Assembly (NCBI GenBank): GCA_012932865.1
Contig: SAXG01000017.1
Span: 825,317 to 889,316 of the forward strand
Source: Amylostereum areolatum
Taxonomy: Eukaryota; Basidiomycota; Agaricomycetes; Russulales; Stereaceae
Reading direction: 5' to 3'
Length of the DNA stretch: 64,000 bases
Shown: positions 1 to 64,000 of the stretch, piece by piece
How the letters are laid out: each line of letters opens with the position of its first letter
Position numbering within the stretch: the first letter of the stretch is position 1
Program-made: the position numbers and the translations under genes
Notes under the pieces: model-generated
The model's database searches: none
Seen by the model: the letters and a program-made list of their open reading frames with translations, nothing else
Told to the model about the DNA's origin: nothing

Positions 1-890
1 TTTTGCATAGGACGTGCCGTTTTGATTACGGTTTGTCCATCTCTTGTTTTGACTTCCAGCCAGACAAACTCGTCGATTTTGTAATCTATTGGCTCGTCCT
101 TCTTACGATTATAAAAGTGCTTTTGATTGTCCTGTGCTGCCTTTAGCGCAGAGCGTGCTTCTTCATAGATGTCTCGCACGTTGTGCAAACTTGTTCGCTG
201 ATGGGTCATCTGTCTCACATCGCGGATTCATCCCTAGGTAAAGTTCTCGATCGTAGTTGGCAAAGTTGGGAGACATCCCAATCAAACTGTGGACCATGTT
301 GTTGAGCGCGGTCATGGCAAGTAGAAGATAACGTGTCCAATCATCCTGTCGTTGATTGACAAAGATGCAAAGGTAGTATTCCATGGTCATGTTGGAGCGC
401 TCAGTCTGTCCGTACATCTGAGGGTGGTACGCCGTGGACAGGTTCCCTTTGATGCCCAACAGTTGGAATAATGCCGTGGTGAACTTTGATACAAATACGC
501 TGCCACGGTTGCTGACGATCTTTCTTGGGATTCCATGATAGGGAATCACTTTGCGTAGGTACTCGAAGGCGAGTTCATCCTCCGTTAGGTCTTTGGTCAT
601 GGCCCAGAACACCACCTGCTTGGTACCTATGCAGTTCACATTGCAGATGGTGTTTTTCCCATCCAAGACCGGGAGTGGCATGACAAAGTCAATGGATACA
701 TGCTCCCAAGGTGCTTGTGGTGGATCATGGGGATGGAGCGGAGCGGCAATACGATCATGTCTAATTTTGGTATGTTGGCAGGTTTCACATCATTCGACAT
801 ATTTCCGGACATCGTCTCTGATGGCAGGCCACTAGTAGTTGCGCGTGATGAGCTCATGGGTCTTGTATCGTCCTGGATGACCAACTTGGT
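1..890 (-). pseudogene. Ty3/gypsy integrase remnant, left-truncated
   Basis: This is the 3' half of a Ty3/gypsy pol gene read on the minus strand and running off the left edge. Visible parts are the zinc-binding region (GHPGR, then CETCQ near 760-790), the catalytic-core text with 'IVSNRG' where SDRG is usual, 'STAYHPQ', and a C-terminal segment near 1-120 containing 'VWLEVKTRDG'. Two in-frame stops lie where the family has W (in the NY-W-WP motif near 832) and a residue before CETCQ. A short deletion near 180 shifts the frame. The catalytic D of SDRG is replaced by N. It is a dead copy, cut at 884 by repeat R-a. Confidence 0.85.
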
Positions 891-984
891 GGGGAGTGGG
901 CCATTGCGAGCATGGCAGTACGGTTCCCCACATTTTTAGAAGATCAGATTTTTTAAACCCTAATGTTCACATTTTTATAGGCAG

Positions 985-1180
985 AGTTCAGTGCTCATGC
1001 TATTTTGTGCTAGAGTGCGGGAGCACGCAAGTGCTCACGGTATGTTGTATTGGGTGTGGGAGCACGCAAGCATTTTGTGTGGGGAGGGGGGGTGAGAGCG
1101 CGCAAGCGCTCACGCTATTTTGTGTTGGGTGTGGGAGCGCGCAAGCACTCACACAACTTTGTGTTGGGGTGCAGGAGCAC
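985..1180 (+). repeat. Degenerate minisatellite in R-a
   Basis: About five imperfect units of roughly 40 bp follow the pattern TATTTTGTGTTGGGTGTGGG + AGC(A/G)CGCAAGCACTCAC. Related units occur at 14,038-14,200. Apparent ORFs here are low-complexity artefacts. Confidence 0.7.
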
Positions 1181-1235
1181 TTATATGGACTTGCAAGGTA
1201 AGAGTGGTATAAATACATGAATATTGCTCTCTGCC

Positions 1236-1310
1236 TAAGTAGTTGTAGTCTATTGGTATCACAAGATTTGTGTGCAGGTGTATTGGTTGCTGGTTCCAAT
1301 CCCTGTTGTG
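1236..1310 (+). other. Possible tRNA-derived segment
   Basis: The stretch has an A-box-like TAGTCTATTGG and, about 40 bp later, a B-box-like GGTTCCAATCC. I could not draw a convincing cloverleaf, and the segment is absent from the second copy of the repeat. It may be a decayed tRNA or SINE head, or chance. Confidence 0.2.
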
Positions 1311-1650
1311 CTTATTTTATTTTATCCAACTATACGACATGTTTGTCGACAGTCATCACGTGACCCAAAGTGGAAATGACGTACTTGGTGTGCAGTTTGG
1401 GCAGAACTGCACATCAGGTACATCATTTCCGCCTTTAGGTCACGTCATCACACTATACATTTGTTCCAATCTCAACCTACTAACAGTTTTGAAGCCCACC
1501 TACAGTCCACATTTTCTTAGATTCTTTAAAGCATAGAATTTACTTATTTCATTTCATTCTACTCTATTTCATGATCATTTTATTCTATTTTATATTTCTG
1601 CTATTTACAAGAGGCGTGTGGGTGCGACGAGCACGAGTACTCGTAAGAGT

Positions 1651-3211
1651 TGAAGGCACACAGGCATCTAGGGCATGTGCATGTGGGCGCCGAGGGCACA
1701 GGCGTGATCGTTGCAGGCACAGGTGTCAAGGGCACATGGGTGCACAGGCATGGGCGTCAATAGCATGTGCATGCATGTCGAGGGCGCAGGTGTGGCACCA
1801 GACCCTGTAACTATATTATAATATCTATGGGAAAGTGTCGTGGAGTCAATGCAATACCTCCCACACTCTGTCGCACGGCAAGCTGTCGGGAGCCATTGCA
1901 ATGCCCTTGCAGTTGCAAGGGCATTGCAATGTGCGTTGCGGGCCGTACAGGCTCCGCCGCCGCCACTTACCAAGCCGCCGCCACCACCGTTATGGACTGC
2001 AGACGTCCACGACCGCGTCGCCACCACCGCTCCCACCGCTAGATGCTGCGTGCATGCACATTGTCGACTGCGCGCCCACCAGCTCACGTGGTGTGCTTGT
2101 TCCGCACACACCCGGGCCCGTTCCGCTGGCACCCGCGCTCACCCCGTGCCCGTGCACTGCATGTTTGCGCTCACCCTGCACCCGCACTCCACCCGCCCGC
2201 GCACCTGCCAGCACCTGCTGGCACTCGCGCCCGCACCTGCCCGTGCTTGCCCTGCACCCGCGCACCACCTGCTCGTGCCTGCCCCTACACACCGCTTGCG
2301 CCCACCCCAGAAGTGTGAGATATGAGTGCGTGTGTTGCTAAAGTGGATACCAAGCACAGTCTGAGCAACTTCCGCAGGCCTTCCAAGCTGGATACCTGTA
2401 TCTCACACTTCCCTTGCTCCTCTCACTTTGTTCAGCCCACAAAAATACATATTCATGTATTCCTGATATTTTGGGTCAAATACACTGAAAACCACCACTC
2501 TTTGGGTCATATCTCTTTCCACAGGGAATCAATCATGCTGGTGATTTAGACACATGATCTATGCACATATATAACTCATTCCGCACCATCACTTTCACCG
2601 TCGGTGTGCATTGATGAGTCAGGAAAATCAAAGACATTCTGCACCCAGGACACCCAATTGGTGATGACCCTAACTCGCCTATGAAGGGGGAAAACCACAA
2701 CAAAGAGGGAGTGAGGAAGAAGGAAGGGTGCGAGGGCGTCGAGCATGCTGGGGCGGTCGGGAAGTGAGGGAGAAGCCAGAAATGAGCCGACTTTTGGAGG
2801 ACTTGGGAGGGAACCTAATACAAGAGCCAAGGGTCGAGAGTGAGAAATGAGAACCTAGAGCCGAGGGTGATGATGGGGCAAAACCGATGATATTCCGAGG
2901 GTGAAGACGAGGGTGAGGACCTAGGTGGTGGTAGTACGCTCTGGAGTAAGTACGACTTGTACGCGGAATGGACCCGAGTGCTGACTAAGTAAAACTCGGC
3001 TCAAAAGTCTAAAACATACTGGGGACGGGCCGGAACAAGGTTGAGAACTAAGTGAAGTATGTAGAAAGTACAGTATAGGGTCGGTGAGGAAGCCTGCATC
3101 AAAACCTAAGGGGTCTTTTGAGTAATGAAGCCGGGAGAGAGAACCCGGGGGTAGGTAGGTAGGAGCCGAGGTCACGTGACCCATGGAGCCGAAGCCGAAG
3201 CCGAAACTGAA
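1651..3211. other. Low-complexity DNA, no supported gene
   Basis: 1,651-1,800 is G-rich with repeated 'GGGCACAGGTG'-like words. 1,900-2,320 is strongly C-rich on the plus strand with repeated 'CACCCGC/GCACCTGC' words. 2,330-2,560 is AT-richer and shows nothing recognisable. 2,580-3,180 has a short minus-strand ORF (2,576-2,830) with an aromatic/acidic end that could be an exon remnant, but no family is recognised. Confidence 0.5.
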
Positions 3212-3315
3212 GGAGCCAGGACAGGAGCCGAAGCACCCAAAGAAACCAAAGTGTCCAAAGGAGCCGAACTTGATCTCGGTACGGGCTCAGCGCGTGCGGG
3301 GCCCTATCATCGGCA
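3212..3315 (+). repeat. Left arm of ~100-bp inverted repeat
   Basis: About 100 bp here match the reverse complement of 5,180-5,285 almost base for base (GGACAGGAGCCGAAGCACCC through GGGGCCCTATCA). The arms lie 1.9 kb apart. They may be subterminal repeats of a DNA element or just two inverted copies of one repeat. No TSD was found. Confidence 0.65.
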
Positions 3316-4149
3316 CTGACCTTACTATCTTCTCTCCAATTGGACATTTGAAATAGTTCTAACGACACGAGAGGCCCTATTTCTGCTATAGTAAGCTGTA
3401 CAGTAACTTAGATTACCTGCCCGATGCTCACAATGTCATTGAAATGCATGTGGTGGGTGTTTTGGGGTGTTTTTTGGCTGTAGAATACATATTTTGATTA
3501 TTACATTGCACCTAATGGATATATTGACTATATATTCTAGATTGGGACTTGTATATATGTATACTGCCTTATCTAATATACAGAACAGTTATCGGAAGTG
3601 GTGGGAAAGCGGTGCACGCCATTGCGCACGACGAGCTCAACTTTCGGCACTTGCCGAGCCGCGGGAACTGCCGAGACGCGACCCCCAATCGGGAAGTCAT
3701 GTCGTTCCTGCCAGCTCATACTCCTCTTCCTTCACCACCACCTCGTCCCCTCGTCCCCTCGCTCTCCTCCGCCTCTTGCCACCCCCCGCCGCGGTCAAAT
3801 GGCGACGCCAACGCGTCCGCCCCGCCGCTCACCTCTCCCACACCGCCACGTCGTGTCCAACGACGCGCTCAATGCGCCAGTGTGACGCCCCCCCAAACGA
3901 CGCCCTCTCTGCCCCTTCCTCGCCCATCCGCTCTCCCCCGCTCTCCCAGGCCACACGCCTTGCCGCCGCTGTCCGCGTGTTGCGCGGGCACGGAGGCTGG
4001 GCGTGTATGCGCCGTGTGGTGTGCGCGCAGCGGGTCCGGACCTGCCACGTGGCACGCGGACAAGCCAGAGGTGCGCCACTTGGCACCCGTGCTGTAGCGG
4101 CGTGACGGGTGCGAGCGCGGGCGCGGGCGGGCAGTGCGCAGGCGGATGC
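3316..4149. other. Gene-free stretch, GC-rich distal part
   Basis: 3,316-3,590 is AT-rich without features. 3,595-3,700 resembles 5,020-5,100 (shared 'TGCCGAGACGCG' and 'GGAAGTC' words), perhaps a duplicated segment. 3,700-4,140 is GC-rich and low in complexity, and its long ORFs in several frames look compositional. Confidence 0.45.
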
Positions 4150-4704
4150 TGTGACGACGGAGTCAATCACGTGCCGACAACAACAACAACACACAACAAA
4201 ATAAGAAAGAAACTCGGAGTCAACCTCCTCGAGTGCGACTACACAGGTCAGCGCGCGAAGCCGCAGGGGTACTACTTAGGCACTGCAAACGACTAGTCCA
4301 AAGACCAAGTTTAGCATTAGTCGCAGTTCTAAGATACAGTAGAAACACTGCTTACCTAGTCCAAAGACCAAGAGGTCGAGATGAGGACTAGGCTCGCTAC
4401 ATGCACTCCTTTTATACTACTAGGGTGACCCACTTCAGAGCCCCTTGACCCACATAATATCCTAAGTACAGTAATCGTATTCTACCAATCCTGTGCGCTG
4501 ATTCTATGCTGTGCGTGTAAGCGGAGTTCCAAAGTCCGAAATCAGGTGATACGTCATGTGAAGAGAAACACGTGCTTAGTCACGTGACCAACCCAGCCAT
4601 AATCCCTAGTCCAAAACAATGTCCTTCCCCTGTCGTAACAAAAATGAAAAGGGCGTAAGTCCCTTTGAGGAAAAAGATAGGGGCTATTGACGCGTGTCGT
4701 CACA
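4150..4704 (-). mobile_element. Solo LTR, family F
   Basis: This is a 555-bp LTR with a 9-bp terminal inverted repeat (TGTGACGAC...GTCGTCACA), flanked by a perfect 5-bp duplication GATGC (4,145-4,149 and 4,705-4,709). It is closely similar to the LTRs at 43,299-43,850 and 53,140-53,696. Its transcription orientation is minus, inferred from the F element. It probably formed by LTR-LTR recombination that removed an internal region. Confidence 0.93.
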
Positions 4705-4709
4705 GATGC

Positions 4710-4942
4710 GTGCGCTGGTGCGAGCGCAAGTGCGGGCAGGTGCAAGCTGGTGCGCGGGCGTTGGGCGAGCGCGGGAGCGGGGAGAGCACGGGCGGGCGGT
4801 GCACGGGCAGGCGCGGGCGTGGGGCGAGCGCAGGCAGTGCGTGGGCAGGTGCGGGCGCGGGTTGGGTCGTGCGCGAGCACGGGCGGTGCGTGAGCAGGTG
4901 GTCTGGGGGTGCGCTGTTGCGGGTGCGGGCGCAGCGGATGTA
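4710..4942 (+). repeat. GC-rich minisatellite
   Basis: Degenerate repeats of GGGCGCGGGCAGGTGC-like words continue from before the solo LTR, so the LTR landed inside this array. The plus strand is G-rich with many GGG runs and could form G-quadruplexes. Confidence 0.5.
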
Positions 4943-5000
4943 GATCATGACGTATTTTAGGGCCGCGTTTTGAAACACGGCCCGAAAATATGTCATGATC
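4943..5000. repeat. Near-perfect palindrome H1
   Basis: This 58-bp inverted repeat has almost no loop. Its outer arms are GATCATGACGTATTTT / AAAATATGTCATGATC and its inner arms GGGCCGCGTTT / AAACACGGCCC. H2 at 31,697 has nearly the same outer arms but different inner arms that are still self-complementary. Confidence 0.85.
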
Positions 5001-5179
5001 TCTGGCGAGAACGACGCAACTTCCTCTTTGGGGGCGCATCTCGGGATTTGCCGAGACGCGCTCCCAATGAGGAAGTCGCGTCTTCCTCATCACCAACCTT
5101 GTCCTCGTCCCTCTCTCCCTCTCCTTTCCTCCGCCCCCGTCCCTCCTCAATGCGTCCAACAACGCTCCAAAATTCCAGC

Positions 5180-5285
5180 ACCGCCGCTGATAGGGCCCCG
5201 CACGCGCTGAGCCCGTACCGAGATCAAGTTCGGCTCCTTTGGACACTTTGGTTTCTTTGGGTGCTTCGGCTCCTGTCCCGGTCCC
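5180..5285 (-). repeat. Right arm of ~100-bp inverted repeat
   Basis: This is the reverse complement of 3,212-3,315. It lies directly upstream of the reverse-transcriptase remnant and could be part of that element's leader. Confidence 0.65.
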
Positions 5286-5389
5286 AATTCTTCTCTTTCT
5301 CTTCCCCATTTCAACCTAAGACAAAACACACATGGCTTTCTACCTTCGGCTTATACCCAGGCTCCCATTTCACCGGTTCCTATCTTTGC

Positions 5390-6497
5390 AGCCAAGAAGA
5401 AGTACAAGACCGTTGCACAAAAGGTCTGCCCCGTGCTGGCACCACTCCCGGAACATTTCCGCATTGTTCGGCACATCCACGGAGACCCCCTTGCTGGCAT
5501 GCCTGTTCTCACTCCCCACCCCCCACCCTTTGAACCCACAGGCCGATACACAGCCGAGCGCAAAGCCTTTATGGATGAGGCGCACCCAGAAGGTTTCCTT
5601 TGGCCCGAGGAACGGCTCCTCCTACATGATCTCCTCTCAAAACAGAACCTCGCCTTTGCATGGGAAGATTCCGAGTGTGGTCACTTTCGTGAAGACTTCT
5701 TTCCCCCAGTTATCATCCCAGTTATCCCACACACTCCCTGGGTCCAGCGGAACATCCCTATACCCCCGGGAATTTTCAACGAGGTCTGCAAAATTATTGA
5801 GTCTAAGGAGAAAGCCAGAGTTTACGAGCCGTCCAACTCCTCATACCGGTCCCGGTGGTTTACTGTTGTCAAGAAGGATGGCAAGAGCCTGCGCATTGTG
5901 CACTCCCTTGAACCACTCAACAAAGTCACCATTGCACACTCAGGAGTCCCACCGTTTACCGACCAACTAGCCGAGCAATTTGCAGGTCATGCATGTGGAG
6001 GTATCATGGACCTTTTTATCGGGTACGACGAGCGTCGCATTGCTGAAGCCTCTCGGGACCTCACAACCTTCCAAACCCCCTTTGGCTCCCGTCGGCTTGT
6101 CACCCTGCCCATGGGTTGGACTAACTCGGTACCCATCTTTCATGACGACGTCACCCATATCCTTCAGGCCGAGATTCCGGCTGTTACTCAGCCGTATATT
6201 GATGATGTCCCTATCCGAGGCCCACCCACCCGTTATGAACTACCAGATGGAGGCTATGCACCCGGAAAACCCTGGAATCCGGAGGTTTGTCTGGGAACAC
6301 ATGCAGAACGTCAACCGGGTTGTACAATGGATGAAGTATTGCGGCGGCACCTTTTCCGGCTTCAAATCGATTGTATGTGCATCTGAGTTTACAGTTGTCG
6401 GGCACCATTGCACCTATGAAGGACGGGTTCCCGAGCCTTCCAATTATGCGAAGATCATCAACTGGGGCCCATGCAAGGATCTCTCGGATGTTCGTGG
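5390..6497 (+). pseudogene. Reverse transcriptase of a basidiomycete LTR-type element
   Basis: The reading frame contains an RT fold of the type common in Agaricomycete genomes. Motifs are 'YEPSNSSYRSRWF', 'VVKKDGKSLRIVHSLEPLN', a GYDER segment, 'TLPMGWTNSVPIFHDDV' and the catalytic 'YIDD' near 6,197-6,210. A frameshift near 6,255 moves the rest (VWEHMQNVNRVVQWMKYCGG, then 'DLSDVRG') into another frame. The sequence stops abruptly at about 6,497 against the RecQ-like exon. No RNase H or integrase follows. It is diverged from the other Ty3 elements here. I infer a truncated insertion or a deletion junction. Confidence 0.8.
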
Positions 6498-6705
6498 GCC
6501 ACCAGTGATAGAACAAAGGAAATAGAAAAGCGAAGGTCTTCCCAGCCCCTGTAGGAACATCGAGGATGACACTTTGACCTTGAAGAACATGCCGCCCGGC
6601 TTGCTGTTGGAAGCGGCGAAGTCCAGGTATGTTGAATGCTTCGCAAAGTCGCCGCTCGGCCTCTGCGAGTCGAGCTTCGTCCAAGGGAACGACTTCTCGA
6701 GGCAT
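6498..6705 (-). pseudogene. RecQ-like helicase, N-terminal fragment
   Basis: The minus-strand ORF starts at 6,705 with MPREVVPLDEARLAEAERRL and reaches a Walker A motif PTGAGKT about 50 residues in, preceded by 'RRFQQQAGRHVLQGQSVI' and followed by 'FLFPLFYHWWP'. This is the start of a RecQ-type DEAD/DEAH helicase, an ATP-dependent 3'-5' DNA helicase. Basidiomycetes carry many such genes, and some are telomere-linked. The frame ends where the upstream RT sequence begins, so the DEAH box and helicase C domain are gone. The gene start lies about 290 bp inside the terminal block at 6,996-7,122, which also precedes the DUF6589 gene. Confidence 0.8.
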
Positions 6706-6995
6706 GATAAGCAGAGAAAGCGGGAGAGAGTCGGATACTCCCTCCTTTTGCTAGCACGGAAACCCCTAGACATGGCGGAGCCGACACTGAGACAGGGAGG
6801 GGGCCGGGGTAAAAGTATCTCTGCCGGGGTCTCTGAAAGCTGTCAGTGATGGGGAAACAGGGAGGAGGGTCACCATGGGTTCATATATATTAAATAATGT
6901 CGAGCGGTACAGAAGGCAAGTACAGATGGCGAGGGAATGAACCAGAAGGACGCGAGAGGAGGATGCAGCTACAAGTGGCCGTGCGCGCACGAAGT

Positions 6996-7122
6996 GAATT
7001 TCGCTAAGTCTCGACCTATCGTGGGAAGAAACTTCCACTCTACTCACTCACGTGTCAAGGACTCCAGTCCCTGCATCGACGTGCTGTTACCGCCGGCTCG
7101 ATTCAGGTACTGGTTCGAGTCT
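6996..7122 (+). repeat. Putative mobile-element terminal block (RecQ side)
   Basis: A block of about 85 bp (TTTCGCTAAGTC...CAAGGACTCCAGTCCCT) plus the last 14 bp (ACTGGTTCGAGTCT) match 13,388-13,517, with a diverged middle. Ty3 RT sequence begins immediately after the terminal A. A 9-bp sequence next to it (ACGGGGATG, 7,124-7,132) matches, in reverse complement, CACCCCCGT at 13,519-13,527 with one mismatch. Confidence 0.7.
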
Positions 7123-8026
7123 AACGGGGATGTAGCTTTCCATCCTTCTTTTTGACGAAGAAGAACAGACTTGCCTGAGATGATTTCGATGGGCGAATAT
7201 AGCCCTTCTTCAGATAGTCGTCAAGGAAGGTGTCAAGTTCGACTTGTTTGCAGGGAGAGAGAGGGTAGATTTTGCACGGTTTGGGTTCAAAGCCCTCTTT
7301 CATGTTGATGGCGTGATCTCATAGTCATTGGTCGGGCAGTCGCTCAGAGGTTTTCTTATCAAATACCGGTGCAACGTCGCAATATGGAGTAGGAACAAGG
7401 TCCTCGAAGGTTTGTGTGTGTTCTCCTTCGAGTGCTCTGTGATTTCTTGCGCTTTGGTGAAGCTTGCACGGATTGGCACCGCCTCTGGATTAGGGTCGTC
7501 AGTTTCAGGGAGCATCCCAGCGCGGCATAGGCCATTGATCTCCCAGTCTCGGAAGACTACGGGTTGTTCATTGTCGTCCTCCATGAAAAGCCGGGCGGGG
7601 AGGGGTGAGTGATGGAATGTGCGGATGCGAACACCTTGCACTCTGCGCGCGGGAATAACATACGTAGGGATCGGAGCCCAGGAGACATAGGTTGGTTCTG
7701 GAAAAGGGTTGTCTGGGGCTGGAGGCGCCTTAGGGGCTTCATCGATTTGAACCTTTCATTGCGGTTGGGTCGATGATAGCTTGTGCAGCTTTGTTGCAAG
7801 GTTCATCATGGTTGGTTCAGAGGGGGTGCAGGAGGGAGGGCAGCGGAGCATGTCAATGCAATCTTGCTGCCAAGTCTATGGTGAGGTTGTGCTCATCGAG
7901 CCAGTCTGTTCCAAGGATCATGTCATGGTCACCGATGTTGGTGATGATGAACTCAGCTTCTTCCTCATGATAGGCTTTCGAGTCTTGTAAGTATATCCGG
8001 ACTCGCTGGGTCGTCGTATCACGTAC
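7123..8026 (-). pseudogene. Ty3/gypsy protease-RT N-terminal part (split gene, half 1)
   Basis: Read on the minus strand from 8,026, the fragment shows the protease C-terminus ('DHDMILGTDWLDEHN'), a linker with 'TYVIPARRVQ', then the RT N-terminus ('[10 protein letters not shown]', '[13 protein letters not shown]', '[13 protein letters not shown]'). It stops exactly at the terminal block at 7,122. The RT residues expected next (PVQD...LNKGT) are found at 13,518 on the opposite strand. Stops and a frameshift near 7,750 and 7,315 show it is dead. Confidence 0.8.
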
Positions 8027-8478
8027 TGTTGAAGTCGCAGTTGAAGGGGCTAGCCAACTAGCTAGGGACGCTCAGACCTGACACAAACAGTGGATTGCTG
8101 CAGCACAGAATGAGCGACTGAGAAACAAGACAGAAACGAGCAAAGGGCATACCTGCAGCACAGAATGAGCGACTGAGGAGGAGCAGACGCGTGTGGCTGC
8201 AGGTAGAGGCCACGGAGCGTAGGAGGAAACTCGGAATAAGCCGAGAATCAACCTAAAGCGGTAACTAACTCGAAACTGAACCTAGGGAAGCTAACTCGGG
8301 CTGAACTACAGTAGGTACAGTACAATAGCAAACAGTGGGTGAAGTGGAGAGGGCCTGTGGAGGGTATAGACGCGGAATGAGGCGATAATAGGGTGAATGG
8401 AGCGGAATAGAAGCGAATAAAAGGGAGATAGAACGGAAGAAAGGCGTAGAAATCAGACATAAATGAATATCTTCAGCA
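8027..8478 (-). mobile_element. Ty1/copia LTR, minus orientation
   Basis: This is about 452 bp of the copia LTR family found at 23,654 and 29,148, reversed: it starts TGTTGAAGTCGCAG and ends ATATCTTCAGCA. It lacks a matching TSD (CGTAC on the left, GGAAT on the right). The left flank is Ty3 protease and the right flank an unrelated gene fragment, so it probably sits on a rearrangement junction. Confidence 0.85.
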
Positions 8479-9538
8479 GGAATTTCTTCCGCTGGCGAAG
8501 CCTGGAAGAGCCCCTTCATGGCCGCCTGTCGGGTACCAGCCAGCAGGCCTAGACGAGCCCGTACGGCCTGGAGGGGAATGGAAAGATCCAGAAGGTATCC
8601 ATCGATCATGGATGATATCTCGAAATCCAGTAGTAAGGGTCCATCAACTAGCTGCTGAGATCCGATGGGATAATCTCCAAAGGGCATGCGAGATTCCCGG
8701 GATGCTTGCACAGGATGAACCATACAATAAACGGTCTCCATTGCGAGTAGATGGTCATTGGCCGCCTCGCTTTCCAACCAAAATGTTTCCGAGCCTTTGT
8801 ACTTGGGTGAATGTCAATGTTGATAAATAAACCACTAAATGATTATTAGACTCGGAGGGGGAAAAGGCAAGAAATAACCGACCTCATATCCATAAGTGAC
8901 AAAAAAGAATATAAGCTCAAGGCTCACTGGAAACTTGGCACAGCAGAAATCGCAGGCAGTGAAGAATGTGGTCGTGGTTTCTGAAAAGTTCCCTGCACAC
9001 GTGTTGGAATGCGGGCGAGGCGGAGGCTTACCGAGAGCCTCCTTCCTGTCTAGGTTCGAAAATCATACAGTGTAACTCTGTGGCTTCCGAAAGCTCTGAG
9101 ATGATAATCTTGAAGTGGCCCATGATAGTTTTGTCTGTTCATTCAACAGCTGTGCTGAAGCCAGCGCTGTACTGAAGCAGATCCTTGACCATTTGGTCCA
9201 CTACGGCGTTCAGGGCATCTGCCCTTCAGTCTTGGCCAGGCAGATACCAATCCGAGAAATAGCCTAATTTTTATCAATTTAAAGCTAAGAAGATTGAAAG
9301 GACGGTAGGCTTATGGTATGGATTCATAAGCTCAGGAGGATTGTTGGGCCTTTTGCTGCTGGCTACAGGAATTAAGTTGTTATCACCCAGGAAGCCAACA
9401 CTTTGTCGACAAAGTCGACCAACTGCCAGCTTTGGGGCTCCATGTATGCACTTGGGTAGTCAACTGTGATCAGACAGACGAGGTGGGCATGAGATGGGGT
9501 TTCTGTTCAAATCAACTAAACAGGAAAAATAAACGTTC
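8479..9538 (-). pseudogene. Host-gene fragment of unknown function
   Basis: Two exon-like segments can be read on the minus strand. One near 9,060-9,125 contains 'GHFKIIISELSEATELHCM' and ends at a GTAAGC donor. A second at about 8,480-8,800 contains 'SEAANDHLLAMETVY', 'GPLLLDFEISSMIDGYLLDL' and 'AVRARLGLLAGTRQAAMKG'. The second runs straight into the copia LTR at 8,478, so the 3' end is lost. I do not recognise the family. The rest of the stretch (9,130-9,538) shows no clear coding sequence. Confidence 0.45.
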
Positions 9539-9970
9539 TGCCGAAGATATTCATTTATGTCTGATTTCTACACCTTTGTTCCATTCCATCTCCCTTCTAT
9601 TCGCGTCTATTTCGCTCCATTCACCCTATTATCGTCTCATTCCGCGTCTATACCCTCCACATGCCCTCTCCACTTCACCTACTGTACCCATTTGTACTGT
9701 ACTTACTGTAGGTCAGCCTGAGTTAGCTTCCCTAGCTTCAGTTTCGAGTTAGTTGCCGCTTTAGGGTGATTCTCGGCTTATTCCGAGTTTCCTCCCACGC
9801 TCCGTGGCCTCTACCTGCAGCCACACGCGGCTGCTCCTCCTTAGTCGCTCATTCTGTGCTGCAGGTGTGCCCCTTGCTCGTTTCTGTCTTGTTGCTCAGT
9901 CGCTCGCAGCAATCCACTGTTTGTGTCAGTTCTGAGCGTCCCTAGCTAGTTGGCTAGCCCCTTCAACTGC
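9539..9970 (+). mobile_element. Ty1/copia LTR, plus orientation, 3' end missing
   Basis: It matches the copia LTR from TGCCGAAGATATTC to CCTTCAACTGC and lacks the last nine bases. It faces the LTR at 8,027-8,478 and abuts minus-strand copia RT sequence, an arrangement impossible for a simple insertion. Confidence 0.85.
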
Positions 9971-11692
9971 ATCGCTGTAGATGCAGCGGAATCCCATCTT
10001 GTCCGACAGCACAGGACCTCCATCAGCTTGATCTTCCACAGGCGAGCGGCCTTCTTGAGGCCGTAGATCGACTTCTGCAGCTTGCAGACCGCGCCAGGAG
10101 GACCCTCCTCGAAGCCCTCAGGTTGCTTCATGTAGACCTCTGCATCGAGGTCGCCATTGATGAAGGCATGGGAGATGTCGATGGAGCGCAGGTGGAGATC
10201 CTCGACGGCGGCGAGGGCAAGGACAGTGCGAATGGCCTGGAACTTGGCAGTGGGAGCGAAGGTCTCGAAGTAGTCGAAGCCAGGACGCTGGGCAAAGCCC
10301 TTGGCGACGACGCGCGCCTTGTAGCGCTCGATGGAGCCGTCCTCCTTGCGCTTGACCTTGAATACCCAGCGCGATGCGACAGCGTGCGCGCCAGGAGGGA
10401 GAGAGGCGATAGCCCAGGTGCCATTGGCTGCATGCGCGTCGAGCTCCTCTCTGCACGCTGCAAGCCACATTTCCGCGTCCGGACGCTGCATAGCCTGCCT
10501 GTAGGAGAGCGGCTCGCCGTCTGCGGATAGCAGGGCGGTCTCGAGGGCGGTATGGATGGCAAAGGCGGCCTCAGGTGTCTCCTGCGCAAAGTAGACGTCG
10601 TCATTCGCCCACGGCTCAGGAGAGTCGCTATGAGCGTCCTCCTCGTCGGATTCGACTGCAGGAAGCGGCTCGCGCACCTTCGCCTTGGAGGGCACTGGCT
10701 GAGGCTGCCAGCTGTTCGATCGCGCCTTGACCACGGCGTCGCGCGTGCTACGGCGCAGAGGACCGGTGGGCGAGGCGGCGCGCTTCCTCCCTCGAGGAGC
10801 AGGCCGCGAAGGACCCGCATGTGGAGAGGGAGGTGCAGGATCGGCTGCAGGCGGCGCAGGAGCGGGATCGGCCGCATCCTGATCGACATCATGCTCGTGC
10901 TCATCAGCAGGCGGAGCTGGAGGCAGATCAGGCTCGTCTTGCTCAGCAGAGGACGAGTCGTCGTCTCCCCCGGCATCCAGCACCGGCTGAGAGGGAGCAG
11001 GCTCCGATGGAGGCGGAGGAGGGAAGAGGGGAGCGGAAGGCGAGGGCAGGAGCGGCTTGTTGAGCCTGGAGCGAGGGAAATCGCGCTCGTCAAAGTCTGC
11101 GCGCTCGCAAATGATGACCTTCTTCGCTATAGGATCCCAGAACTTCCAGCCTTTGTACCCCTCCGGGTACCCGATGAAGGCGGCCTTCACCATGTGCGGC
11201 TGCAGGCCCTTGCGCTTGTCGCGCTGGATGTGGACGTACGCGGTGCATCCCCACACGCGCAGACGACTCACATCCGGTTTGGTGCCGTGCCAGAGCTCGA
11301 AGGGCGTGGTGTGCGCCGTGATAGCGGCGGTGGGAAGGCGGTTGCGGACGTGGATGTAGGCACTGAGCGCTTCTCCCCAGAAAGACGCAGGCAGGCCGGA
11401 CTCCGCAAGCATCGCAGTGGTGCGATTTGCGCGCTCCGCTACACCGTTCTGCTGCGGGCGATTGCGCGTCGTATGACGGCGCTCGATCCCGTGCAGCGAA
11501 CAGAACTCGTCCATGTTGCGCCCCATGTACTCGCCCCCCTTGTCGTCCTGCAGCGCGAGCAGCTTCTCGCCTGTCTGCTTCTCGGCCCACGCTTTGAAGT
11601 CCTTGAACGCTTCGTACTGGTCCGACATCTTGCGAAGCAGGTAGACGGCGTAGAAACGCGAGGCTGCGTCGATGTAGAGGACCCAGTAGCGA
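9971..11692 (-). pseudogene. Ty1/copia integrase-RT fragment
   Basis: The fragment is nearly identical in sequence to the middle of the intact copia at 26,385-28,110. On the minus strand it begins inside the integrase (YWVLYIDAASRFYAVYLL) and passes 'LQDDKGGEYMG', 'QQNGVAERANRT', the proline/acid-rich linker and the RT start ('WVFKVKRKEDGSIERYKA', 'DISHAFINGDLDAEVYMKQ'). It ends just before the RT catalytic VDD motif. A small insertion near 10,010 shifts the frame, and a few residues of the integrase are missing after 'RANRT'. It interrupts the DUF6589 gene at 11,692/11,693. Confidence 0.88.
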
Positions 11693-13294
11693 CGTCGGCA
11701 CGAAACCGTTCGAGCTCCGGGATGCTGTCCATTGCGAGCTGTTTGAGTTGCCAGAGACAGCTCGCTGCGAGCTGAGTAGTTTGTTGGGGAAGCGGGAGAA
11801 CATGTTCAACAGGGAAGTCAGTGATGGATTGACGAGATGTACGCGGTGGCTTCAACTCGAAGGGAAGTGTTCCGTGAGGAACTCGTTCGTTCGGGATATG
11901 TGGATCATAAAGCGGGATCACAGTCGCCGTGGTCCCGTTGTCGAAGTGGTTATTGTTGGTGAAACACTGTTCGCCGACCCGAAAGGGGATGTTCACATTG
12001 TCCCACACAATCCCGACCATACCGTCCTGCACAACCTGAACCAACGCTGCCTTCCCCTCTTTTGAAAGCACCTTGACGTGTCGGAGGACCTGCGAGTACG
12101 ATACCGAGAGACCGGCGTGCGTGAGAACCTCTATCTCCCGTTTCGCGGCCCCAGACGCGAGCAAAAACAGCCCGAGTGTCACCTGGAAGTTGGCCGCTCT
12201 CTTCGAGAGGAGGACAGCTAGCATTGCGGCTATCGTTGTAAATATCTAGCATACAGTCAGATATTTGCACAAGAGAGAACAAGGCAAGTACATACCAAGT
12301 CGGGATCCCGTCCGGGTTCGCCTTGTCCACTTGGTGGAACCGCCGTCACCTCGAGGAGTGTCCGAAGGACCGGTGCAGTCTCCTTGATAGCTTCTGCGAG
12401 TTTTTGCATGGAAAAGTCGGCCAACAGTTTTGCAATCGAGGTGTGCCACTCCCTGGTGAAGAGTTCTTGAAGTGCGTTGCCCTCGTTCCGAAGGATTGGG
12501 ATGAGGAGGTCCATTGTCGCGTCGCGTACAACTTGAGGGTGTGCACGTTGTGCAACCAAATTGATGAGCTCACGGCCGTGGTCGTTCGCGTAGCGTCCCA
12601 TGGTTGCCGAGATCTGCTGGTCCTTTGTGGTGAAGATTGTGTTGACGAAGTGATGCAGGGACGTGAACCCATATCCACCATCTGGCACCTTCTTCGTCAT
12701 TGCCGTCCACAGCTGTCTAGCTTGGGCCGCCTCGGCCACCGCCTTCTCTTCCCTCTCCTTGGCTCTCCTCTCTTCAGCATGAACCCTCTTCTCCTGCTCT
12801 CTCCTGCTTCTCCCACTAACACCCATCTCGTCCGTGTCATCCATCAGCGGCTGTTCTCCGACGTACTCATGTTCGACCTCGCCCATCTCCTGCAACCCAC
12901 CCTCGATCTCCCCAAGGTCATTGATCTCCTCGTCCACTTGCACCTGGTCCGTGTTGTCGTCGGGAACAAAATTTGGAGCGGGGAGAGCCTGGCGCGATTG
13001 GCGCTTCTGTTTCTTGAGTGTGTTCCACTTGAGAGACGGCCCCGGACGGCCTCGCTGACGTTTTTCTGGTGTGGTTTCGACAATGCTATAGGGGGAAGAG
13101 AGGGTAGCATTTTCAGCTGGAAGGCGGTCGTCGTTTGTTGGAGTCGCAGAACAAGCAGAACGAGTGAGAGGGGGGGTCTGTTGGGTGCTTGAGGATGTGT
13201 TAAAGGACAAGTTTCCCGTGTTGATTTGACATGTATTGATGGCCAGGTTGTCTTCCAATGAGTCTAGCGAGATGTGGCGACATTTTGGGGGCAT
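11693..13294 (-). pseudogene. DUF6589-type protein, 3'-truncated
   Basis: Exon 1 (13,294-12,296) starts MPPKCRHISLDSLEDN. It has an acidic, low-complexity middle, an Arg/Glu-rich probable coiled coil ('RREQEKRVHAEERRAKERE') and a helical region. A 66-bp intron (12,295-12,230, GTATGT...TAG) follows. Exon 2 carries the conserved text 'MLAVLLSKRAANFQVTLGL', 'ASGAAKREIEVL', 'GIVWDNVNIPFRVGEQ', 'FDNGTTATVIPL' and 'PHGTLPFELKP', typical of a large Agaricomycete family I recall as DUF6589 (function unknown). The copia fragment cuts it after 'ELERFRA'. The gene points inward from the terminal block at 13,388-13,517, mirroring the RecQ-like gene. Confidence 0.8.
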
Positions 13295-13387
13295 GATGTA
13301 TTGATTTTGATGAGGAAATGAGGTGTATGTACATGAGAGAGATACAGAGATGCGGAGACGTGACAGGCAAGACGCGACGCGACACGC

Positions 13388-13517
13388 GAATTTCGCTAAG
13401 TCCCAACTTATCGTGGGAACAAACTTCCACTCTACTCACTCGCGCGTCAAGGACTCCAGTCCCTACGGCTGGGTGATTGACGGGACTCATCACACACGTT
13501 GGGACTGGTTCGAGTCT
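13388..13517 (+). repeat. Putative mobile-element terminal block (DUF6589 side)
   Basis: It is the partner of 6,996-7,122 and is followed directly by the missing half of the Ty3 RT gene. It ends GGTTCGAGTCTA, then CACCCCCGT (the candidate 9-bp target duplication). Confidence 0.7.
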
Positions 13518-13855
13518 ACACCCCCGTACAGGACTGTTGAGAGCTGAACAAAGGCACCATCAAGAACAAGTATCCCCTGCCACTGATCTCGGAAATCGTT
13601 GATTGCCTCAAGGGTGTGAAGATCTTCTCAAAGATGGATGTTCGCTGAGGCTACAATAATGTCCCATCAAAGAAGGCGACAAGTGGAAGGCTGCGTTCAA
13701 AAACAAACTATAGTCTCTTCGAACCTACAGTGATGTTCTTTGGCCTTATGAATTTCCCCGCAACACTTCAGGCAATGATGAACAAACTTTTCAAGGACCT
13801 TATCGACTGCAAGGTCATCATCTATATGGACAACATCCTAGTGTTCACTGGAAGC
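13518..13855 (+). pseudogene. Ty3/gypsy RT middle part (split gene, half 2)
   Basis: The plus-strand text 'PVQDC', '[20 protein letters not shown]', 'MFFGLMNFPATLQAMMNKLF' and 'VIIYMDNILVFT' continues the RT gene that breaks off at 7,123. The catalytic YMDD reads YMDN, and there are stops (after VQDC and in the MDVR-GYNN motif), so it is inactive. Repeat R-b replaces the sequence after 'FTGS'. Confidence 0.85.
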
Positions 13856-14861
13856 ACTTGGTGGGGAGTGGGCCATTGCGAGCATGGCAGTACGGTTCCC
13901 CACAATTTTAGATCCCAAGGTCAATTTTTCTGAACTCTGGTGTTCAAGTCTTTTGTAGGCAGAGTTCAAATTCTTTGAACTCAGGTGTTCACATTTTTGT
14001 AGGCAAACTTCAATGCTCATGCCTACCAGTACTCACACCATTTTGTGCTGGGATGGGGAAGCGTGTAAGCACTCACACTATTTTATGCTAGGATGTGGGA
14101 GCACGCAAACACTCCCACTATTTTGTGTTGGGAGTGGGAGTGCGCTCACACCATTTTGTGCTGGGGTGGACAAGAGCCATAGGAGCACTCACATGAAATT
14201 GTGAGGTAGGGATGGTATAGATGCATTACATATCACACTCCGAGTCCTTGCAAACACTACACTATACTTTACACTTCTTGTCACGTTCAACATGACACCT
14301 CTCTCACTCTTTCGCAAGCCAACTCTATCCTGGATCCATAGCCAACATGGCTTCTTGATGCCAAAAATTCCTCCTGCATGAGCAAGGTTGAAGGCTTCCA
14401 GGGGCAGTGCTTTTCGACTTCCAATGGCTATTGTGTTAACCTACAAATGGTTTTGAAGTCAACATACAGTTCCTCTTTTCTTATCCATGGCATTGATGTG
14501 TCTCATTTCATCTGACTTCATTTCATGCTTATTTTATTTCATGTTTATCTTATTTACGTTGAATTTACCCCCAAGCATGCAAAAGCACAGGAAGGTAGTA
14601 GGGTGGGGATGCGGGAGGGCACGCGAGCACGACAAGGGCAGGGCCACAGGCGTGTAGAGGGAGGATGAGAGCTAGGTATTGAGGGCGTGTGGGCACAGGT
14701 GTCGAGGGCAGTGCCATGCGGATGCCGAGGGCATGTGTACGTGGGAGTCGAGGGCGGAGCTGTGTGGGAGTTGAGCGTGCGAGGATGGATGTCGAGGGTG
14801 GGTGTCGAGGGTTGGTGGGCACAGGCGTTGGTGGTGCAGGTGCGGGCACAGATGTGGAGGG
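13856..14861 (+). repeat. Non-coding interspersed repeat R-b
   Basis: This is the second copy of the repeat at 884-1,650. It has the same first 40 bp, the GTAGGCAGAGTTC word and about four minisatellite units at 14,038-14,200 (CCATTTTGTGCTGGG...GCACTCACA), then an ATTTCAT-rich tail and a G-rich section with 'GTCGAGGGC' words. The G-rich section resumes at 29,881, so element D inserted inside it. There is no supported gene. Confidence 0.6.
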
Positions 14862-15332
14862 TGTTAAGGACGGTCCTTATCACGTGACAAGCAACTCAGG
14901 CTACAGTACTCTTTACGCGTGAGAAGTGGGATCAGGTGATCCAGACGTCTCGGTTGTACGAAGGCTAAGGTCGATAAGCGAAGCAGTAAGTCTTCACGGA
15001 AGACTTAGGCGAGCTTTCGACTTTATTTGCTTTAAGTTCTCTCTAGTATTCTTTAAGAGGAGGTTCTTATTTAGAACAGTCCTGTATCTACAAAGAGAAC
15101 GAGCTGGGGAATAGCTCGTTCGTTGAGCCTCCTTTTATAAGAAAGGAGATCGAGTAAATATATGTACATTTAGTAACGGTCGCAGCAGGTATCCGCGGGG
15201 ACGCGACTGGGGCACAGTCGTGGCTGCGTCGTCGAGATGGTTACGAGCTGGGGCACAGTCGTAATCCGTTGTTTAGCGATGTCCTTCCTAATAAGGCAAT
15301 AGGAAATGGAATACCTTGATCGAGTTGTAACA
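14862..15332 (-). repeat. 3' LTR of element D
   Basis: It runs TGTTAAGGACGG...GAGTTGTAACA, 471 bp. On the minus strand a purine tract (AGAGAGGGGGCTAG) precedes it at about 15,333-15,347. It contains TATAAAA and, 34 bp downstream, AGCTCGTTCT, complementary to the PBS at 23,446-23,455. Confidence 0.93.
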
Positions 15333-15637
15333 CTAGCCCCCTCTCTAGAATCGACATCCCGTTGATTCGCGAACCGGATTACTTCCATGGGGATTTCTTG
15401 AACAAGTTCTTGATCGTTCATTCGACGCCATCGTTGGAGGAAAATAGATGACGTGAGAAAGGTAAGGACTGTAAGTCCTATGATCACGCTTAGGACAATG
15501 ATGAGCGAACGTGGGGTGGTTGTAGTGAACATCGTGAGATCAGGCGATTGGGTGGGTTGCATCGTGCTTCTAATTCTCTTTGTTTTGATGTTCACCCCTG
15601 TTATCCTTATCCGAAACCAGGCGATAGAATTCGTCAT
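15333..15637 (-). CDS. Element D extra ORF with one membrane segment
   Basis: The minus-strand ORF starts at 15,637 (MTNSIAWFRIRITG). It has a hydrophobic stretch 'SLIIVLSVIIGLTVLTFL' around residues 45-65 followed by basic residues (LQRWRR), which suggests a single-pass membrane protein. It then runs on into the LTR. A stop separates it from the preceding ORF (15,644-16,027) in the same frame, so the two may once have been one protein. Its place between pol and the 3' LTR is where env-like genes sit, but I see no env family motif and make no such assignment. Confidence 0.45.
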
Positions 15638-15643
15638 ACTATT

Positions 15644-16027
15644 CTACCGCTTCAACAATGCCTCTACCACCTTTAGATCCTCCTCGTCTATCGTGGGAGA
15701 TCCTAACCGGTGTCCTATCCTAGCCGTCGTCGCGTGGTCCGGGCTTCTGAACCGGGGCCCGTGTTTCCGGAAGAGCCCTTTGATGCCGCTTCTTCCCTTT
15801 GACTCCTGCATGGCTTCTTCGTCGAGGCTTCTCGGCCTCTTCATGGCGCAAGCGACGTCTGGACGGCTTAGGAGTTCCGTAACTCTCTTGAGATGACGAA
15901 GGAGTTCTTCGTCGTGTGGGTCGGGCGTGGGAGTGCGTGAGAGGACGGGCGAGGGAGGAGGGGTGGCAGGGGGAGTGCAGTCGATGGTGGAGAGGTTGCG
16001 CGAGGAGGAGGCGAGAGTAGAAGACAT
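15644..16027 (-). CDS. Element D extra ORF, 128 aa, unknown
   Basis: It starts MSSTLASSSRNLSTIDC and has a Pro/Ser/Thr-rich N-terminus, a helical segment 'EELLRHLKRVTELLSRPDV' and a basic middle 'KRPRSLDEEAMQESKGRSG'. A TATA-like GATAAAA lies roughly 80 bp upstream, ahead of an A/C-rich leader, so it may be its own transcription unit. It ends with a single TAG, after which the same frame continues (YDEFYRLVSD), suggesting a recent nonsense change or readthrough. No family is recognised. Confidence 0.5.
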   Translation of the reverse strand: MSSTLASSSRNLSTIDCTPPATPPPSPVLSRTPTPDPHDEELLRHLKRVTELLSRPDVACAMKRPRSLDEEAMQESKGRSGIKGLFRKHGPRFRSPDHATTARIGHRLGSPTIDEEDLKVVEALLKR

Positions 16028-16138
16028 GTTGGTTGGTTTGGGTGGTGTGAGTTGGTTTTTTAGACGATGTCTGAGGATGTTGTTGTCTTTGTGGCTTTCC
16101 CTTTTATCCTTGCGATGCGGAGGGGCAGTGATGTAAAA

Positions 16139-16453
16139 CTAGGGGCTGTCCGGTGTGCTTTCTGGGTACGCTGTTTCCAACAACGGGAGGCTGGACGGGG
16201 TTAGTCTGGGTGAGTCCGGGGATGGGTAGGGACCCTGGCAGTGTAGGAGCGGTGACGGGTCACGGAGGGGCGTTAGGAAGAGACGGGGGTCTGGCGAGGG
16301 TGGATGTGATGGGATCGGGTCGAATAGTATAGCCCGGGGAGATGTGATATCCATGGAAGATGAGGTCGATGTCGGGGCCGTCACGTGGCGACATATGGGG
16401 GACTCCGGTAGTTTCCATTCGCCTTCACAGGATTTCTCCTTCGTAGGCGGCAC
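16139..16453 (-). CDS. Element D extra ORF, proline-rich
   Basis: This is a 104-codon minus-strand ORF, MPPTKEKSCEGEWKLPE..., then Pro/Ser-rich to the end. It overlaps the end of the upstream spliced ORF. Its composition makes it a weaker coding candidate. It is listed because it fills the gap between two better ORFs. Confidence 0.3.
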   Translation of the reverse strand: MPPTKEKSCEGEWKLPESPICRHVTAPTSTSSSMDITSPRAILFDPIPSHPPSPDPRLFLTPLRDPSPLLHCQGPYPSPDSPRLTPSSLPLLETAYPESTPDSP

Positions 16454-17112
16454 GAAAGGTGTGTCTTTCCCAATTGAGCCAGTTGACCCTGTGTCCGACT
16501 TCAGTGAGGAATTTTTGGAGTTCTGCGACGTTGAGTATAGCCGCTACGCTAGCTTCCGGAATTGTCGAAGAAGTCTGACCTCCCGTTCCTCCATCTCGGT
16601 CGAGAGCGTTAGGTACCTCGAGTCTAGCTGAAGGAGTTCTTCGTTGAGCATCTTGATGTGATTCTCCAAGATATTCTGGACGTCGGCCGACTCCCTCCTG
16701 AGGTCGTCGATCTGTTCCCTGGCCTGCTCGAGCGCTACTCCGGCTATCATGTGGGCTATCTGACTTCCTAGTATCGGAGAATCGGGCGGTGGGACTTCCG
16801 TCGCTCCGGGCGACGGGGATCGCATTAGCACCTGTGAGGAATCCGGGTGCTTCAGTTAGGGTTCTTCTGTGTGCTTCTAAGCGGCTTACCCCTTGTCCTT
16901 CCGTCTGGTCCTGACCTAGACGGAGAAGGTACTGACTTAATTGCGAGGATTGCTGCCGATCGAGCGATGAAGCAGTCTCCGCAGAGGGCTCGTTCCTGTT
17001 GAGTGTGGTGTACCTTGTTGCAGACGAGGCGGAGGCGGTCGATTGTTCCATTGCTGGGTGTGATGATTGGATTGGTAGTGGAATTGTTGGCTGTGTTTGG
17101 GGTGGTGGACAT
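16425..17112 (-). CDS. Element D extra gene with probable 58-bp intron
   Basis: Two overlapping frames are open on the minus strand. A textbook intron (16,889-16,832: GTAAGC, CTAAC branch site, CACAG) joins them in two ways. Path 1 starts at 17,112 (MSTTPNTANN...), has a Cys-rich stretch 'RALCGDCFIARS' and ends '...ERHTFRAAYEGEIL'. Path 2 starts at 17,051 (MEQSTASASS...) and yields a clear coiled coil ('ALEQAREQIDDLRRESADV', 'MLNEELLQLDSRYL') ending at 16,544. A TATA-like GGATAAAAA lies about 40 bp before 17,112. The gene overlaps the pol 3' end. Function is unknown, and I cannot decide between the paths. Confidence 0.5.
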
Positions 17113-19267
17113 TGGTGATCTGTCTCGTTGAACCCATAGGGTTTTTATCCCCTCTTCGTTGGCAGTGCATTCGCCTGAATGGTGTTGAGTCTGACCAGTG
17201 TTTTGCTTTCGTCTTACGTTTCTTTCGTCGTGCTGGCCTTTGCTTTTGCTGTGCTACGGTGATCTCGTCGACATCAGTAGATTCTGTGTCGGTATCTTTG
17301 ATTGGCTGTGGTAGTGACCTCGGTGCTTTAGGGTTATTCCGGTGGAACTCTGCAATCACAGTTTTTGATCCTTCGAGATTTGATGCGGGTTCCCATGTGT
17401 TACCGGAGTCTGGGTAGCCTTTCCATTTTACGAAGTAGTGTAATGGTTTGGAATACCATTTGTCTAGTTTTGAGGCTATTATTGTTTCTACTTCATAGAG
17501 TTCTTCATCGTTTACTGGTTCCGGAGGCGGTTTTTTGTAAGCTTCGCCATATTGTTCTGTCTCTTTGAACGGAATTAATAGTGCCACGTGAAAGACTGGG
17601 TGTATTTTCCATTTTGTTGGTAGTTCCAGGCGATAGGTTACTGGTCCTATAACTTTTTCAATTTTGAACGGGCCAAACCGTTTTGGTGCTAGCTTGGTTT
17701 TCGGGTATACCGTGTTAAGATTTTTTCCGTCTAACCACACTTGGTCGCCCTGTTTGAGTTGATCTCGTAGTGTGAACATTTGATCATGCTGCATTTTCAT
17801 CAATTTGGCAGCTATTTCCAGACTTGCTTCTGTGTTGTCCCATGCGTTCTTAAAGTTCTTTATTCTTTCTTCGGCTGTCGGTATTCGCGGATCGGTTGGT
17901 ATTGTTGGGTTGAAAACCGGTTGGTATCCATGTAGGAGTTCAAATGGGGACGTTTTTGTAACTGAATGTTGTCGTATGTTGTGTGCGAATTCCGCTTTTG
18001 GTAAAAGTTTTGCCCAATTTGTTTGATCTCCGTTGCAAAATGCTCGAAGATATTGTTCTAATTCTTGATTCACCCTTTCTGTCTCGCCGTCTGTTTGGGG
18101 ATGGTACGCCGTCCTGAGTGATGAGATAATTCCAAGGCTTTCGCAAATGGATTGGAATACTTTGGATGTGAATTGAGGACCTCTGTCTGATATCATTCTT
18201 TTCCACAGTCCGAATCGTCTGTAGACGTTGTCGATCAGAAGATCAGCTGTTTCTTCTGCGTTGATTGCCTTTAGGCACGGTGTGAATACTGCGGTTTTGG
18301 TGAACCTGTCGACGACTACGTTGATCACATCAAATCCATTGGAGATCGGAAGATCTGTGATGAAATCTGATGTGATCGTTTCCCATGGTCGTTTTGGTAT
18401 TTCTGTAGGTTGTAATGGATGTTTTGCCGGATGTGTGACATTTTTTGTTGACTGGCATACGGGGCATCCTTGAACGTAGCCTTTTACGAAGGAAATCATC
18501 TTTGGCCACCAAAAGTTTCTTTGTACCAGTTCTAGAGTTTTCATTTCGCCTGGATGTCCAATTGTCTGGAGATCATGATGCGATTTTAGGATCATGCGTT
18601 GAAGTTCAAGATTCTGTGGTACGTAGATCTTTCCTTTTCTGATGACCAAATCGTTCTCAAAGTTCCAATCTTGAATTCCTTTTGCCAGGGTACGTGGTCC
18701 CAATCTTTTGATCGTATCTAGCGCTGTCCAGACTTCATCATCTAGATGTGAGAAGTTCCTTAGTTCCTTGAGAAGTTCTTTATCTCCGACTGCTTCGACT
18801 GTTCCCCTTCCGGTGGCTCTAGCCTTGAATATCGAAGGATGGAGTAGGATTTGTTCGTCGTTGTCTGGAATGTCTTCTTTATGATCTGATCTTCTAGAAA
18901 GTCCGTCTGCTTTATTTGTACTTCCTGGTTTGTGCACCAGGGTGTAGTCGAAGCGGGACAGATACAAGCTCCATCGTGCTTGCCGTCGATTAAGTTTCTA
19001 AGCTGTTGTAAAATATTCTAGATTTTTATGATCTGTCCAGATTTCGATCTTGTAGTTTGCTCCTTCTAGATAGTGTCGCCAGTGCTCTAGGGCTTTTACT
19101 ACTCCTAGAAGTTCTTTGTCGTATATCTCGTAATTCTGTTCCGCAGGTGACAGTGATTTGGACAGGTACGCGACCGAGTGCCATCTTTCGGTCTCGTCTG
19201 GTTGTGATAGAATAGCTCTGTACGCGAAATTGGAGGCATCACTTTCTATACGGAATGGTTTGTTTTC

Positions 19268-19476
19268 TGTTGAAAACACAGAGGGACCTTCAGTCATAAA
19301 GTGAAACACAAAGTAGACTGGCCGGGGATTGAACCCAGGACCTCCCATATTCTAGAAGGGTGCTCTAACCAACTGAGCTACCTGTCCGATAGTGGGAACA
19401 GGTTGGTAGTTGAGATAGAGGATATCACCGAGCTCTGATTGTGTGCAACAGGCCAGGGCTTAGCCTTATTTCAACA
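19268..19476 (-). mobile_element. tRNA-bearing mini-LTR, copy M1
   Basis: This 209-bp unit is bounded by TGTTGAAA...TTTCAACA (8-bp inverted ends) and flanked by the 5-bp duplication TTTTC (19,263-19,267 and 19,477-19,481). It interrupts RNase H of element D. The same 209-bp unit occurs at 30,772 and 33,812 with different duplications. It carries one tRNA-like gene and no ORF. Confidence 0.92.
19315..19387 (-). tRNA. tRNA-like gene in M1
   Basis: 73 nt fold as a cloverleaf. Acceptor GGACAGG/CCAGTCT (two imperfect pairs), D arm GCTC-AGTTGGTTA-GAGC, anticodon arm CCCTT-CTAGAAT-ATGGG (one mismatch), variable loop AGGTC, T arm CTGGG-TTCAATC-CCCGG. The anticodon by position is AGA (Ser), yet the long variable arm of tRNA-Ser is missing, so no isotype is assigned. 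CCA is not encoded. Confidence 0.7.
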
Positions 19477-20552
19477 TTTTCGTCAGGCATGATCAAGACT
19501 GGGGACAACGTGAATTCGTGTTTCAGTCTTTCAAAGGTCTGTTCACATTTGGCCGTCCAGTTCCAGTCATGGTCCTTCTTAGTGAGCTGGAATAGTGGTC
19601 TTGCGATCTTAGAATAGTCTTTGATGAAGTGTCGATAGAAATTTCCAAATCCGAGAAATGATTGAACTTCTTTTACTTTTCTCGGTGTGGGCCATTCGGA
19701 TAGTCCTTGAACTCTGATCGGGTCCATCTGTACCTTGTTATGTGTGATTATCACGCCTAGGTATTCGATTGATGGTTGTTCGAAGAAGCACTTTTCTGGT
19801 TTCAGGAACAGATCGTTTCGTTCCAGGAGTTGAAGGGTTTCGTTCATTAGTTTTCTATGTTCGTCAAGTGTTTCTGTGAATATTAATATGTCATCCATGT
19901 ATACCACTACCTTTCCTGTGTCTATTAATTCTTTGAACAGTGCGTTCATCATTGCTTGGAATGTTGCGGGCGAGTTGGTCAGTCCGAAGAACATTACCAT
20001 TGGTTCCAACAGGCCCCTGTTTGTTTTGAACGCCGCTTTCCATTGATCCCCTTCCTTGATCCGAACATTGTTGTATCCCCATCAAAGATCGAGCTGTGAG
20101 AAGATCTTAGTGCCTTTTAATTTGTCGATGAGATCTGAGATGAGAGGGATCGGGTATTCATTTTTTACTGTGATGGAGTTGAGATAGCGATAGCCCTGTA
20201 CTGGTCGAAGAGATCCATCTTTCTTTTTGATAAAAAAGAAGGGCAATGATATCTCTGACTTTGATTCTCGGATGTACCCTTTTCGTAGATGTTCGTCTAC
20301 AAATGTGTCCAGTTCCTTCCGTTCTGGTACTGTCATTGGATATAGTTTACAGTTTCGAGGTTTCCATCCTTCGATCAGGTCTATCGCATGATCCCAGGGT
20401 CTACTGATTGGAAAGTGTTCCGACACTTTCTTTTTGAATACCTTCTGATACTGTTTGTAATTGGGCGGAATCATCTCATCGAGTGTCTTCTTCTTCTCTC
20501 CCATGGCCGCTTTTTCTGCGAGTTCTTGTGCTTTAGTTGCTCTTGCTATTAT

Positions 20553-21230
20553 CTAGGTATTGGGTTCGTTCATTTCTTCTGTAACCGGTATCGTTTCTAT
20601 GTTAGTCTTTCCATGGAACGTTCTGACTATCTTGATCTCGACGAGATCGGAATCAAATTCGGGGTCTTCTTGTTCTTCTATCGTTACATGATAGTTTACC
20701 TTTTGTTCTTTAAATGCTTGTAGGAAGGGTTCGTCTTTTCCTTGGACAATCATCATTTTACTTGTAGTGGAGCACATACCTGGACATTTTTGTAGTGTAA
20801 TCTGTCTCTTTCTCCAATCAATGTTAGGATTGTGTTTTCTGAGCCAAGGGGTTCCTAAGATTACTTCGTCTCCTCCTAGAGCTGTGACGAATAATCCTGA
20901 GTTTTCGCGGTGAACTTCTCCGTGGGTCCCTCTCATTGTCATCGGAAGGTACACTTTCTGTTTGATTTCTCCCAAAGTGTTTCGAGACCCATCAATGTTG
21001 TATATCAGTATCGGCTTCTTAAGCTGGATTGGATTCATCTTGTGTTTTTGTACGAGATCTGGATGGATCAGGGTACTGCTTGCTCCGCTATCTAGTAGCG
21101 CTTTTGCTGCGGCTTTACGGAACTTTCCATGAAACATAACAGGTATATGAATTGATGGAGTGTGTGTTGCTCCGTCTTGGTATGACCTTATATACACTGT
21201 TCTATTTACGTCATCTTCTGTTTCCTGCAC
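20553..21230 (-). CDS. Element D aspartic protease region
   Basis: The retropepsin-like domain reads 'AAAKALLDSGASSTLIHPDL' (catalytic DSGA near residue 47) and 'VILGTPWLRKHNPNIDWRK', the flap-distal motif of Ty3 proteases. Its role is cleavage of the Gag-Pol precursor. It lies between gag and RT. A TAG after '...MNEPNT', where related elements would probably encode W, separates it from the RT frame (next residues IIARATKAQEL). Confidence 0.85.
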   Translation of the reverse strand: MQETEDDVNRTVYIRSYQDGATHTPSIHIPVMFHGKFRKAAAKALLDSGASSTLIHPDLVQKHKMNPIQLKKPILIYNIDGSRNTLGEIKQKVYLPMTMRGTHGEVHRENSGLFVTALGGDEVILGTPWLRKHNPNIDWRKRQITLQKCPGMCSTTSKMMIVQGKDEPFLQAFKEQKVNYHVTIEEQEDPEFDSDLVEIKIVRTFHGKTNIETIPVTEEMNEPNT

Positions 21231-21412
21231 AGGAGATTGACTTGAAAAGTTTATTGTCTGTGTCCTTTCAACAGCCGCGTTTGAAGGACAATTTAAAAAC
21301 CCTGATTGTCCTTGAAAATGTTGGCAGTGCGTGCAAACGTTTTGCTGTCCATCTTACTCACAAGCTCGGTGATCTGATCAATCGGGGATTCTTCTGATGT
21401 TAGATTCGCTGT

Positions 21413-23344
21413 TCATGCATTGATCGTTGTTTGGGTGCGCTTCTCTGGGCAGTTCCTAGAGATGTGTCCTGGCTTTCGGCAGTAGAAGCACGATCCTGAT
21501 TTCTGGAGTTCTGTGCGTTCTTGGGGGGTAAGGTGTCTGAAATTTCGGCCGTTACTTCCTGTTTGGGCGACTCTGGCGGCTGCAACGTTCCCTCTATTTC
21601 TGTTCCCTCTTTTGAATAGAACGTACGTCTGTGGTTTCTTGTACAGGAGTGTGAGATCGCTCGTCGGGTTCATTGGTCTTGTGTAATGCCGTTGGAATGC
21701 TTGAGCCTCTCGCCAGTACCGTTCGTCAATGTCGTTCGAGATGTGATCTCTTTTGAGGATCTTGACTACGATATCGTTATGTAGTCCTCTCTTGAATTGG
21801 TCGATCAATGCTTTATGATCGTAACCGGCTTCCATTGCATAGTCTCTGAAGATCGTGATATAATCTTTGGTTTCTATGGTACCTTGTTCCAGTCGTTGTA
21901 TGTTGAATCTAGCGTCTCTTCCTGGGTCTATTTCTCCAAAGGTTTCTAGGAAGTAGTCACGGAACGCTGTCCATGTAAGGTATCCTTCCGGATTTAGACC
22001 GTGGTCTCGTATTTTGTCGATCTTACTTATTAAAAGGGACGCCCAGTGGAGGGCAGGTCCATCGGTAAGATGCGAGAGTACGAAGGTTATCTTACGCATA
22101 TTGGCAGCATATGCGTTTGGGAACGCTATGAAGCGAAGTACACATTGTTCTATGAATTTTGCTGCTTTTGCCCGATCCCTTCCGTCGTATACTCCTAATG
22201 CATTCAGTTTAAATTCTTTATCCTTATCTTCGGGTTTTGATTCAGTTGTTCCTGTTCCTCTCGGCGGGGAATCTCTTGGTGGGTGTCTCGATCCTTTCGG
22301 AAGATCCGCGGTTGCTCCTCTTCCGAAGACGTAGTTTCGGACTCTTTTCCTTTCTTGTCATCCGGTGCTCTGGGCGATAGATCGGAATGCGGTGATCGTG
22401 ATCGTGATGGTGACCTTTCCCGCCTTCTTGGTTCTCCGGTCATGCCAAATCCTCGTAATGGTGACATTTTCCACCTTCTTGATTCGGCCATGCCAAATCC
22501 TAGGGGGAATCAAGTCTCATGTCCCAGTCTTGCAGGATCGGCTGGTGTTGGAGTTGCAGGCGTCTGGCGCGGTACATTAGTCTCTCCAGGTGGGACATTG
22601 TCAAGTGCGGTGGCGGGGTTGGGTATTGAGGTGATAATATCTCCCATTGATGTGATGTTCTTGGGGTCTCCGAATAGATTTCCTCTTCTTCCTTGTCTGG
22701 TCCTGAAGATGTCGTCGTTTGATGCAAGTGATGGAGATCTTGTCGGGTTCTTTGTATGTTCTTTCGTTTCTGCTATGCTCGATGGCTGCGCTTTCGACTT
22801 CTTCCGGAATCGGACTTAGTTTGGTTGCTCGATATAGCTCTCTCAGGTTCTGGTGCGGTTTCCTCTGGAGGCGGTGCAGCTGTTGCGGTTTCTTGAGGAT
22901 GCTGGAGTTCGGTTCGAGGGCTCTGTGGTTTGGTTGTCGTATCGGCTGTGTCGGTATCTGGATCAAATTCCCAGTAGTCCTTAATGTTCCCGGTGTAAGG
23001 TTTCTCTTCGACTTTCTGTGCGTCTGGGTGTTTCCAGAGTTCTTCTGATGAGAGGGGCCCGATATGAGGTCTTGAATAATCTGGGCGTTTCCAGTGTGAG
23101 TTGTCGTAGTTTCCGTCTTCTTTTTCCCTTTTTGATCTGTCTTTGTAGTATTCTGCTGCCGGGGGAAGGTTGTATCTGTATATGGGTGGGTTCCACTGAT
23201 ATTCGTATGTCCCCTTGCTTTCTTTCGCAATGAGGACTCCGTCGTAGTAGAGAAGGAGATAATAGGGATCAAATGTCTAGTGATGATCTTCTTTTCCGTT
23301 GGGAAAATCTCGTTTACAGTTTGATTGGAGATGAGGGATCTCAA
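21413..23344 (-). pseudogene. Element D gag, frameshifted
   Basis: The 3' part (22,099-21,413) is a clear capsid/nucleocapsid: 'FVLSHLTDGPALHWASLL', 'WTAFRDYFLETFGEIDP', 'RLEQGTIETKDYITIFRDYA' and a zinc knuckle 'CFYCRKPGHISRNC' (CX2CX4HX4C). Further upstream is an acidic/RS-rich part ('RRRERSPSRSRSPHSDLS', 22,204-22,491) and an N-terminal domain near 23,260-22,950 ('YYDGVLIAKESKGTYEYQW', 'WKRPDYSRPHIGPLSSEEL'). Stops near 22,500 and 22,770 and changes of frame break the gene. Confidence 0.75.
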
Positions 23345-23445
23345 AGTCTGATGGTCTTTTTTCAGCGGGTTGTTCCGCTGGCTCCGTGGTGGTTATTTTG
23401 TTTGGCGCTCTGCGCCAAACTGTAGGGTGAGCTAGTGTAGAGGAG

Positions 23446-23455
23446 AGCTCGTTCT
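23446..23455 (-). promoter_or_regulatory. Self-priming PBS of element D
   Basis: Two bases after the 5' LTR (minus strand) is AGAACGAGCT, the exact complement of AGCTCGTTCT at 29,648-29,639 in the LTR, which lies 34 bp downstream of the TATAAAA at 29,682-29,676. Confidence 0.8.
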
Positions 23456-23457
23456 AG

Positions 23458-23653
23458 TGTTAAGGACGGTCCTTATCACGTGACAAGCAACTCAGGCTAC
23501 AGTACTCTTTACGCGTGAGAAGTGGGATCAGGTGATCCAGACGTCTCGGTTGTACGAAGGCTAAGGTCGATAAGAGAAGCAGTAAGTCTTCACGGAAGAC
23601 TTAGGCGAGCTTTCGACTTTATTTGCTTTAAGTTCTCTCTAGTATTCTTTAAG
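23458..23653 (-). repeat. 5' LTR of element D, part 1
   Basis: 196 bp of the LTR up to and including one copy of the copia target duplication TTAAG (23,649-23,653). Together with 29,601-29,875 it makes exactly 471 bp, equal to the 3' LTR. Confidence 0.95.
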
Positions 23654-24101
23654 TGTTGAAGATATTCCTTTATGTCTGATTTCTACGCCTTTATTCTGTT
23701 CTATCTCCGTTCTATTCGCTTCTATTCCGCTCCATTCACCCTATTATCGCGTCATTCCGCATCTATACCCTCACATGCCCTCTCCACTTCACCCACTGTT
23801 CGCTATTGTACTGTACTTACTGTAGTTCAGCCCGAGCCTTCCCTAGCTTCAGTTTCGAGTTAGTTACCGCTTTAGGTCGATTCTCGGCTTATTCCGAGTT
23901 TCCTCCCACGCTCCATGGCCTCTACCTGCAGCCACACGCGTCTGCTCCTCCTCAGTCGCTCATTCTGTGCTGCAGGTATGCCCTTTGCTTGTTTCTGTCT
24001 TGTTTCTCAGTCGCTCATTCTGTGCTGCAGCAATCCACTGTTTGTGTCAGTTCTGAGCGTCCCTAGCTAGTTGGCTAGCCCCTTCAACTGCGACTTCAAC
24101 A
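23654..24101 (+). repeat. 5' LTR of copia
   Basis: TGTTGAAGATATTCC...CGACTTCAACA with 8-bp inverted ends (TGTTGAAG/CTTCAACA). A 19-bp word (CAGTCGCTCATTCTGTGCTG) is repeated twice inside it. Confidence 0.96.
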
Positions 24102-24113
24102 GGTTATGGGCCC
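24102..24113 (+). promoter_or_regulatory. Copia primer-binding site (half-tRNA iMet type)
   Basis: GGTTATGGGCCC begins directly after the LTR. It is the complement of the anticodon stem-loop of initiator tRNA-Met (GGGCCCATAACC, anticodon CAU). The next bases (TGCGCTC) extend the match to a typical fungal iMet. Drosophila copia uses the same internal, half-tRNA priming. Confidence 0.8.
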
Positions 24114-24808
24114 TGCGCTCTAGCCAACACCCATCACTTTTATCTCGCCTCACAGCACCCCCCTCGCCTCGTCCTTCTACACACCTCTCCTACCATCCCT
24201 AGAGGCCCCAGCCCTCGAGTTTCGAGTCGAACGACCCATCCGTTGCCTCCCAACACCATCCCCATCCTCCAGGGCGCGCATTTCGCAACATCAAGCGCGC
24301 ACGCAACGACCCTTCATCCGTTCGCCTCGCCCTTGCATATTCCGCACCTACTACTCCCTATCTAGCTTCGTGCCAAGCCCCAAGTCCGTCGCTTTCGTTG
24401 TTGTGCCTCCACAGCCTGCGACGCTTCCTCCTCCTCCTCCCACCAACATCAAAGGCGTCCTCAGCGCCCCTTCGACCGTTTGCTCCCTCGCTTCGCGTCA
24501 GCCCTCCCTACCACCCTACCTACCCCCTCGCCAAACGCGGTAGCCCTCGCTGAAGCCGTTCGCCCTCAGGAGCTCGTTGTCTGCAGGAGGCTGTTTCGAG
24601 AAATTTTCACCTTGGGATCGGACGAGTGTAGCTCCCCATCGCGTTGTGCTATCGGTACGCGCTCTTCAGGCCTCCATCTAGACCATCCACCCTCCCCATC
24701 GCCGTCGTAACCGCCCCCATCGCCCTATCCCTTCGCCCTCGGCGCCCCCTCGAACCTCTGCTCGTCCAAATCGTCGCTTTTTGCGCATATCCTCTCCAAT
24801 TCCTCATT

Positions 24809-27800
24809 ATGTCCGACTCTATCCCCAAAATCGACGCTCTCACCGGCCACAACTACAAGGACTGGTCCAACGAGGTGCTGGCCTGGCTCCAGACCAAGGG
24901 CTGGGACGCTGTAGTGCTGGGGGAGACGTCCAAGCCGGCGGATACTGCTGCTGCCGCCCTCAAGGAGTACACCTCGATCTGCTCCAAGGCTGGGGGTGCG
25001 ATTTACCTCCTCATCTCCAAGGACCAGCGAGGTCCTGTGGACGACCTTAGGCGCGACGCCCCTGCTATGTGGACGAAGCTCGAGGCGTTGCACGTCAAGA
25101 AGGCGCCTGGCGCGCGCTTCAACGCGTATGACGACCTCTTCAATGTCCGCAAGAAGGAGGACGAGTCCCTGCTCGCTATGGCGACGCGAGTGGACGATGC
25201 TATGCGTCGCATTCGCTCGCTTCGCCCTGCGTCTCTCACCCTCGAGGAGCTCGACAAGGAGCTCACCACCATGGCGTACATCCGCGCCCTGCCCTCGGAG
25301 TACTCCTCCTTCGTCTCCTCCCTCCTCCTGCTCGAGAAGCTCGACCCCGACAGCGTCAAGGACGCGTTTGTGCGCGAGGAGACCAACAGGGAGCGCAACC
25401 CCGAGTTCTTCAAGCCGGACGCCTCGTCTGCGCTCAGTGCGTCGTCCTCTGGCGCGTCTGGCAAGGCCAAGGGGCAGTCCTCGCGTCCACGTCTCACTTG
25501 CGTGTTCTGCAAGAAGAGCGGGCACGAGGAGAAGACCTGCTACCAGAAGCAGATCAAGGACCTGCGTTCTCGCCTTGGGGACAAGGCCAACGCCGCGTCG
25601 TCGTCGTCTGACGGCTTCAACCCTGCTGGCGAACACGCTGGCAGCGCTGCATCCGCAAGTGTCGCTCCTTCCGACCCCCTCTCGCCGCTGCAGCTCGATG
25701 CTGACGTCGATTGGAATGCAGACACCGGCGCCACGTCTCATATGACCCCGCATCGCCACTTCTTCGCCTCCTACCGTCCCCTTCGCACGCCCATTTGCCT
25801 CGCAGACGGAAAGACGGTGTACAGTGCAGGAGTCGGCTCAGTGGTGTTCAATCCGGTTGTAGCAGGAAAGGCGCAGGGCGCCGTCGAGTTTACTAGAGTC
25901 CTCCATGTTCCCCATCTTCGCAATAATCTCCTCTCTGTCCTCTACCTTGCGAAGCATAAGGCGTTCGTCGTCACCATCAAGGGGAGCCGCGTCTCTTTCG
26001 CTAAGGACGGCGCAGTGTGGTTCACTGCAACGATCAACGACGCGAACACCGCCTATCTCGATGGTTCCACCTCTACAGCGTCGCACTACGCCCTATCCAC
26101 CGCGCTCGCCGCCTCTACGCCTCTCGACGCGTCCCTATGGCACCGCCGCCTTGCGCACTTCAACCACACCGGTCTCCAGCGCATAGTGCGGGAGAACCCC
26201 GTCACTGGTCTCGTCTTCAACTCGTTAGAGAAGCCCGACCCTATCTGCGAGCCCTGCCTCGCTGGCAAGATGCATGCCGACCCGTTCCCCTCCTCTGCCA
26301 CCGTCTACACAAAGCGCCTCGCCCTCGTCCACTCCGACCTGCATGGCCCGCTTCCAGTCCGCACCGCCTCTGGCTATCGCTACTGGGTCCTCTACATCGA
26401 CGCCGCCTCGCGTTTCTACGCCGTCTACCTGCTTCGCAAGAAGTCGGAGCAGTACGAAGCGTTCAAGGACTTCAAAGCGTGGGCCGAGAAGCAGACAGGC
26501 GAGAAGCTGCTCGCGCTGCAGGACGACAAGGGGGGCGAATACATGGGTCGCAACATGGACGAGTTCTGTTCGCTGCACGGGATCGAGCGCCGTCATACGA
26601 CGCGCAATTGCCCTCAGCAGAACGGCGTAGCGGAGCGTGCAAATCGCACCATTGAGGAGGGCGTCACCGCGATGCTTGCGGAGTCCGGCCTGCCTGCGTC
26701 TTTCTGGGGAGAAGCGCTCAGTGCCTACATCCACGTCCGCAATCGCCTTCCCACCGCCGCTATCAAGGCGCACACCACGCCCTTCGAGCTCTGGCACGGG
26801 TCCAAGCCGGATGTGAGTCGTCTGCGCGTGTGGGGATGCACCGCGTACGTCCACATCCAGCACGACAAGCGCAAGGGCCTGCAGCCGCACATGGTGAAGG
26901 CCGCCTTCATCGGGTACCCGGAGGGGTACAAAGGCTGGAAGTTCTGGGACCCTATAGCGAAGAAGGTCATCATTTGCGAGCGCGCCGACTTTGACGAGCG
27001 CGATTTCCCTCGCTCCAGGCTCAACAAGCCGCTCCTGCCCTCGCCTTCCGCTCCCCTCTTCCCTCCTCCGCCTCCATCGGAGCCTGCTCCCTCTCAGCCG
27101 GTGCTGGATGCCGGGGGAGACGACAACTCGTCCTCTGCTGAGCAAGACGAGCCTGATCTGCCTCCAGCTCCGCCTGCTGATGAGCACGAGCATGATGTCG
27201 ATCAGGATGCGGCCGATCCCGCTCCTGCGCCGCCTGCAGCCGATCCTGCACCTCCCTCTCCACATGCGGGTCCTTCGCGGCCTGCTCCTCGAGGGAGGAA
27301 GCGCGCCGCCTCGCCCACCGGTCCTCTGCACCGTAGCACGCGCGACGCCGTGGTCAAGGCGCGATCGAACAGCTGGCAGCCTCAGCCAGTGCCCTCCAAG
27401 GCGAAGGTGCGCGAGCCGCTTCCTGCAGTCGAATCCGACGAGGAGGACGCTCATAGCGACTCTCCTGAGCCGTGGGCGAATGACGACGTCTACTTTGCGC
27501 AGGAGACACCTGAGGCCGCCTTTGCCATCCATACCGCCCTCGAGACCGCCCTGCTATCCGCAGACGGCGAGCCGCTCTCCTACAGGCAGGCTATGCAGCG
27601 TCCGGACGCGGAAATGTGGCTTGCAGCGTGCAGAGAGGAGCTCGACGCGCATGCAGCCAATGGCACCTGGGCTATCGCCTCTCTCCCTCCTGGCGCGCAC
27701 GCTGTCGCATCGCGCTGGGTATTCAAGGTCAAGCGCAAGGAGGACGGCTCCATCGAGCGCTACAAGGCGCGCGTCGTCGCCAAGGGCTTTGCCCAGCGTC

Positions 27801-29128
27801 CTGGCTTCGACTACTTCGAGACCTTCGCTCCCACTGCCAAGTTCCAGGCCATTCGCACTGTCCTTGCCCTCGCCGCCGTCGAGGATCTCCACCTGCGCTC
27901 CATCGACATCTCCCATGCCTTCATCAATGGCGACCTCGATGCGGAGGTCTACATGAAGCAGCCTGAGGGCTTCGAGGAGGGTCCTCCTGGCGCGGTCTGC
28001 AAGCTGCAGAAGTCGATCTACGGCCTCAAGCAGGCCGCTCGCCTGTGGAAGATCAAGCTGATGGAGGTCCTGTGCGACAAGATGGGATTCCGCTGCATCT
28101 ACAGCGACGCGTCAATCTACGTGCTCCAGCGCGACGCTGTGCGCGTTCTCCTCCCTGTCTTCGTTGACGATGGGACCTTAGCGTCGAATTCGGAGCCTGT
28201 TCTCGACGAGATCATCGCCACTCTTCGCACGCACTTCAAGCTGCGAGATCTCGGCCCCACCTCCTTCCTCCTCGGCATCCACATCACTCGAGACCGCTCT
28301 CTGCGCACCCTCTTCCTCTCCCAGCGCCAGTACATCGTCGACACGCTTGCACGCTACAACCATGCCGACTGCCACCCTGTCACCACGCCCATGCTTCCTG
28401 GCTCGCGTCTGACGAAGGCTATGTCGCCCCAGAACGCGTCGGAGCACGCATTCATGCAGAAGGTGCCCTATGGCAGCGCCGTCGGCTCCCTGCTCTACAT
28501 CGCGACTGCTACCCGTCCAGACATCGCCTACACCGTCTCCAACCTGTGCCGCTTCATCTCGGACCCAGGTCCTCAGCATTGGCGCGCCGTCCAGCATCTG
28601 TTCAAGTACCTCCAGGGTACGAAGGACTTGAAGCTCGTGTACAGGCCGAGCGACGACTCCGAGCTGTTCACCACCTTCACGGACTCGGACCACGGCGGAA
28701 ACGTCGACAATGGCCGCTCCACAGGCGGGTATCTCGTCCGCATTGGTTCTGGCGCTGTCAGCTGGAGCTCTCGCCTCCAATCGCTCGTCGCACAGTCGAC
28801 GACCGAGGCGGAGTACATTGCTGCCGTCGAGGCTGGCAAGGAGATCGTCTGGATGCGCAACCTGCTCTCTGAGTTTGGATACACAGTCGAGGGCGCGTCG
28901 CTCCTGTACTCGGACAATCAGTCGTCTATCAACGTCTCGAAGAATCCCGAGCATCATGGACGCATGAAGCACCTCGACCTGCGCTTCTACTGGCTGCGAG
29001 ACGAAGTGGAAGCCGGCCGGATTGTTCTCAAGTTTGTGGGGACAAACGAGATGCCGGCCGACATCCTGACGAAGGCGCTGCCTCGGGAGCGCGTTGTGCG
29101 CTGCAGGGAGATGATGGGACTCGAGTAG
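24809..29128 (+). CDS. Ty1/copia Gag-Pol polyprotein, 1,439 aa
   Basis: The ORF is open from 24,644, but the start at 24,809 (MSDSIPKIDALTGHNYKDW) matches copia Gag N-termini. In order: Gag, about 1-220; zinc knuckle 'CVFCKKSGHEEKTC' near 231-244; protease 'WNADTGATSHM' near 303; integrase zinc site 'HRRLAHFNHTGLQ...CEPCLAGK' near 445-485; core with 'LVHSDLHGPL', 'LQDDKGGEYMG' and 'QQNGVAERANRTIEE'; a Pro/Glu/Asp-rich linker; RT ('WVFKVKRKEDG', 'DISHAFINGDLDAEV', catalytic 'FVDDG' near 1,119, F in place of Y); RNase H ('FTDSDHGG' near 1,291, 'TEAEYIAAVEA', 'DNQSSI'). No break was seen. Encapsidation, reverse transcription and integration should all be encoded. Confidence 0.95.
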   Translation: MSDSIPKIDALTGHNYKDWSNEVLAWLQTKGWDAVVLGETSKPADTAAAALKEYTSICSKAGGAIYLLISKDQRGPVDDLRRDAPAMWTKLEALHVKKAPGARFNAYDDLFNVRKKEDESLLAMATRVDDAMRRIRSLRPASLTLEELDKELTTMAYIRALPSEYSSFVSSLLLLEKLDPDSVKDAFVREETNRERNPEFFKPDASSALSASSSGASGKAKGQSSRPRLTCVFCKKSGHEEKTCYQKQIKDLRSRLGDKANAASSSSDGFNPAGEHAGSAASASVAPSDPLSPLQLDADVDWNADTGATSHMTPHRHFFASYRPLRTPICLADGKTVYSAGVGSVVFNPVVAGKAQGAVEFTRVLHVPHLRNNLLSVLYLAKHKAFVVTIKGSRVSFAKDGAVWFTATINDANTAYLDGSTSTASHYALSTALAASTPLDASLWHRRLAHFNHTGLQRIVRENPVTGLVFNSLEKPDPICEPCLAGKMHADPFPSSATVYTKRLALVHSDLHGPLPVRTASGYRYWVLYIDAASRFYAVYLLRKKSEQYEAFKDFKAWAEKQTGEKLLALQDDKGGEYMGRNMDEFCSLHGIERRHTTRNCPQQNGVAERANRTIEEGVTAMLAESGLPASFWGEALSAYIHVRNRLPTAAIKAHTTPFELWHGSKPDVSRLRVWGCTAYVHIQHDKRKGLQPHMVKAAFIGYPEGYKGWKFWDPIAKKVIICERADFDERDFPRSRLNKPLLPSPSAPLFPPPPPSEPAPSQPVLDAGGDDNSSSAEQDEPDLPPAPPADEHEHDVDQDAADPAPAPPAADPAPPSPHAGPSRPAPRGRKRAASPTGPLHRSTRDAVVKARSNSWQPQPVPSKAKVREPLPAVESDEEDAHSDSPEPWANDDVYFAQETPEAAFAIHTALETALLSADGEPLSYRQAMQRPDAEMWLAACREELDAHAANGTWAIASLPPGAHAVASRWVFKVKRKEDGSIERYKARVVAKGFAQRPGFDYFETFAPTAKFQAIRTVLALAAVEDLHLRSIDISHAFINGDLDAEVYMKQPEGFEEGPPGAVCKLQKSIYGLKQAARLWKIKLMEVLCDKMGFRCIYSDASIYVLQRDAVRVLLPVFVDDGTLASNSEPVLDEIIATLRTHFKLRDLGPTSFLLGIHITRDRSLRTLFLSQRQYIVDTLARYNHADCHPVTTPMLPGSRLTKAMSPQNASEHAFMQKVPYGSAVGSLLYIATATRPDIAYTVSNLCRFISDPGPQHWRAVQHLFKYLQGTKDLKLVYRPSDDSELFTTFTDSDHGGNVDNGRSTGGYLVRIGSGAVSWSSRLQSLVAQSTTEAEYIAAVEAGKEIVWMRNLLSEFGYTVEGASLLYSDNQSSINVSKNPEHHGRMKHLDLRFYWLRDEVEAGRIVLKFVGTNEMPADILTKALPRERVVRCREMMGLE

Positions 29129-29140
29129 GCGTCTCATCAC

Positions 29141-29147
29141 GGGGGAG
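29141..29147 (+). promoter_or_regulatory. Copia polypurine tract
   Basis: GGGGGAG directly precedes the 3' LTR, the position of the plus-strand primer. Confidence 0.75.
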
Positions 29148-29595
29148 TGTTGAAGATATTCCTTTATGTCTGATTTCTACGCCTTTATTCCGTTCTATCT
29201 CCATTCTATTCGCTTCTATTCCGCTCCATTCACCCTATTATCGCGTCATTCCGCATCTATACCCTCACATGCCCTCTCCACTTCACCCACTGTTCGCTAT
29301 TGTACTGTACTTACTGTAGTTCAGCCCGAGCCTTCCCTAGCTTCAGTTTCGAGTTAGTTACCGCTTTAGGTCGATTCTCGGCTTATTCCGAGTTTCCTCC
29401 CACGCTCCATGGCCTCTACCTGCAGCCACACGCGTCTGCTCCTCCTCAGTCGCTCATTCTGTGCTGCAGGTATGCCCTTTGCTTGTTTCTGTCTTGTTTC
29501 TCAGTCGCTCATTCTGTGCTGCAGCAATCCACTGTTTGTGTCAGTTCTGAGCGTCCCTAGCTAGTTGGCTAGCCCCTTCAACTGCGACTTCAACA
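29148..29595 (+). repeat. 3' LTR of copia
   Basis: 448 bp, almost identical to the 5' copy. Confidence 0.96.
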
Positions 29596-29875
29596 TTAAG
29601 AGGAGGTTCTTATTTAGAACAGTCCTGTATCTACAAAGAGAACGAGCTGGGGAATAGCTCGTTCGTTGAGCCTCCTTTTATAAGAAAGGAGATCGAGTAA
29701 ATATATGTACATTTAGTAACGGTCGCAGCAGGTATCCGTGGGGACGCGACTGGGGCACAGTCGTGGCTGCGTCGTCGAGATGGTTATGAGCTGGGGCACA
29801 GTCGTAATCCGTTGTTTAGCGACGTCCTTCCTTATAAGGCAATAGGAAATGGAATACCTTGATCGAGTTGTAACA
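29596..29875 (-). repeat. 5' LTR of element D, part 2
   Basis: It begins with the second TTAAG duplication and ends GAGTTGTAACA, followed by the element's TSD GAGGG. It holds the TATA box (29,676-29,682) and the predicted transcript start (29,648). Confidence 0.95.
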
Positions 29876-29880
29876 GAGGG

Positions 29881-30771
29881 TGTGCGTGCATGGAGGCACA
29901 CGTGGATGGCGCGTGGGGAATGCACAGGGGAGGGAGCACATTGAGGGTGGGGGGTGGGGGTGTTGAGGGCGAGTACAAGTGCTGAGGACCCGGGCATGGA
30001 TGTGGTGTCGAGAGTGGGGTGTGCCCATTGCGATGGGCACGCGTGCGTTGCAGACACTGGCACACAGGTATTGAGCACATGAGTGTGTGGGCGAGGGCAT
30101 TGAAGGTGTGCAGGCACACGGGCACGTGGACACGTATGTGTAGAGGGTGCGTGGGTGGTAACATATCGTAGATACTACACACGCGATCACTATGTATGTA
30201 GGGGCTTCGGAAGGGTGTGCCTGGCGCATGATCGTGCGACGGCTGGGCGGTGGCAGCAGTAGCAGCAGAGGTGGCGGTGGCAGAGGTGGCAAATTGGTGT
30301 GATAGAAGGGGGATGGGGAAAGAAGGGGGGTGCATGGGCGCACAGCTTGAGGGTGTGGGTGCAGGCGCAAGCATCAAGGGTAAGGGCGCAGGCGTGCGCA
30401 GAGGTTAGTGGCGAGGATACGCGAGGTGCGGGTGGCTTGAGGGCCTGGGCCTGGGTGGCTTGAGGGCCTGGGTGGCTTGAGGGTGCGCAGCCGTGGTCAT
30501 TGAGGGCATGGGCGTGGAGGGCTCGAGGGCGTGGAAGGCTTGAGGGTGTGGAGAGCTTGAGGGTTTGAGCGTGGGGGGCTCAAGGGCACGGGTGTGAAGG
30601 GCTGCAGGGCGTAGGTGCAGACGGCTTGAGGACGCGCAGGCACAGTCATTGAGGGGGGAGAAAGGTGGGCGTGGAGGGAGGGCGGGCGGTGCGTGGGTGA
30701 GCGGGCGCGTAGGCCAGCGGAGGTGGTAGAGGCGGTGGAGGGTGTGCAAGGAGAGTGTGCAAAGGGGAGAG
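29881..30771 (+). repeat. G-rich degenerate minisatellite
   Basis: This continues repeat R-b. The plus strand is G-rich with words such as GGCTTGAGGGCGTGGG, most regular at 30,420-30,640. Long minus-strand ORFs (Pro/His/Thr-rich) reflect composition. No gene is supported. Confidence 0.55.
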
Positions 30772-30980
30772 TGTTGAAATAAGGCTAAGCCCTGGCCTGT
30801 TGCACACAATCAGAGCTCAGTGATATCCTCTATATCAACTACCAACCTGTTCCCGCTATCGGACAGGTAGCTCAGTTGGTTAGGGCACCCTTCTAGAATA
30901 TGGGAGGTCCTAGGGTCAATCCCCAGCCAGTCCACTTTGTGTTTCACTTTATGACTGAAGGTCCCTCTGTGTTTTCAACA
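30772..30980 (+). mobile_element. tRNA-bearing mini-LTR, copy M2
   Basis: 209 bp, TGTTGAAATAAGG...GTTTTCAACA, with TSD GAGAG (30,767-30,771 and 30,981-30,985). Orientation is opposite to M1 and M3. It lies in the G-rich repeat. Confidence 0.92.
30861..30933 (+). tRNA. tRNA-like gene in M2, mutated
   Basis: Same 73-nt cloverleaf as M1, but with changes in the D stem (GAGC to GGGC) and the T loop (TTCAATC to GTCAATC), so the B box is damaged. The anticodon position is again AGA. Confidence 0.6.
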
Positions 30981-30985
30981 GAGAG

Positions 30986-31696
30986 ATGGGTGGGCACGGA
31001 GGTGTATTGGGTGTGTGGGCATGGGCAAGAGTGAGGGCAGGAGTGGCGATGGTGTCGTCACTATGAGTGATGACACCGCCGCTGAAGCGAGGAAGGCGGG
31101 CGAGGAAGGTGGTGGAGGCGGTAGAGGCGGTGGTGGCAACGGCAGCGGACGATGAGGATGAGGATGAGGATGAAAAAAAAGGTGACAAGTCACCAGAACC
31201 CAGATATCCCACAGGTCTGATGACACAGCAACCAATCAGAGTACCTGGACCGGCACACCGGCTGGCCACGGGTATTCAACGGGTACCTTTACAGGTTACC
31301 TGTTGTCTGAAATGGCCTACTCGTACTCTCACGGGTATTTCGGCAATGGATACTCGTATCCACGGATGCCGATACCTGTAGATGTGCCTGACGAGTACTT
31401 GAATGGGTACTCACGAGTTTTTATACTCATGAAGAGCTCTGGTTGAAGGTGCGAGGGTGGGTGAAGGTGTTGGTGTGCGCAGAGAGGGCACGGATGCGGG
31501 CGCGCATTGACGGAGACAAGTGCACCTAGGTGTCAAGGGCACAGACGCGCGGATGTTGATGGTGTTGATGGCACGGGTGCTTCGACGGACAGGTGACAAG
31601 AGGACAAGAAGGGAAAGGTGGAGGAAGACGAGTTGATGATGTGTCACATCTCAGCACTTGCTGAGGTGCCAGTCGCTCATATACGTGGCTTGGTGA
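30986..31696 (+). repeat. Low-complexity DNA with GATGAG microsatellite and GGGTA cluster
   Basis: 31,150-31,172 is a (GATGAG)n tract. 31,265-31,430 holds many GGGTA(C/T) or TACCC words on both strands, including short palindromes such as GGATACTCGTATCC. No gene is supported. Confidence 0.45.
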
Positions 31697-31754
31697 GATC
31701 ATGACATATTTTCTGCTTGCATTCTGAAATGCGAGCAGAAAATACATCATGTTC
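31697..31754. repeat. Near-perfect palindrome H2
   Basis: The outer arms GATCATGACATATTTT / AAAATACATCATGTTC nearly equal those of H1. The inner arms CTGCTTGCATTC / GAAATGCGAGCAG differ from H1 but still pair with each other. Confidence 0.85.
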
Positions 31755-32089
31755 TTGGCAGCCTCTCCCTCACCCTTTCCCCCTTCTTCTCCCTCACCGT
31801 ATCCCCCTCCTTCCCCCCTCTCGCCTACTCACCCGCCCGCTTGCTCACCTGCACACTTGCTCACTCAAATGCTAGAAGTGCACGCACATGCCTGAACTCG
31901 TGCTCAGCCGCTCCCATGCACTGAACGACCTTCTGTAGGCAGGCCGGTGACTCCGCTCTCTCCTTCACTCACATCTCCCACCCTCGCCCTTGCCTTCGGT
32001 GTCGCTGTTGCCTACTGCCCTCACTCACCACCCTCGCCCACCACCATCACTCACTACCCACCCTCCGCTCCCCGACGTCGAGCACGCTC
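31755..32089. other. C-rich stretch without gene
   Basis: Pyrimidine-rich, 'CCCTCACC'-type words. Nothing else is visible. Confidence 0.4.
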
Positions 32090-32138
32090 AGGCAAGAATG
32101 CCATCAACTGCTGCACATGATTGATGGCATTCTCGCCT
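32090..32138. repeat. Palindrome H3
   Basis: Arms AGGCAAGAATGCCATCAA and TTGATGGCATTCTCGCCT (17 of 18 pair) flank a 13-base loop. It lies 2 bp from H4. Confidence 0.85.
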
Positions 32139-32140
32139 CC

Positions 32141-32205
32141 ACATGCTATAATGTTTTCTGGAGCCCGCTTTCATTAAGCGGGCTCTGGAAAACATCATAG
32201 CATGT
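32141..32205. repeat. Palindrome H4
   Basis: Arms ACATGCTATAATGTTTTC + TGGAGCCCGCTT pair with AAGCGGGCTC + TGGAAAACATCATAGCATGT at about 28 of 30 positions. Same general design as H1/H2: AT-rich outer arm, GC-rich inner arm, tiny loop. Confidence 0.85.
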
Positions 32206-32523
32206 GCATGTATGTGTCCACTGCCCCCGTATGCACACACGCCTGTCCACAATGCACCCGCCCATGCTCAACGTGCCCGCCCGTAACGCCCACACCCGCT
32301 CACAACCCGCAGGCCCACAATGCCTGCACGCAACCTGCACACTCGTTGTGCAACTCTGCACCTGCTTGACGTGCACTCACCGCCACGTGCCACACCCTCA
32401 CTGCCACGTGCCCACCACCTGTCTTCTGCCCTCTATCCTCACGTCAAATGGCACACCCGCACGCGCACTCCCACGCTCAATGCACCCATCCACGCTCAAC
32501 GCACTTGCATGCAACCCGCACGC
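32206..32523 (+). other. C-rich low-complexity stretch
   Basis: Plus strand rich in CACGC and TGCACCC words, similar in style to 1,900-2,320. No gene is supported. Confidence 0.4.
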
Positions 32524-32829
32524 TGTCAAGAATAACTGACTAAGGAATGCATCCAATAGCCTTCTAAGTCGTGACACAGGCAGTGGCTCAGAGGAAGGGG
32601 AAATCGGGGAACAAGGGAGAAACAGTACATTACACTCTAAGCTAGTAAAGACTAGGAGGAAAGACTAAGGAACTAGATACATGCAGGCCAGCTATATATA
32701 CCAGAGAGGGGATGTGCACAGACCAAGGGGCACATCAGTGATGCCATCAAAGGAGATTGATCTACAGGTGTGAGATCAGATAGCACGAGAAAGTAGTGAA
32801 AAAGCGGAGCAAAAGGGCGAGCTGTGACA
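32524..32829 (-). mobile_element. Solo LTR, family E, copy 1
   Basis: 306 bp, TGTCAAGAATAACTG...GAGCTGTGACA, with perfect TSD CACGC (32,519-32,523 and 32,830-32,834). It is the reverse complement of 39,238-39,543. Confidence 0.93.
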
Positions 32830-32834
32830 CACGC

Positions 32835-33806
32835 CCGCATGCCTGCCACACGCTCAGAACACGAGTGAGTCCCCTTCACCTGCACCTGTACATTGCACTC
32901 TCGCCCGCGCCACCTCGCTCCCTCACCTTGCGCCTGCGGAGCATGCTCTCACCCTCACCCTCGCCTGCGCTCATGCCTTCACCCACGCTCCTCCATGCCC
33001 TCGCCCGTACCTCTTTCCCTCGCCCGCACCTCTTGCCCTCGCCCGCACCTCTCACCCTCGCCCTTTCCAGCATACCCTGCCCTCTTCCTCGCCATCTCCC
33101 GCCCTCACCCGCACCTACGGTCCATGTCCGTGCCACCTCTTGCCCACCCATGCCCTCCTCCGTCTTGTGGAGTCGGGCGGGGATGTCATCACTCACGCAA
33201 GTGGTGTCATCCTCGCCTGCTTGCATCCGCTACTTTGCCCCCGCCTTCGCGTCGTGCCCATGACTTCACGCCCGGCCACCATTGCCCGCGCATTGCGCGG
33301 GCACATTAGTTGGGAGTGTATGTGTCATTCAAGCATTGTCAACATGGGTGAAGGGACCAGGATGCAGGAAGAGCGGGGGCGGGGGCGGCCTGTATGAGAA
33401 GACTAGGTGGGGACAAGGGTGAAGGAAGGATGAGGGGGTGCGTGCGTGTCGAACAAAACTCGGTGGTTGCCAGGTGGTTGTCTGAGGAGAGCATCAACAG
33501 GAGTGAGATTTATATAGTTCGAAAAAATTTGACCGAGACTGTAGCCAAGAAGAATAGAAGAATAGAGATATTCCTGTGTAATCAAATGTCTGTGTTAAGA
33601 CTGTATGAGATGGAGAGGAAAGAACCTATGTAGGGTGGAATGGTTGTGGGACCCGCCTTATTGACAGTTGTAAGAAAATTTGTAGGAAACCTTCACAAAA
33701 AATGTAGTAGGGGTTGTATATAAGTGTACAAGTTGATATAAATCGGATTGTATCGGATTAACCCTAACCTTAACCGTCTGAGTGTCACAAATCGTCGTGC
33801 CTCTCC
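32835..33806. other. Gene-free stretch
   Basis: 32,840-33,230 is C-rich with 'CTCGCCC' words. 33,300-33,600 is mixed. 33,600-33,790 is AT-rich and contains one short telomere-like run TTAACCCTAACCTTAACC at about 33,757, too short to call a telomere tract. No gene is supported. Confidence 0.4.
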
Positions 33807-33811
33807 CAAAA

Positions 33812-34020
33812 TGTTGAAAACACAGAGGGACCTTCAGTCATAAAGTGAAACACAAAGTGGACTGGCCGGGGATTGAACCCAGGACCTCCCATATTCTAGA
33901 AGGGTGCTCTAACCAACTGAGCTACCTGTCCGATAGTGGGAACAGGTTGGTAGTTGATATAGAGAATATCACCGAGCTCTGATTGTGTGCAACAGGCCAG
34001 GGCTTAGCCTTATTTCAACA
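33812..34020 (-). mobile_element. tRNA-bearing mini-LTR, copy M3
   Basis: 209 bp with the same ends as M1, TSD CAAAA (33,807-33,811 and 34,021-34,025). Ty3 pol sequence of element B1 begins about 30 bp beyond it. Confidence 0.92.
33859..33931 (-). tRNA. tRNA-like gene in M3
   Basis: Best preserved copy: acceptor GGACAGG/CCAGTCC with one mismatch, intact A and B boxes (GGTTCAATCCC), anticodon position AGA, short variable loop, A as discriminator base. Internal boxes would suit RNA polymerase III. Whether it is charged or used in translation is unknown. Confidence 0.7.
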
Positions 34021-34025
34021 CAAAA

Positions 34026-36493
34026 TTGATGATATAATAAATGTTCCCAGAGAAACTGTAATAGACGAGCACTGCACCATAGTCCGACAGGTCCTCTAAC
34101 GCCTGCAAGATAACAACCTGTTCCTTAAGCCAGAGAAATGTGTCTTTAAACAAGATTTCATCGAATACCTAGGGCTCATCATCTCACACAACAAAATCAC
34201 CATGGACCCGGTTAAAGTAGCTGGAATACAGGACTGGCCAATGCCTCAAATGGTTAAAGATGTGCAGGCCTTCCTCGGCTTTGGCAATTTCTACCGATGT
34301 TTCATCAAAGACTTCTCCAAAGTTGCACGACCTCTGTTTGACCTGACAAAGAAGGACTGTGTGTAGAACTGGTCTACGGATTGCCAAGTTATGTTTGACG
34401 CGCTCAAAGCTGTGTTTACTTCCTCCCCCGTTCTGGTCATGCCTGACCCGAAGAAACCCTATCTTGTAGAAGTCGATGCCTCGGACTTCGCTACTGGAGG
34501 CATCCTCTCGCATAAAGGCATTGACAACCACTGGCACCCGGTGGCGTATCTCTCCAAGGCTCTATCGGAGCCCGAACGCAACTACGGCATCTACGACAAA
34601 GAGTTGCTCGTGATTATCCACGCACTCGAAGCTTGGCATCACTACATGGAAGGAGCCCCTGACATCGTTGAGATCTGGACGGACCACAAGAACCTAGAAT
34701 ACTTTAAGATGGCGCAGAAACTGAGCTACAGACAGGCACGTTGGGCTCTCTTCCTCACCCAATTTGACTTCTCGCTCATTCACAAGCTAGGAGTGTCCCA
34801 TCGTCCTGATCCAATGTCTCAACGACCCAATCACAAGCACGGCATTGAGAATGACAACAAAGAACATGTCCTACTCGACCCCAAATTCTTCTAGATATGT
34901 GCAATGAGGCCGGGAGCAGTAACCTCCTGCGGCAAGGTCGAACTCCGATAACGAATCCGTGACTGCAAGACCAAGGACATTGAGGTCATTCAAGCCTTGG
35001 ATGTCATCCTACGGAACAGACCACGTACACTCGTCAAGAACCTCTAAGAGTGGAACTATGAAGAAGGCCTAGTCCTGTTCAGAGGAAAGGTATATGTCCC
35101 TGCAGATGATGAACTACGATGTGACATTGTCAGAATGTACTACGAATCACCTCTGGCTGGACACCCTAGTCGCTTCAAAACCTACGAACTCGTGAGTCGT
35201 GAATACTGGTGGCCTGGCATGTTGGTCTTTGTCTGCAACTTTGTAGCAGAATGCGCAACCTGCCAGTCAACAGAGATGCAGAACAGCCGACCCCATGTCG
35301 ACATGATCCCAAATGAAGTACCTGATCGACCATTTGGTATCATCTCTACCAACTTCATTGTCAAACTCCCTGACTGCAAAGGCTATAACACCGTCAATGT
35401 TGTAGTCGATTGCCTCACAAAGATGGTAGTTACCACCTCATGTACGACGAAGATCACCAGTGACAGCATGGCCAACATTCTCTTCGACAAGGTATACCAA
35501 CACTACGGCTTAGCGGGCAAGATCATCTCGGACCGAGGACCTCAGTTCGCTGGACAGGTGATGTGTACGCTCAATGAGAAACTTGGGATCAAGTCCACCC
35601 TCAGCACGGCGTATCACCCACAGACGAACGTCCAGACTGAACACGAGAACTAGAACCTTGAACAGTTTTTGCGAGTGTTCTGCAACTACGGTCAAGATGA
35701 CTAGGTGAAGTGGTTGCCCTTCTTCGAGTTTTCTCACAACTCCCGCACCCATGCAGCCACTGGAAAGGCCCCTTTTGAAGTCCTCTACAGTTTCCTCCCT
35801 AAGATGTACCCATCCATAAACCTGTCCTCAAAGGTCCCTGCAGTCGAAGAACACCTCTGTCAACTTGAAAAAGTCCAATAGGAGATCAAGGCCAGCCTCA
35901 CTCTCGCATCAGACTTGATGAAGCACTACAACAGTGACATGGTCAACAAGTCAACACAATTCACCATCGGAGATAAGGTCTGGCTCGAAGGCAAGAACCT
36001 GAAGACGACGAGGCCAATAAGCTTGCTGCTAAATGATTCGGACCCTTCGAGATCATTGATGTTGTTAGCCCAGTAAACTACTGCCTGAAGCTGTTGAAGA
36101 TGTGGAGAATCCACCCAGTCTTCCATGCTTCACTGCTCACCATGTATAAGGAGACAACGGCACATGGTCCAAACTATGAACAACCGCCGCCTGACCTCAT
36201 TGATGACAAAGAAGAATACAATGTGGAAGACATCATCGACTCAAAGCCGACCTGCAATAAGAAAGGCATTTAGTACCTCGTCAAGTGGGCAGGCTATCCT
36301 GACTCCGAGAATACCTGGCTCCCTCGCTCCTTGCTCTCAAAGGTCACTAATATGATTGATGCCTTCCATAAGCGCCATCCAAACGTGCCCTGCCCTGTGC
36401 GTTCCCTTGGCATTTATTTCGATGACTTTATCGCATCTACCCGTGCAGATGACATCGTGCTCCAGGCGAAAGTGCATCTTAAAGGGGGGGTAA
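34026..36493 (+). pseudogene. Ty3/gypsy element B1, 3' pol, heavily decayed
   Basis: It reads RT C-terminus ('[20 protein letters not shown]'), RNase H ('YLVEVDASDFATGGIL', 'IWTDHKNLEYF'), integrase ('GHPSRFKTYELVSREYWWP', 'CATCQS', 'ISDRGPQFAGQ', '[13 protein letters not shown]') and a chromodomain near 36,265-36,330 ('YLVKWAGYPDSENTWLP'). About ten in-frame stops are spread along it, most at positions where relatives have Q or W (for instance NLEQ-flanking EN-stop, DD-stop-VKW, V-stop-NW). AAAGGGGGGGTAA at 36,481-36,493 is the PPT. The 5' half is absent. Confidence 0.88.
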
Positions 36494-36909
36494 TGTCACA
36501 GATCGCTCTATTTCTCTCTTTGTTTGCAGACCTTGTACACGCGACATGTCATGGCACATGACTTCCTCTCGCATCACATGCTCCGACGACATCATTGCCC
36601 AGACTTCCAAGTGGGGCTCCACCTCCTTATCTATGACATCATTGCTCCGGACTTCCATTCTCTGCCCTATGACTCCTCCCTTATTGTTCCCTCCTGCTCG
36701 CACCACCATCACACCGTATTGTTCTCACCTATATATAAGGACAGTGTTTCCTTTCCCTTTTCCCTAGACTGTCCCTCTCATCATATGGTACTGTAGCTTG
36801 TGTTGCACTACCCTAGACCTGGCACTCTCAAATCTAGTTGTTTTCCCTCGCTCCTTCCATCGTCGTGACTTAGGTGGTTCCTTTGGTCTCATAAACTGCG
36901 TTTCTGACA
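36494..36909 (+). repeat. 3' LTR of B1 (family B)
   Basis: 416 bp, TGTCACAGATCGCTC...GTTTCTGACA. TATATAA at 36,732-36,738 and predicted transcript start AGACTGTCCC at 36,766, 34 bp apart. Related LTRs are at 47,906, 52,539 and 63,250 (opposite orientation). Confidence 0.92.
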
Positions 36910-37086
36910 CGTGTTGCAAAATTAGAGGATCACTTTTTGGCCCTGCGACGCAAGGCGGTACACTTCTCCATTCATATTCTGTCGCGCTTTCACCAAGTCG
37001 ATGGCAGAGACTCGCCTCAGTATCAACAGAAGATTGTGATTCCGACGAGAATGTCTGGGATGGCAAATATTCGAGGAAACTGTAAG
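36910..37086 (+). pseudogene. Exon fragment of unknown gene
   Basis: An open frame starts directly at the LTR edge: RVAKLEDHFLALRRKAVHF, then 'HQVDGRDSPQYQQK' and 'RMSGMANIRGN', ending at a GTAAGC donor at 37,085. The upstream exons were removed or displaced by the B1 insertion. No family is recognised. Confidence 0.4.
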
Positions 37087-37149
37087 CACCTGTACATCAA
37101 TACTCTTAAGAGATTTGACAGTGATGTCTGTAGTGTACACTGTTCATCT

Positions 37150-38095
37150 ATCTCATTATATCATAAGATTTCCCAATCCTATCTACAAATACACGCATGA
37201 TGAGGCTTGGCTTACGCTGAACTGGCCTTCCGTGTCGCTGGACATACGATGCACTCGAGGGACAAAGGTGTTGAGTACAAATGAAGCATGATAACTGGTT
37301 GATAGCAGGACATCTGAAAGTGCGCACCCACCATAACACGGGGCCATGTTTTGAAGATGTCGCCTGCCGCGGTGCATCAAGTTCAAACAATCAATGAGGG
37401 ATAAAGCAAAATATATAGCATGAAAGATATAGTCTATGACCCGTTGCCACCACACTGTAACACCGCACCAATTTGAGCCTCATACATGCGCACACACGTT
37501 CCAACTTCTGAAGCATGGGGCGGACTCTGCTGGTGACCTTGGCCTGAAAAATGAAGGTGTTGTTAGTTCATTCTTCATAAATTATGAGGCAATGAAAAGA
37601 CGTACACCTCGCCAATCATAGATGATGATGTGCCGCATAGCGGCCTCAGCGATGGGGAACCGACAAACATGCAATCACTAGAGCGTGGCAAGCATGCAGC
37701 GCTCCTCCTCTACCGCCTTGGCCGTGATCTCATGCTGTGTAGTAAACCTTATGGCCGGCTGGTGGCGTGATGCAAGGTTCTTAAGCACACAGGTATACTG
37801 TAGATGTGTCAGCGATAGGGCACAGATGAGACAGGGAAGAAGGCACTTAGAACAGCACACATGTATATAAAAACATACTCAACTGCAGTGTTCATGTCCC
37901 TGAGCTATCTTTGTAAGAGTGTCTTGCAGCCGGTACAGTACCTCTTGCTCCAAAGCCACAGCCATGCAGTGTTGGCAGGGAAAGCACCGCACCACAGGAC
38001 ACTGTTCACATAGCCCGGCTGTGCTGTCGCCTGCAAGTAACAGCGTCAGTTGACGAGTGTTGTAGGAAGACAATATGAGAACTTACGTTGAGATG
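37150..38095 (-). pseudogene. Degenerate multi-exon gene, unknown
   Basis: Exon-like stretches on the minus strand are separated by plausible short introns: 38,029-37,880 with a Cys-rich part 'GLCEQCPVVRCFPCQHC' and 'QEVLYRLQDTLTKIAQGHE', then 37,795-37,680 'VLKNLASRHQPAIRFTTQHE' and 'AKAVEEERCMLATL'. Further exons near 37,540-37,200 do not stay open. The Cys cluster could bind zinc, but no family is recognised. Exon joins are uncertain. Confidence 0.3.
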
Positions 38096-38131
38096 AAGCT
38101 GCACGTTAGAGTTTAGGACCTCATCGAGCGA

Positions 38132-38542
38132 GTGCTCATTCTCCCGATGATCAAGGATGGTCTGGCTCGAATCCTCATTGCGAAACTCAATCTACCTGCC
38201 GAACCCCTCGCTGGTCTCAATTACGCTCTGAAGGTGGTGTGTGGTCTGGTATCCACCGATCCTAGCGTAAACCAAGAATGGTTTCTTCATGGCGCACATG
38301 CTACTCTGGATGAGAAGTACTGTTTCGCATTCCTCTCTTTCACCCGCATGCCATTGCATGAAGTCCCTTTGAGAGCCGGCACCACCACACCCACTATGAA
38401 CCATAGGAGGTTCATTCCGGCTATCATGCGATTCACCCTTGAGGAAAACGGTCAGGCCACATCTGTCCACCGATCCCTAACCGACCTCTCCTTCGACATC
38501 CAGTGGGATATTTCTCGCGAGTGTCTAGCAGGGATATTTTGA
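38132..38542 (+). CDS. Hypothetical protein, 136 aa
   Basis: The ORF reads MLILPMIKDGLARILIAKLN, 'VNQEWFLHGAHATLDEKYCF', 'FTRMPLHEVPLRAGTTTP', and ends '...WDISRECLAGIF'. The amino acid use looks like real protein. It may be one exon of a larger gene, since the frame is open a little upstream (38,099) and no TATA is obvious. Not recognised. Confidence 0.45.
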   Translation: MLILPMIKDGLARILIAKLNLPAEPLAGLNYALKVVCGLVSTDPSVNQEWFLHGAHATLDEKYCFAFLSFTRMPLHEVPLRAGTTTPTMNHRRFIPAIMRFTLEENGQATSVHRSLTDLSFDIQWDISRECLAGIF

Positions 38543-39237
38543 GATATAAGCCCCTCTGATGTTGTTTCAACTCATTGGTGAGTGGATTGCACTCTCGAGG
38601 TCGTCCATCACAGATTGACCCACCTCCAGTTTAATCAACCACCATATCATTACAGACAAGGAGGATGTTCTTTGCCTGTGTGTAAGTCCGTCATCATACT
38701 TATCTCACTGTATATTAACATTTCCCAACAGAACTGCTACTGAGATGTTGGGTGTTCCCAATTATCTGCATGCTGACTGAGATGAGCATCTTTTCGTGCT
38801 TGTAATATTTTTCTCGGCTTACTCGCACACTCAGATGGCCCTTGTCTGGGATAACATTGTTCAGACACGTTAATAACTTACCTACACATGCATATACCAC
38901 ATCGCCTTTCAACATCTCAGATTGAGACTTCTGATGTCCTAAGTTTCGAAGCAGATGATGTCAAATCATCCAAATGAAGATGTAGAAAGTGTGAACATCA
39001 TTAATCCACAACTTGCACTACTACTTGGTTAAACATTTTATGTGACCAAGTTTTAACCCTCTCTTTCAGACTGTGGGAACATCAGGATCAGGTCCTTTGA
39101 AGTTTCAATGGGCACGGCCATGGTACGCATCCTTCTCTCTTTATTTCTATGCCATTCCCTCTCTCAAGATGAGTGTTTGCTCCCGATTCTTCCGCTCAAG
39201 TACACCCGCCCCGCACTGATTCACTTTTGAACGCTTT
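38543..39237. other. Intergenic, no supported gene
   Basis: AT-rich, several short introns could be imagined, but no exon set is convincing. Confidence 0.35.
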
Positions 39238-39543
39238 TGTCATGGTTCGCCCTTTTGCTCCGCTTTTTCCTTGCTTTCTCGCGCTATCTGATCTCACACC
39301 TGTGGATCAATCCCCTTTGATGGCATCGCTGATGTGCCCCTTGGTCTGTGCACATCCCCTCCCTAGTATATATAGCTGGCCTGCATGTATCTAGTTCCTT
39401 AGTCTTTCCTCCTAGTCTTTACCGGCTTAGAGTGCAATGTACTGTTCTCCCTTTGTTCCCTGATTCCCCCTTCCTCTGAGCCACTGCCTGTGTCGCGACT
39501 TAGAAGGCTATTGGATGCATTCCTTAGTCGGTCGTTCTTGACA
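39238..39543 (+). mobile_element. Solo LTR, family E, copy 2
   Basis: 306 bp, TGTCATGGTTCGCCC...CGTTCTTGACA, TSD GCTTT (39,233-39,237 and 39,544-39,548). TATATATA at 39,367 and AGTCTTTCCT at 39,401, 34 bp apart. Confidence 0.93.
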
Positions 39544-39651
39544 GCTTTGAAGACATCGGTCAAGTGTTGTTAGTGAGTGGTGTGTAGTCTGGGTGAAGCT
39601 GATTGCTGAACAATATCTTGTTAGCCTTCTGAGAGCAATAACACTGCCACA

Positions 39652-40462
39652 ATGATGAAAAGGCCAGTTCACTTAGTGAGTAAGCATGTCGTAAAGGCCA
39701 GAAATACTGTTGACAAGCCAGCAGAGGTTCAAACTAGTTATTTTCCTTATTATTGGCATCATGGCCACCATCGCTGCCGCCAACTATCCTCTGATCAAGG
39801 AGAAAGTTGTGACTCATCTCCTTGGCTCTCTCGACGACTGTTGTGTTATCAAATGTTATGACTATGTGCAAGCTGCGACAGGTGGCAGGATCGTCCCACA
39901 GCTCACATCCAACTTCAAGCCAGACCTCCGGGCACATATTCGGTCTAGGCTACCCTATGCGATCAGCGGGGGGTCCAGCCCTGACACCGTCATTTGGGAA
40001 GACGATCAGTTTGGAGACTGTTGGGAGTTTGCCAGGGACAAGGTGCACATTGGCATTGTTTTGTCACTCGACTCCATCATCATCACGAACATTTCCGTTG
40101 AGCACAAGTGCTATTCCCCCCTGGACACGGTGCCTCGAGATATGTTGCTTTGAGTAGTTCTGGAGACTGTGATGGAGGGACAGCAGGAATGACTGCATGG
40201 AGAGTTACCTTCTAGCTTAGCAGTGTTCAATGCTTTACTCCTCCATGCTAACGTGTCTCTCGGGGATTGCACACTTATACCTATCGCCTACTTTCAGTAC
40301 AACAAGACTTCCGCCGACGTTCTTCAACACTTTGAAGTGTGGGGAGGGCTTAGTAATGGAGATGTTAGGCTGGGAGCAATAATGGTAGACATTTTAAGCA
40401 ACTGGGGTGGGGCATCTACTTGTCTGTATCACGTCCAGATTCATGGTCGACGGAGTGTGTAG
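39652..40462 (+). pseudogene. SUN-domain protein gene, probably inactivated
   Basis: A hydrophobic helix 'LVIFLIIGIMATIAAANYP' (about 39,730-39,785) is followed by a SUN (Sad1/UNC-84) domain: 'YVQAATGGRIVPQLTS', 'DTVIWEDDQFGDCWEFARDK', 'HIGIVLSLDSIIITNISVEH', 'TVPRDMLL', and after a gap 'CTLIPIAYFQYN' and 'MVDILSNWGGASTCLYHVQ'. SUN proteins span the inner nuclear membrane and tether the nucleus or telomeres. The expected W after DMLL reads TGA at 40,150-40,154, and another stop follows near 40,188, before the frame resumes. This could be an intron I failed to place, but nonsense decay seems likelier. The start codon is uncertain (39,652 or 39,710). Confidence 0.7.
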
Positions 40463-40563
40463 GGTTACAGTTACATGCTCATGTGAGGGAATTATATAGT
40501 GGCAGGTCTGAAGTATGTATCCCACCGACCAATGTTGATCGCCGCTTGACCCTCTTCCTTGGA

Positions 40564-41290
40564 CTATTGCGCAAGGGTCTTCAAGACAAAGCATGTGGCG
40601 GGGTGTGTCGAAGGGATACAGCACATCGGGCACGTGTAGATCGGGTGCTTAGCTCCCTTGGCAAGTATACTCGAGAACCAGGCTGCAATGCAGTCTCCGC
40701 AAAAGATGTGCCTACAAGTCAACCTGTTTACGTGGTATGTTTTCAGTGAACAAGTAAGCCAGCAATGGAGCGTACACAATGGGCAACTTCCTCTTTGACT
40801 TGCAGAGCGGGCAAGTCACAGCGCCTTCCAGTGACTATTTTGAGGCTCCAAGAGCATGTGCCTCAGAGTAATTCATGACGAAGATATTTTCCACTTACTA
40901 TCTTCTAGTTCTGGATTGTTGCTCTGGCTTCCGCGAGAGCCATTTCGACTGCCCAACACCTCTTGAGCTCCGACGAGAGCTCCGCTACTGACCTGATGCT
41001 CTGTGTGTGCCACTCACCTTGCTCCTGATGTTGTTATGATACAGACAAAACTCAAAATATGTCCTTGAGGTCATATGATAGCCACATACCTTCTCTTCTG
41101 CTTTAAGCTTTGCTTCTAGGTCTCTAGCATCAACTTTGCTCAGCCGAGACATTCTCAGCTTCTTTTTTGCAATCGGCTCCTCATTATCATCAGAAGAAGA
41201 CAAGATGATAATTGCCTCCCTTTTTGATGATCCTCTGGTATTAGAGGAAGAGCTCTTGGAATGGGAGGGTGCAGATGGTGGACGTATAGT
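40564..41290 (-). CDS. RING-finger protein, multi-exon
   Basis: Exon near 41,290-41,090: Ser-rich, then 'LSSSDDNEEPIAKKKLRMSR' (acidic patch plus NLS-like KKKLR) and the start of a coiled coil 'VDARDLEAKLKAEEK', ending at GTATGT. A later part gives '...CWAVEMALAEARATIQ'. The RING is split by a 52-bp intron (40,775-40,724): 'TCPLCKSKRKLPIV' before it, 'LTCRHIFCGDCIAAWF...YTCPMC' after it, giving a full C3HC4 set. It is probably a nuclear E3 ubiquitin-ligase-like protein. It is convergent with the SUN gene, with 3' ends about 100 bp apart. The start codon was not found. Confidence 0.6.
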
Positions 41291-42029
41291 GGAATAAAGA
41301 GAACTGCATGAGGCCGCACACGGCGCAGATAACTGGACGTGATCGTGTCACATGACCCTATCTGTGGGCTCGCAACTTGAAGTTGAGCTTGACATTACTC
41401 GTCTCCCAACGTTTTGCCTTACTGTCATCATACACACACCTCCCATTTCACCTTACGGTGCACTCCAGCCGGTTTTCTCTCACAAAGTTGTGCGAAACTT
41501 TTGTGAACGCTACTCAAAGCCTCGTGTATTGCCACTCATTGCAACCTTTAAAAGTCTTTTGAGATGCCACTCAATCCAATTTGCCTTCTCATCCTTCTCC
41601 CAAACTGCCCACTCTTCCTCCTTCAAGAAAGCAAATCATGTCGCTTTCACTGTCCTCACAAGCAGTGATACGAGCTAATTTTTTCAAACCTGAGGCTCGG
41701 AAGGGCTCGTCAAATCTCACAGTGCTGGCTTGATCAGGTTAGACTCTCAGAACCTACCACAGTACCTTCTGCTTACTGACCTTTTCAGCCCGTCCAGAGC
41801 ACATGGCCCATCCAGAGCACATAAGTGCCCCCGCTTCTTGCGTAATCGATGTCACCCTTGCCACTGATGTATGTGGCAATGACAAAGATCTTCAAGGCGC
41901 ACGTTCTGCTGAGTCAGCAGGGGCGGCTGGTTTGTGCACTTTTCTCCCCCAGTTTTTTTTTTCCTATCAAAAACCGTTCTCAGATCTAAGCTCCCTTATA
42001 GCCCAATGAGCTCGTTCTGAAGGCCGAGG
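41291..42029. other. Intergenic / promoter region
   Basis: It lies between the divergently transcribed RING and membrane-protein genes, so it likely holds both promoters. Short ORFs (41,352-41,678; 41,803-42,009) might be 5' exons of the downstream gene but carry no recognisable domain. Confidence 0.35.
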
Positions 42030-43297
42030 GTGAGTATCTCACTGGCCATCTGGAGAACTACACTGATATTTGCTCTCGCAGTCTCTACCTTCTTATTCAT
42101 GTGTCCTCTAGCTTATCTGGCCAGAATTGCTCACTCTGTCGCTTCCGCTGCTTCATCACTCGCGACGCTCCTTCTCCCGATCTACATGTTATGGATCCCA
42201 GTCTATCAAGAGACTGCTCGCTGGACAACTGCCTTCTCGCTCAAATGGTGCCTCTTCTTAGCACTCCCCGTTGTCGTTCAAATGACTGTCCAAGTGGCAC
42301 GTGATATCAATGGCATTTGCTCCTATCTCATCATCCCATCTTTCCCCTTTGTATCCTTTATCTGCCCCACAGAAATTGGTTTCCAAGCCAGTTCAGCCAA
42401 GCGGGCAGATTTTCCGGGTCTTATGGCACTGCAAGGGCAGAGCATCGTAATTTTAATGGATGACATGTTACCTGACCAGGGCCTGGCCTTAGAGCTCAAG
42501 AAGGCTCAACCAGCAATTGACAATGCCATTGTGCTAGTAGGCACAAATGATCTGCTCTGTAAAGACATTCTGGGCTCCAAGCTCAAGACATTCACTATGC
42601 AGGCATGCACGGTCGGCAGGGTGTTGCAGAAATTTGATTCATCTGTAGGAGGTTCTGTGGATTTGTGAGTTATTTGTTGGTTTCATGGCTGATTTCCAAC
42701 TAATCATCACAATTATGCCGCAGTATCATTGCCGTAAACGACTATGCCCTCTGACAAATCGAACACGCCCAACTTGCTAAACTGGGCCTTCTTGAAAGCA
42801 CCCCGTGGCCCACACTCAGGCCGTATCTGAAGGATCTAGACATGTTCGTGGAGGAAGCTTTCACTCTGGCTGCAGGGGTGTGCACAACAGAACTGCACCA
42901 TCTCATCATTGACGCAGAGAAGTTGATGATGAGCTTGGATGACCTCGAAGCCCAATTAGATGTCATTTACGAAATCATTCTGTGGGAGGATGGTGACTGG
43001 GAGAGGTACCAGTGCCAGGTCGAGGATCAGCTGTGGACTAGGCTAGGGTGGAACAGTGATTTGCTGAATACCACATGTACTCATTGTGGCCTTCTGTATG
43101 GTCTTTCAGCCTTTCGCAAGCAGGCACTTTTCCACGCTGCCAGCGCCTTAGTCATGCTACAAGAGATGGAGGCAAATTTGGAGAACCTTCGAATGTGCAC
43201 TGCTGCACCCGAGCTTACGAATGACGCTATCCCTGTTGAGCTCCATGTCAAAAGCATACAGAACAGTCTCGCCAGGCTTCAGGTGGCTCGGAGCTGA
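42030..43297 (+). pseudogene. Conserved Agaricomycete membrane/coiled-coil protein
   Basis: Exon 1 encodes at least two hydrophobic stretches ('TTLIFALAVSTFLFMCPLAY', 'SLKWCLFLALPVVVQMTVQV') and then a helical region with 'ALELKKAQPAIDNAIVLVG'. A 56-bp intron (about 42,668-42,723, GTGAGT...CCGCAG) leads to exon 2, 'IIAVNDYAL', then helical/coiled coil ('HHLIIDAEKLMMSLDDLEAQ', 'ASALVMLQEMEANLENLRM', 'ELHVKSIQNSLARLQ'). A TGA stands after 'NDYAL' (near 42,754), where relatives I recall have an Arg or polar residue, which fits a CGA-to-TGA change. Function is unknown. LTR F begins two bases after the final stop. Confidence 0.6.
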
Positions 43298-43298
43298 C

Positions 43299-43850
43299 TG
43301 TGACGACGGAGTCGATTACGTGCCGACAACGACAACAACACACAACAAAATAAGAAAGAAACTCGAAGTCAACCTCCTCGAGCGCGACTACACAGGTCAG
43401 CGCGCGAAGCCGCAAGGGCACTACTTAGGCACTGCAAATGACTAGTCCAAAGACCAAGTTTAGCATTAGTCACAGTTCTAAGATACAGTAGAAACACTGC
43501 TTACCTAGTCCAAAGACCAAGAGGTCGAGATGAGGACTAGGCTCGCTACATGCACTCCTTTTATACTACTAGGGCGACCCACTTCAGAGCCCCTTGACCC
43601 ACATAATATCCTAAGTACAGTAATCATATTCTACCAATCCTGTGCACTGATTCTATGCTGTGCGTGTAAGCGGAGTTCCAAAGTCCGAAATCAGGTACGT
43701 CATATGAAGGAAAACACGTGCTTAGTCACGTGACCAACCCAGTCATAATCCCAAGTCCAAAACAATGTCCTTCCACCGTCATAATAAAATGAAAAAGGGT
43801 GTAAGTCCCTTTGAGGAAAAAGATAGGGGCTATTGACACGTGTCGTCATA
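43299..43850 (-). repeat. 3' LTR of element F
   Basis: 552 bp, TGTGACGAC...GTCGTCATA. A purine tract (AGGAGGGGGGTAA on the minus strand, about 43,851-43,863) precedes it. TATAAAA at 43,565-43,559 and transcript-start word ATCTCGACCT at 43,531-43,522 are 34 bp apart. Confidence 0.93.
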
Positions 43851-43861
43851 TTACCCCCCTC

Positions 43862-44521
43862 CTAAGGCCTGGCAACCCGACAGGCTAAGCTCGTATGGCG
43901 ACTCATCTCCCATTCGCAATCAGTATCGTTGCCATCAGTAAAGTTTTCCCTTAACCCCCAAGGCAGCGACATAAAGAGCACGGTGTTTAGTTTTCGTGGG
44001 GCCGAGGGATTCTGTGCGTAGAAATCCCGGACGGCATCTTCCGTGTTGACGTTTTTTGCCGGTTCCCAGCTATTATTGCCCGGGCCGTATTCCTTCCACC
44101 ACACCAGGTATTGGAGTTGACGCCGGAAGATCCAGCTGTCAGTTATCTCCTCTACCTTGTATTCCTCTTCTCCATCAACTTCGACCAGAGGTGGCGGTGG
44201 CGGCAGTTGCCCATTAACTTTGTTGCCTTTCCACGGCGAGAGCTTGTCCACATGGAAGATGTTGTGGACTTTGAGCTGTGGGGGAAGCTTGAGTCGATAA
44301 TCGAGATCACCAACCCGCTCAATTACTTCGTAAGGACCGAGTTGGCACGGGTCTAGCTTACGGCTCACTTGGTGGATCGAGATGTTCTTCGATGAAAGCA
44401 TTACCTTATCCCCTACTTTGAATTCGTGAGGGCGAGTCCGTCCCGGAGCTCGGGAGTTTTTCATGTTCTCCTTATAGAGTCGCATGGCAGCTTCGGCATC
44501 TTCGCGCGCTTTGCGCAGCTT
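43862..44521 (-). pseudogene. Element F integrase C-terminus and chromodomain
   Basis: It reads 'AAMRLYKENMKNSRAPGRTR', 'FKVGDKVMLSSKNISIHQVS', the GPY/F-like 'LGPYEVIERVGDLDYRLKLP', and a chromodomain ('VEEITDSWIFRRQLQYLVWW', 'NNSWEPAKNV'), which would guide integration through modified histones. It joins the upstream integrase fragment (44,882-45,068) in frame once the inserted 360 bp plus one duplicated 13-mer are left out. Confidence 0.85.
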
Positions 44522-44881
44522 TTTTTCTTTCTAATTAAAGTCTATTTGAGATTTTACCTATGTCTAGACTGTGTCGCCTGCGAGTTGTTGTGACGTGCGT
44601 ACTCCTCTGTATCTATCCTAATGCAGCAATCCCAGCCATATCGTGGTATGTTTGGAATGAGTTGGCCTCGTAGAGGTCATTGCGGTTCTGGGGGTTCGTT
44701 ATGAATAAAGTGCTATTGCGCCTGCCCAGGCCGTGTCTTCGTCACCTCCCTTCCTTTTTTTCTCCTCCTTCTGGTCCTCTGCCGATTCCTATCCGCCCAA
44801 CCAATGGTCGAGGAGCGTCGGTGCTCTCGGTGGCTGTGCCTTTCGGCAACGCGCTCTCGGCCTGCTCCCTTTGCGCAGCTT
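44522..44881 (-). mobile_element. 360-bp retroposed sequence with poly(A)
   Basis: It is flanked by a perfect 13-bp direct repeat CTTTGCGCAGCTT (44,509-44,521 and 44,869-44,881). On the minus strand it ends in A-rich sequence (AAAGAAAAAAA), the mark of target-primed (LINE-type) integration of a polyadenylated RNA. A short open stretch near 44,720-44,640 reads 'NPQNRNDLYEANSFQTYHDM' and could be the C-terminus of a host mRNA, with the rest as UTR. So it is a processed pseudogene or a SINE; no LINE ORF is present. Confidence 0.8.
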
Positions 44882-45068
44882 ACAGAGGTGCTGGTCTAGC
44901 TTCGGCATGCGCGTTCCTCCGCCGACCAGAACTGTAAAGTCCGGGGTATATCCATAGATCAATTCAAAGGGCGTGTGTCCCGTTGCTGCATTAAGGCGTG
45001 AATTGATAACAAACTCGGTGGTAGGCAGGAAATCTGCCCAATCGTCCTGCCTTTGGTTACAGAACATG
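44882..45068 (-). pseudogene. Element F integrase, middle fragment
   Basis: 'MFCNQRQDDWADFLPTTEFV', 'NAATGHTPFELIYGYTPDF' and 'MPKLDQHLCKLRK' form the post-catalytic part of a Ty3 integrase. It is cut on one side by element A and on the other by the 360-bp retroposed sequence. Confidence 0.88.
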
Positions 45069-45524
45069 TGTCAGCAACGACTAGTGCGACAGCACCAAGT
45101 TACGACAAGGCTGACAGAGGAAGAGGACGACAGAGGGGAGCCGATCAGACACGGCGACAGACAAGGGAAAGCAAGCAAAGTTGGTAGAATTGACTAGCTC
45201 GAGATAAGGGATATGTACAGCGAGAGCGAGCATTATATACACAAGAGGAGGGAGACTTAGGTAAGCAACCAATATACGGCGATCAGTAAGCAGACCTAGT
45301 ATAAGTAAGCAGTCGTATGTAAAAGAGCACAGCATGAGTCAGTATCGTACAGCATGAGTCAAGAAAAAGGAGTCAGACCCGGGCCGAGATGAGTCACGTG
45401 GATCCGGGCGGGATATAGATGAACCAGGTCCGGGCCGAAGTGGAGCCGGACCGGTGATAAGTCGATAAGTCCTAAAGCGTGTAACCAATGTAAAGTAAAA
45501 GAAAATTATAGACCGTTCATGACA
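45069..45524 (-). repeat. 3' LTR of element A
   Basis: 456 bp, TGTCAGCAACGAC...GTTCATGACA. It is 18 bp longer than the other LTR because of a local duplication around 'CAGCATGAGTC' (45,330-45,362). On the minus strand a purine tract (AAGGAAGGGGTGA) precedes it. Confidence 0.92.
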
Positions 45525-45573
45525 TCACCCCTTCCTTAGATTTGATGTCCTTGTCCTAATCAGATCCAGCTTC

Positions 45574-45946
45574 TGTTAGGGATCGGTCCAGCGACTGGCA
45601 GATCACCCAAGTCACCCAAAGAGAGAGAGAAAAAGAGGATAGATTGACAGGAGAGGGTCCAAGTCCAGGCGTAGGGCTGAAGCAGTACGTGGGGAACGAA
45701 GAGGACGATCTAAGGAAAAGAGGCGCATAGGAGAGCCTTATATATGTATAGAATCGATGATGCGAGAATGGTGCGAGTGGGAGAGAACAATGAGAGAAAC
45801 GAAGGGGGAGGACGTGGTCCGGAGCGATGATGTCATAGATGGAAAGATAAGAGGAGTCAGGCTGACGACGTCATGTGATGGGAAATGTAATCATGTGACT
45901 GAATGCGATGCAACGAAAAGGGAAAGGATTGAGGCGATCCGTGACA
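45574..45946 (-). mobile_element. LTR of family C inside element A, no TSD
   Basis: 373 bp, TGTTAGGGATCGG...GATCCGTGACA, the reverse complement of the 5' LTR at 57,359-57,729. The flanks GCTTC and CCAGG do not match. It sits exactly where pol should begin after gag. Confidence 0.88.
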
Positions 45947-47599
45947 CCAGGCCACTGAGGCACCACAAAACCAGACGAGCAAGAAACAGAAACTTGGGCT
46001 TCAGATGCCGTGTACATTGTCAGCCCCCTCAAAAACCCTCCTTCTTCTCTTCCACCTTTGGCTGAGCTTGGAGCGCGTCTATCACACTTTTCCGATCTTC
46101 GGCCGACAGGCTCCTAGCCCAAGCGGTGGGCGTCTCGAACGTCTGTGCTTGAGCCTCCCGCTTTGGTGGTTCTGTGTACCGGTCCCTCCCCCACATGTCT
46201 CGGATGTTCTTCACATCCACCCTGCAGTCCCGCACCTGGTGGCCATTCTGTCCGCAGTGGAAGCATTGGCCCTTAATGTCGACACAGTTGACGTCCATTG
46301 GCTGTCCTTTGCCACTGTGTACTGTGCCGGTTCCGTCGTGGCGCCATGGGACCTGTCCCCCTTGCTGCCCATTGGACGACCCTTGTCCTTTGGGTTTTTG
46401 GTTCTGCGCGGGGCTGCTGTGTTGAGTTTTCAGGTCCTCCCGCTCCTGTCACAGTCCATGAATCAGAATGATGCGCTCCTTTAGGTCCTCATATTTCTGA
46501 GGGACGTGACCGCTATCATAGATGGAGTCAATGGTCCAGTAGTAGATGTTATGCTTAAGCAGCTGCATGAGGTGGATGGGGTCCTGCGCCGTGGAGTACC
46601 CAGCCTTCCTTGCCAGTTGTTCAAACCTGGCAAAGTATTCATGGGCGGTGGTACCCTTCGTCTCTTTGAACCCGTCTAGTTTGACTGTGGCACGGTGCTG
46701 CTCATTGAGGTCGGTGAAGGCGCCTTTGAGCGCCTTGTGGAAGTCCACCCAGGCAACCATGGCTCTATTGGCTAGGTGCGTATCCTTGTACTCGGCCTTC
46801 TAGGTGCGTGCTGCTTCCCCCGTCATGTAGGTGAGGATGAAGAGTACTTTGTCCTTGTCCGTCATGAGGTCATCCTCGGCGGCTCGCATGTACTCCTCGC
46901 ATGACCGCATCCAGTCGTTGAAGTCCTCTTGTTTCCCAGAGAAGCCTTCAGGAGTTTTCGCGTGGACCTTCTTTCGAGGGGGTCTGGTGGCGGCGGCGGC
47001 TGGGGCACTAACAGTGACTGCAGGGGGGTTGACGGTGATGGGGGGGGGGGGGGGGGCAGTGACATTGACGGTGGGGGGTGGCAGGTTGAGGGCGGCAACA
47101 AGCATGGCAGGGATGGCGACCCATTGGCCATTTACTTCCATGAGCCATGCATTGTTGGTGCCGTTATTCATGTGTTGGATGGGAGAGCCAGTTTGGCCGA
47201 TGACGATGTTCCATGTTCCACCAATTTCGGTGCAGTTGGCAAGTTCGGCGGGGAGAGGGGGTTGGGGGTCGGTGCAGACCTACTGGGCAGCCATGATTGG
47301 TTCGTCGAGGTCGGAGAAGTCTTCGTTGGTGACAGGTGGTAGGGCGGAGGCGGCGATGAAGTTGAAGTCGGCTTCAGTGAGGTCGTCTTGGCTTTCGTTG
47401 GCGAAGTACCAACTGATGCCACTTGTCTGGGTTGCTACAAAGGCGACTTCGACAGTGGTGTCTCCGAGTTAGACAAAGAAGTCATTTCCTTGTTCAGTGA
47501 AGCCTAGAGGGAGGGGATATATGTAGCAGTTTTTGTCCTCGATGTTGGTGTCGGAGTCAGAACTGGAGTTGGAGCCATTGAGTCCGAACGAGGGAATTG

Positions 47600-47705
47600 T
47601 TTATAAGTGGGTGAGGTCAATGACCTTTGGCTGGGTGAGGTCGATGACCCTTGGCTGGGTGAGGTCGATGACCTTTGGCTGGGTGAGGTCAATGACCTCT
47701 AGCTC
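47600..47705 (-). repeat. 24-bp tandem repeat encoding VIDLTQPK
   Basis: Four units of GTCAT(T/C)GACCTCACCCAGCC + AAAG, reading VIDLTQPK/R, end in VIDLTHL. VIDLT is the hydrophobic core of known SUMO-interacting motifs, and a Ser/Asp-rich stretch (NSSSDSDTNIED) follows soon after in a neighbouring frame. Confidence 0.85.
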
Positions 47706-47905
47706 TGGTGTGGGGCTGGGGGTGTTGCCTAGTGTAAGGAGGCAGTGGGTGTGTCGAGTGTCCACTGGTATTTTCTCGTTAGGCGCGTAGAAGGACTTTG
47801 GGGGTTGCTCGAGTTTGTAGCAGTAGGTGACGTATGGGCAGAAGTGGACATAGCAGTTTCCGGTTCCTTGTTCGCTTATTTTGAGCCAATAGAAGTGGAC
47901 GTCTA

Positions 47906-48328
47906 TGTCAGAAACGCAGTTTATGAGACCGATGGAGCCGCCTAAGTTGCAACGATGAGAGGAGCAAGAGAGAACAGATGGATTCGAGAGTGTCAGGCCT
48001 AGGGTAGTGCAATGTGCGCTACAGTACCGTATGACGAGATGGACAGTCTAAGGAAAAGGGGAAAGAGACACTGTCCTTATATACAAGTGGGAACAATGAT
48101 GCGATGTGATGCGATAGTGGTGCGAGCAGGGGAAACAATAAGAAAGGAGTCATGGGGCGGAGGACGGAAGTCCAGAGTAATGATGTTATAGATAAGGATG
48201 CGGAACCCCGTTCGGAAGTCCGGGCAATGACGTTGTTGGAGCATGTGATGTGAAGGAAAGTCATGTGCCGTGACACGTCGCGTGTACAAGGTCTGCAAAC
48301 AAAGAGAGAAATGGAGTGATCCGTGACA
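47906..48328 (-). mobile_element. Solo LTR, family B, inside element A gag
   Basis: 423 bp, TGTCAGAAACGCAG...GATCCGTGACA, perfect TSD GTCTA (47,901-47,905 and 48,329-48,333). It interrupts the gag N-terminal domain, whose frame continues across once the LTR and one TSD are skipped. Confidence 0.94.
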
Positions 48329-48550
48329 GTCTATGACGGAGTCTTCAAGTTCTTCTACGCTGAGGGCGACCTTCCAATTGTGCCAGGCCCAAGGGTCTTT
48401 AGACTCGTTGATGAGGGAGATGATAGTATTGTCGCTGATGGGGATGAATTCTTGTACTTGCGAGCGCCAATCTTCCATGCACGAGCCCCCAGCCGAAATG
48501 GTTACTCTGTGCGGCAAGGGAAGATTTTGTCGAGGGAAGGTGGTTCTGTT

Positions 48551-48941
48551 ACGAGATCACAAGACGGTCTGCCTCAGTCTACTCGACCTGTTGGCTGTCT
48601 CTTCATCTAGGGGACACGAGCCCAAAGACTTCCTAAACCGCTTTCCTTTCGCCGCTTTTACTCGTTTCCTACACCAAAGGTGCACCTTCTACTGTCACCT
48701 CTGAGCTTTAAACTCCTGGTGTTGGAGAGTCTCGAGTAGGTGTAACGTTTTGGGGGAAACGTCAAGCCGGCACCGGTATACGTGTGCACGACCACAATGT
48801 TAGGGTAACGAGTCGCGTACTCTGGGGGCAACGGTCTAGGGTGGCACAGGGGGAGAACAAGGTCAGTACCAGACGAGTACTACTACTACTACTACGCTAC
48901 AGTACGTAGGGACGGTTGTAGGGTGGTGCAAGAGTAAACAG
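48551..48941 (-). other. Element A leader / gag 5' end
   Basis: Minus-strand sequence between the PBS and the gag frame. It contains a (GTA)n run (48,880-48,895). I could not place the gag start codon. Confidence 0.4.
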
Positions 48942-48951
48942 ATCTCGAGCT
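48942..48951 (-). promoter_or_regulatory. Self-priming PBS of element A
   Basis: AGCTCGAGAT on the minus strand, two bases after the LTR. It is complementary to ATCTCGAGCT at 49,091-49,082 in the LTR, 34 bp downstream of the TATATAA at 49,125-49,119. Confidence 0.8.
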
Positions 48952-48953
48952 TA

Positions 48954-49391
48954 TGTCAGCAACGACTAGTGCGACAGCACCAAGTTACGACACAGCTGAC
49001 TAGAAGATGAGGACGACGGAGGGGAGCCAATCAGACACGGCGACAGACAAGGGAAAGCAAGCAAAGTCGGTAGAATTGACTAGCTCGAGATAGGGAATAT
49101 GTACAGCGAGAGTGAGCCTTATATACATGATAGGAGAGAGACTTAGGTAAGCAACCAATACACGGCGATCAGTAAGCAGACCTAGTATAAGTAAGCAGTC
49201 GTATGTAAAAGAGCACAGCATGAGTCAAGAGAAAGGAGTCAGACCCGGGCCAAGATGAGTCACGTGGGTCCAGGCGGGATATAGATGAACCAGGTCCGGG
49301 CCAAAGTGGAGCCGGACCGGTGATAAGTCGATAAGTCCTAAAGCGTGTAACCGATGTAAAGTAAAAAGAAAATTATAGACCGTTCATGACA
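48954..49391 (-). repeat. 5' LTR of element A
   Basis: 438 bp, ends TGTCAGC and CATGACA. It carries the TATA box and transcript-start word described for the PBS. Confidence 0.93.
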
Positions 49392-49396
49392 ACATG

Positions 49397-52078
49397 CGCA
49401 GTTGCTGTTCAACTTCCTTGTTCATGCGCTCTGTCTGTCCATTGGCCGCAGGATGGTAGGCGGTCGTAAGACCGGCGTCTATGCCTAACCGTTCGTAAAG
49501 GGCACGCATCATGCGGGCCGCGAACTGAGGACCCCGGTCCGAGATGAACTTCTTAGGTAGTCTGTGGAGCCGGAATATCTCCTTATAGTGTAAGTTCGCA
49601 ACACCATCGGTAGTGACGTCCGAAGTCGTGGGGATAGCGTGGACCTGCTTAGTGTAATGGTCCACGTAGGTGGCGATCACGTCATAGCCCTTAGAAGGGG
49701 GCAGCTGGGTGATGAGATCCACCCCGACTGTCTGCCACGCGCCTTTAAGGACTTCGTACAGCTGCAGCTGACTTTGTGGATGCTGCGCCGGTTTGTAGCG
49801 TTGACACGTATCGCACCCAAGGGTCCTGTATTTTCCAGGGTGCCCCGCCGTGACCGCATCGTGACAGGATTTGAGAATCTCGGTCTGAAGGTCTTTATCA
49901 GCGGAGATGTACAGCTTCCCTTTATAGTACACGAGCCTGTCGTCCTCCTCCCATTCCAGGGCGCCATTGGTCAGCTTACGAGGGCCTTTCTTTTGAAGCG
50001 TGTCCAAGCCATGGACTACTTCGGCCTCTCGCTCACTCCCCTTACGTATGCGCTCTGCAAGGTTGTCCAGGTGGAAGTGGGTGGCAGCAATATCTGCGAA
50101 GTGCTCAGGCTTCAGCATTGTCACGCCGCGGTTGTCCTTGGAATCTGAGACCGCGTGCATGTTAAGCCTTGAGAGCGGGTCTGCCTGCATTGGGCTTCCG
50201 GCCTTATGAGTCATTTTGAAATCGAACCGACTGAGCCAGATCGACCAGCGCGCCTGTCTTCGATTAAGGTCTCGCGTGGTCTTCCAGTACTCTAGATTGC
50301 GATGGTCGGTTACGATTTCAAAAAGGCTGAGGCAGCCCTTCCAGGAAGTGCCACCAGTCTTCAAGGGCGCGTATGACTCTAAGCATCTCCCGGTCGTAGA
50401 TTTCGTAGTTGCGTTCGGTTTCCAACATCAATTCGGACCGGAACGCGACCGGGTGCCAAAGGCCATCTGACTTGAGCTTTTGGGAGAGTATCCCACCGGT
50501 AGCATATCCGGATGCATCTGATTCAACCCGTGTCGGGCGGTCCGGTTCCCACATGATTAGGATGGATTCCGACATGAAGGCTTCTTTAAGTCAGTTGAAG
50601 GTGTCCTGCTGCTCCGTATCCCACTTCCAGGGGGTGTCCTTCTTAGTGAGGTCATGCAAGGGCCTCACGTGCTTAGCAAAGTCCTTGATGAACCGACGAT
50701 AGAAGTTGGCGAACCCGATGAATGCGCGAACTTCACGTAGGTTGCGCGGGGTTGGCCATTCCTTCACCGCGTGGACCTTGGCAGGGTCCATGCTCACTTC
50801 TCCTTCTCGTATCACTAGTCCGAGGTATTCAATCTTGGTTTTCTCGAATTCACATTTCTCAGGGCGTAGGCAGAGGTTGTTGTCCTGTAGCCGTTTCAGG
50901 ACTTCACGTATGACCTTGCGGTGTTCTTCTAGCATTTTCGTAAAGATGAGGATGTCATCTAGGTATACCACGATGAGCCCCTTTGCGATCAGATCCGAGA
51001 AGACCGAGTTCATCAGGGCCTGGAAAGTTGCCGGCAAGTTGGTGAGGCCAAAGAACATTACGCTCGGCTCAAACAACCCCTGATTTGTAGAGAAGGCAGC
51101 TTTCCACTCATTGCCCATCTTAATACGGACGTTGTTGTAGCCCCATCGAACGTCAAACTTCGTGAAATATTTTGCTCCGCATAGCCGGTTCACAATATCG
51201 GATGCAAGCGGGAGTGGATACCGGTTCTTTACGGTGATGTCGTTCAGCTTACGGTAGTCCTGGACCAACCGCAGCTTCCCGTCTTTCTTCTTGATGAAGA
51301 ATACCGGTGAGGACATCGGGGATTTTGAGGGGGTGATGTACCCCTTTCGAAGATTGTCTTCAATGAACTTATCCAGCTCTGCCTGCTCATTGACCGACAT
51401 GGGATATGCCTTTGATCGGAGGGTCTCAGATGCGTCATCTTTCAGATCGATCCCATGGTCGTATGGCTGGTGCTCAGGAAGTTGTTCTGATTCTTCCTCC
51501 GAGAAGACCTTTGAGAAGTCCCGATATTGTTCTGGGACAATCTTTTTGAAAGTGCGCTGGCGCTTATCACGCCCTGCTTCCTCTGCAATACGCTGGGAGT
51601 ACGTATATCCCGCTGCGCACCAGACCTCATTGGTGGTGTTGTCTAGGACCCCCTGCTTAAAGAGGTAGCACCTTTCCTTTCGATTGGCATTAATGCGGGA
51701 GTAGGGTTCTTCCGGCGGGGAGGGTTCTCCTTCCGAAGTTTCTCCGTCCAGCCGTACTTCACCGTTGGCCCAATCGATGTCCGGGTTCATCCTACGAAGC
51801 CACGGAAGTCCAAGGATTACATCCTCAGATCCGAGATCTGTGACCAGAAACTTGGCCCGTTCTCGTCTATCCCTGACGCACAGTTCCAGCTGGGCATAAT
51901 GTGTAATGCTCCCAGCCTGGTTCTTTGTGCCATCAATGTTGAACAAGGGAATGCCGCGAGCCAGAGGCCGCGCATTCACCCTGTGCTTCTCCACGAAGCG
52001 TTTACTAATAAATAACCCCGTCGCCCCTGAATCCACCATGGCAGCCACTCGCGCGGTACGGTTTCTCCCTTTTAACAA
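49397..52078 (-). pseudogene. Element F pol: protease, RT, RNase H, integrase
   Basis: The long ORF 52,078-50,591 has the protease 'VAAMVDSGATGLFISKRF' and 'VILGLPWLRRMNPDIDW', then RT ('RKGYITPSKSPMSSPVFFIK', 'MFFGLTNLPATFQALMN', catalytic 'VVYLDDILIF', YLDD). A TGA after '...QDTFN' (near 50,590) and a frameshift near 50,340 separate RNase H ('RVESDASGYATGGIL', 'VTDHRNLEYW') and integrase (zinc site with 'CDTCQR', 'VDLITQLPPSKGYD', 'ISDRGPQFAARM', 'TTAYHPAANGQTERM'). It ends at the TSD of element A. Only these two lesions plus the insertions break it, so it was probably active not long ago. Confidence 0.9.
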
Positions 52079-52538
52079 AACATAAATACGTAAATGATTG
52101 CCTCCTTTGAGGACTTCTGGTAAAGTACAAGAAGAAATGCTTTCATATTCAGATAAATAAGTCGTAGTCGTAGGAACCGATGATGATGTAGGAGAAGAAG
52201 AGGAACAGGAAGACGTAGGCGTAGATGATTTTTTTGTGTTTTCTGTTTTTCGTATCGTAGTCCGTATTCATACAAAATGGCGTAGAGGAAAAAGAAACAT
52301 GTGTAGTTTTACAAGAGTCCGTGGAGAAACCGTGGAGTCCATACCACACTTACCACTCGACCCGGCCGCAGCTGCTTTAGCACGGGTCCGTTCTAAAAGA
52401 CGCCTTAAGCGCCTCTATCTGCTTCGCCAGCTCCGCTTGCTGGCTCATCAACTTCTGCAACAAATCTGCCGCTGCGCTGTCCGGAGCCGAGGAGGTCGAG
52501 CCGGATGAGACTGTAGCGTTGCCGTCCGATGTGCCTAC
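52079..52538 (-). pseudogene. Element F gag/pro linker remnant
   Basis: Minus-strand segments: 'APDSAAADLLQKLMSQQAEL' with 'AKQIEALKASFRTDP' (52,510-52,390), then stops, then a Ser/Thr-rich linker ('SSCSSSSPTSSSVPTTTTY') leading in frame into the protease. No capsid or zinc knuckle is found, so most of gag is gone. Confidence 0.55.
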
Positions 52539-52958
52539 TGTCAGAAACGCAGTTTATGAGACCGATGAACTGCCTAAGTCGCGATGATGGGAGGAGCGAG
52601 AAGAAAATAGATTCGAGAGTGCCAGGGTCTAGGGTAGTGCAACGTGCGCTACAGTACCGTATGACGAGATGGACAGTCTAGGGAAAAGGGAAGAGAAACA
52701 CTGTCCTTATATACAAGTGGGAACGATGGTGCGATGCGATGCGATAGTGGTGCGAGCGGGGGGAACAATAGGAAAGGAGTCATGGGGCGGAGGACGAAGG
52801 TCCGGAGCAGTGATGTCATAGATAAGGATGCGGAACCCCGCTCGGAAGTCCGGGCAATGACGTCATTGAAGCATGTGATGCAAGGGAAAGTCATGTGCCG
52901 TGACACGTCGCGTGTTCGAGGTCTGCAAATGAAGAAAGAAATGGAGCGATCCGTGACA
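52539..52958 (-). mobile_element. Solo LTR, family B, no TSD
   Basis: 420 bp, TGTCAGAAACGCAG...GATCCGTGACA. The flanks CCTAC and ATCTG do not match. It lies where most of gag of element F is missing. Confidence 0.9.
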
Positions 52959-53127
52959 ATCTGCCCGAAGGTTTCACTACAAACGCGCCGCCCGGAGTGG
53001 TACGGAACACGTTACTCTATCTGTGTGAATGTGCATGTATAAGCGAAGTGGGCTCAACTGGGACTCAAACATGAAGGGAACGACTTGTTGCACAAGCTAC
53101 TCCTTCAGAGCAGGGTGCATGCGAGAG

Positions 53128-53137
53128 ATCTCGACCT
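53128..53137 (-). promoter_or_regulatory. Self-priming PBS of element F
   Basis: AGGTCGAGAT on the minus strand, two bases after the LTR. It is complementary to ATCTCGACCT at 43,531-43,522 in the 3' LTR and in the solo LTR at 4,150. The 5' LTR copy has point changes at this site. Confidence 0.78.
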
Positions 53138-53139
53138 AA

Positions 53140-53696
53140 TGTGACGACGGAGTCGATCACGTGCTGACAACAACAAACAACACACAACAAATAAAAAGAA
53201 GAAACTCGAAGTCAACCTCCTCGAGCGCGAACTACACAGGTCAGCGCGCAAAGTCGCAGGGGCACTACTTAGGCACCGCAAATGACTAGTCCAAAGACCA
53301 AGTTTAGCATTAGTCGCAGTTCTAAGATACAGTAGAAATGCTGCTTACCTAGTCTAAAGACCAAGAGATTGAGATGAGGACTAGGCTCGCTACATGCACT
53401 CCTTTTATACTACTAGGGTGACCCACTTCAGAGCCCCTTGACCCACATAATATCCTAAGTACAGTAATCGTATTCTACCAATCCTGTGCGCTGATTCTAT
53501 GCTGTGCATGTAAGCAGAGTTCCAAAGTCCGAAATCAGGTGATATGTCATGTGAAGAGAAACACGTGCTTAGTCACGTGACCAACCCAGTCATAATCCCC
53601 AGTCCAAAACAATGTCCTTCCACCGTCGTAACAAAATGAAAAGGTCGAAAGTCCCTTTGAGGAAAAAGATAGGGGCTATTGACGCGTGTCGTCACA
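53140..53696 (-). repeat. 5' LTR of element F
   Basis: 557 bp, TGTGACGAC...GTCGTCACA. It ends a few bases beyond the stop codon of the neighbouring gene at 53,700. Confidence 0.93.
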
Positions 53697-53699
53697 GAC

Positions 53700-54845
53700 C
53701 CTACCAGATAAAGATCTCGTACCGAGTTTTCCGCTTTGAAGCGCCTGTAGCCTTATTCTTTGCGGAGGACTGACTGGCCTTCTTAACTCCCTTTTGGGGC
53801 CCGGCACGAACTCTAATATATGGTTTTAGACAAGAAGGTATATAGTGATGCATACCAAGTGCTCACCTTTTGCCGCCTTTTTTGCACAGGCTGGGCCTTG
53901 CTATTAGATGGTCCAGCCCGAGGAGTCATGATCTGACGGAGTGTATGATGGCACAAACCAGCTAATAGCACCGCAATTAAATTAAGCAATATAATGTAGT
54001 AAGAAGAACTAACGCATGCTCTGGAGTGCAGAGCTCATCTTCACCATTTTTGCCAGGACATGTGGCATGGACCAACTGTTTCACCTTCATGCGCGTGACC
54101 ACCCCTGTCTTTGGGTCGACAACCTCTTTGATAGCCTTAAAAGGAGTGCTAGTGGTGTGTCAGTATATGGACTAAAAAGACTAAGTGTACAGGAAACTCA
54201 CTCCTTGTTGGGATTCTCCTGCAGGTACTTCTTTCCCGCCTCGCGGATAGAAGCATCAGAATTGATGAGAGTACTGTCTGATGCATTAGGAGTGCTAAGT
54301 CATATATAAGTATCAATGTGCGTTAGAGACAGCGATCACATACGTCTTCTTGTTGGCCCGTTTAGCCCGTTTATCCTGGAGGGGAGGAGCATTCCTATAA
54401 TCTAGTAAGTTGCCATCAAGAGAAAAAAGAAGTGTAACATATGTTGTGTTTTTCCCCGTCTTCTTCTGAAGAGGAGTATCAGACATCTCATCGTCCTCTC
54501 CAGATGACCTAGAAAATGGGCGGTAGATAAGATAGTTAGGAAGTATTATTGACAGGTGAAATCCAAAAAACATACACGGATGACTCACGGCTGTTATTAT
54601 TCTTGCCAGTCAGATCAAGAGGCTTGACTCTATATTGAACACAAACCAATAAGTACCTGGAAACTTGATTGAATGCCATTACTCACTTCTTAGAAGGCTG
54701 TACACGAGAGCGAGCCTTTGCAACAGGACTGGTCTTCTTCATAACTGCCTCCTTGACCTTGACAGCAGTGCGGGGAGAAGCAAAGGTCTTGTGTTTAGTC
54801 TGAGTACGTGAGCTGGTGTGTCAAGAAGGAGCCATTGGTGTAGGT
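53700..54845 (-). CDS. Basic, probably nuclear protein, multi-exon
   Basis: Read on the minus strand, exons with good GT-AG joins give: 'KTFASPRTAVKVKEAVMKKT' and 'SRVQPSKK' (54,800-54,690); an acidic/basic piece 'SSGEDDEMSDTPLQKKTGK'; 'LQDKRAKRANKK'; 'DSTLINSDASIREAGKKYLQ' to '...ENPNKD'; 'PFKAIKEVVDPKTGVVTRMK' to 'CTPEHA'; 'MTPRAGPSNSKAQPVQKRRQ'; and a last exon 'AGPQKGVKKASQSSAKNKAT', ending RYEIFIW-stop. High Lys/Arg with KKRK-like clusters suggests a nuclear or DNA-binding protein. No domain is recognised. A TGA shortly after MAPS at 54,830 may mean that the start lies elsewhere or that the gene is damaged. Confidence 0.5.
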
Positions 54846-55672
54846 TGAAAGAGGTGGTGGAGTAGAGAGAATTAAGAGATGTCTGGGAGTTGGGGGGGAC
54901 TAGGATGAGTTGACCGTTCAAGTCCTACACCCTTTTATACACAGGTAAGAAGGAACTGTTTCAATACTAAGTCACAATTTCCTTGGGAGATAGATTTGCT
55001 CATCAATATGCTGTGGACAGGCCATTCAGCCCACCTATACCAAGTCTTGGCCTTCTCTGTTGCGATGTCATCGCAGCCCCAACGAGCCCATATTCTGGCC
55101 TCGCTAAGGAGATTCGTGAATAACCTCAAGTCATTGGAGGGTAGTAGATGGATGTGCAAAGAAGCCGAAGCCCCTGTCAACACAGAGACAGTGGAACCAG
55201 GCTAGACTATTTAAGCGGACTGGACCCTTCAACTATGAGAAGGCACATATCTAGATGTTAAGATGATCGACTTTCCAAACTTCACAACTGCTGCTGTAAT
55301 CTAGTGTACTGCTCCAGCCAAACTAGGCTATTTACTCATCTCAATCCAGTTACCAGACAATAGCATCTCATGCTTGGAATGCAGGAAAAGGCAACATTTA
55401 TCTGCTGAGTGGTTCTCGAATCTCCTCAAACTACTCCTTACGAAGGACATCGGCTAGACATGACAATAGAAGCAGGAGACAATTACACCTGAAATAAAAC
55501 TATGTCAACAAGGCAATTCTAGGCCCTCGCTTGGACATGGACTTGGTCGATGGAGGAAGAGTTGGTCTTCATACTTTATCTTTAGGATCGATGGGGTCTC
55601 CTCACTTTCCTGTCTTATCCCCTTTTTCTCCAGACTCCCTTTCTCACCTCCTCTATCTCTATCTCGCCAGTA
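54846..55672. other. Intergenic region between divergent genes
   Basis: No convincing ORF. It probably holds the promoters of the gene to the left (minus) and right (plus). Confidence 0.4.
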
Positions 55673-56959
55673 ATGGACTCTATCATTGAATTCTTCTCCA
55701 AAGAGCAGTATGGTGCGTATGTTAAGTGAATATTGTTTGACCTCTTTTGACAAGATCTATCCTAGTGGAGCGCTTGCATAACCTCACGTCTCAGTATATA
55801 GATGAGCGTGAGCCTTCAACTCTGCTTAGTATGCTTCCGACCGTGCATTCATAGCCCATTTCACATGATAGCTTTATATACCTAACATATACCATGCAGC
55901 TTGACCTATCGACATGTGGCGGTATTGTGGTGCAAAAGGATGTCGACGGTGCTGCATCAGCCCATACTCGAAGTGAAGGCGGCTTGGAGGAAGGTGTATA
56001 TGTTGTTCATGGCTTGGTTGCTGCCCTTGATCTCCCTCCTATCACTCATAAGTCTCAGTGAGTTACATTCTGTTTAGGTAAAACCCCGATGACTGACAGT
56101 TATCCAGACTTATGCCAAAGCCTGCCTGGGCCAAACAGAGCATATCTATTGTCGGCTTAGGCACACCTAGCTTTGACAAGGCGGTAGAGGGGCAGATGCT
56201 CATTCACGACCAGCTCAGTACTGCGTATCGTCTAGGCTGCTTTGAGGATTGGTCGCGATCTCATTATGGCCCCTTCTTTGCACTGGAGTTCTCTAACCGC
56301 TATGTGACGAGGATCAGTTCTGTCCGAGGCCAGCCAGCTATTCCCTTCACACAGCAGGTCGACCCAAATGGAGTCATGGCAGACATTTTATCGTCAGCTG
56401 GCACCCATCTGGACGACAACAGGGTGCAATATTTCCGTTGTGATCCTACTTCGTATGCCCTATCCTCTATTATTGATCTCTTGTGATGTCTCTGATCATA
56501 TTCAATAGAGAGGACGGCTTTGTAGCTGAAGATTCAGCTCTCTTTCGTATTGGCCAAATCATTGAACTTCAAGTCTCATTCACTTTGGTGCCTCTCTGGA
56601 GATGTAAAGGCATGTTTCATATGGCGACCAAGCTACGTGCTATAGCTATTCTGGATACCTACCTTCAACAGGTCAGTTCTGTAGGTTATGACTCTTAGAA
56701 CGTTGTTAACACCTTGCAGGAATACAAGCAGCATCTCAGGAAAGTACGACTTATGGAGTTGACAGCGGTTGCACCTCCTATTGCAATCAAGCACAGAGTT
56801 GGTTATGGGAAGGATAGTGCATTCAAGAGGGTCAAGGTAGCGGGGAGAAATATAGCTACACGGCGAGAAGGTGGTGAGGATCATATGGATGAGGATTTAT
56901 CGTCTGTGGAGAGAGGGTATTGGGGCAGTTGCTCTCAGAAAGTAGCACTATGGACATGA
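55673..56959 (+). CDS. Conserved basidiomycete protein of unknown function
   Basis: The first exon is short (55,673-55,712, MDSIIEFFSKEQY, GTGCGT donor). Exon 2 reads 'LVERLHNLTSQYIDEREPST', exon 3 'LDLSTCGGIVVQKDVDGAAS'. Exon 4 (about 56,108-56,470) has 'MLIHDQLSTAYRLGCFEDWS', 'FFALEFSNRYVTRISSVRGQ' and 'GTHLDDNRVQYF'. Exon 5 (about 56,510-56,670) has 'IGQIIELQVSFTLVPLW' and 'LRAIAILDTYLQQ'. The last exon starts after a short intron ending TTGCAG (about 56,720) and ends at 56,959. The 'DDN.V.YF ... G.I.E.QVSF' arrangement recurs in many Agaricomycete proteins of unknown role. The join near 56,470-56,510 is unresolved. Confidence 0.5.
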
Positions 56960-57059
56960 ACAATAGATAGAATGTGGACCAAAAATTTTGATAAGACGTA
57001 GATGTGAAGAGTGATTGAAGTATATCAAAGAGTTTTGTAAACTTCCAAGGAAGATATAG

Positions 57060-57358
57060 GTGTAGAAAGACGTCAATTGAGAAATGAAAAGCCCAGATTT
57101 CTAGTGTCAATGTCCCACACCATCAAAAACTGCCAACGGCATTGTAACGAGGAGAAATTGTAAGGGTAGGAGTGAGGGGAATACCATTGGAGACTATACC
57201 TTGTGAATCTATGAATGTGTGGCACCGTATGCCGTTCAGCACCCCAAACCGCCACATAACTCCTTCATCCTTGGCCCTGAAAAACATTCCATCTCCTCTC
57301 ATTGAAACCTGTAGACCACCTAAGTCGCGAAAGGTCCGGTATGAACCCATGCAATGGG
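57060..57358 (-). pseudogene. 3' fragment of unknown gene
   Basis: The minus strand reads 'YRTFRDLGGLQVSMRGDGMF' and 'MWRFGVLNGIRCHTFIDSQ', then a probable intron GTATAG...TGGCAG (about 57,199-57,130) and a few more codons. The 5' part is cut off by the LTR at 57,359. Not recognised. Confidence 0.4.
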
Positions 57359-57729
57359 TGTCACGGATCGCCTCAATCCTTTCCCTTTTCGTTGCATCGC
57401 GTTCAGTCACATGATTACATTTCCCATCACATGACGTCGTCAGCCTGACTCCTCTTATCTTTCCATCTATGACATCATCGCTCTGGACCACGTCCTCCCC
57501 TTCCTTTTCCTTATTGTTCTCTCCCACTCGCACCATTCTCACATCATCGATCCTGTACATATATAAGGCTCTCCTCTGCGCCCCTTTTCCTTAGATCGTC
57601 CTCTTTGTTCCCCATGTACTGCTTCGGCCCTACGCCTGGACTTGGACCCTCTCCTGCCAATCCATCCTCCTTTCTCTCTCTCTTTGGGTGACTTAGGTGA
57701 TCTGCCAGTCGCTGGACCGATCCCTAACA
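57359..57729 (+). repeat. 5' LTR of element C
   Basis: 371 bp, TGTCACGGATCGCC...GATCCCTAACA. TATATAA at 57,560-57,566 and predicted transcript start AGATCGTCCT at 57,593. Confidence 0.92.
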
Positions 57730-57731
57730 CT

Positions 57732-57741
57732 AGGACGATCT
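57732..57741 (+). promoter_or_regulatory. Self-priming PBS of element C
   Basis: AGGACGATCT, two bases after the LTR, is the exact complement of AGATCGTCCT at 57,593-57,602. Confidence 0.8.
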
Positions 57742-57849
57742 CCCCTACACCCACTTCGCCACATCCCTTGCCGTCTTTACAACGTTAAATCCCCACCCTG
57801 GAACCACTTGATCAACCGATCTTCATCGCATTCAACCTCCAAACCTTCA

Positions 57850-59055
57850 ACTCCAACCGCAAGCTCCCTTCCCTTGGCCTCGAGAAGACGCCGTCACTGT
57901 GATCGCCTACGCGCCCTCGAGCTCCTCTGCAAAGAGCACACCTGGAAAGTCCAGTGTCAACTGCCGCATTTACGAGTGGCGCTGGAACCACGGTCACGGT
58001 AGGCAGACGATCCTCTGCCTCTACGCTCGCGTTGTTGTGCGCTTCGATATAGATCAGAACCGCTTCGAGTTTTCCATCCATTCCCCCACCTGGCACACCT
58101 GTTCCACACACATCTGCCACCATCACTCGTCCGTCAAAGCTTCCCCACCATCTATAGCTTTGCCCTCCCTACGCCCGAATCTACTCCGCCACCACCTCTT
58201 CGTCGAACAATCACCAGCGCAAGGAGCTGCAACAGCGTCGTCATCAGCACAAGATCCGCCAGGCTCTCAAGGCCTCCTACCTCACCGCTCGCCTCTAGGC
58301 CGTCGCCCCATCGCGGCGGACTTTTTCTAGACACCACCATAGCTTCCGAATCCTCCCCCGTGCCACCACTCCAGACTTCCCTCTCGGCTTCACTCGTGGA
58401 GCTAACCCAGGCGAGTACTACCTCACCCTCGGTGGACGAAACCGTACATTGGACACACAACGGAGTCACTGCCCAGTGGTACTTCAACGACGAGGAAGGT
58501 TTCCCTTACGTCAAACAGACTGATATCAATGTTGCGGCGCAGGAGCACGACCGTATCTATAACCCCCAGACCCCCAAACGAGAAGAAGTCGCCACTGCTC
58601 CTCAAGAAGAAGGCTCCCCTCCACCTCCACCGCGACGAGACCAGCCTTGGTCTGTTCCCCTTGGTATCAGATTCGACGAGCGTACAAAGAAGTGGTACGC
58701 CTACAAGAAGAACGGACGCGCAGTCGTAGAGTGGTATCCCAGCTTCTACGACACAGACGTTGATCGTTGGACCTGGGCCACAGGTGAAAAACCATTCCTC
58801 TTAGACGAAGAACTCGAGGTCGCTGCAGAAGCATTCTACAGGATCACTCTTGCACACAACGAACGTGTTGCATCCCTCCGCAACGCACTCGCAGTTCCCC
58901 TACCCCCCTCTACCCCAGGCTCTCCAGCCGTTCAAAGTCCCCATCAGTCCCCTGCACTCCTGTTAACCCTCTTCCCCCATTTCAACCGCCTGCAACCACA
59001 TGTCTCAACCAGCCTCGACCACCCCCACCCCCTCCACCGGCGAGATAGGCGTTAA
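57850..59055 (+). pseudogene. Element C N-terminal gag-like ORF
   Basis: The first part (57,899-58,150) reads 'VIAYAPSSSSAKSTPGK', 'RIYEWRWNHGHGR', 'LYARVVVRFDIDQNRFEFSI'. After a frame change, an ORF at 58,360-59,055 has repeated Trp/Tyr-rich segments ('VHWTHNGVTAQWYFNDEEGF', 'GIRFDERTKKWYAYKKNGRA', 'AFYRITLAHNERVASLRNAL') and Pro-rich linkers. It resembles the N-terminal part of gag in element A in position and aromatic content. Its C-terminus overlaps the next ORF start at 59,002. Function is inferred only from position. Confidence 0.55.
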
Positions 59056-60186
59056 GCCTAAGCCATTCACCGGCGTCGCAAAGAGTCGCGTTGCTTCAAA
59101 AATGCCGTCCGCATGTTCCTTAGGGCAAATAGCAAGAAGTACGCAAGCGACGATGACCAGATACAGCTGATGCTTTCCTGATGGAAGGCTCAGTCGCCGG
59201 CGTATGGGCAGAGCTGCCAGGAGGAGATCCTCGATGCCGAGGATAACAAGCCAGCGGGTACGACCACTCGTGCGAAGTGGCTCACCCTCAAGGAGGTCCT
59301 CGCCCAGTTCGACAAGGACTTCAAGCAGTTTGATGAGACCATCACCTCTCAGAATGCCCTTGCAGACCTCAGGCAGGGCGACCGCCCCGTGCGTGCAGCA
59401 GTACATCACCGAATTCGAGTCCCTCCTCCCACGCTCAGGATTCCAAGGCAGTCCGTTCTCTACTTCTTCAAAGAAGGATTGAACAGTGGCCTTGCAAGGA
59501 ATGCGAGAGGACTTGGCCGCTCCCTACCACTCTTGACGACTGGAAGGTTCGTGCATGTGCGCTCAATGAAGCCTTTCTCCGCAACCGCCGGCTCGCATCG
59601 CCTGCAGACCGGAAGCAGAAGACCTCGTCATCGACCACTAGCGCACGACCCTCATCCTCCACCAGCAGTGGACCGCGCGTTGGAGCAGTCAGCACCCAAG
59701 GAGGGCGTCCAGGACGTCTCACTGATGCTGAGCGCGAGCGCCTGCGCAAGGAAGGTGGTTGTTTCCTCTGTGCCAACCAGGTCACATGCTGCGTGACTGC
59801 CCGAACAAGGACTCGAGCAGTGGAAGACGTGTAGGAGCGTTGGAAACTGACTCAAACTCAGGAGTACCCTCCGCGCATGCTCCCTCGTCCCCTCAAGCGG
59901 CAACAACCTCAAATGCGGATCCAGTCAAGGAGATGTCGGTCCTGATCAACAAGATGAAGAAGTTGGGCAAGGAGGAGCGTGAGGAGGCCGCGCATGTTGA
60001 AGGATCTCGCTGGCGGTTTGGATTTTTAGAGCGCCCCCCAGTCGCGTCGTCTGTGGGTGGCAAAGGTTTTTCTATGGCATCGTCAAATCGTTTCTCTGTA
60101 CTATCATCCATGCAATCCAGTGAGCGTGTCCTTCCAACCTGCTTGAAATTGTCAACGGTCACGAAGAATAGGCACACGCCCTCAAT
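59002..60186 (+). pseudogene. Element C gag, frameshifted
   Basis: It starts MSQPASTTPTPSTGEIGVKP. Pieces in different frames include 'YASDDDQIQLMLS', 'KWLTLKEVLAQFDKDFKQFD', and a zinc knuckle split by a frameshift near 59,775 ('GGCFLC' in one frame, 'PGHMLRDCPNKDSSSG' in the next). At least four frame changes and a stop near 59,181 are present. Confidence 0.7.
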
Positions 60187-60674
60187 ATGCTGGATGTCAA
60201 ACTGATTGGACGAGTCACTGGAAGAAAAATCGACGCTGAAGCGCTGCTGGATAGCGGCGCTGAAGGCATTATAATTAACCGAAGATTTGCAGAGAAGAAA
60301 GGGCTCTCGTTAGATACCCTCGACCGCCCGTTCCCTGTCCGCAATGTAGATGGGACGGAGAACATAATGGGATGGGTACGTCATTCGACTACCCAGCGTG
60401 TTCACATCTACGCGCAATCCACAGAATGTATCATGAAGAAACAGCCGAATTCTTTGTCACGGACATCGGTGATCACGACATGATCCTAGGAACTGACTGG
60501 TTGAAGGAGCATAACCCAGAAATCAACTGGGATGGAGAAGAAGTCGACATGACACGCTGCCCACCCACTTGCGTCCTACACAAACCTCCGGTCAAGAAGC
60601 TTCGCATCAAACCTGAACATCGGTCTGGGCCACAACCACCATCCATGTCGTTGAAGCTGACGAGGTTGAAGTGA
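60187..60674 (+). pseudogene. Element C protease
   Basis: Retropepsin motif 'IDAEALLDSGAEGIIINRRF' and, after a frameshift near 60,425, 'DHDMILGTDWLKEHNPEINW'. The same motifs are in the fragment at 7,900-8,026, a related family. Confidence 0.8.
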
Positions 60675-62414
60675 AGAACCTCGTGTCCACACGGTGACCA
60701 ACCACCCAAGCAACACGAAGTACGTGATCCCTGCCCGCCGTGTACAGCATGCTCGTGTTCGTTCTCCCCGCCGTACACCTTCAGGCGCAAAGTGGTTCAC
60801 AGAAGATGACGACGAGCAGTCGGACGTTGTCCTGGCTTCATGGACCCAAGACGGCCTACGTGCTGCGGGAGTCGTAAAGGAAGTCACCCTTGAACAACTA
60901 GCACGAGAAGAACAGTCCAACGACCTCCATACGTGCCACCTTCACCAAGGCGCAACAGCTTGCGGAACAGGCGGCTGATGTCAAGACGAAAACATTTGAA
61001 GATATGGTCCCTGAGCAATATCGCTCGTTCAAGTCGGTGTTCGACAAAGCTACGTCTGAACGTCTACCTGAGCGACGTCCCTGGGACCATGCTATTGACC
61101 TGAAACCAGACTTCCAACCAAAGGCTTGCAAGGTGTATCCTTTGACCCCATCCAAGCAGCAAGAGCTGGACAGCTTCCTCGATGAACACGTCAAGAAGGG
61201 GTACATTCGCCCGTCGAAATCATCCATGGCGAGTCCCTTCTTCTTTGTCAAGAAAAAGGATGGGAAGTCGTCCTGTACAGGACTATCGAGCGTTGAATAA
61301 AGGCACTGTCAAGAACGAATACCCGCTCCCACTCATCTCCGAGCTTGTCGACAAACTCAAGGTGCCAAGGTCTTCTCCAAGATGGACGTCCGCTAGGGAT
61401 ACAACAACGTCCGTATCAAGGAAGGAGACAAGTGGAAGGCCGCTTTCAAAACGAACCACAGGCTGTACGAACCTCTGGTGATGTTCTTTGGCCTTATGAA
61501 TTCTCCTGCAACATTCCAGGCAATGATGAATGAATTTTCAAGGATCTCATCGACGGTGGCAAGGTCGTCATTTACATGGACGACATCCTTGTCTTCACAG
61601 AGACACTCGAAGAACACCGTGAACTGATGACGCAGGTGCTGCAACGCCTGAAGGACAATGACCTCTTCCTCAAGCCAGAGAAATGTGTCTTGAACAGGAT
61701 TCTGTCGAGTACCTCGGCTTGATTATCTCGCACGACCAGATTGCTATGGACCCTGTCAAGGTAGCAGGCATTACGGAGTGGCCCACCCCTCGTAACATCA
61801 AGGATGTCCAGTCATTCCTCGGGTTTGGAAACTTCTACCGTGCTTCATCAAGGACTTCTCCAAGGTTGCACGCCCCCTGTTTGAACTGACCAAAAAGGAC
61901 CATCCATGGAACTGGACTGCAGAGTGTCAAGGCGCCTTCGCTGCCCTCAAAGCTGTGCACCTCATCCCCTGTCCTGATTCTCCCTGACCCGTCAAAACCG
62001 TACTTGGTAGAAGTCAATGCCTCAGACTTCGCAACTGGAGGCATCTCGCAACACGGCCAAGATGGTCACCTCCATCCTGTTGCCTACCTGTCCAAGTCGC
62101 TTACTGAGCCGGAATGCAACTACGACATCTACGACAAGGAACTGCTGGCAATTATTCGGGCACTTGAAGCTTGGCGGCACTATCTGGAAGGCGCAACTCA
62201 TCCAGTCGAGATTTGGACAGACCACAAGAACCTGGAGTACTTCAAGGAAGCACAAAAGCTGAGTCGTCGGCAGGCCCGCTGGGCGTTATTCCTCACGCGC
62301 TTCGATTTCACACTAACGCACAAGCCGGGCCTTCACCATCGACCAGATCCATTGTCCAGACGCCCTGACCTTAAAGAGGGGGTCGAGAACGACAACAAGG
62401 AAATGTCCTCCTAG
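60675..62414 (+). pseudogene. Element C RT and RNase H
   Basis: RT: '[20 protein letters not shown]', '[20 protein letters not shown]', a stop in the MDVR-GYNN motif (near 61,397), '[17 protein letters not shown]', catalytic YMDD near 61,575, '[19 protein letters not shown]'. RNase H: 'LVEVNASDFATGGI' (usual D changed to N), 'DIYDKELLAIIRALEAWRHY', 'IWTDHKNLEYF', 'HHRPDPLSRRPDL'. Single-base losses near 61,268, 61,545, 61,690, 61,840 and 61,955 shift the frame. Confidence 0.85.
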
Positions 62415-63249
62415 ATCCCAAGTACTTCCGTATCCGCGCTACTCGGTCGCGCACTGTAACCACCATAGGCGACGCTGACCTACGCCGACGCATCCGAGAT
62501 GCGCGCACCAAAGACGCTGAAGTTGTACAAGCCATGGACGCTATCCTTCGCAACGGGCCACGATCACTTGTTAAGGACCTTCAAGAATGGAACCTGGAAG
62601 ACGGGATGATTCTGTTCAGAGGGAAGGTCTATGTACCTGCAGACATCGAGCTATGTCGTGACATTGTCAAGTCATTCCACGACTCACCAATGGCAGGACA
62701 TCCAGGTCGCCACAAGACGTAAACTCCTCAGCCGAGAATACTGGTGGCCAGGGATGTCGGTCTTTGTACGCGACTATGTTGAAGGATGCGCTGTTTGCCA
62801 AGCGACCAAGAACCGTCCCCAGCACCCCCATGTCGACATGATCCCTAACGCCGTCCCAGAACGCCCATTCGAGGTGATCACAACCGACTTTGTCACTGAT
62901 CTGCCTCCCTCGGATGGATACAATGCTATCTGCATGATTGTAGACCGCCTCTCCAAGGCCATCTGCATTGCACCGTGCACCAAAAAAATGACAGCAATGG
63001 CACCGTCGACATCTTGCTGGACCGCGTGTGGTGACACTACGGGCTGTGGAAACAGATGATCTCCGACCGCGGCCCACAGTATGCAAGCAAGGTTATGCAG
63101 GAGACTTGCGCCAAACTGGAATCAAGGCTTGATGAGCACAGCGTACCACCCTCAAACGGATGGTGAAAGCGAACGGGCAAACCAAGAGTTCGAGCAGTAC
63201 CTTTGGGCATTCTGCAACTATCAGCAGGATGACTGGGTGAAGTACCTCC
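62415..63249 (+). pseudogene. Element C integrase, interrupted
   Basis: Zinc site 'MAGHPGRHKT', 'REYWWPGMSVFVRDYVEGCA', 'CQATKNRPQHPHVDM'; core 'TTDFVTDLPPSDGYNAICMI', then the SDRGPQ motif near 63,060-63,080 and '[20 protein letters not shown]' in a shifted frame. It stops at 'DDWVKYLLS', where the family B LTR begins. Confidence 0.85.
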
Positions 63250-63670
63250 TGTCAGAAACGCAGTTTATGAGACCGAAGGAACCGCCTAAGTCGCGACGAT
63301 GGGAGGAGCGAAGGAAACAAATGGATTCGAGAGTGTGGGTCTAGGGTAGTGCAGTGCAAGCTACAGTACCGTATGACAAGATGGACAGTCTAAGGAAAAG
63401 GGAAAAGGGATACTGTCTTTATATACAAGTGGGAACGATGATGCGATGCGATGCAATAGTGGTGCGAGCGGGGGGAACAATAAGAACGGAGTCATGGGGC
63501 GGAGGACGGAAGTCCGGAGCAGTGATGTCATAGATAAGAATGCGGAACCCCGTTCGGAAGTCTGGGCAATGACGTCGTTGGAGCATGTGATGCGAAGGAA
63601 GGTCATGTGCCATGACGCGTCGCGTGTACAAGGTCTGCAAATAAAGAGAGAAATGGAGCGATCCGTGACA
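63250..63670 (-). repeat. 3' LTR of element B4 (family B)
   Basis: 421 bp, TGTCAGAAACGCAG...GATCCGTGACA. The minus-strand purine tract TTAAAGGGGGGGTAA lies at 63,671-63,685, so this is the 3' LTR of an element continuing past the right edge. Its left flank is CCTCC. Confidence 0.9.
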
Positions 63671-64000
63671 TTACCCCCCCTTTAAGACGCGCTTCGCCTG
63701 GAGCGCGATGTCATCTGCAAGGGTGTATGCGAGAGAATCGTCAAAGGAGATGCCGAGGGAACGCACAGGGCGGGGGCGCATTTGGATGGCGCTTGTGGAA
63801 GGTGTCAATCATGTCGGTAACCTTTGAGAGCGACGAACGTGGGAGCCAGGTGTTTTCGGAGTTGGGATAGCCGGCCCACTTGACGAGGTACTGAATACCT
63901 TTCTTGTTACGAGTTGGCTTGGAGTCGACAATATCTTCAACATCGTATTCTTCTTCATCATCAATGAGGTCTGGTGGGGGGTGTAATTTGGCCCATGAGC
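63671..64000 (-). pseudogene. Element B4 chromodomain end, right edge of window
   Basis: Minus strand: 'KLHPPPDLIDDEEEYDVEDI', 'IQYLVKWAGYPNSENTWLP' (chromodomain), 'KVTDMIDTFHKRHPN'. It is closely related to 36,180-36,480 of B1 but without the stop before YLVKW. A shift near 63,750 disturbs the C-terminus. The rest lies outside the window. Confidence 0.8.

Follow-up and report, generated by a model that had tools for sequence, protein, structure and literature searches.

A miniature LTR retrotransposon family with a tRNA-like sequence in its long terminal repeats in the fungus Amylostereum areolatum

Results

The window, a stretch of 64,000 nucleotides from contig SAXG01000017.1 of A. areolatum, contains three units of 209 bp and a copia element. 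The units are located at 19268..19476 (minus strand), 30772..30980 (plus strand), and 33812..34020 (minus strand). They share the ends TGTTGAAA...TTTCAACA, with an 8-bp terminal inverted repeat at the TG...CA termini, and each lies in a different, perfect 5-bp target site duplication (TSD): TTTTC at 19263-19267 and 19477-19481, GAGAG at 30767-30771 and 30981-30985, and CAAAA at 33807-33811 and 34021-34025. Length, coordinates, termini, and TSDs had been reported in a first-pass annotation and were correct on re-reading of the window. None of the three units shows an A-rich tail at its ends. Compared with the 33812 unit, to which 60 of the other 79 near-full-length LTRs read are identical (61/80 if it is itself counted), the 19268 unit carries three differences and the 30772 unit, the most diverged, seven, one of them in box B.

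Each unit contains a tRNA-like part, found by ARAGORN at 19313-19387 (minus strand), 30861-30935 (plus strand), and 33857..33931 (minus strand; LTR positions 90-164) and called tRNA-Ser(AGA) in all three. The Rfam tRNA model (RF00005) matched the last of these with 56.1 bits at 33858-33931; its gathering score was passed in two of the three units and missed in the 30772 unit. The internal Pol III boxes had been noted before and are borne out by the sequence: we take TAGCTCAGTTGG (33913..33924, minus strand; LTR positions 97-108) to be box A and GGTTCAATCCC (33869..33879, minus strand; LTR positions 142-152) to be box B by their consensus sequences, and they are kept in 78 and 77, respectively, of the 80 LTRs read. 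An old copy with 86% identity (L013) has one change in box A and an unchanged box B. A TATA motif (33958..33961, minus strand; LTR positions 60-63) is found 30 bases upstream of the tRNA-like start; its 8-nt context is present in 77/80 LTRs read, and it is altered in the 19268 unit. The sole T4 run of the LTR (33817..33820, minus strand; positions 201-204) is, judged by its sequence, a possible weak Pol III stop.

The units had been said to hold a complete cloverleaf. The tRNA-like sequence was confirmed in each of them, whereas its completeness was not, as pairing by hand left one mismatch in each of the acceptor and anticodon stems. The AGA anticodon belongs to a body that lacks a long variable arm and therefore conflicts in isotype with the genome's own tRNA-Ser(AGA) genes; the ones retrieved measure 82-83 nt and share 53-56% identity with the tRNA-like part. 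The nearest tRNA was tRNA-Ile(AAT) with 70% identity, in a comparison that covered 30 loci only, including one copy of the element itself and many mitochondrial-looking tRNAs. Since folding of the tRNA-like RNA gave z-scores no better than −1.16 against shuffled sequences, this part reads as a promoter rather than as a tRNA.

A search of the 57-Mb genome with a 50-nt pattern of the tRNA core (up to three mismatches) yielded 166 matches, compared with none for the reversed control. The two-LTR elements that were read number 30 and have the plan LTR (209 bp), spacer (85 bp), LTR (209 bp), 503 bp in total with the LTRs in direct orientation; these were drawn from the best-scored matches, so that the family as a whole may be less uniform than they are. 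The LTR pair is identical within the element in 26 of them. Perfect 5-bp TSDs flank 27 of the 30, with 24 distinct flank pairs, and 8 of 16 unpaired full-length LTRs, while the remaining three elements and eight unpaired LTRs are without a perfect TSD. Two of these eight LTRs directly follow spacer sequence, which identifies them as remnants of two-LTR elements instead of true solo LTRs. Among 46 full-length units and elements, the flanking sequences agree over exactly 5 bp in 35 cases, over 4 bp in two, over 3 bp in one, and over 6-8 bp in none. This peak at exactly 5 bp, together with the 166 core matches against an empty control, indicates that the units did not arise by chance. Of 55 spacers found genome-wide, 34 were read, and 52 are exact across a 30-nt pattern. 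One identical 85-mer accounted for 31 of the 33 internal sequences returned by the first pairing script; in the other two, a solo LTR had been mis-paired with a neighbouring element, and an 86-nt stretch resulted from the way the script delimited it.

The three units of the window are therefore very probably solo LTRs left by a Helenus-type TRIM, a non-autonomous LTR retrotransposon of 503 bp. The first-pass annotation had predicted pairs of units in direct orientation enclosing a primer-binding site (PBS) and a polypurine tract (PPT), and the 30 elements read have this arrangement; the LTR nature of the units and their integrase-type TSDs are likewise borne out by the two-LTR copies. At a length of 503 bp, there is no room for a reverse transcriptase or an integrase.

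The spacer starts with the sequence TGGTAGCAGCACC, which is complementary in 13/13 positions to the 3' end of the host initiator tRNA-Met plus CCA (the gene was located by a genome pattern search; control 3), and ends with the G-rich tract ACGGGGGTG directly before TGTTGAAA of the 3' LTR. Self-priming by the LTR's own tRNA-like part was considered as well and discarded: the longest complement of the tRNA-like part plus CCA in the first 20 nt of the spacer is 4 nt, compared with 13 nt for the initiator tRNA-Met.

Four patterns were used to search the genome for PBS sites, with copies of the TRIM told from others by position. Exact matches to TGGTAGCAGCACC and CATGGTAGCAGC each numbered 56, of which 55 belong to the TRIM and one lies elsewhere (controls 1 and 16, respectively). 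With up to one mismatch, CAACATGGTAGCAGC gave 57 sites (55 in the TRIM; reversed control 9) and CATGGTAGCAGCACC 59 (55 in the TRIM, four elsewhere; control 7). The two CAACATGGTAGCAGC sites outside the TRIM are copies of one sequence that agree fully over at least 910 bp; self-comparison of one of the two 1.9-kb loci revealed no direct repeat. The four patterns, which a diverged helper PBS would escape, thus yielded no autonomous element sharing the 13-nt PBS.

Of 36 insertion sites, 19 have a related sequence without interruption, 18 of them with a gapless match. For the 19268 unit it is located at L020:1202-1396 (86.7% identity), and for the 33812 unit in L012 and L013 (86-88%); the search for a counterpart of the 30772 site found none. 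One TRIM has inserted into a second one, 5 bp from the end of the latter; the inner (GTTTT) and the outer TSD (GATAA) can both be read. Insertions inside the copia family of the window made up 12 of the 31 examined. A single KDZ transposase fragment was also met among the sequences read and suggests a basidiomycete of the mushroom type.

The intact copia element of the window (23654..29595, plus strand; TSD TTAAG) has LTRs of 448 bp at 23654-24101 and 29148-29595 and an ORF of 1494 amino acids at 24644-29128. Its PBS GGTTATGGGCCCTGCGC at 24102 (plus strand) has a 17-nt match to the anticodon arm of the initiator tRNA-Met, compared with the 13-nt match of the TRIM to the intact 3' end. Priming of both elements by the same tRNA at different parts was less expected.

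Discussion

The proposal in the first-pass annotation, mobilisation by the copia element of the window, holds for the similar termini and polypurine tract; it does not extend to the PBSs, which differ, nor to the rest of the spacer and LTR. That this copia family is the direct helper is plausible, at somewhat less than even chances. Both elements have the ends TGTTGAA/TTCAACA and a 5-bp TSD, the tract before the 3' LTR is comparable (ACGGGGGTG|TGTTGAAA in the TRIM, ACGGGGGAG|TGTTGAAG in copia), both primer sites match the initiator tRNA-Met, and the copia element is young and open, its LTRs differing at 2/448 positions. However, the primer sites fall in different parts of the tRNA, and a comparison of 0.33 Mb of sequence with the spacer and the non-tRNA-like portion of the LTR gave, beyond the family itself, two chance-level matches (12 and 14 nt) and no other similarity to copia. 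The TRIM insertions in this family show co-location, not help, and the rve match of the copia element (22.1 bits) is under the Pfam cut-off. More tentatively, the TRIM might exploit a copia helper without a common PBS, the link being the helper's packaging of initiator tRNA-Met. If so, the TRIM would take one tRNA as its primer and the decayed remainder of another, TATA-assisted and placed in the LTR, as its promoter.

In the proposed life cycle, Pol III would start close to the tRNA-like sequence in the 5' LTR, pass the weak T4 run near the end of this LTR and the spacer, and halt at or after the T4 run of the 3' LTR. The resulting RNA would be approximately 0.4 kb long, its terminal repeat (R) bounded by the tRNA-like start and the T4 run, and would be packaged in the particle of a helper element. 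The minus strand would be primed by initiator tRNA-Met and the plus strand by the G-rich tract; the helper's integrase would insert the DNA and generate the 5-bp duplications, and subsequent LTR-LTR recombination would leave solo units like the three described here. The T4 run of the 5' LTR could halt Pol III ahead of the spacer, which speaks against read-through.

The same T4 run would fit synthesis of the RNA template by Pol II, in the manner of other LTR elements, with the tRNA-like part as a passenger or barrier element; the TATA motif could serve Pol II too, and intact boxes in young copies may reflect youth only. We regard this as rather improbable, given that box A and box B are retained in nearly all LTRs read, that box B persists in the old copy L013 with only one change in box A, and that both boxes are conserved across the Helenus families as described by Kojima (2024; PMC10886601).

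Segmental duplication has contributed some copies: a pair at C1:1632138-1633261 and 1643465-1644588 was copied together with its flanks, L024 and L025 have an insertion in common (TCATT), and a full element that combines the left 200 bp of one insertion with the right 200 bp of a second is evidence of recombination between copies. As the main route of spread it is very improbable and is refuted by the 32 different pairs of flanks that carry perfect TSDs among the regions read (24 of full elements, 8 of unpaired LTRs); the uninterrupted relatives of 19/36 sites also argue against it. The outcome that the first-pass annotation had named as contrary to its reading, a lack of further copies or their confinement to duplicated segments with the same flanks, is not what the genome shows. 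An origin as ordinary tRNA genes, or as a tRNA-derived SINE spread by a LINE, is very improbable too, as the tRNA-like body, its boxes A and B, and the tRNA call by two programs are outweighed by the TG...CA ends with their inverted repeat, the fixed 5-bp TSDs, the two-LTR copies with PBS, G-rich tract, and identical LTR pairs, and the lack of a visible A-rich tail in the window units.

A tRNA-bearing element of this plan had been expected to represent a new class; TRIMs with tRNA-like LTRs from fungi, animals, and plants were, however, already published as Helenus in 2024 (Kojima, 2024; PMC10886601). The TRIM described here fits this known kind by its sequence and by the published description: common to both are a pair of short LTRs that contain a tRNA-like sequence and its boxes A and B, the lack of proteins, a PBS and PPT, TSDs of 5 bp (for Helenus, in fungi), solo LTRs, copia-type features, and inflated tRNA-gene counts, and its 503 bp lie within the Helenus range of 311-1263 bp. 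Some fungal Helenus families are also primed on the 3' end of the initiator tRNA-Met. According to the same account, the Helenus tRNA-like sequence is usually no working tRNA because of isotype conflict, and it is not complementary to the element's own PBS; the AGA conflict and the 4-nt complement found here agree with both points. For Helenus, copia helpers were argued from similar PBSs, partly by comparison across related species and as an argument rather than a definition, whereas here the four patterns revealed no autonomous element that shares the 13-nt PBS. The TATA motif at −30 is a further difference, since "TATA" is absent from the text of that paper, in which Pol III transcription of Helenus is not validated either. 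Within Helenus, to which it was matched by description, the family may be undescribed or already listed.

The earlier comparison with Cassandra was apt in that a small-RNA gene promoter lies within both LTRs of a TRIM and, as far as described in PMC7215508, the helper is unknown there as well; Cassandra differs by its 5S rRNA in place of a tRNA, its plant host, another PBS, and long tandem arrays. Ajax, a nemertean TRIM with part of 5S rRNA, shares the presumed Pol III promoter and the 5-bp TSD and differs in its 5S origin, animal host, and tRNA-Leu primer (in the account of PMC10886601). The TRIMs of Boletales are likewise non-coding miniature LTR elements of mushroom-forming fungi, for which the relevant text of PMC5689174 reports no tRNA-like LTR.

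The TRIM seems to have moved recently in this fungus. It offers a clean and apparently young example of a TRIM with a tRNA-like promoter, with dozens of near-identical copies at clear insertion sites, so that its activity and Pol III transcription are testable in living cultures. The mismatch between its PBS and that of the resident copia element makes the helper choice of such elements testable as well, and many of the 166 tRNA-like cores may inflate the tRNA counts of this genome.

LTR units and genomic copies of the TRIM

The 209-bp units at 19268..19476, 30772..30980 and 33812..34020 (the 19268, 30772 and 33812 units) share the ends TGTTGAAA...TTTCAACA and lie in the target site duplications (TSDs) TTTTC, GAGAG and CAAAA, respectively, in agreement with the first-pass annotation. 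The tRNA-like part is located on the minus strand in the 19268 and 33812 units and on the plus strand in the 30772 unit. ARAGORN identified a 75-nt tRNA-Ser(AGA) in all three units, and a tRNA was called in two of the three using Rfam. The window was placed in contig C76 of the assembly (57 Mb, 182 contigs). A 676-aa ORF encoding a gypsy-type integrase with a chromodomain is located on the minus strand at 16937-18967, 300 bp from the 19268 unit.

The 209-bp query gave at least 73 genome matches (40 of 118 candidates scored), many of them paired at a distance of 294 bp and thus enclosing 85 bp. The best-scored matches were read, and copies were tallied in 25 regions with listed matches outside the window plus the window itself (229,824 bases). 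This set contained 84 LTR matches. The direct pairs of units around a spacer, which had been predicted from the window, were found as 30 two-LTR elements with the 85-bp spacer type (28 of 502-503 bp, one of 507 bp, and one of 498 bp whose end is broken by a nested copy). In addition, 16 unpaired full-length LTRs and five truncated items were counted, two of the latter merely cut at the edge of the stretch read. Perfect 5-bp TSDs flanked 27 of the 30 two-LTR elements and 8 of the 16 unpaired LTRs, corresponding to 32 distinct flank pairs, so that the expected copies with distinct TSDs do exist. Flank identity was exactly 5 bp in 35 of 46 cases, 3 or 4 bp in three, and 6-8 bp in none. The units are therefore LTRs, as originally proposed, given the two-LTR copies and the 5-bp TSDs.

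The two LTRs were identical in 26 of the 30 elements. Compared without gaps, the other four pairs displayed 2, 82, 111 and 152 differences. These pairs presumably belong to the four elements with a length other than 503 bp, in which minor changes in length or the nested copy put the two LTRs out of register. Among 80 nearly full-length LTRs, 61 were identical to the 33812 unit. An older unit (L013:1612-1803; C96:473111-473302) measures 192 bp at 85.6% identity, its 17-bp gap lying upstream of the tRNA-like part, and the history of the family is therefore longer than that of the young copies.

The spacer start (30 nt, up to 3 mismatches) occurred at 55 genome sites, 52 of them exact and 34 within the DNA read, and the tRNA core (50 nt, up to 3 mismatches) at 166 sites (65 + 101); both reversed controls gave none. 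At two LTRs per spacer, about 56 units are estimated to be solo or truncated. Greater diversity is possible among the unread copies (for example on C100, C108, C134, C139, C148, C149, C158 and C165), because those read came from the best-scored matches. Clusters of mitochondrial-looking tRNAs were observed in the stretches L036-L038, L041, L042 and L052-L063 (C77, C85, C87, C140, C150, C151); they recur on several contigs, some close to contig ends, and may represent mitochondrial DNA that was either inserted into nuclear contigs or joined to them by misassembly.

Recombination and duplication between copies

Several elements lack matching TSDs, which suggests ectopic exchange. The full TRIM at C56:506669-507171 (L024:5670-6172) shares one 200-bp flank with C56:491535-492037 and the other with C56:515351-515853 and is a product of recombination between copies. 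Two inverted LTRs at C96:533840-534048 and C96:535274-535482 (L012:2841-3049 and 4275-4483) have the flanks GTTTG/TGACA and CAAAC/TGTCA. Flipping the approximately 1.2 kb between them would restore perfect TSDs to both, in line with an earlier inversion through LTR-LTR recombination. On C1, one inverted pair of full TRIMs is present at two places 11,327 bp apart (1632138-1633261 and 1643465-1644588; L032, L033), with identical TSDs at both, and is a segmental duplication. Among the eight unpaired LTRs without a perfect TSD, four represent two sites duplicated on C1, and two lie directly 3' of spacer sequence (L013, L014). At L030:7127-8127 (C32:62626-63626), a TRIM is nested in a second one, 5 bp from the end of the latter, and both TSDs are readable (GTTTT, GATAA). 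A KDZ transposase fragment (L010:5300-5944) adjoins a solo LTR.

LTR and spacer organization

In the LTR of the 33812 unit, a TATA motif (positions 60-63) begins exactly 30 bases before the tRNA-like part (90-164), which includes what we take, from their consensus sequences, to be box A (97-108) and box B (142-152); a T4 run follows at 201-204. A TATA motif so placed may play a role in Pol III transcription, and T4 may act as a leaky Pol III stop in fungi. The TATA motif is lost in the 19268 unit, and box B is altered in the 30772 unit.

Over 13 nt, the 5' end of the spacer, TGGTAGCAGCACC, is perfectly complementary to the 3' end of a host tRNA-Met(CAT) gene with CCA added. We take this gene to be the initiator on account of its A1-T72 pair and ATCGAAA T-loop. 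The tRNA-Met search pattern had six exact genome sites, and all four of those read were called tRNA-Met(CAT). The complement to the spacer start extends over 13 nt in four of the six sites and over 12 nt in the two of a second variant. The 3' end, ACGGGGGTG, immediately precedes the 3' LTR.

Uninterrupted target sites

The flanks of 36 elements were joined after removal of any second TSD copy and compared with 59 records (0.33 Mb). A match across the joined flanks was detected for 19 of the 36 elements, gapless for 18; in many cases the match is to a further copy of a repeated target, and the matches were taken as related sequence, not as alleles. For the 19268 and 33812 units, uninterrupted counterparts share 86-88% identity; the 0.33 Mb compared yielded none for the 30772 unit. 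Twelve of 31 insertions with perfect TSDs sit inside the copia family typified by the intact copy in the window.

The candidate helper

In this intact copia element (23654-29595), the 448-bp LTRs differ at two positions and the TSD is TTAAG. Its 1494-aa ORF encodes copia Gag, GAG-pre-integrase and RVT_2 domains, and an rve match scored below the Pfam cut-off. A partial, inverted second copy at 10009-11692 is 96-99% complementary to 26377-28075 of the intact copy and has a truncated reverse transcriptase match.

Mobilization by copia, as put forward in the first-pass annotation, agrees with the terminal sequence and tract, which are alike in the copia element and the TRIM, but the primer-binding sites (PBSs) correspond to different parts of the same tRNA: the copia PBS, GGTTATGGGCCCTGCGC, matches the anticodon arm over 17 nt. 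The Helenus description (PMC10886601) gives anticodon-arm priming as the mode of most fungal Helenus and several copia families, and copia as the presumed helper of the fungal Helenus families. No autonomous element with the 13-nt PBS of the TRIM was found: judged by position, 55 of the 56 exact genome sites of this PBS belong to TRIM copies, and one is unread. The helper may have been lost or left out of the assembly, it may have another or a diverged PBS, or the link may be the tRNA that both elements use and not a common PBS. The copia element of the window is thus a candidate helper with a primer site that differs from that of the TRIM.

Relationship to Helenus

The comparison with Cassandra in the first-pass annotation was apt, whereas its proposal of a new class was mistaken, since TRIMs with tRNA-like LTRs have already been named Helenus (Kojima, 2024; PMC10886601). 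In that paper, the fungal hosts are Pucciniales and three Agaricomycetes, fungal members have 5-bp TSDs, lengths range from 311 to 1263 bp, boxes A and B are conserved, and the tRNA-like parts are mostly not working tRNAs. Among the matches listed for the literature since 2024, also alongside TRIMp3, the name Helenus appeared in PMC10886601 only. All defining features tested are present in the Amylostereum TRIM. It looks young and belongs to Helenus, of which it is a new, or at least a newly characterized, member.
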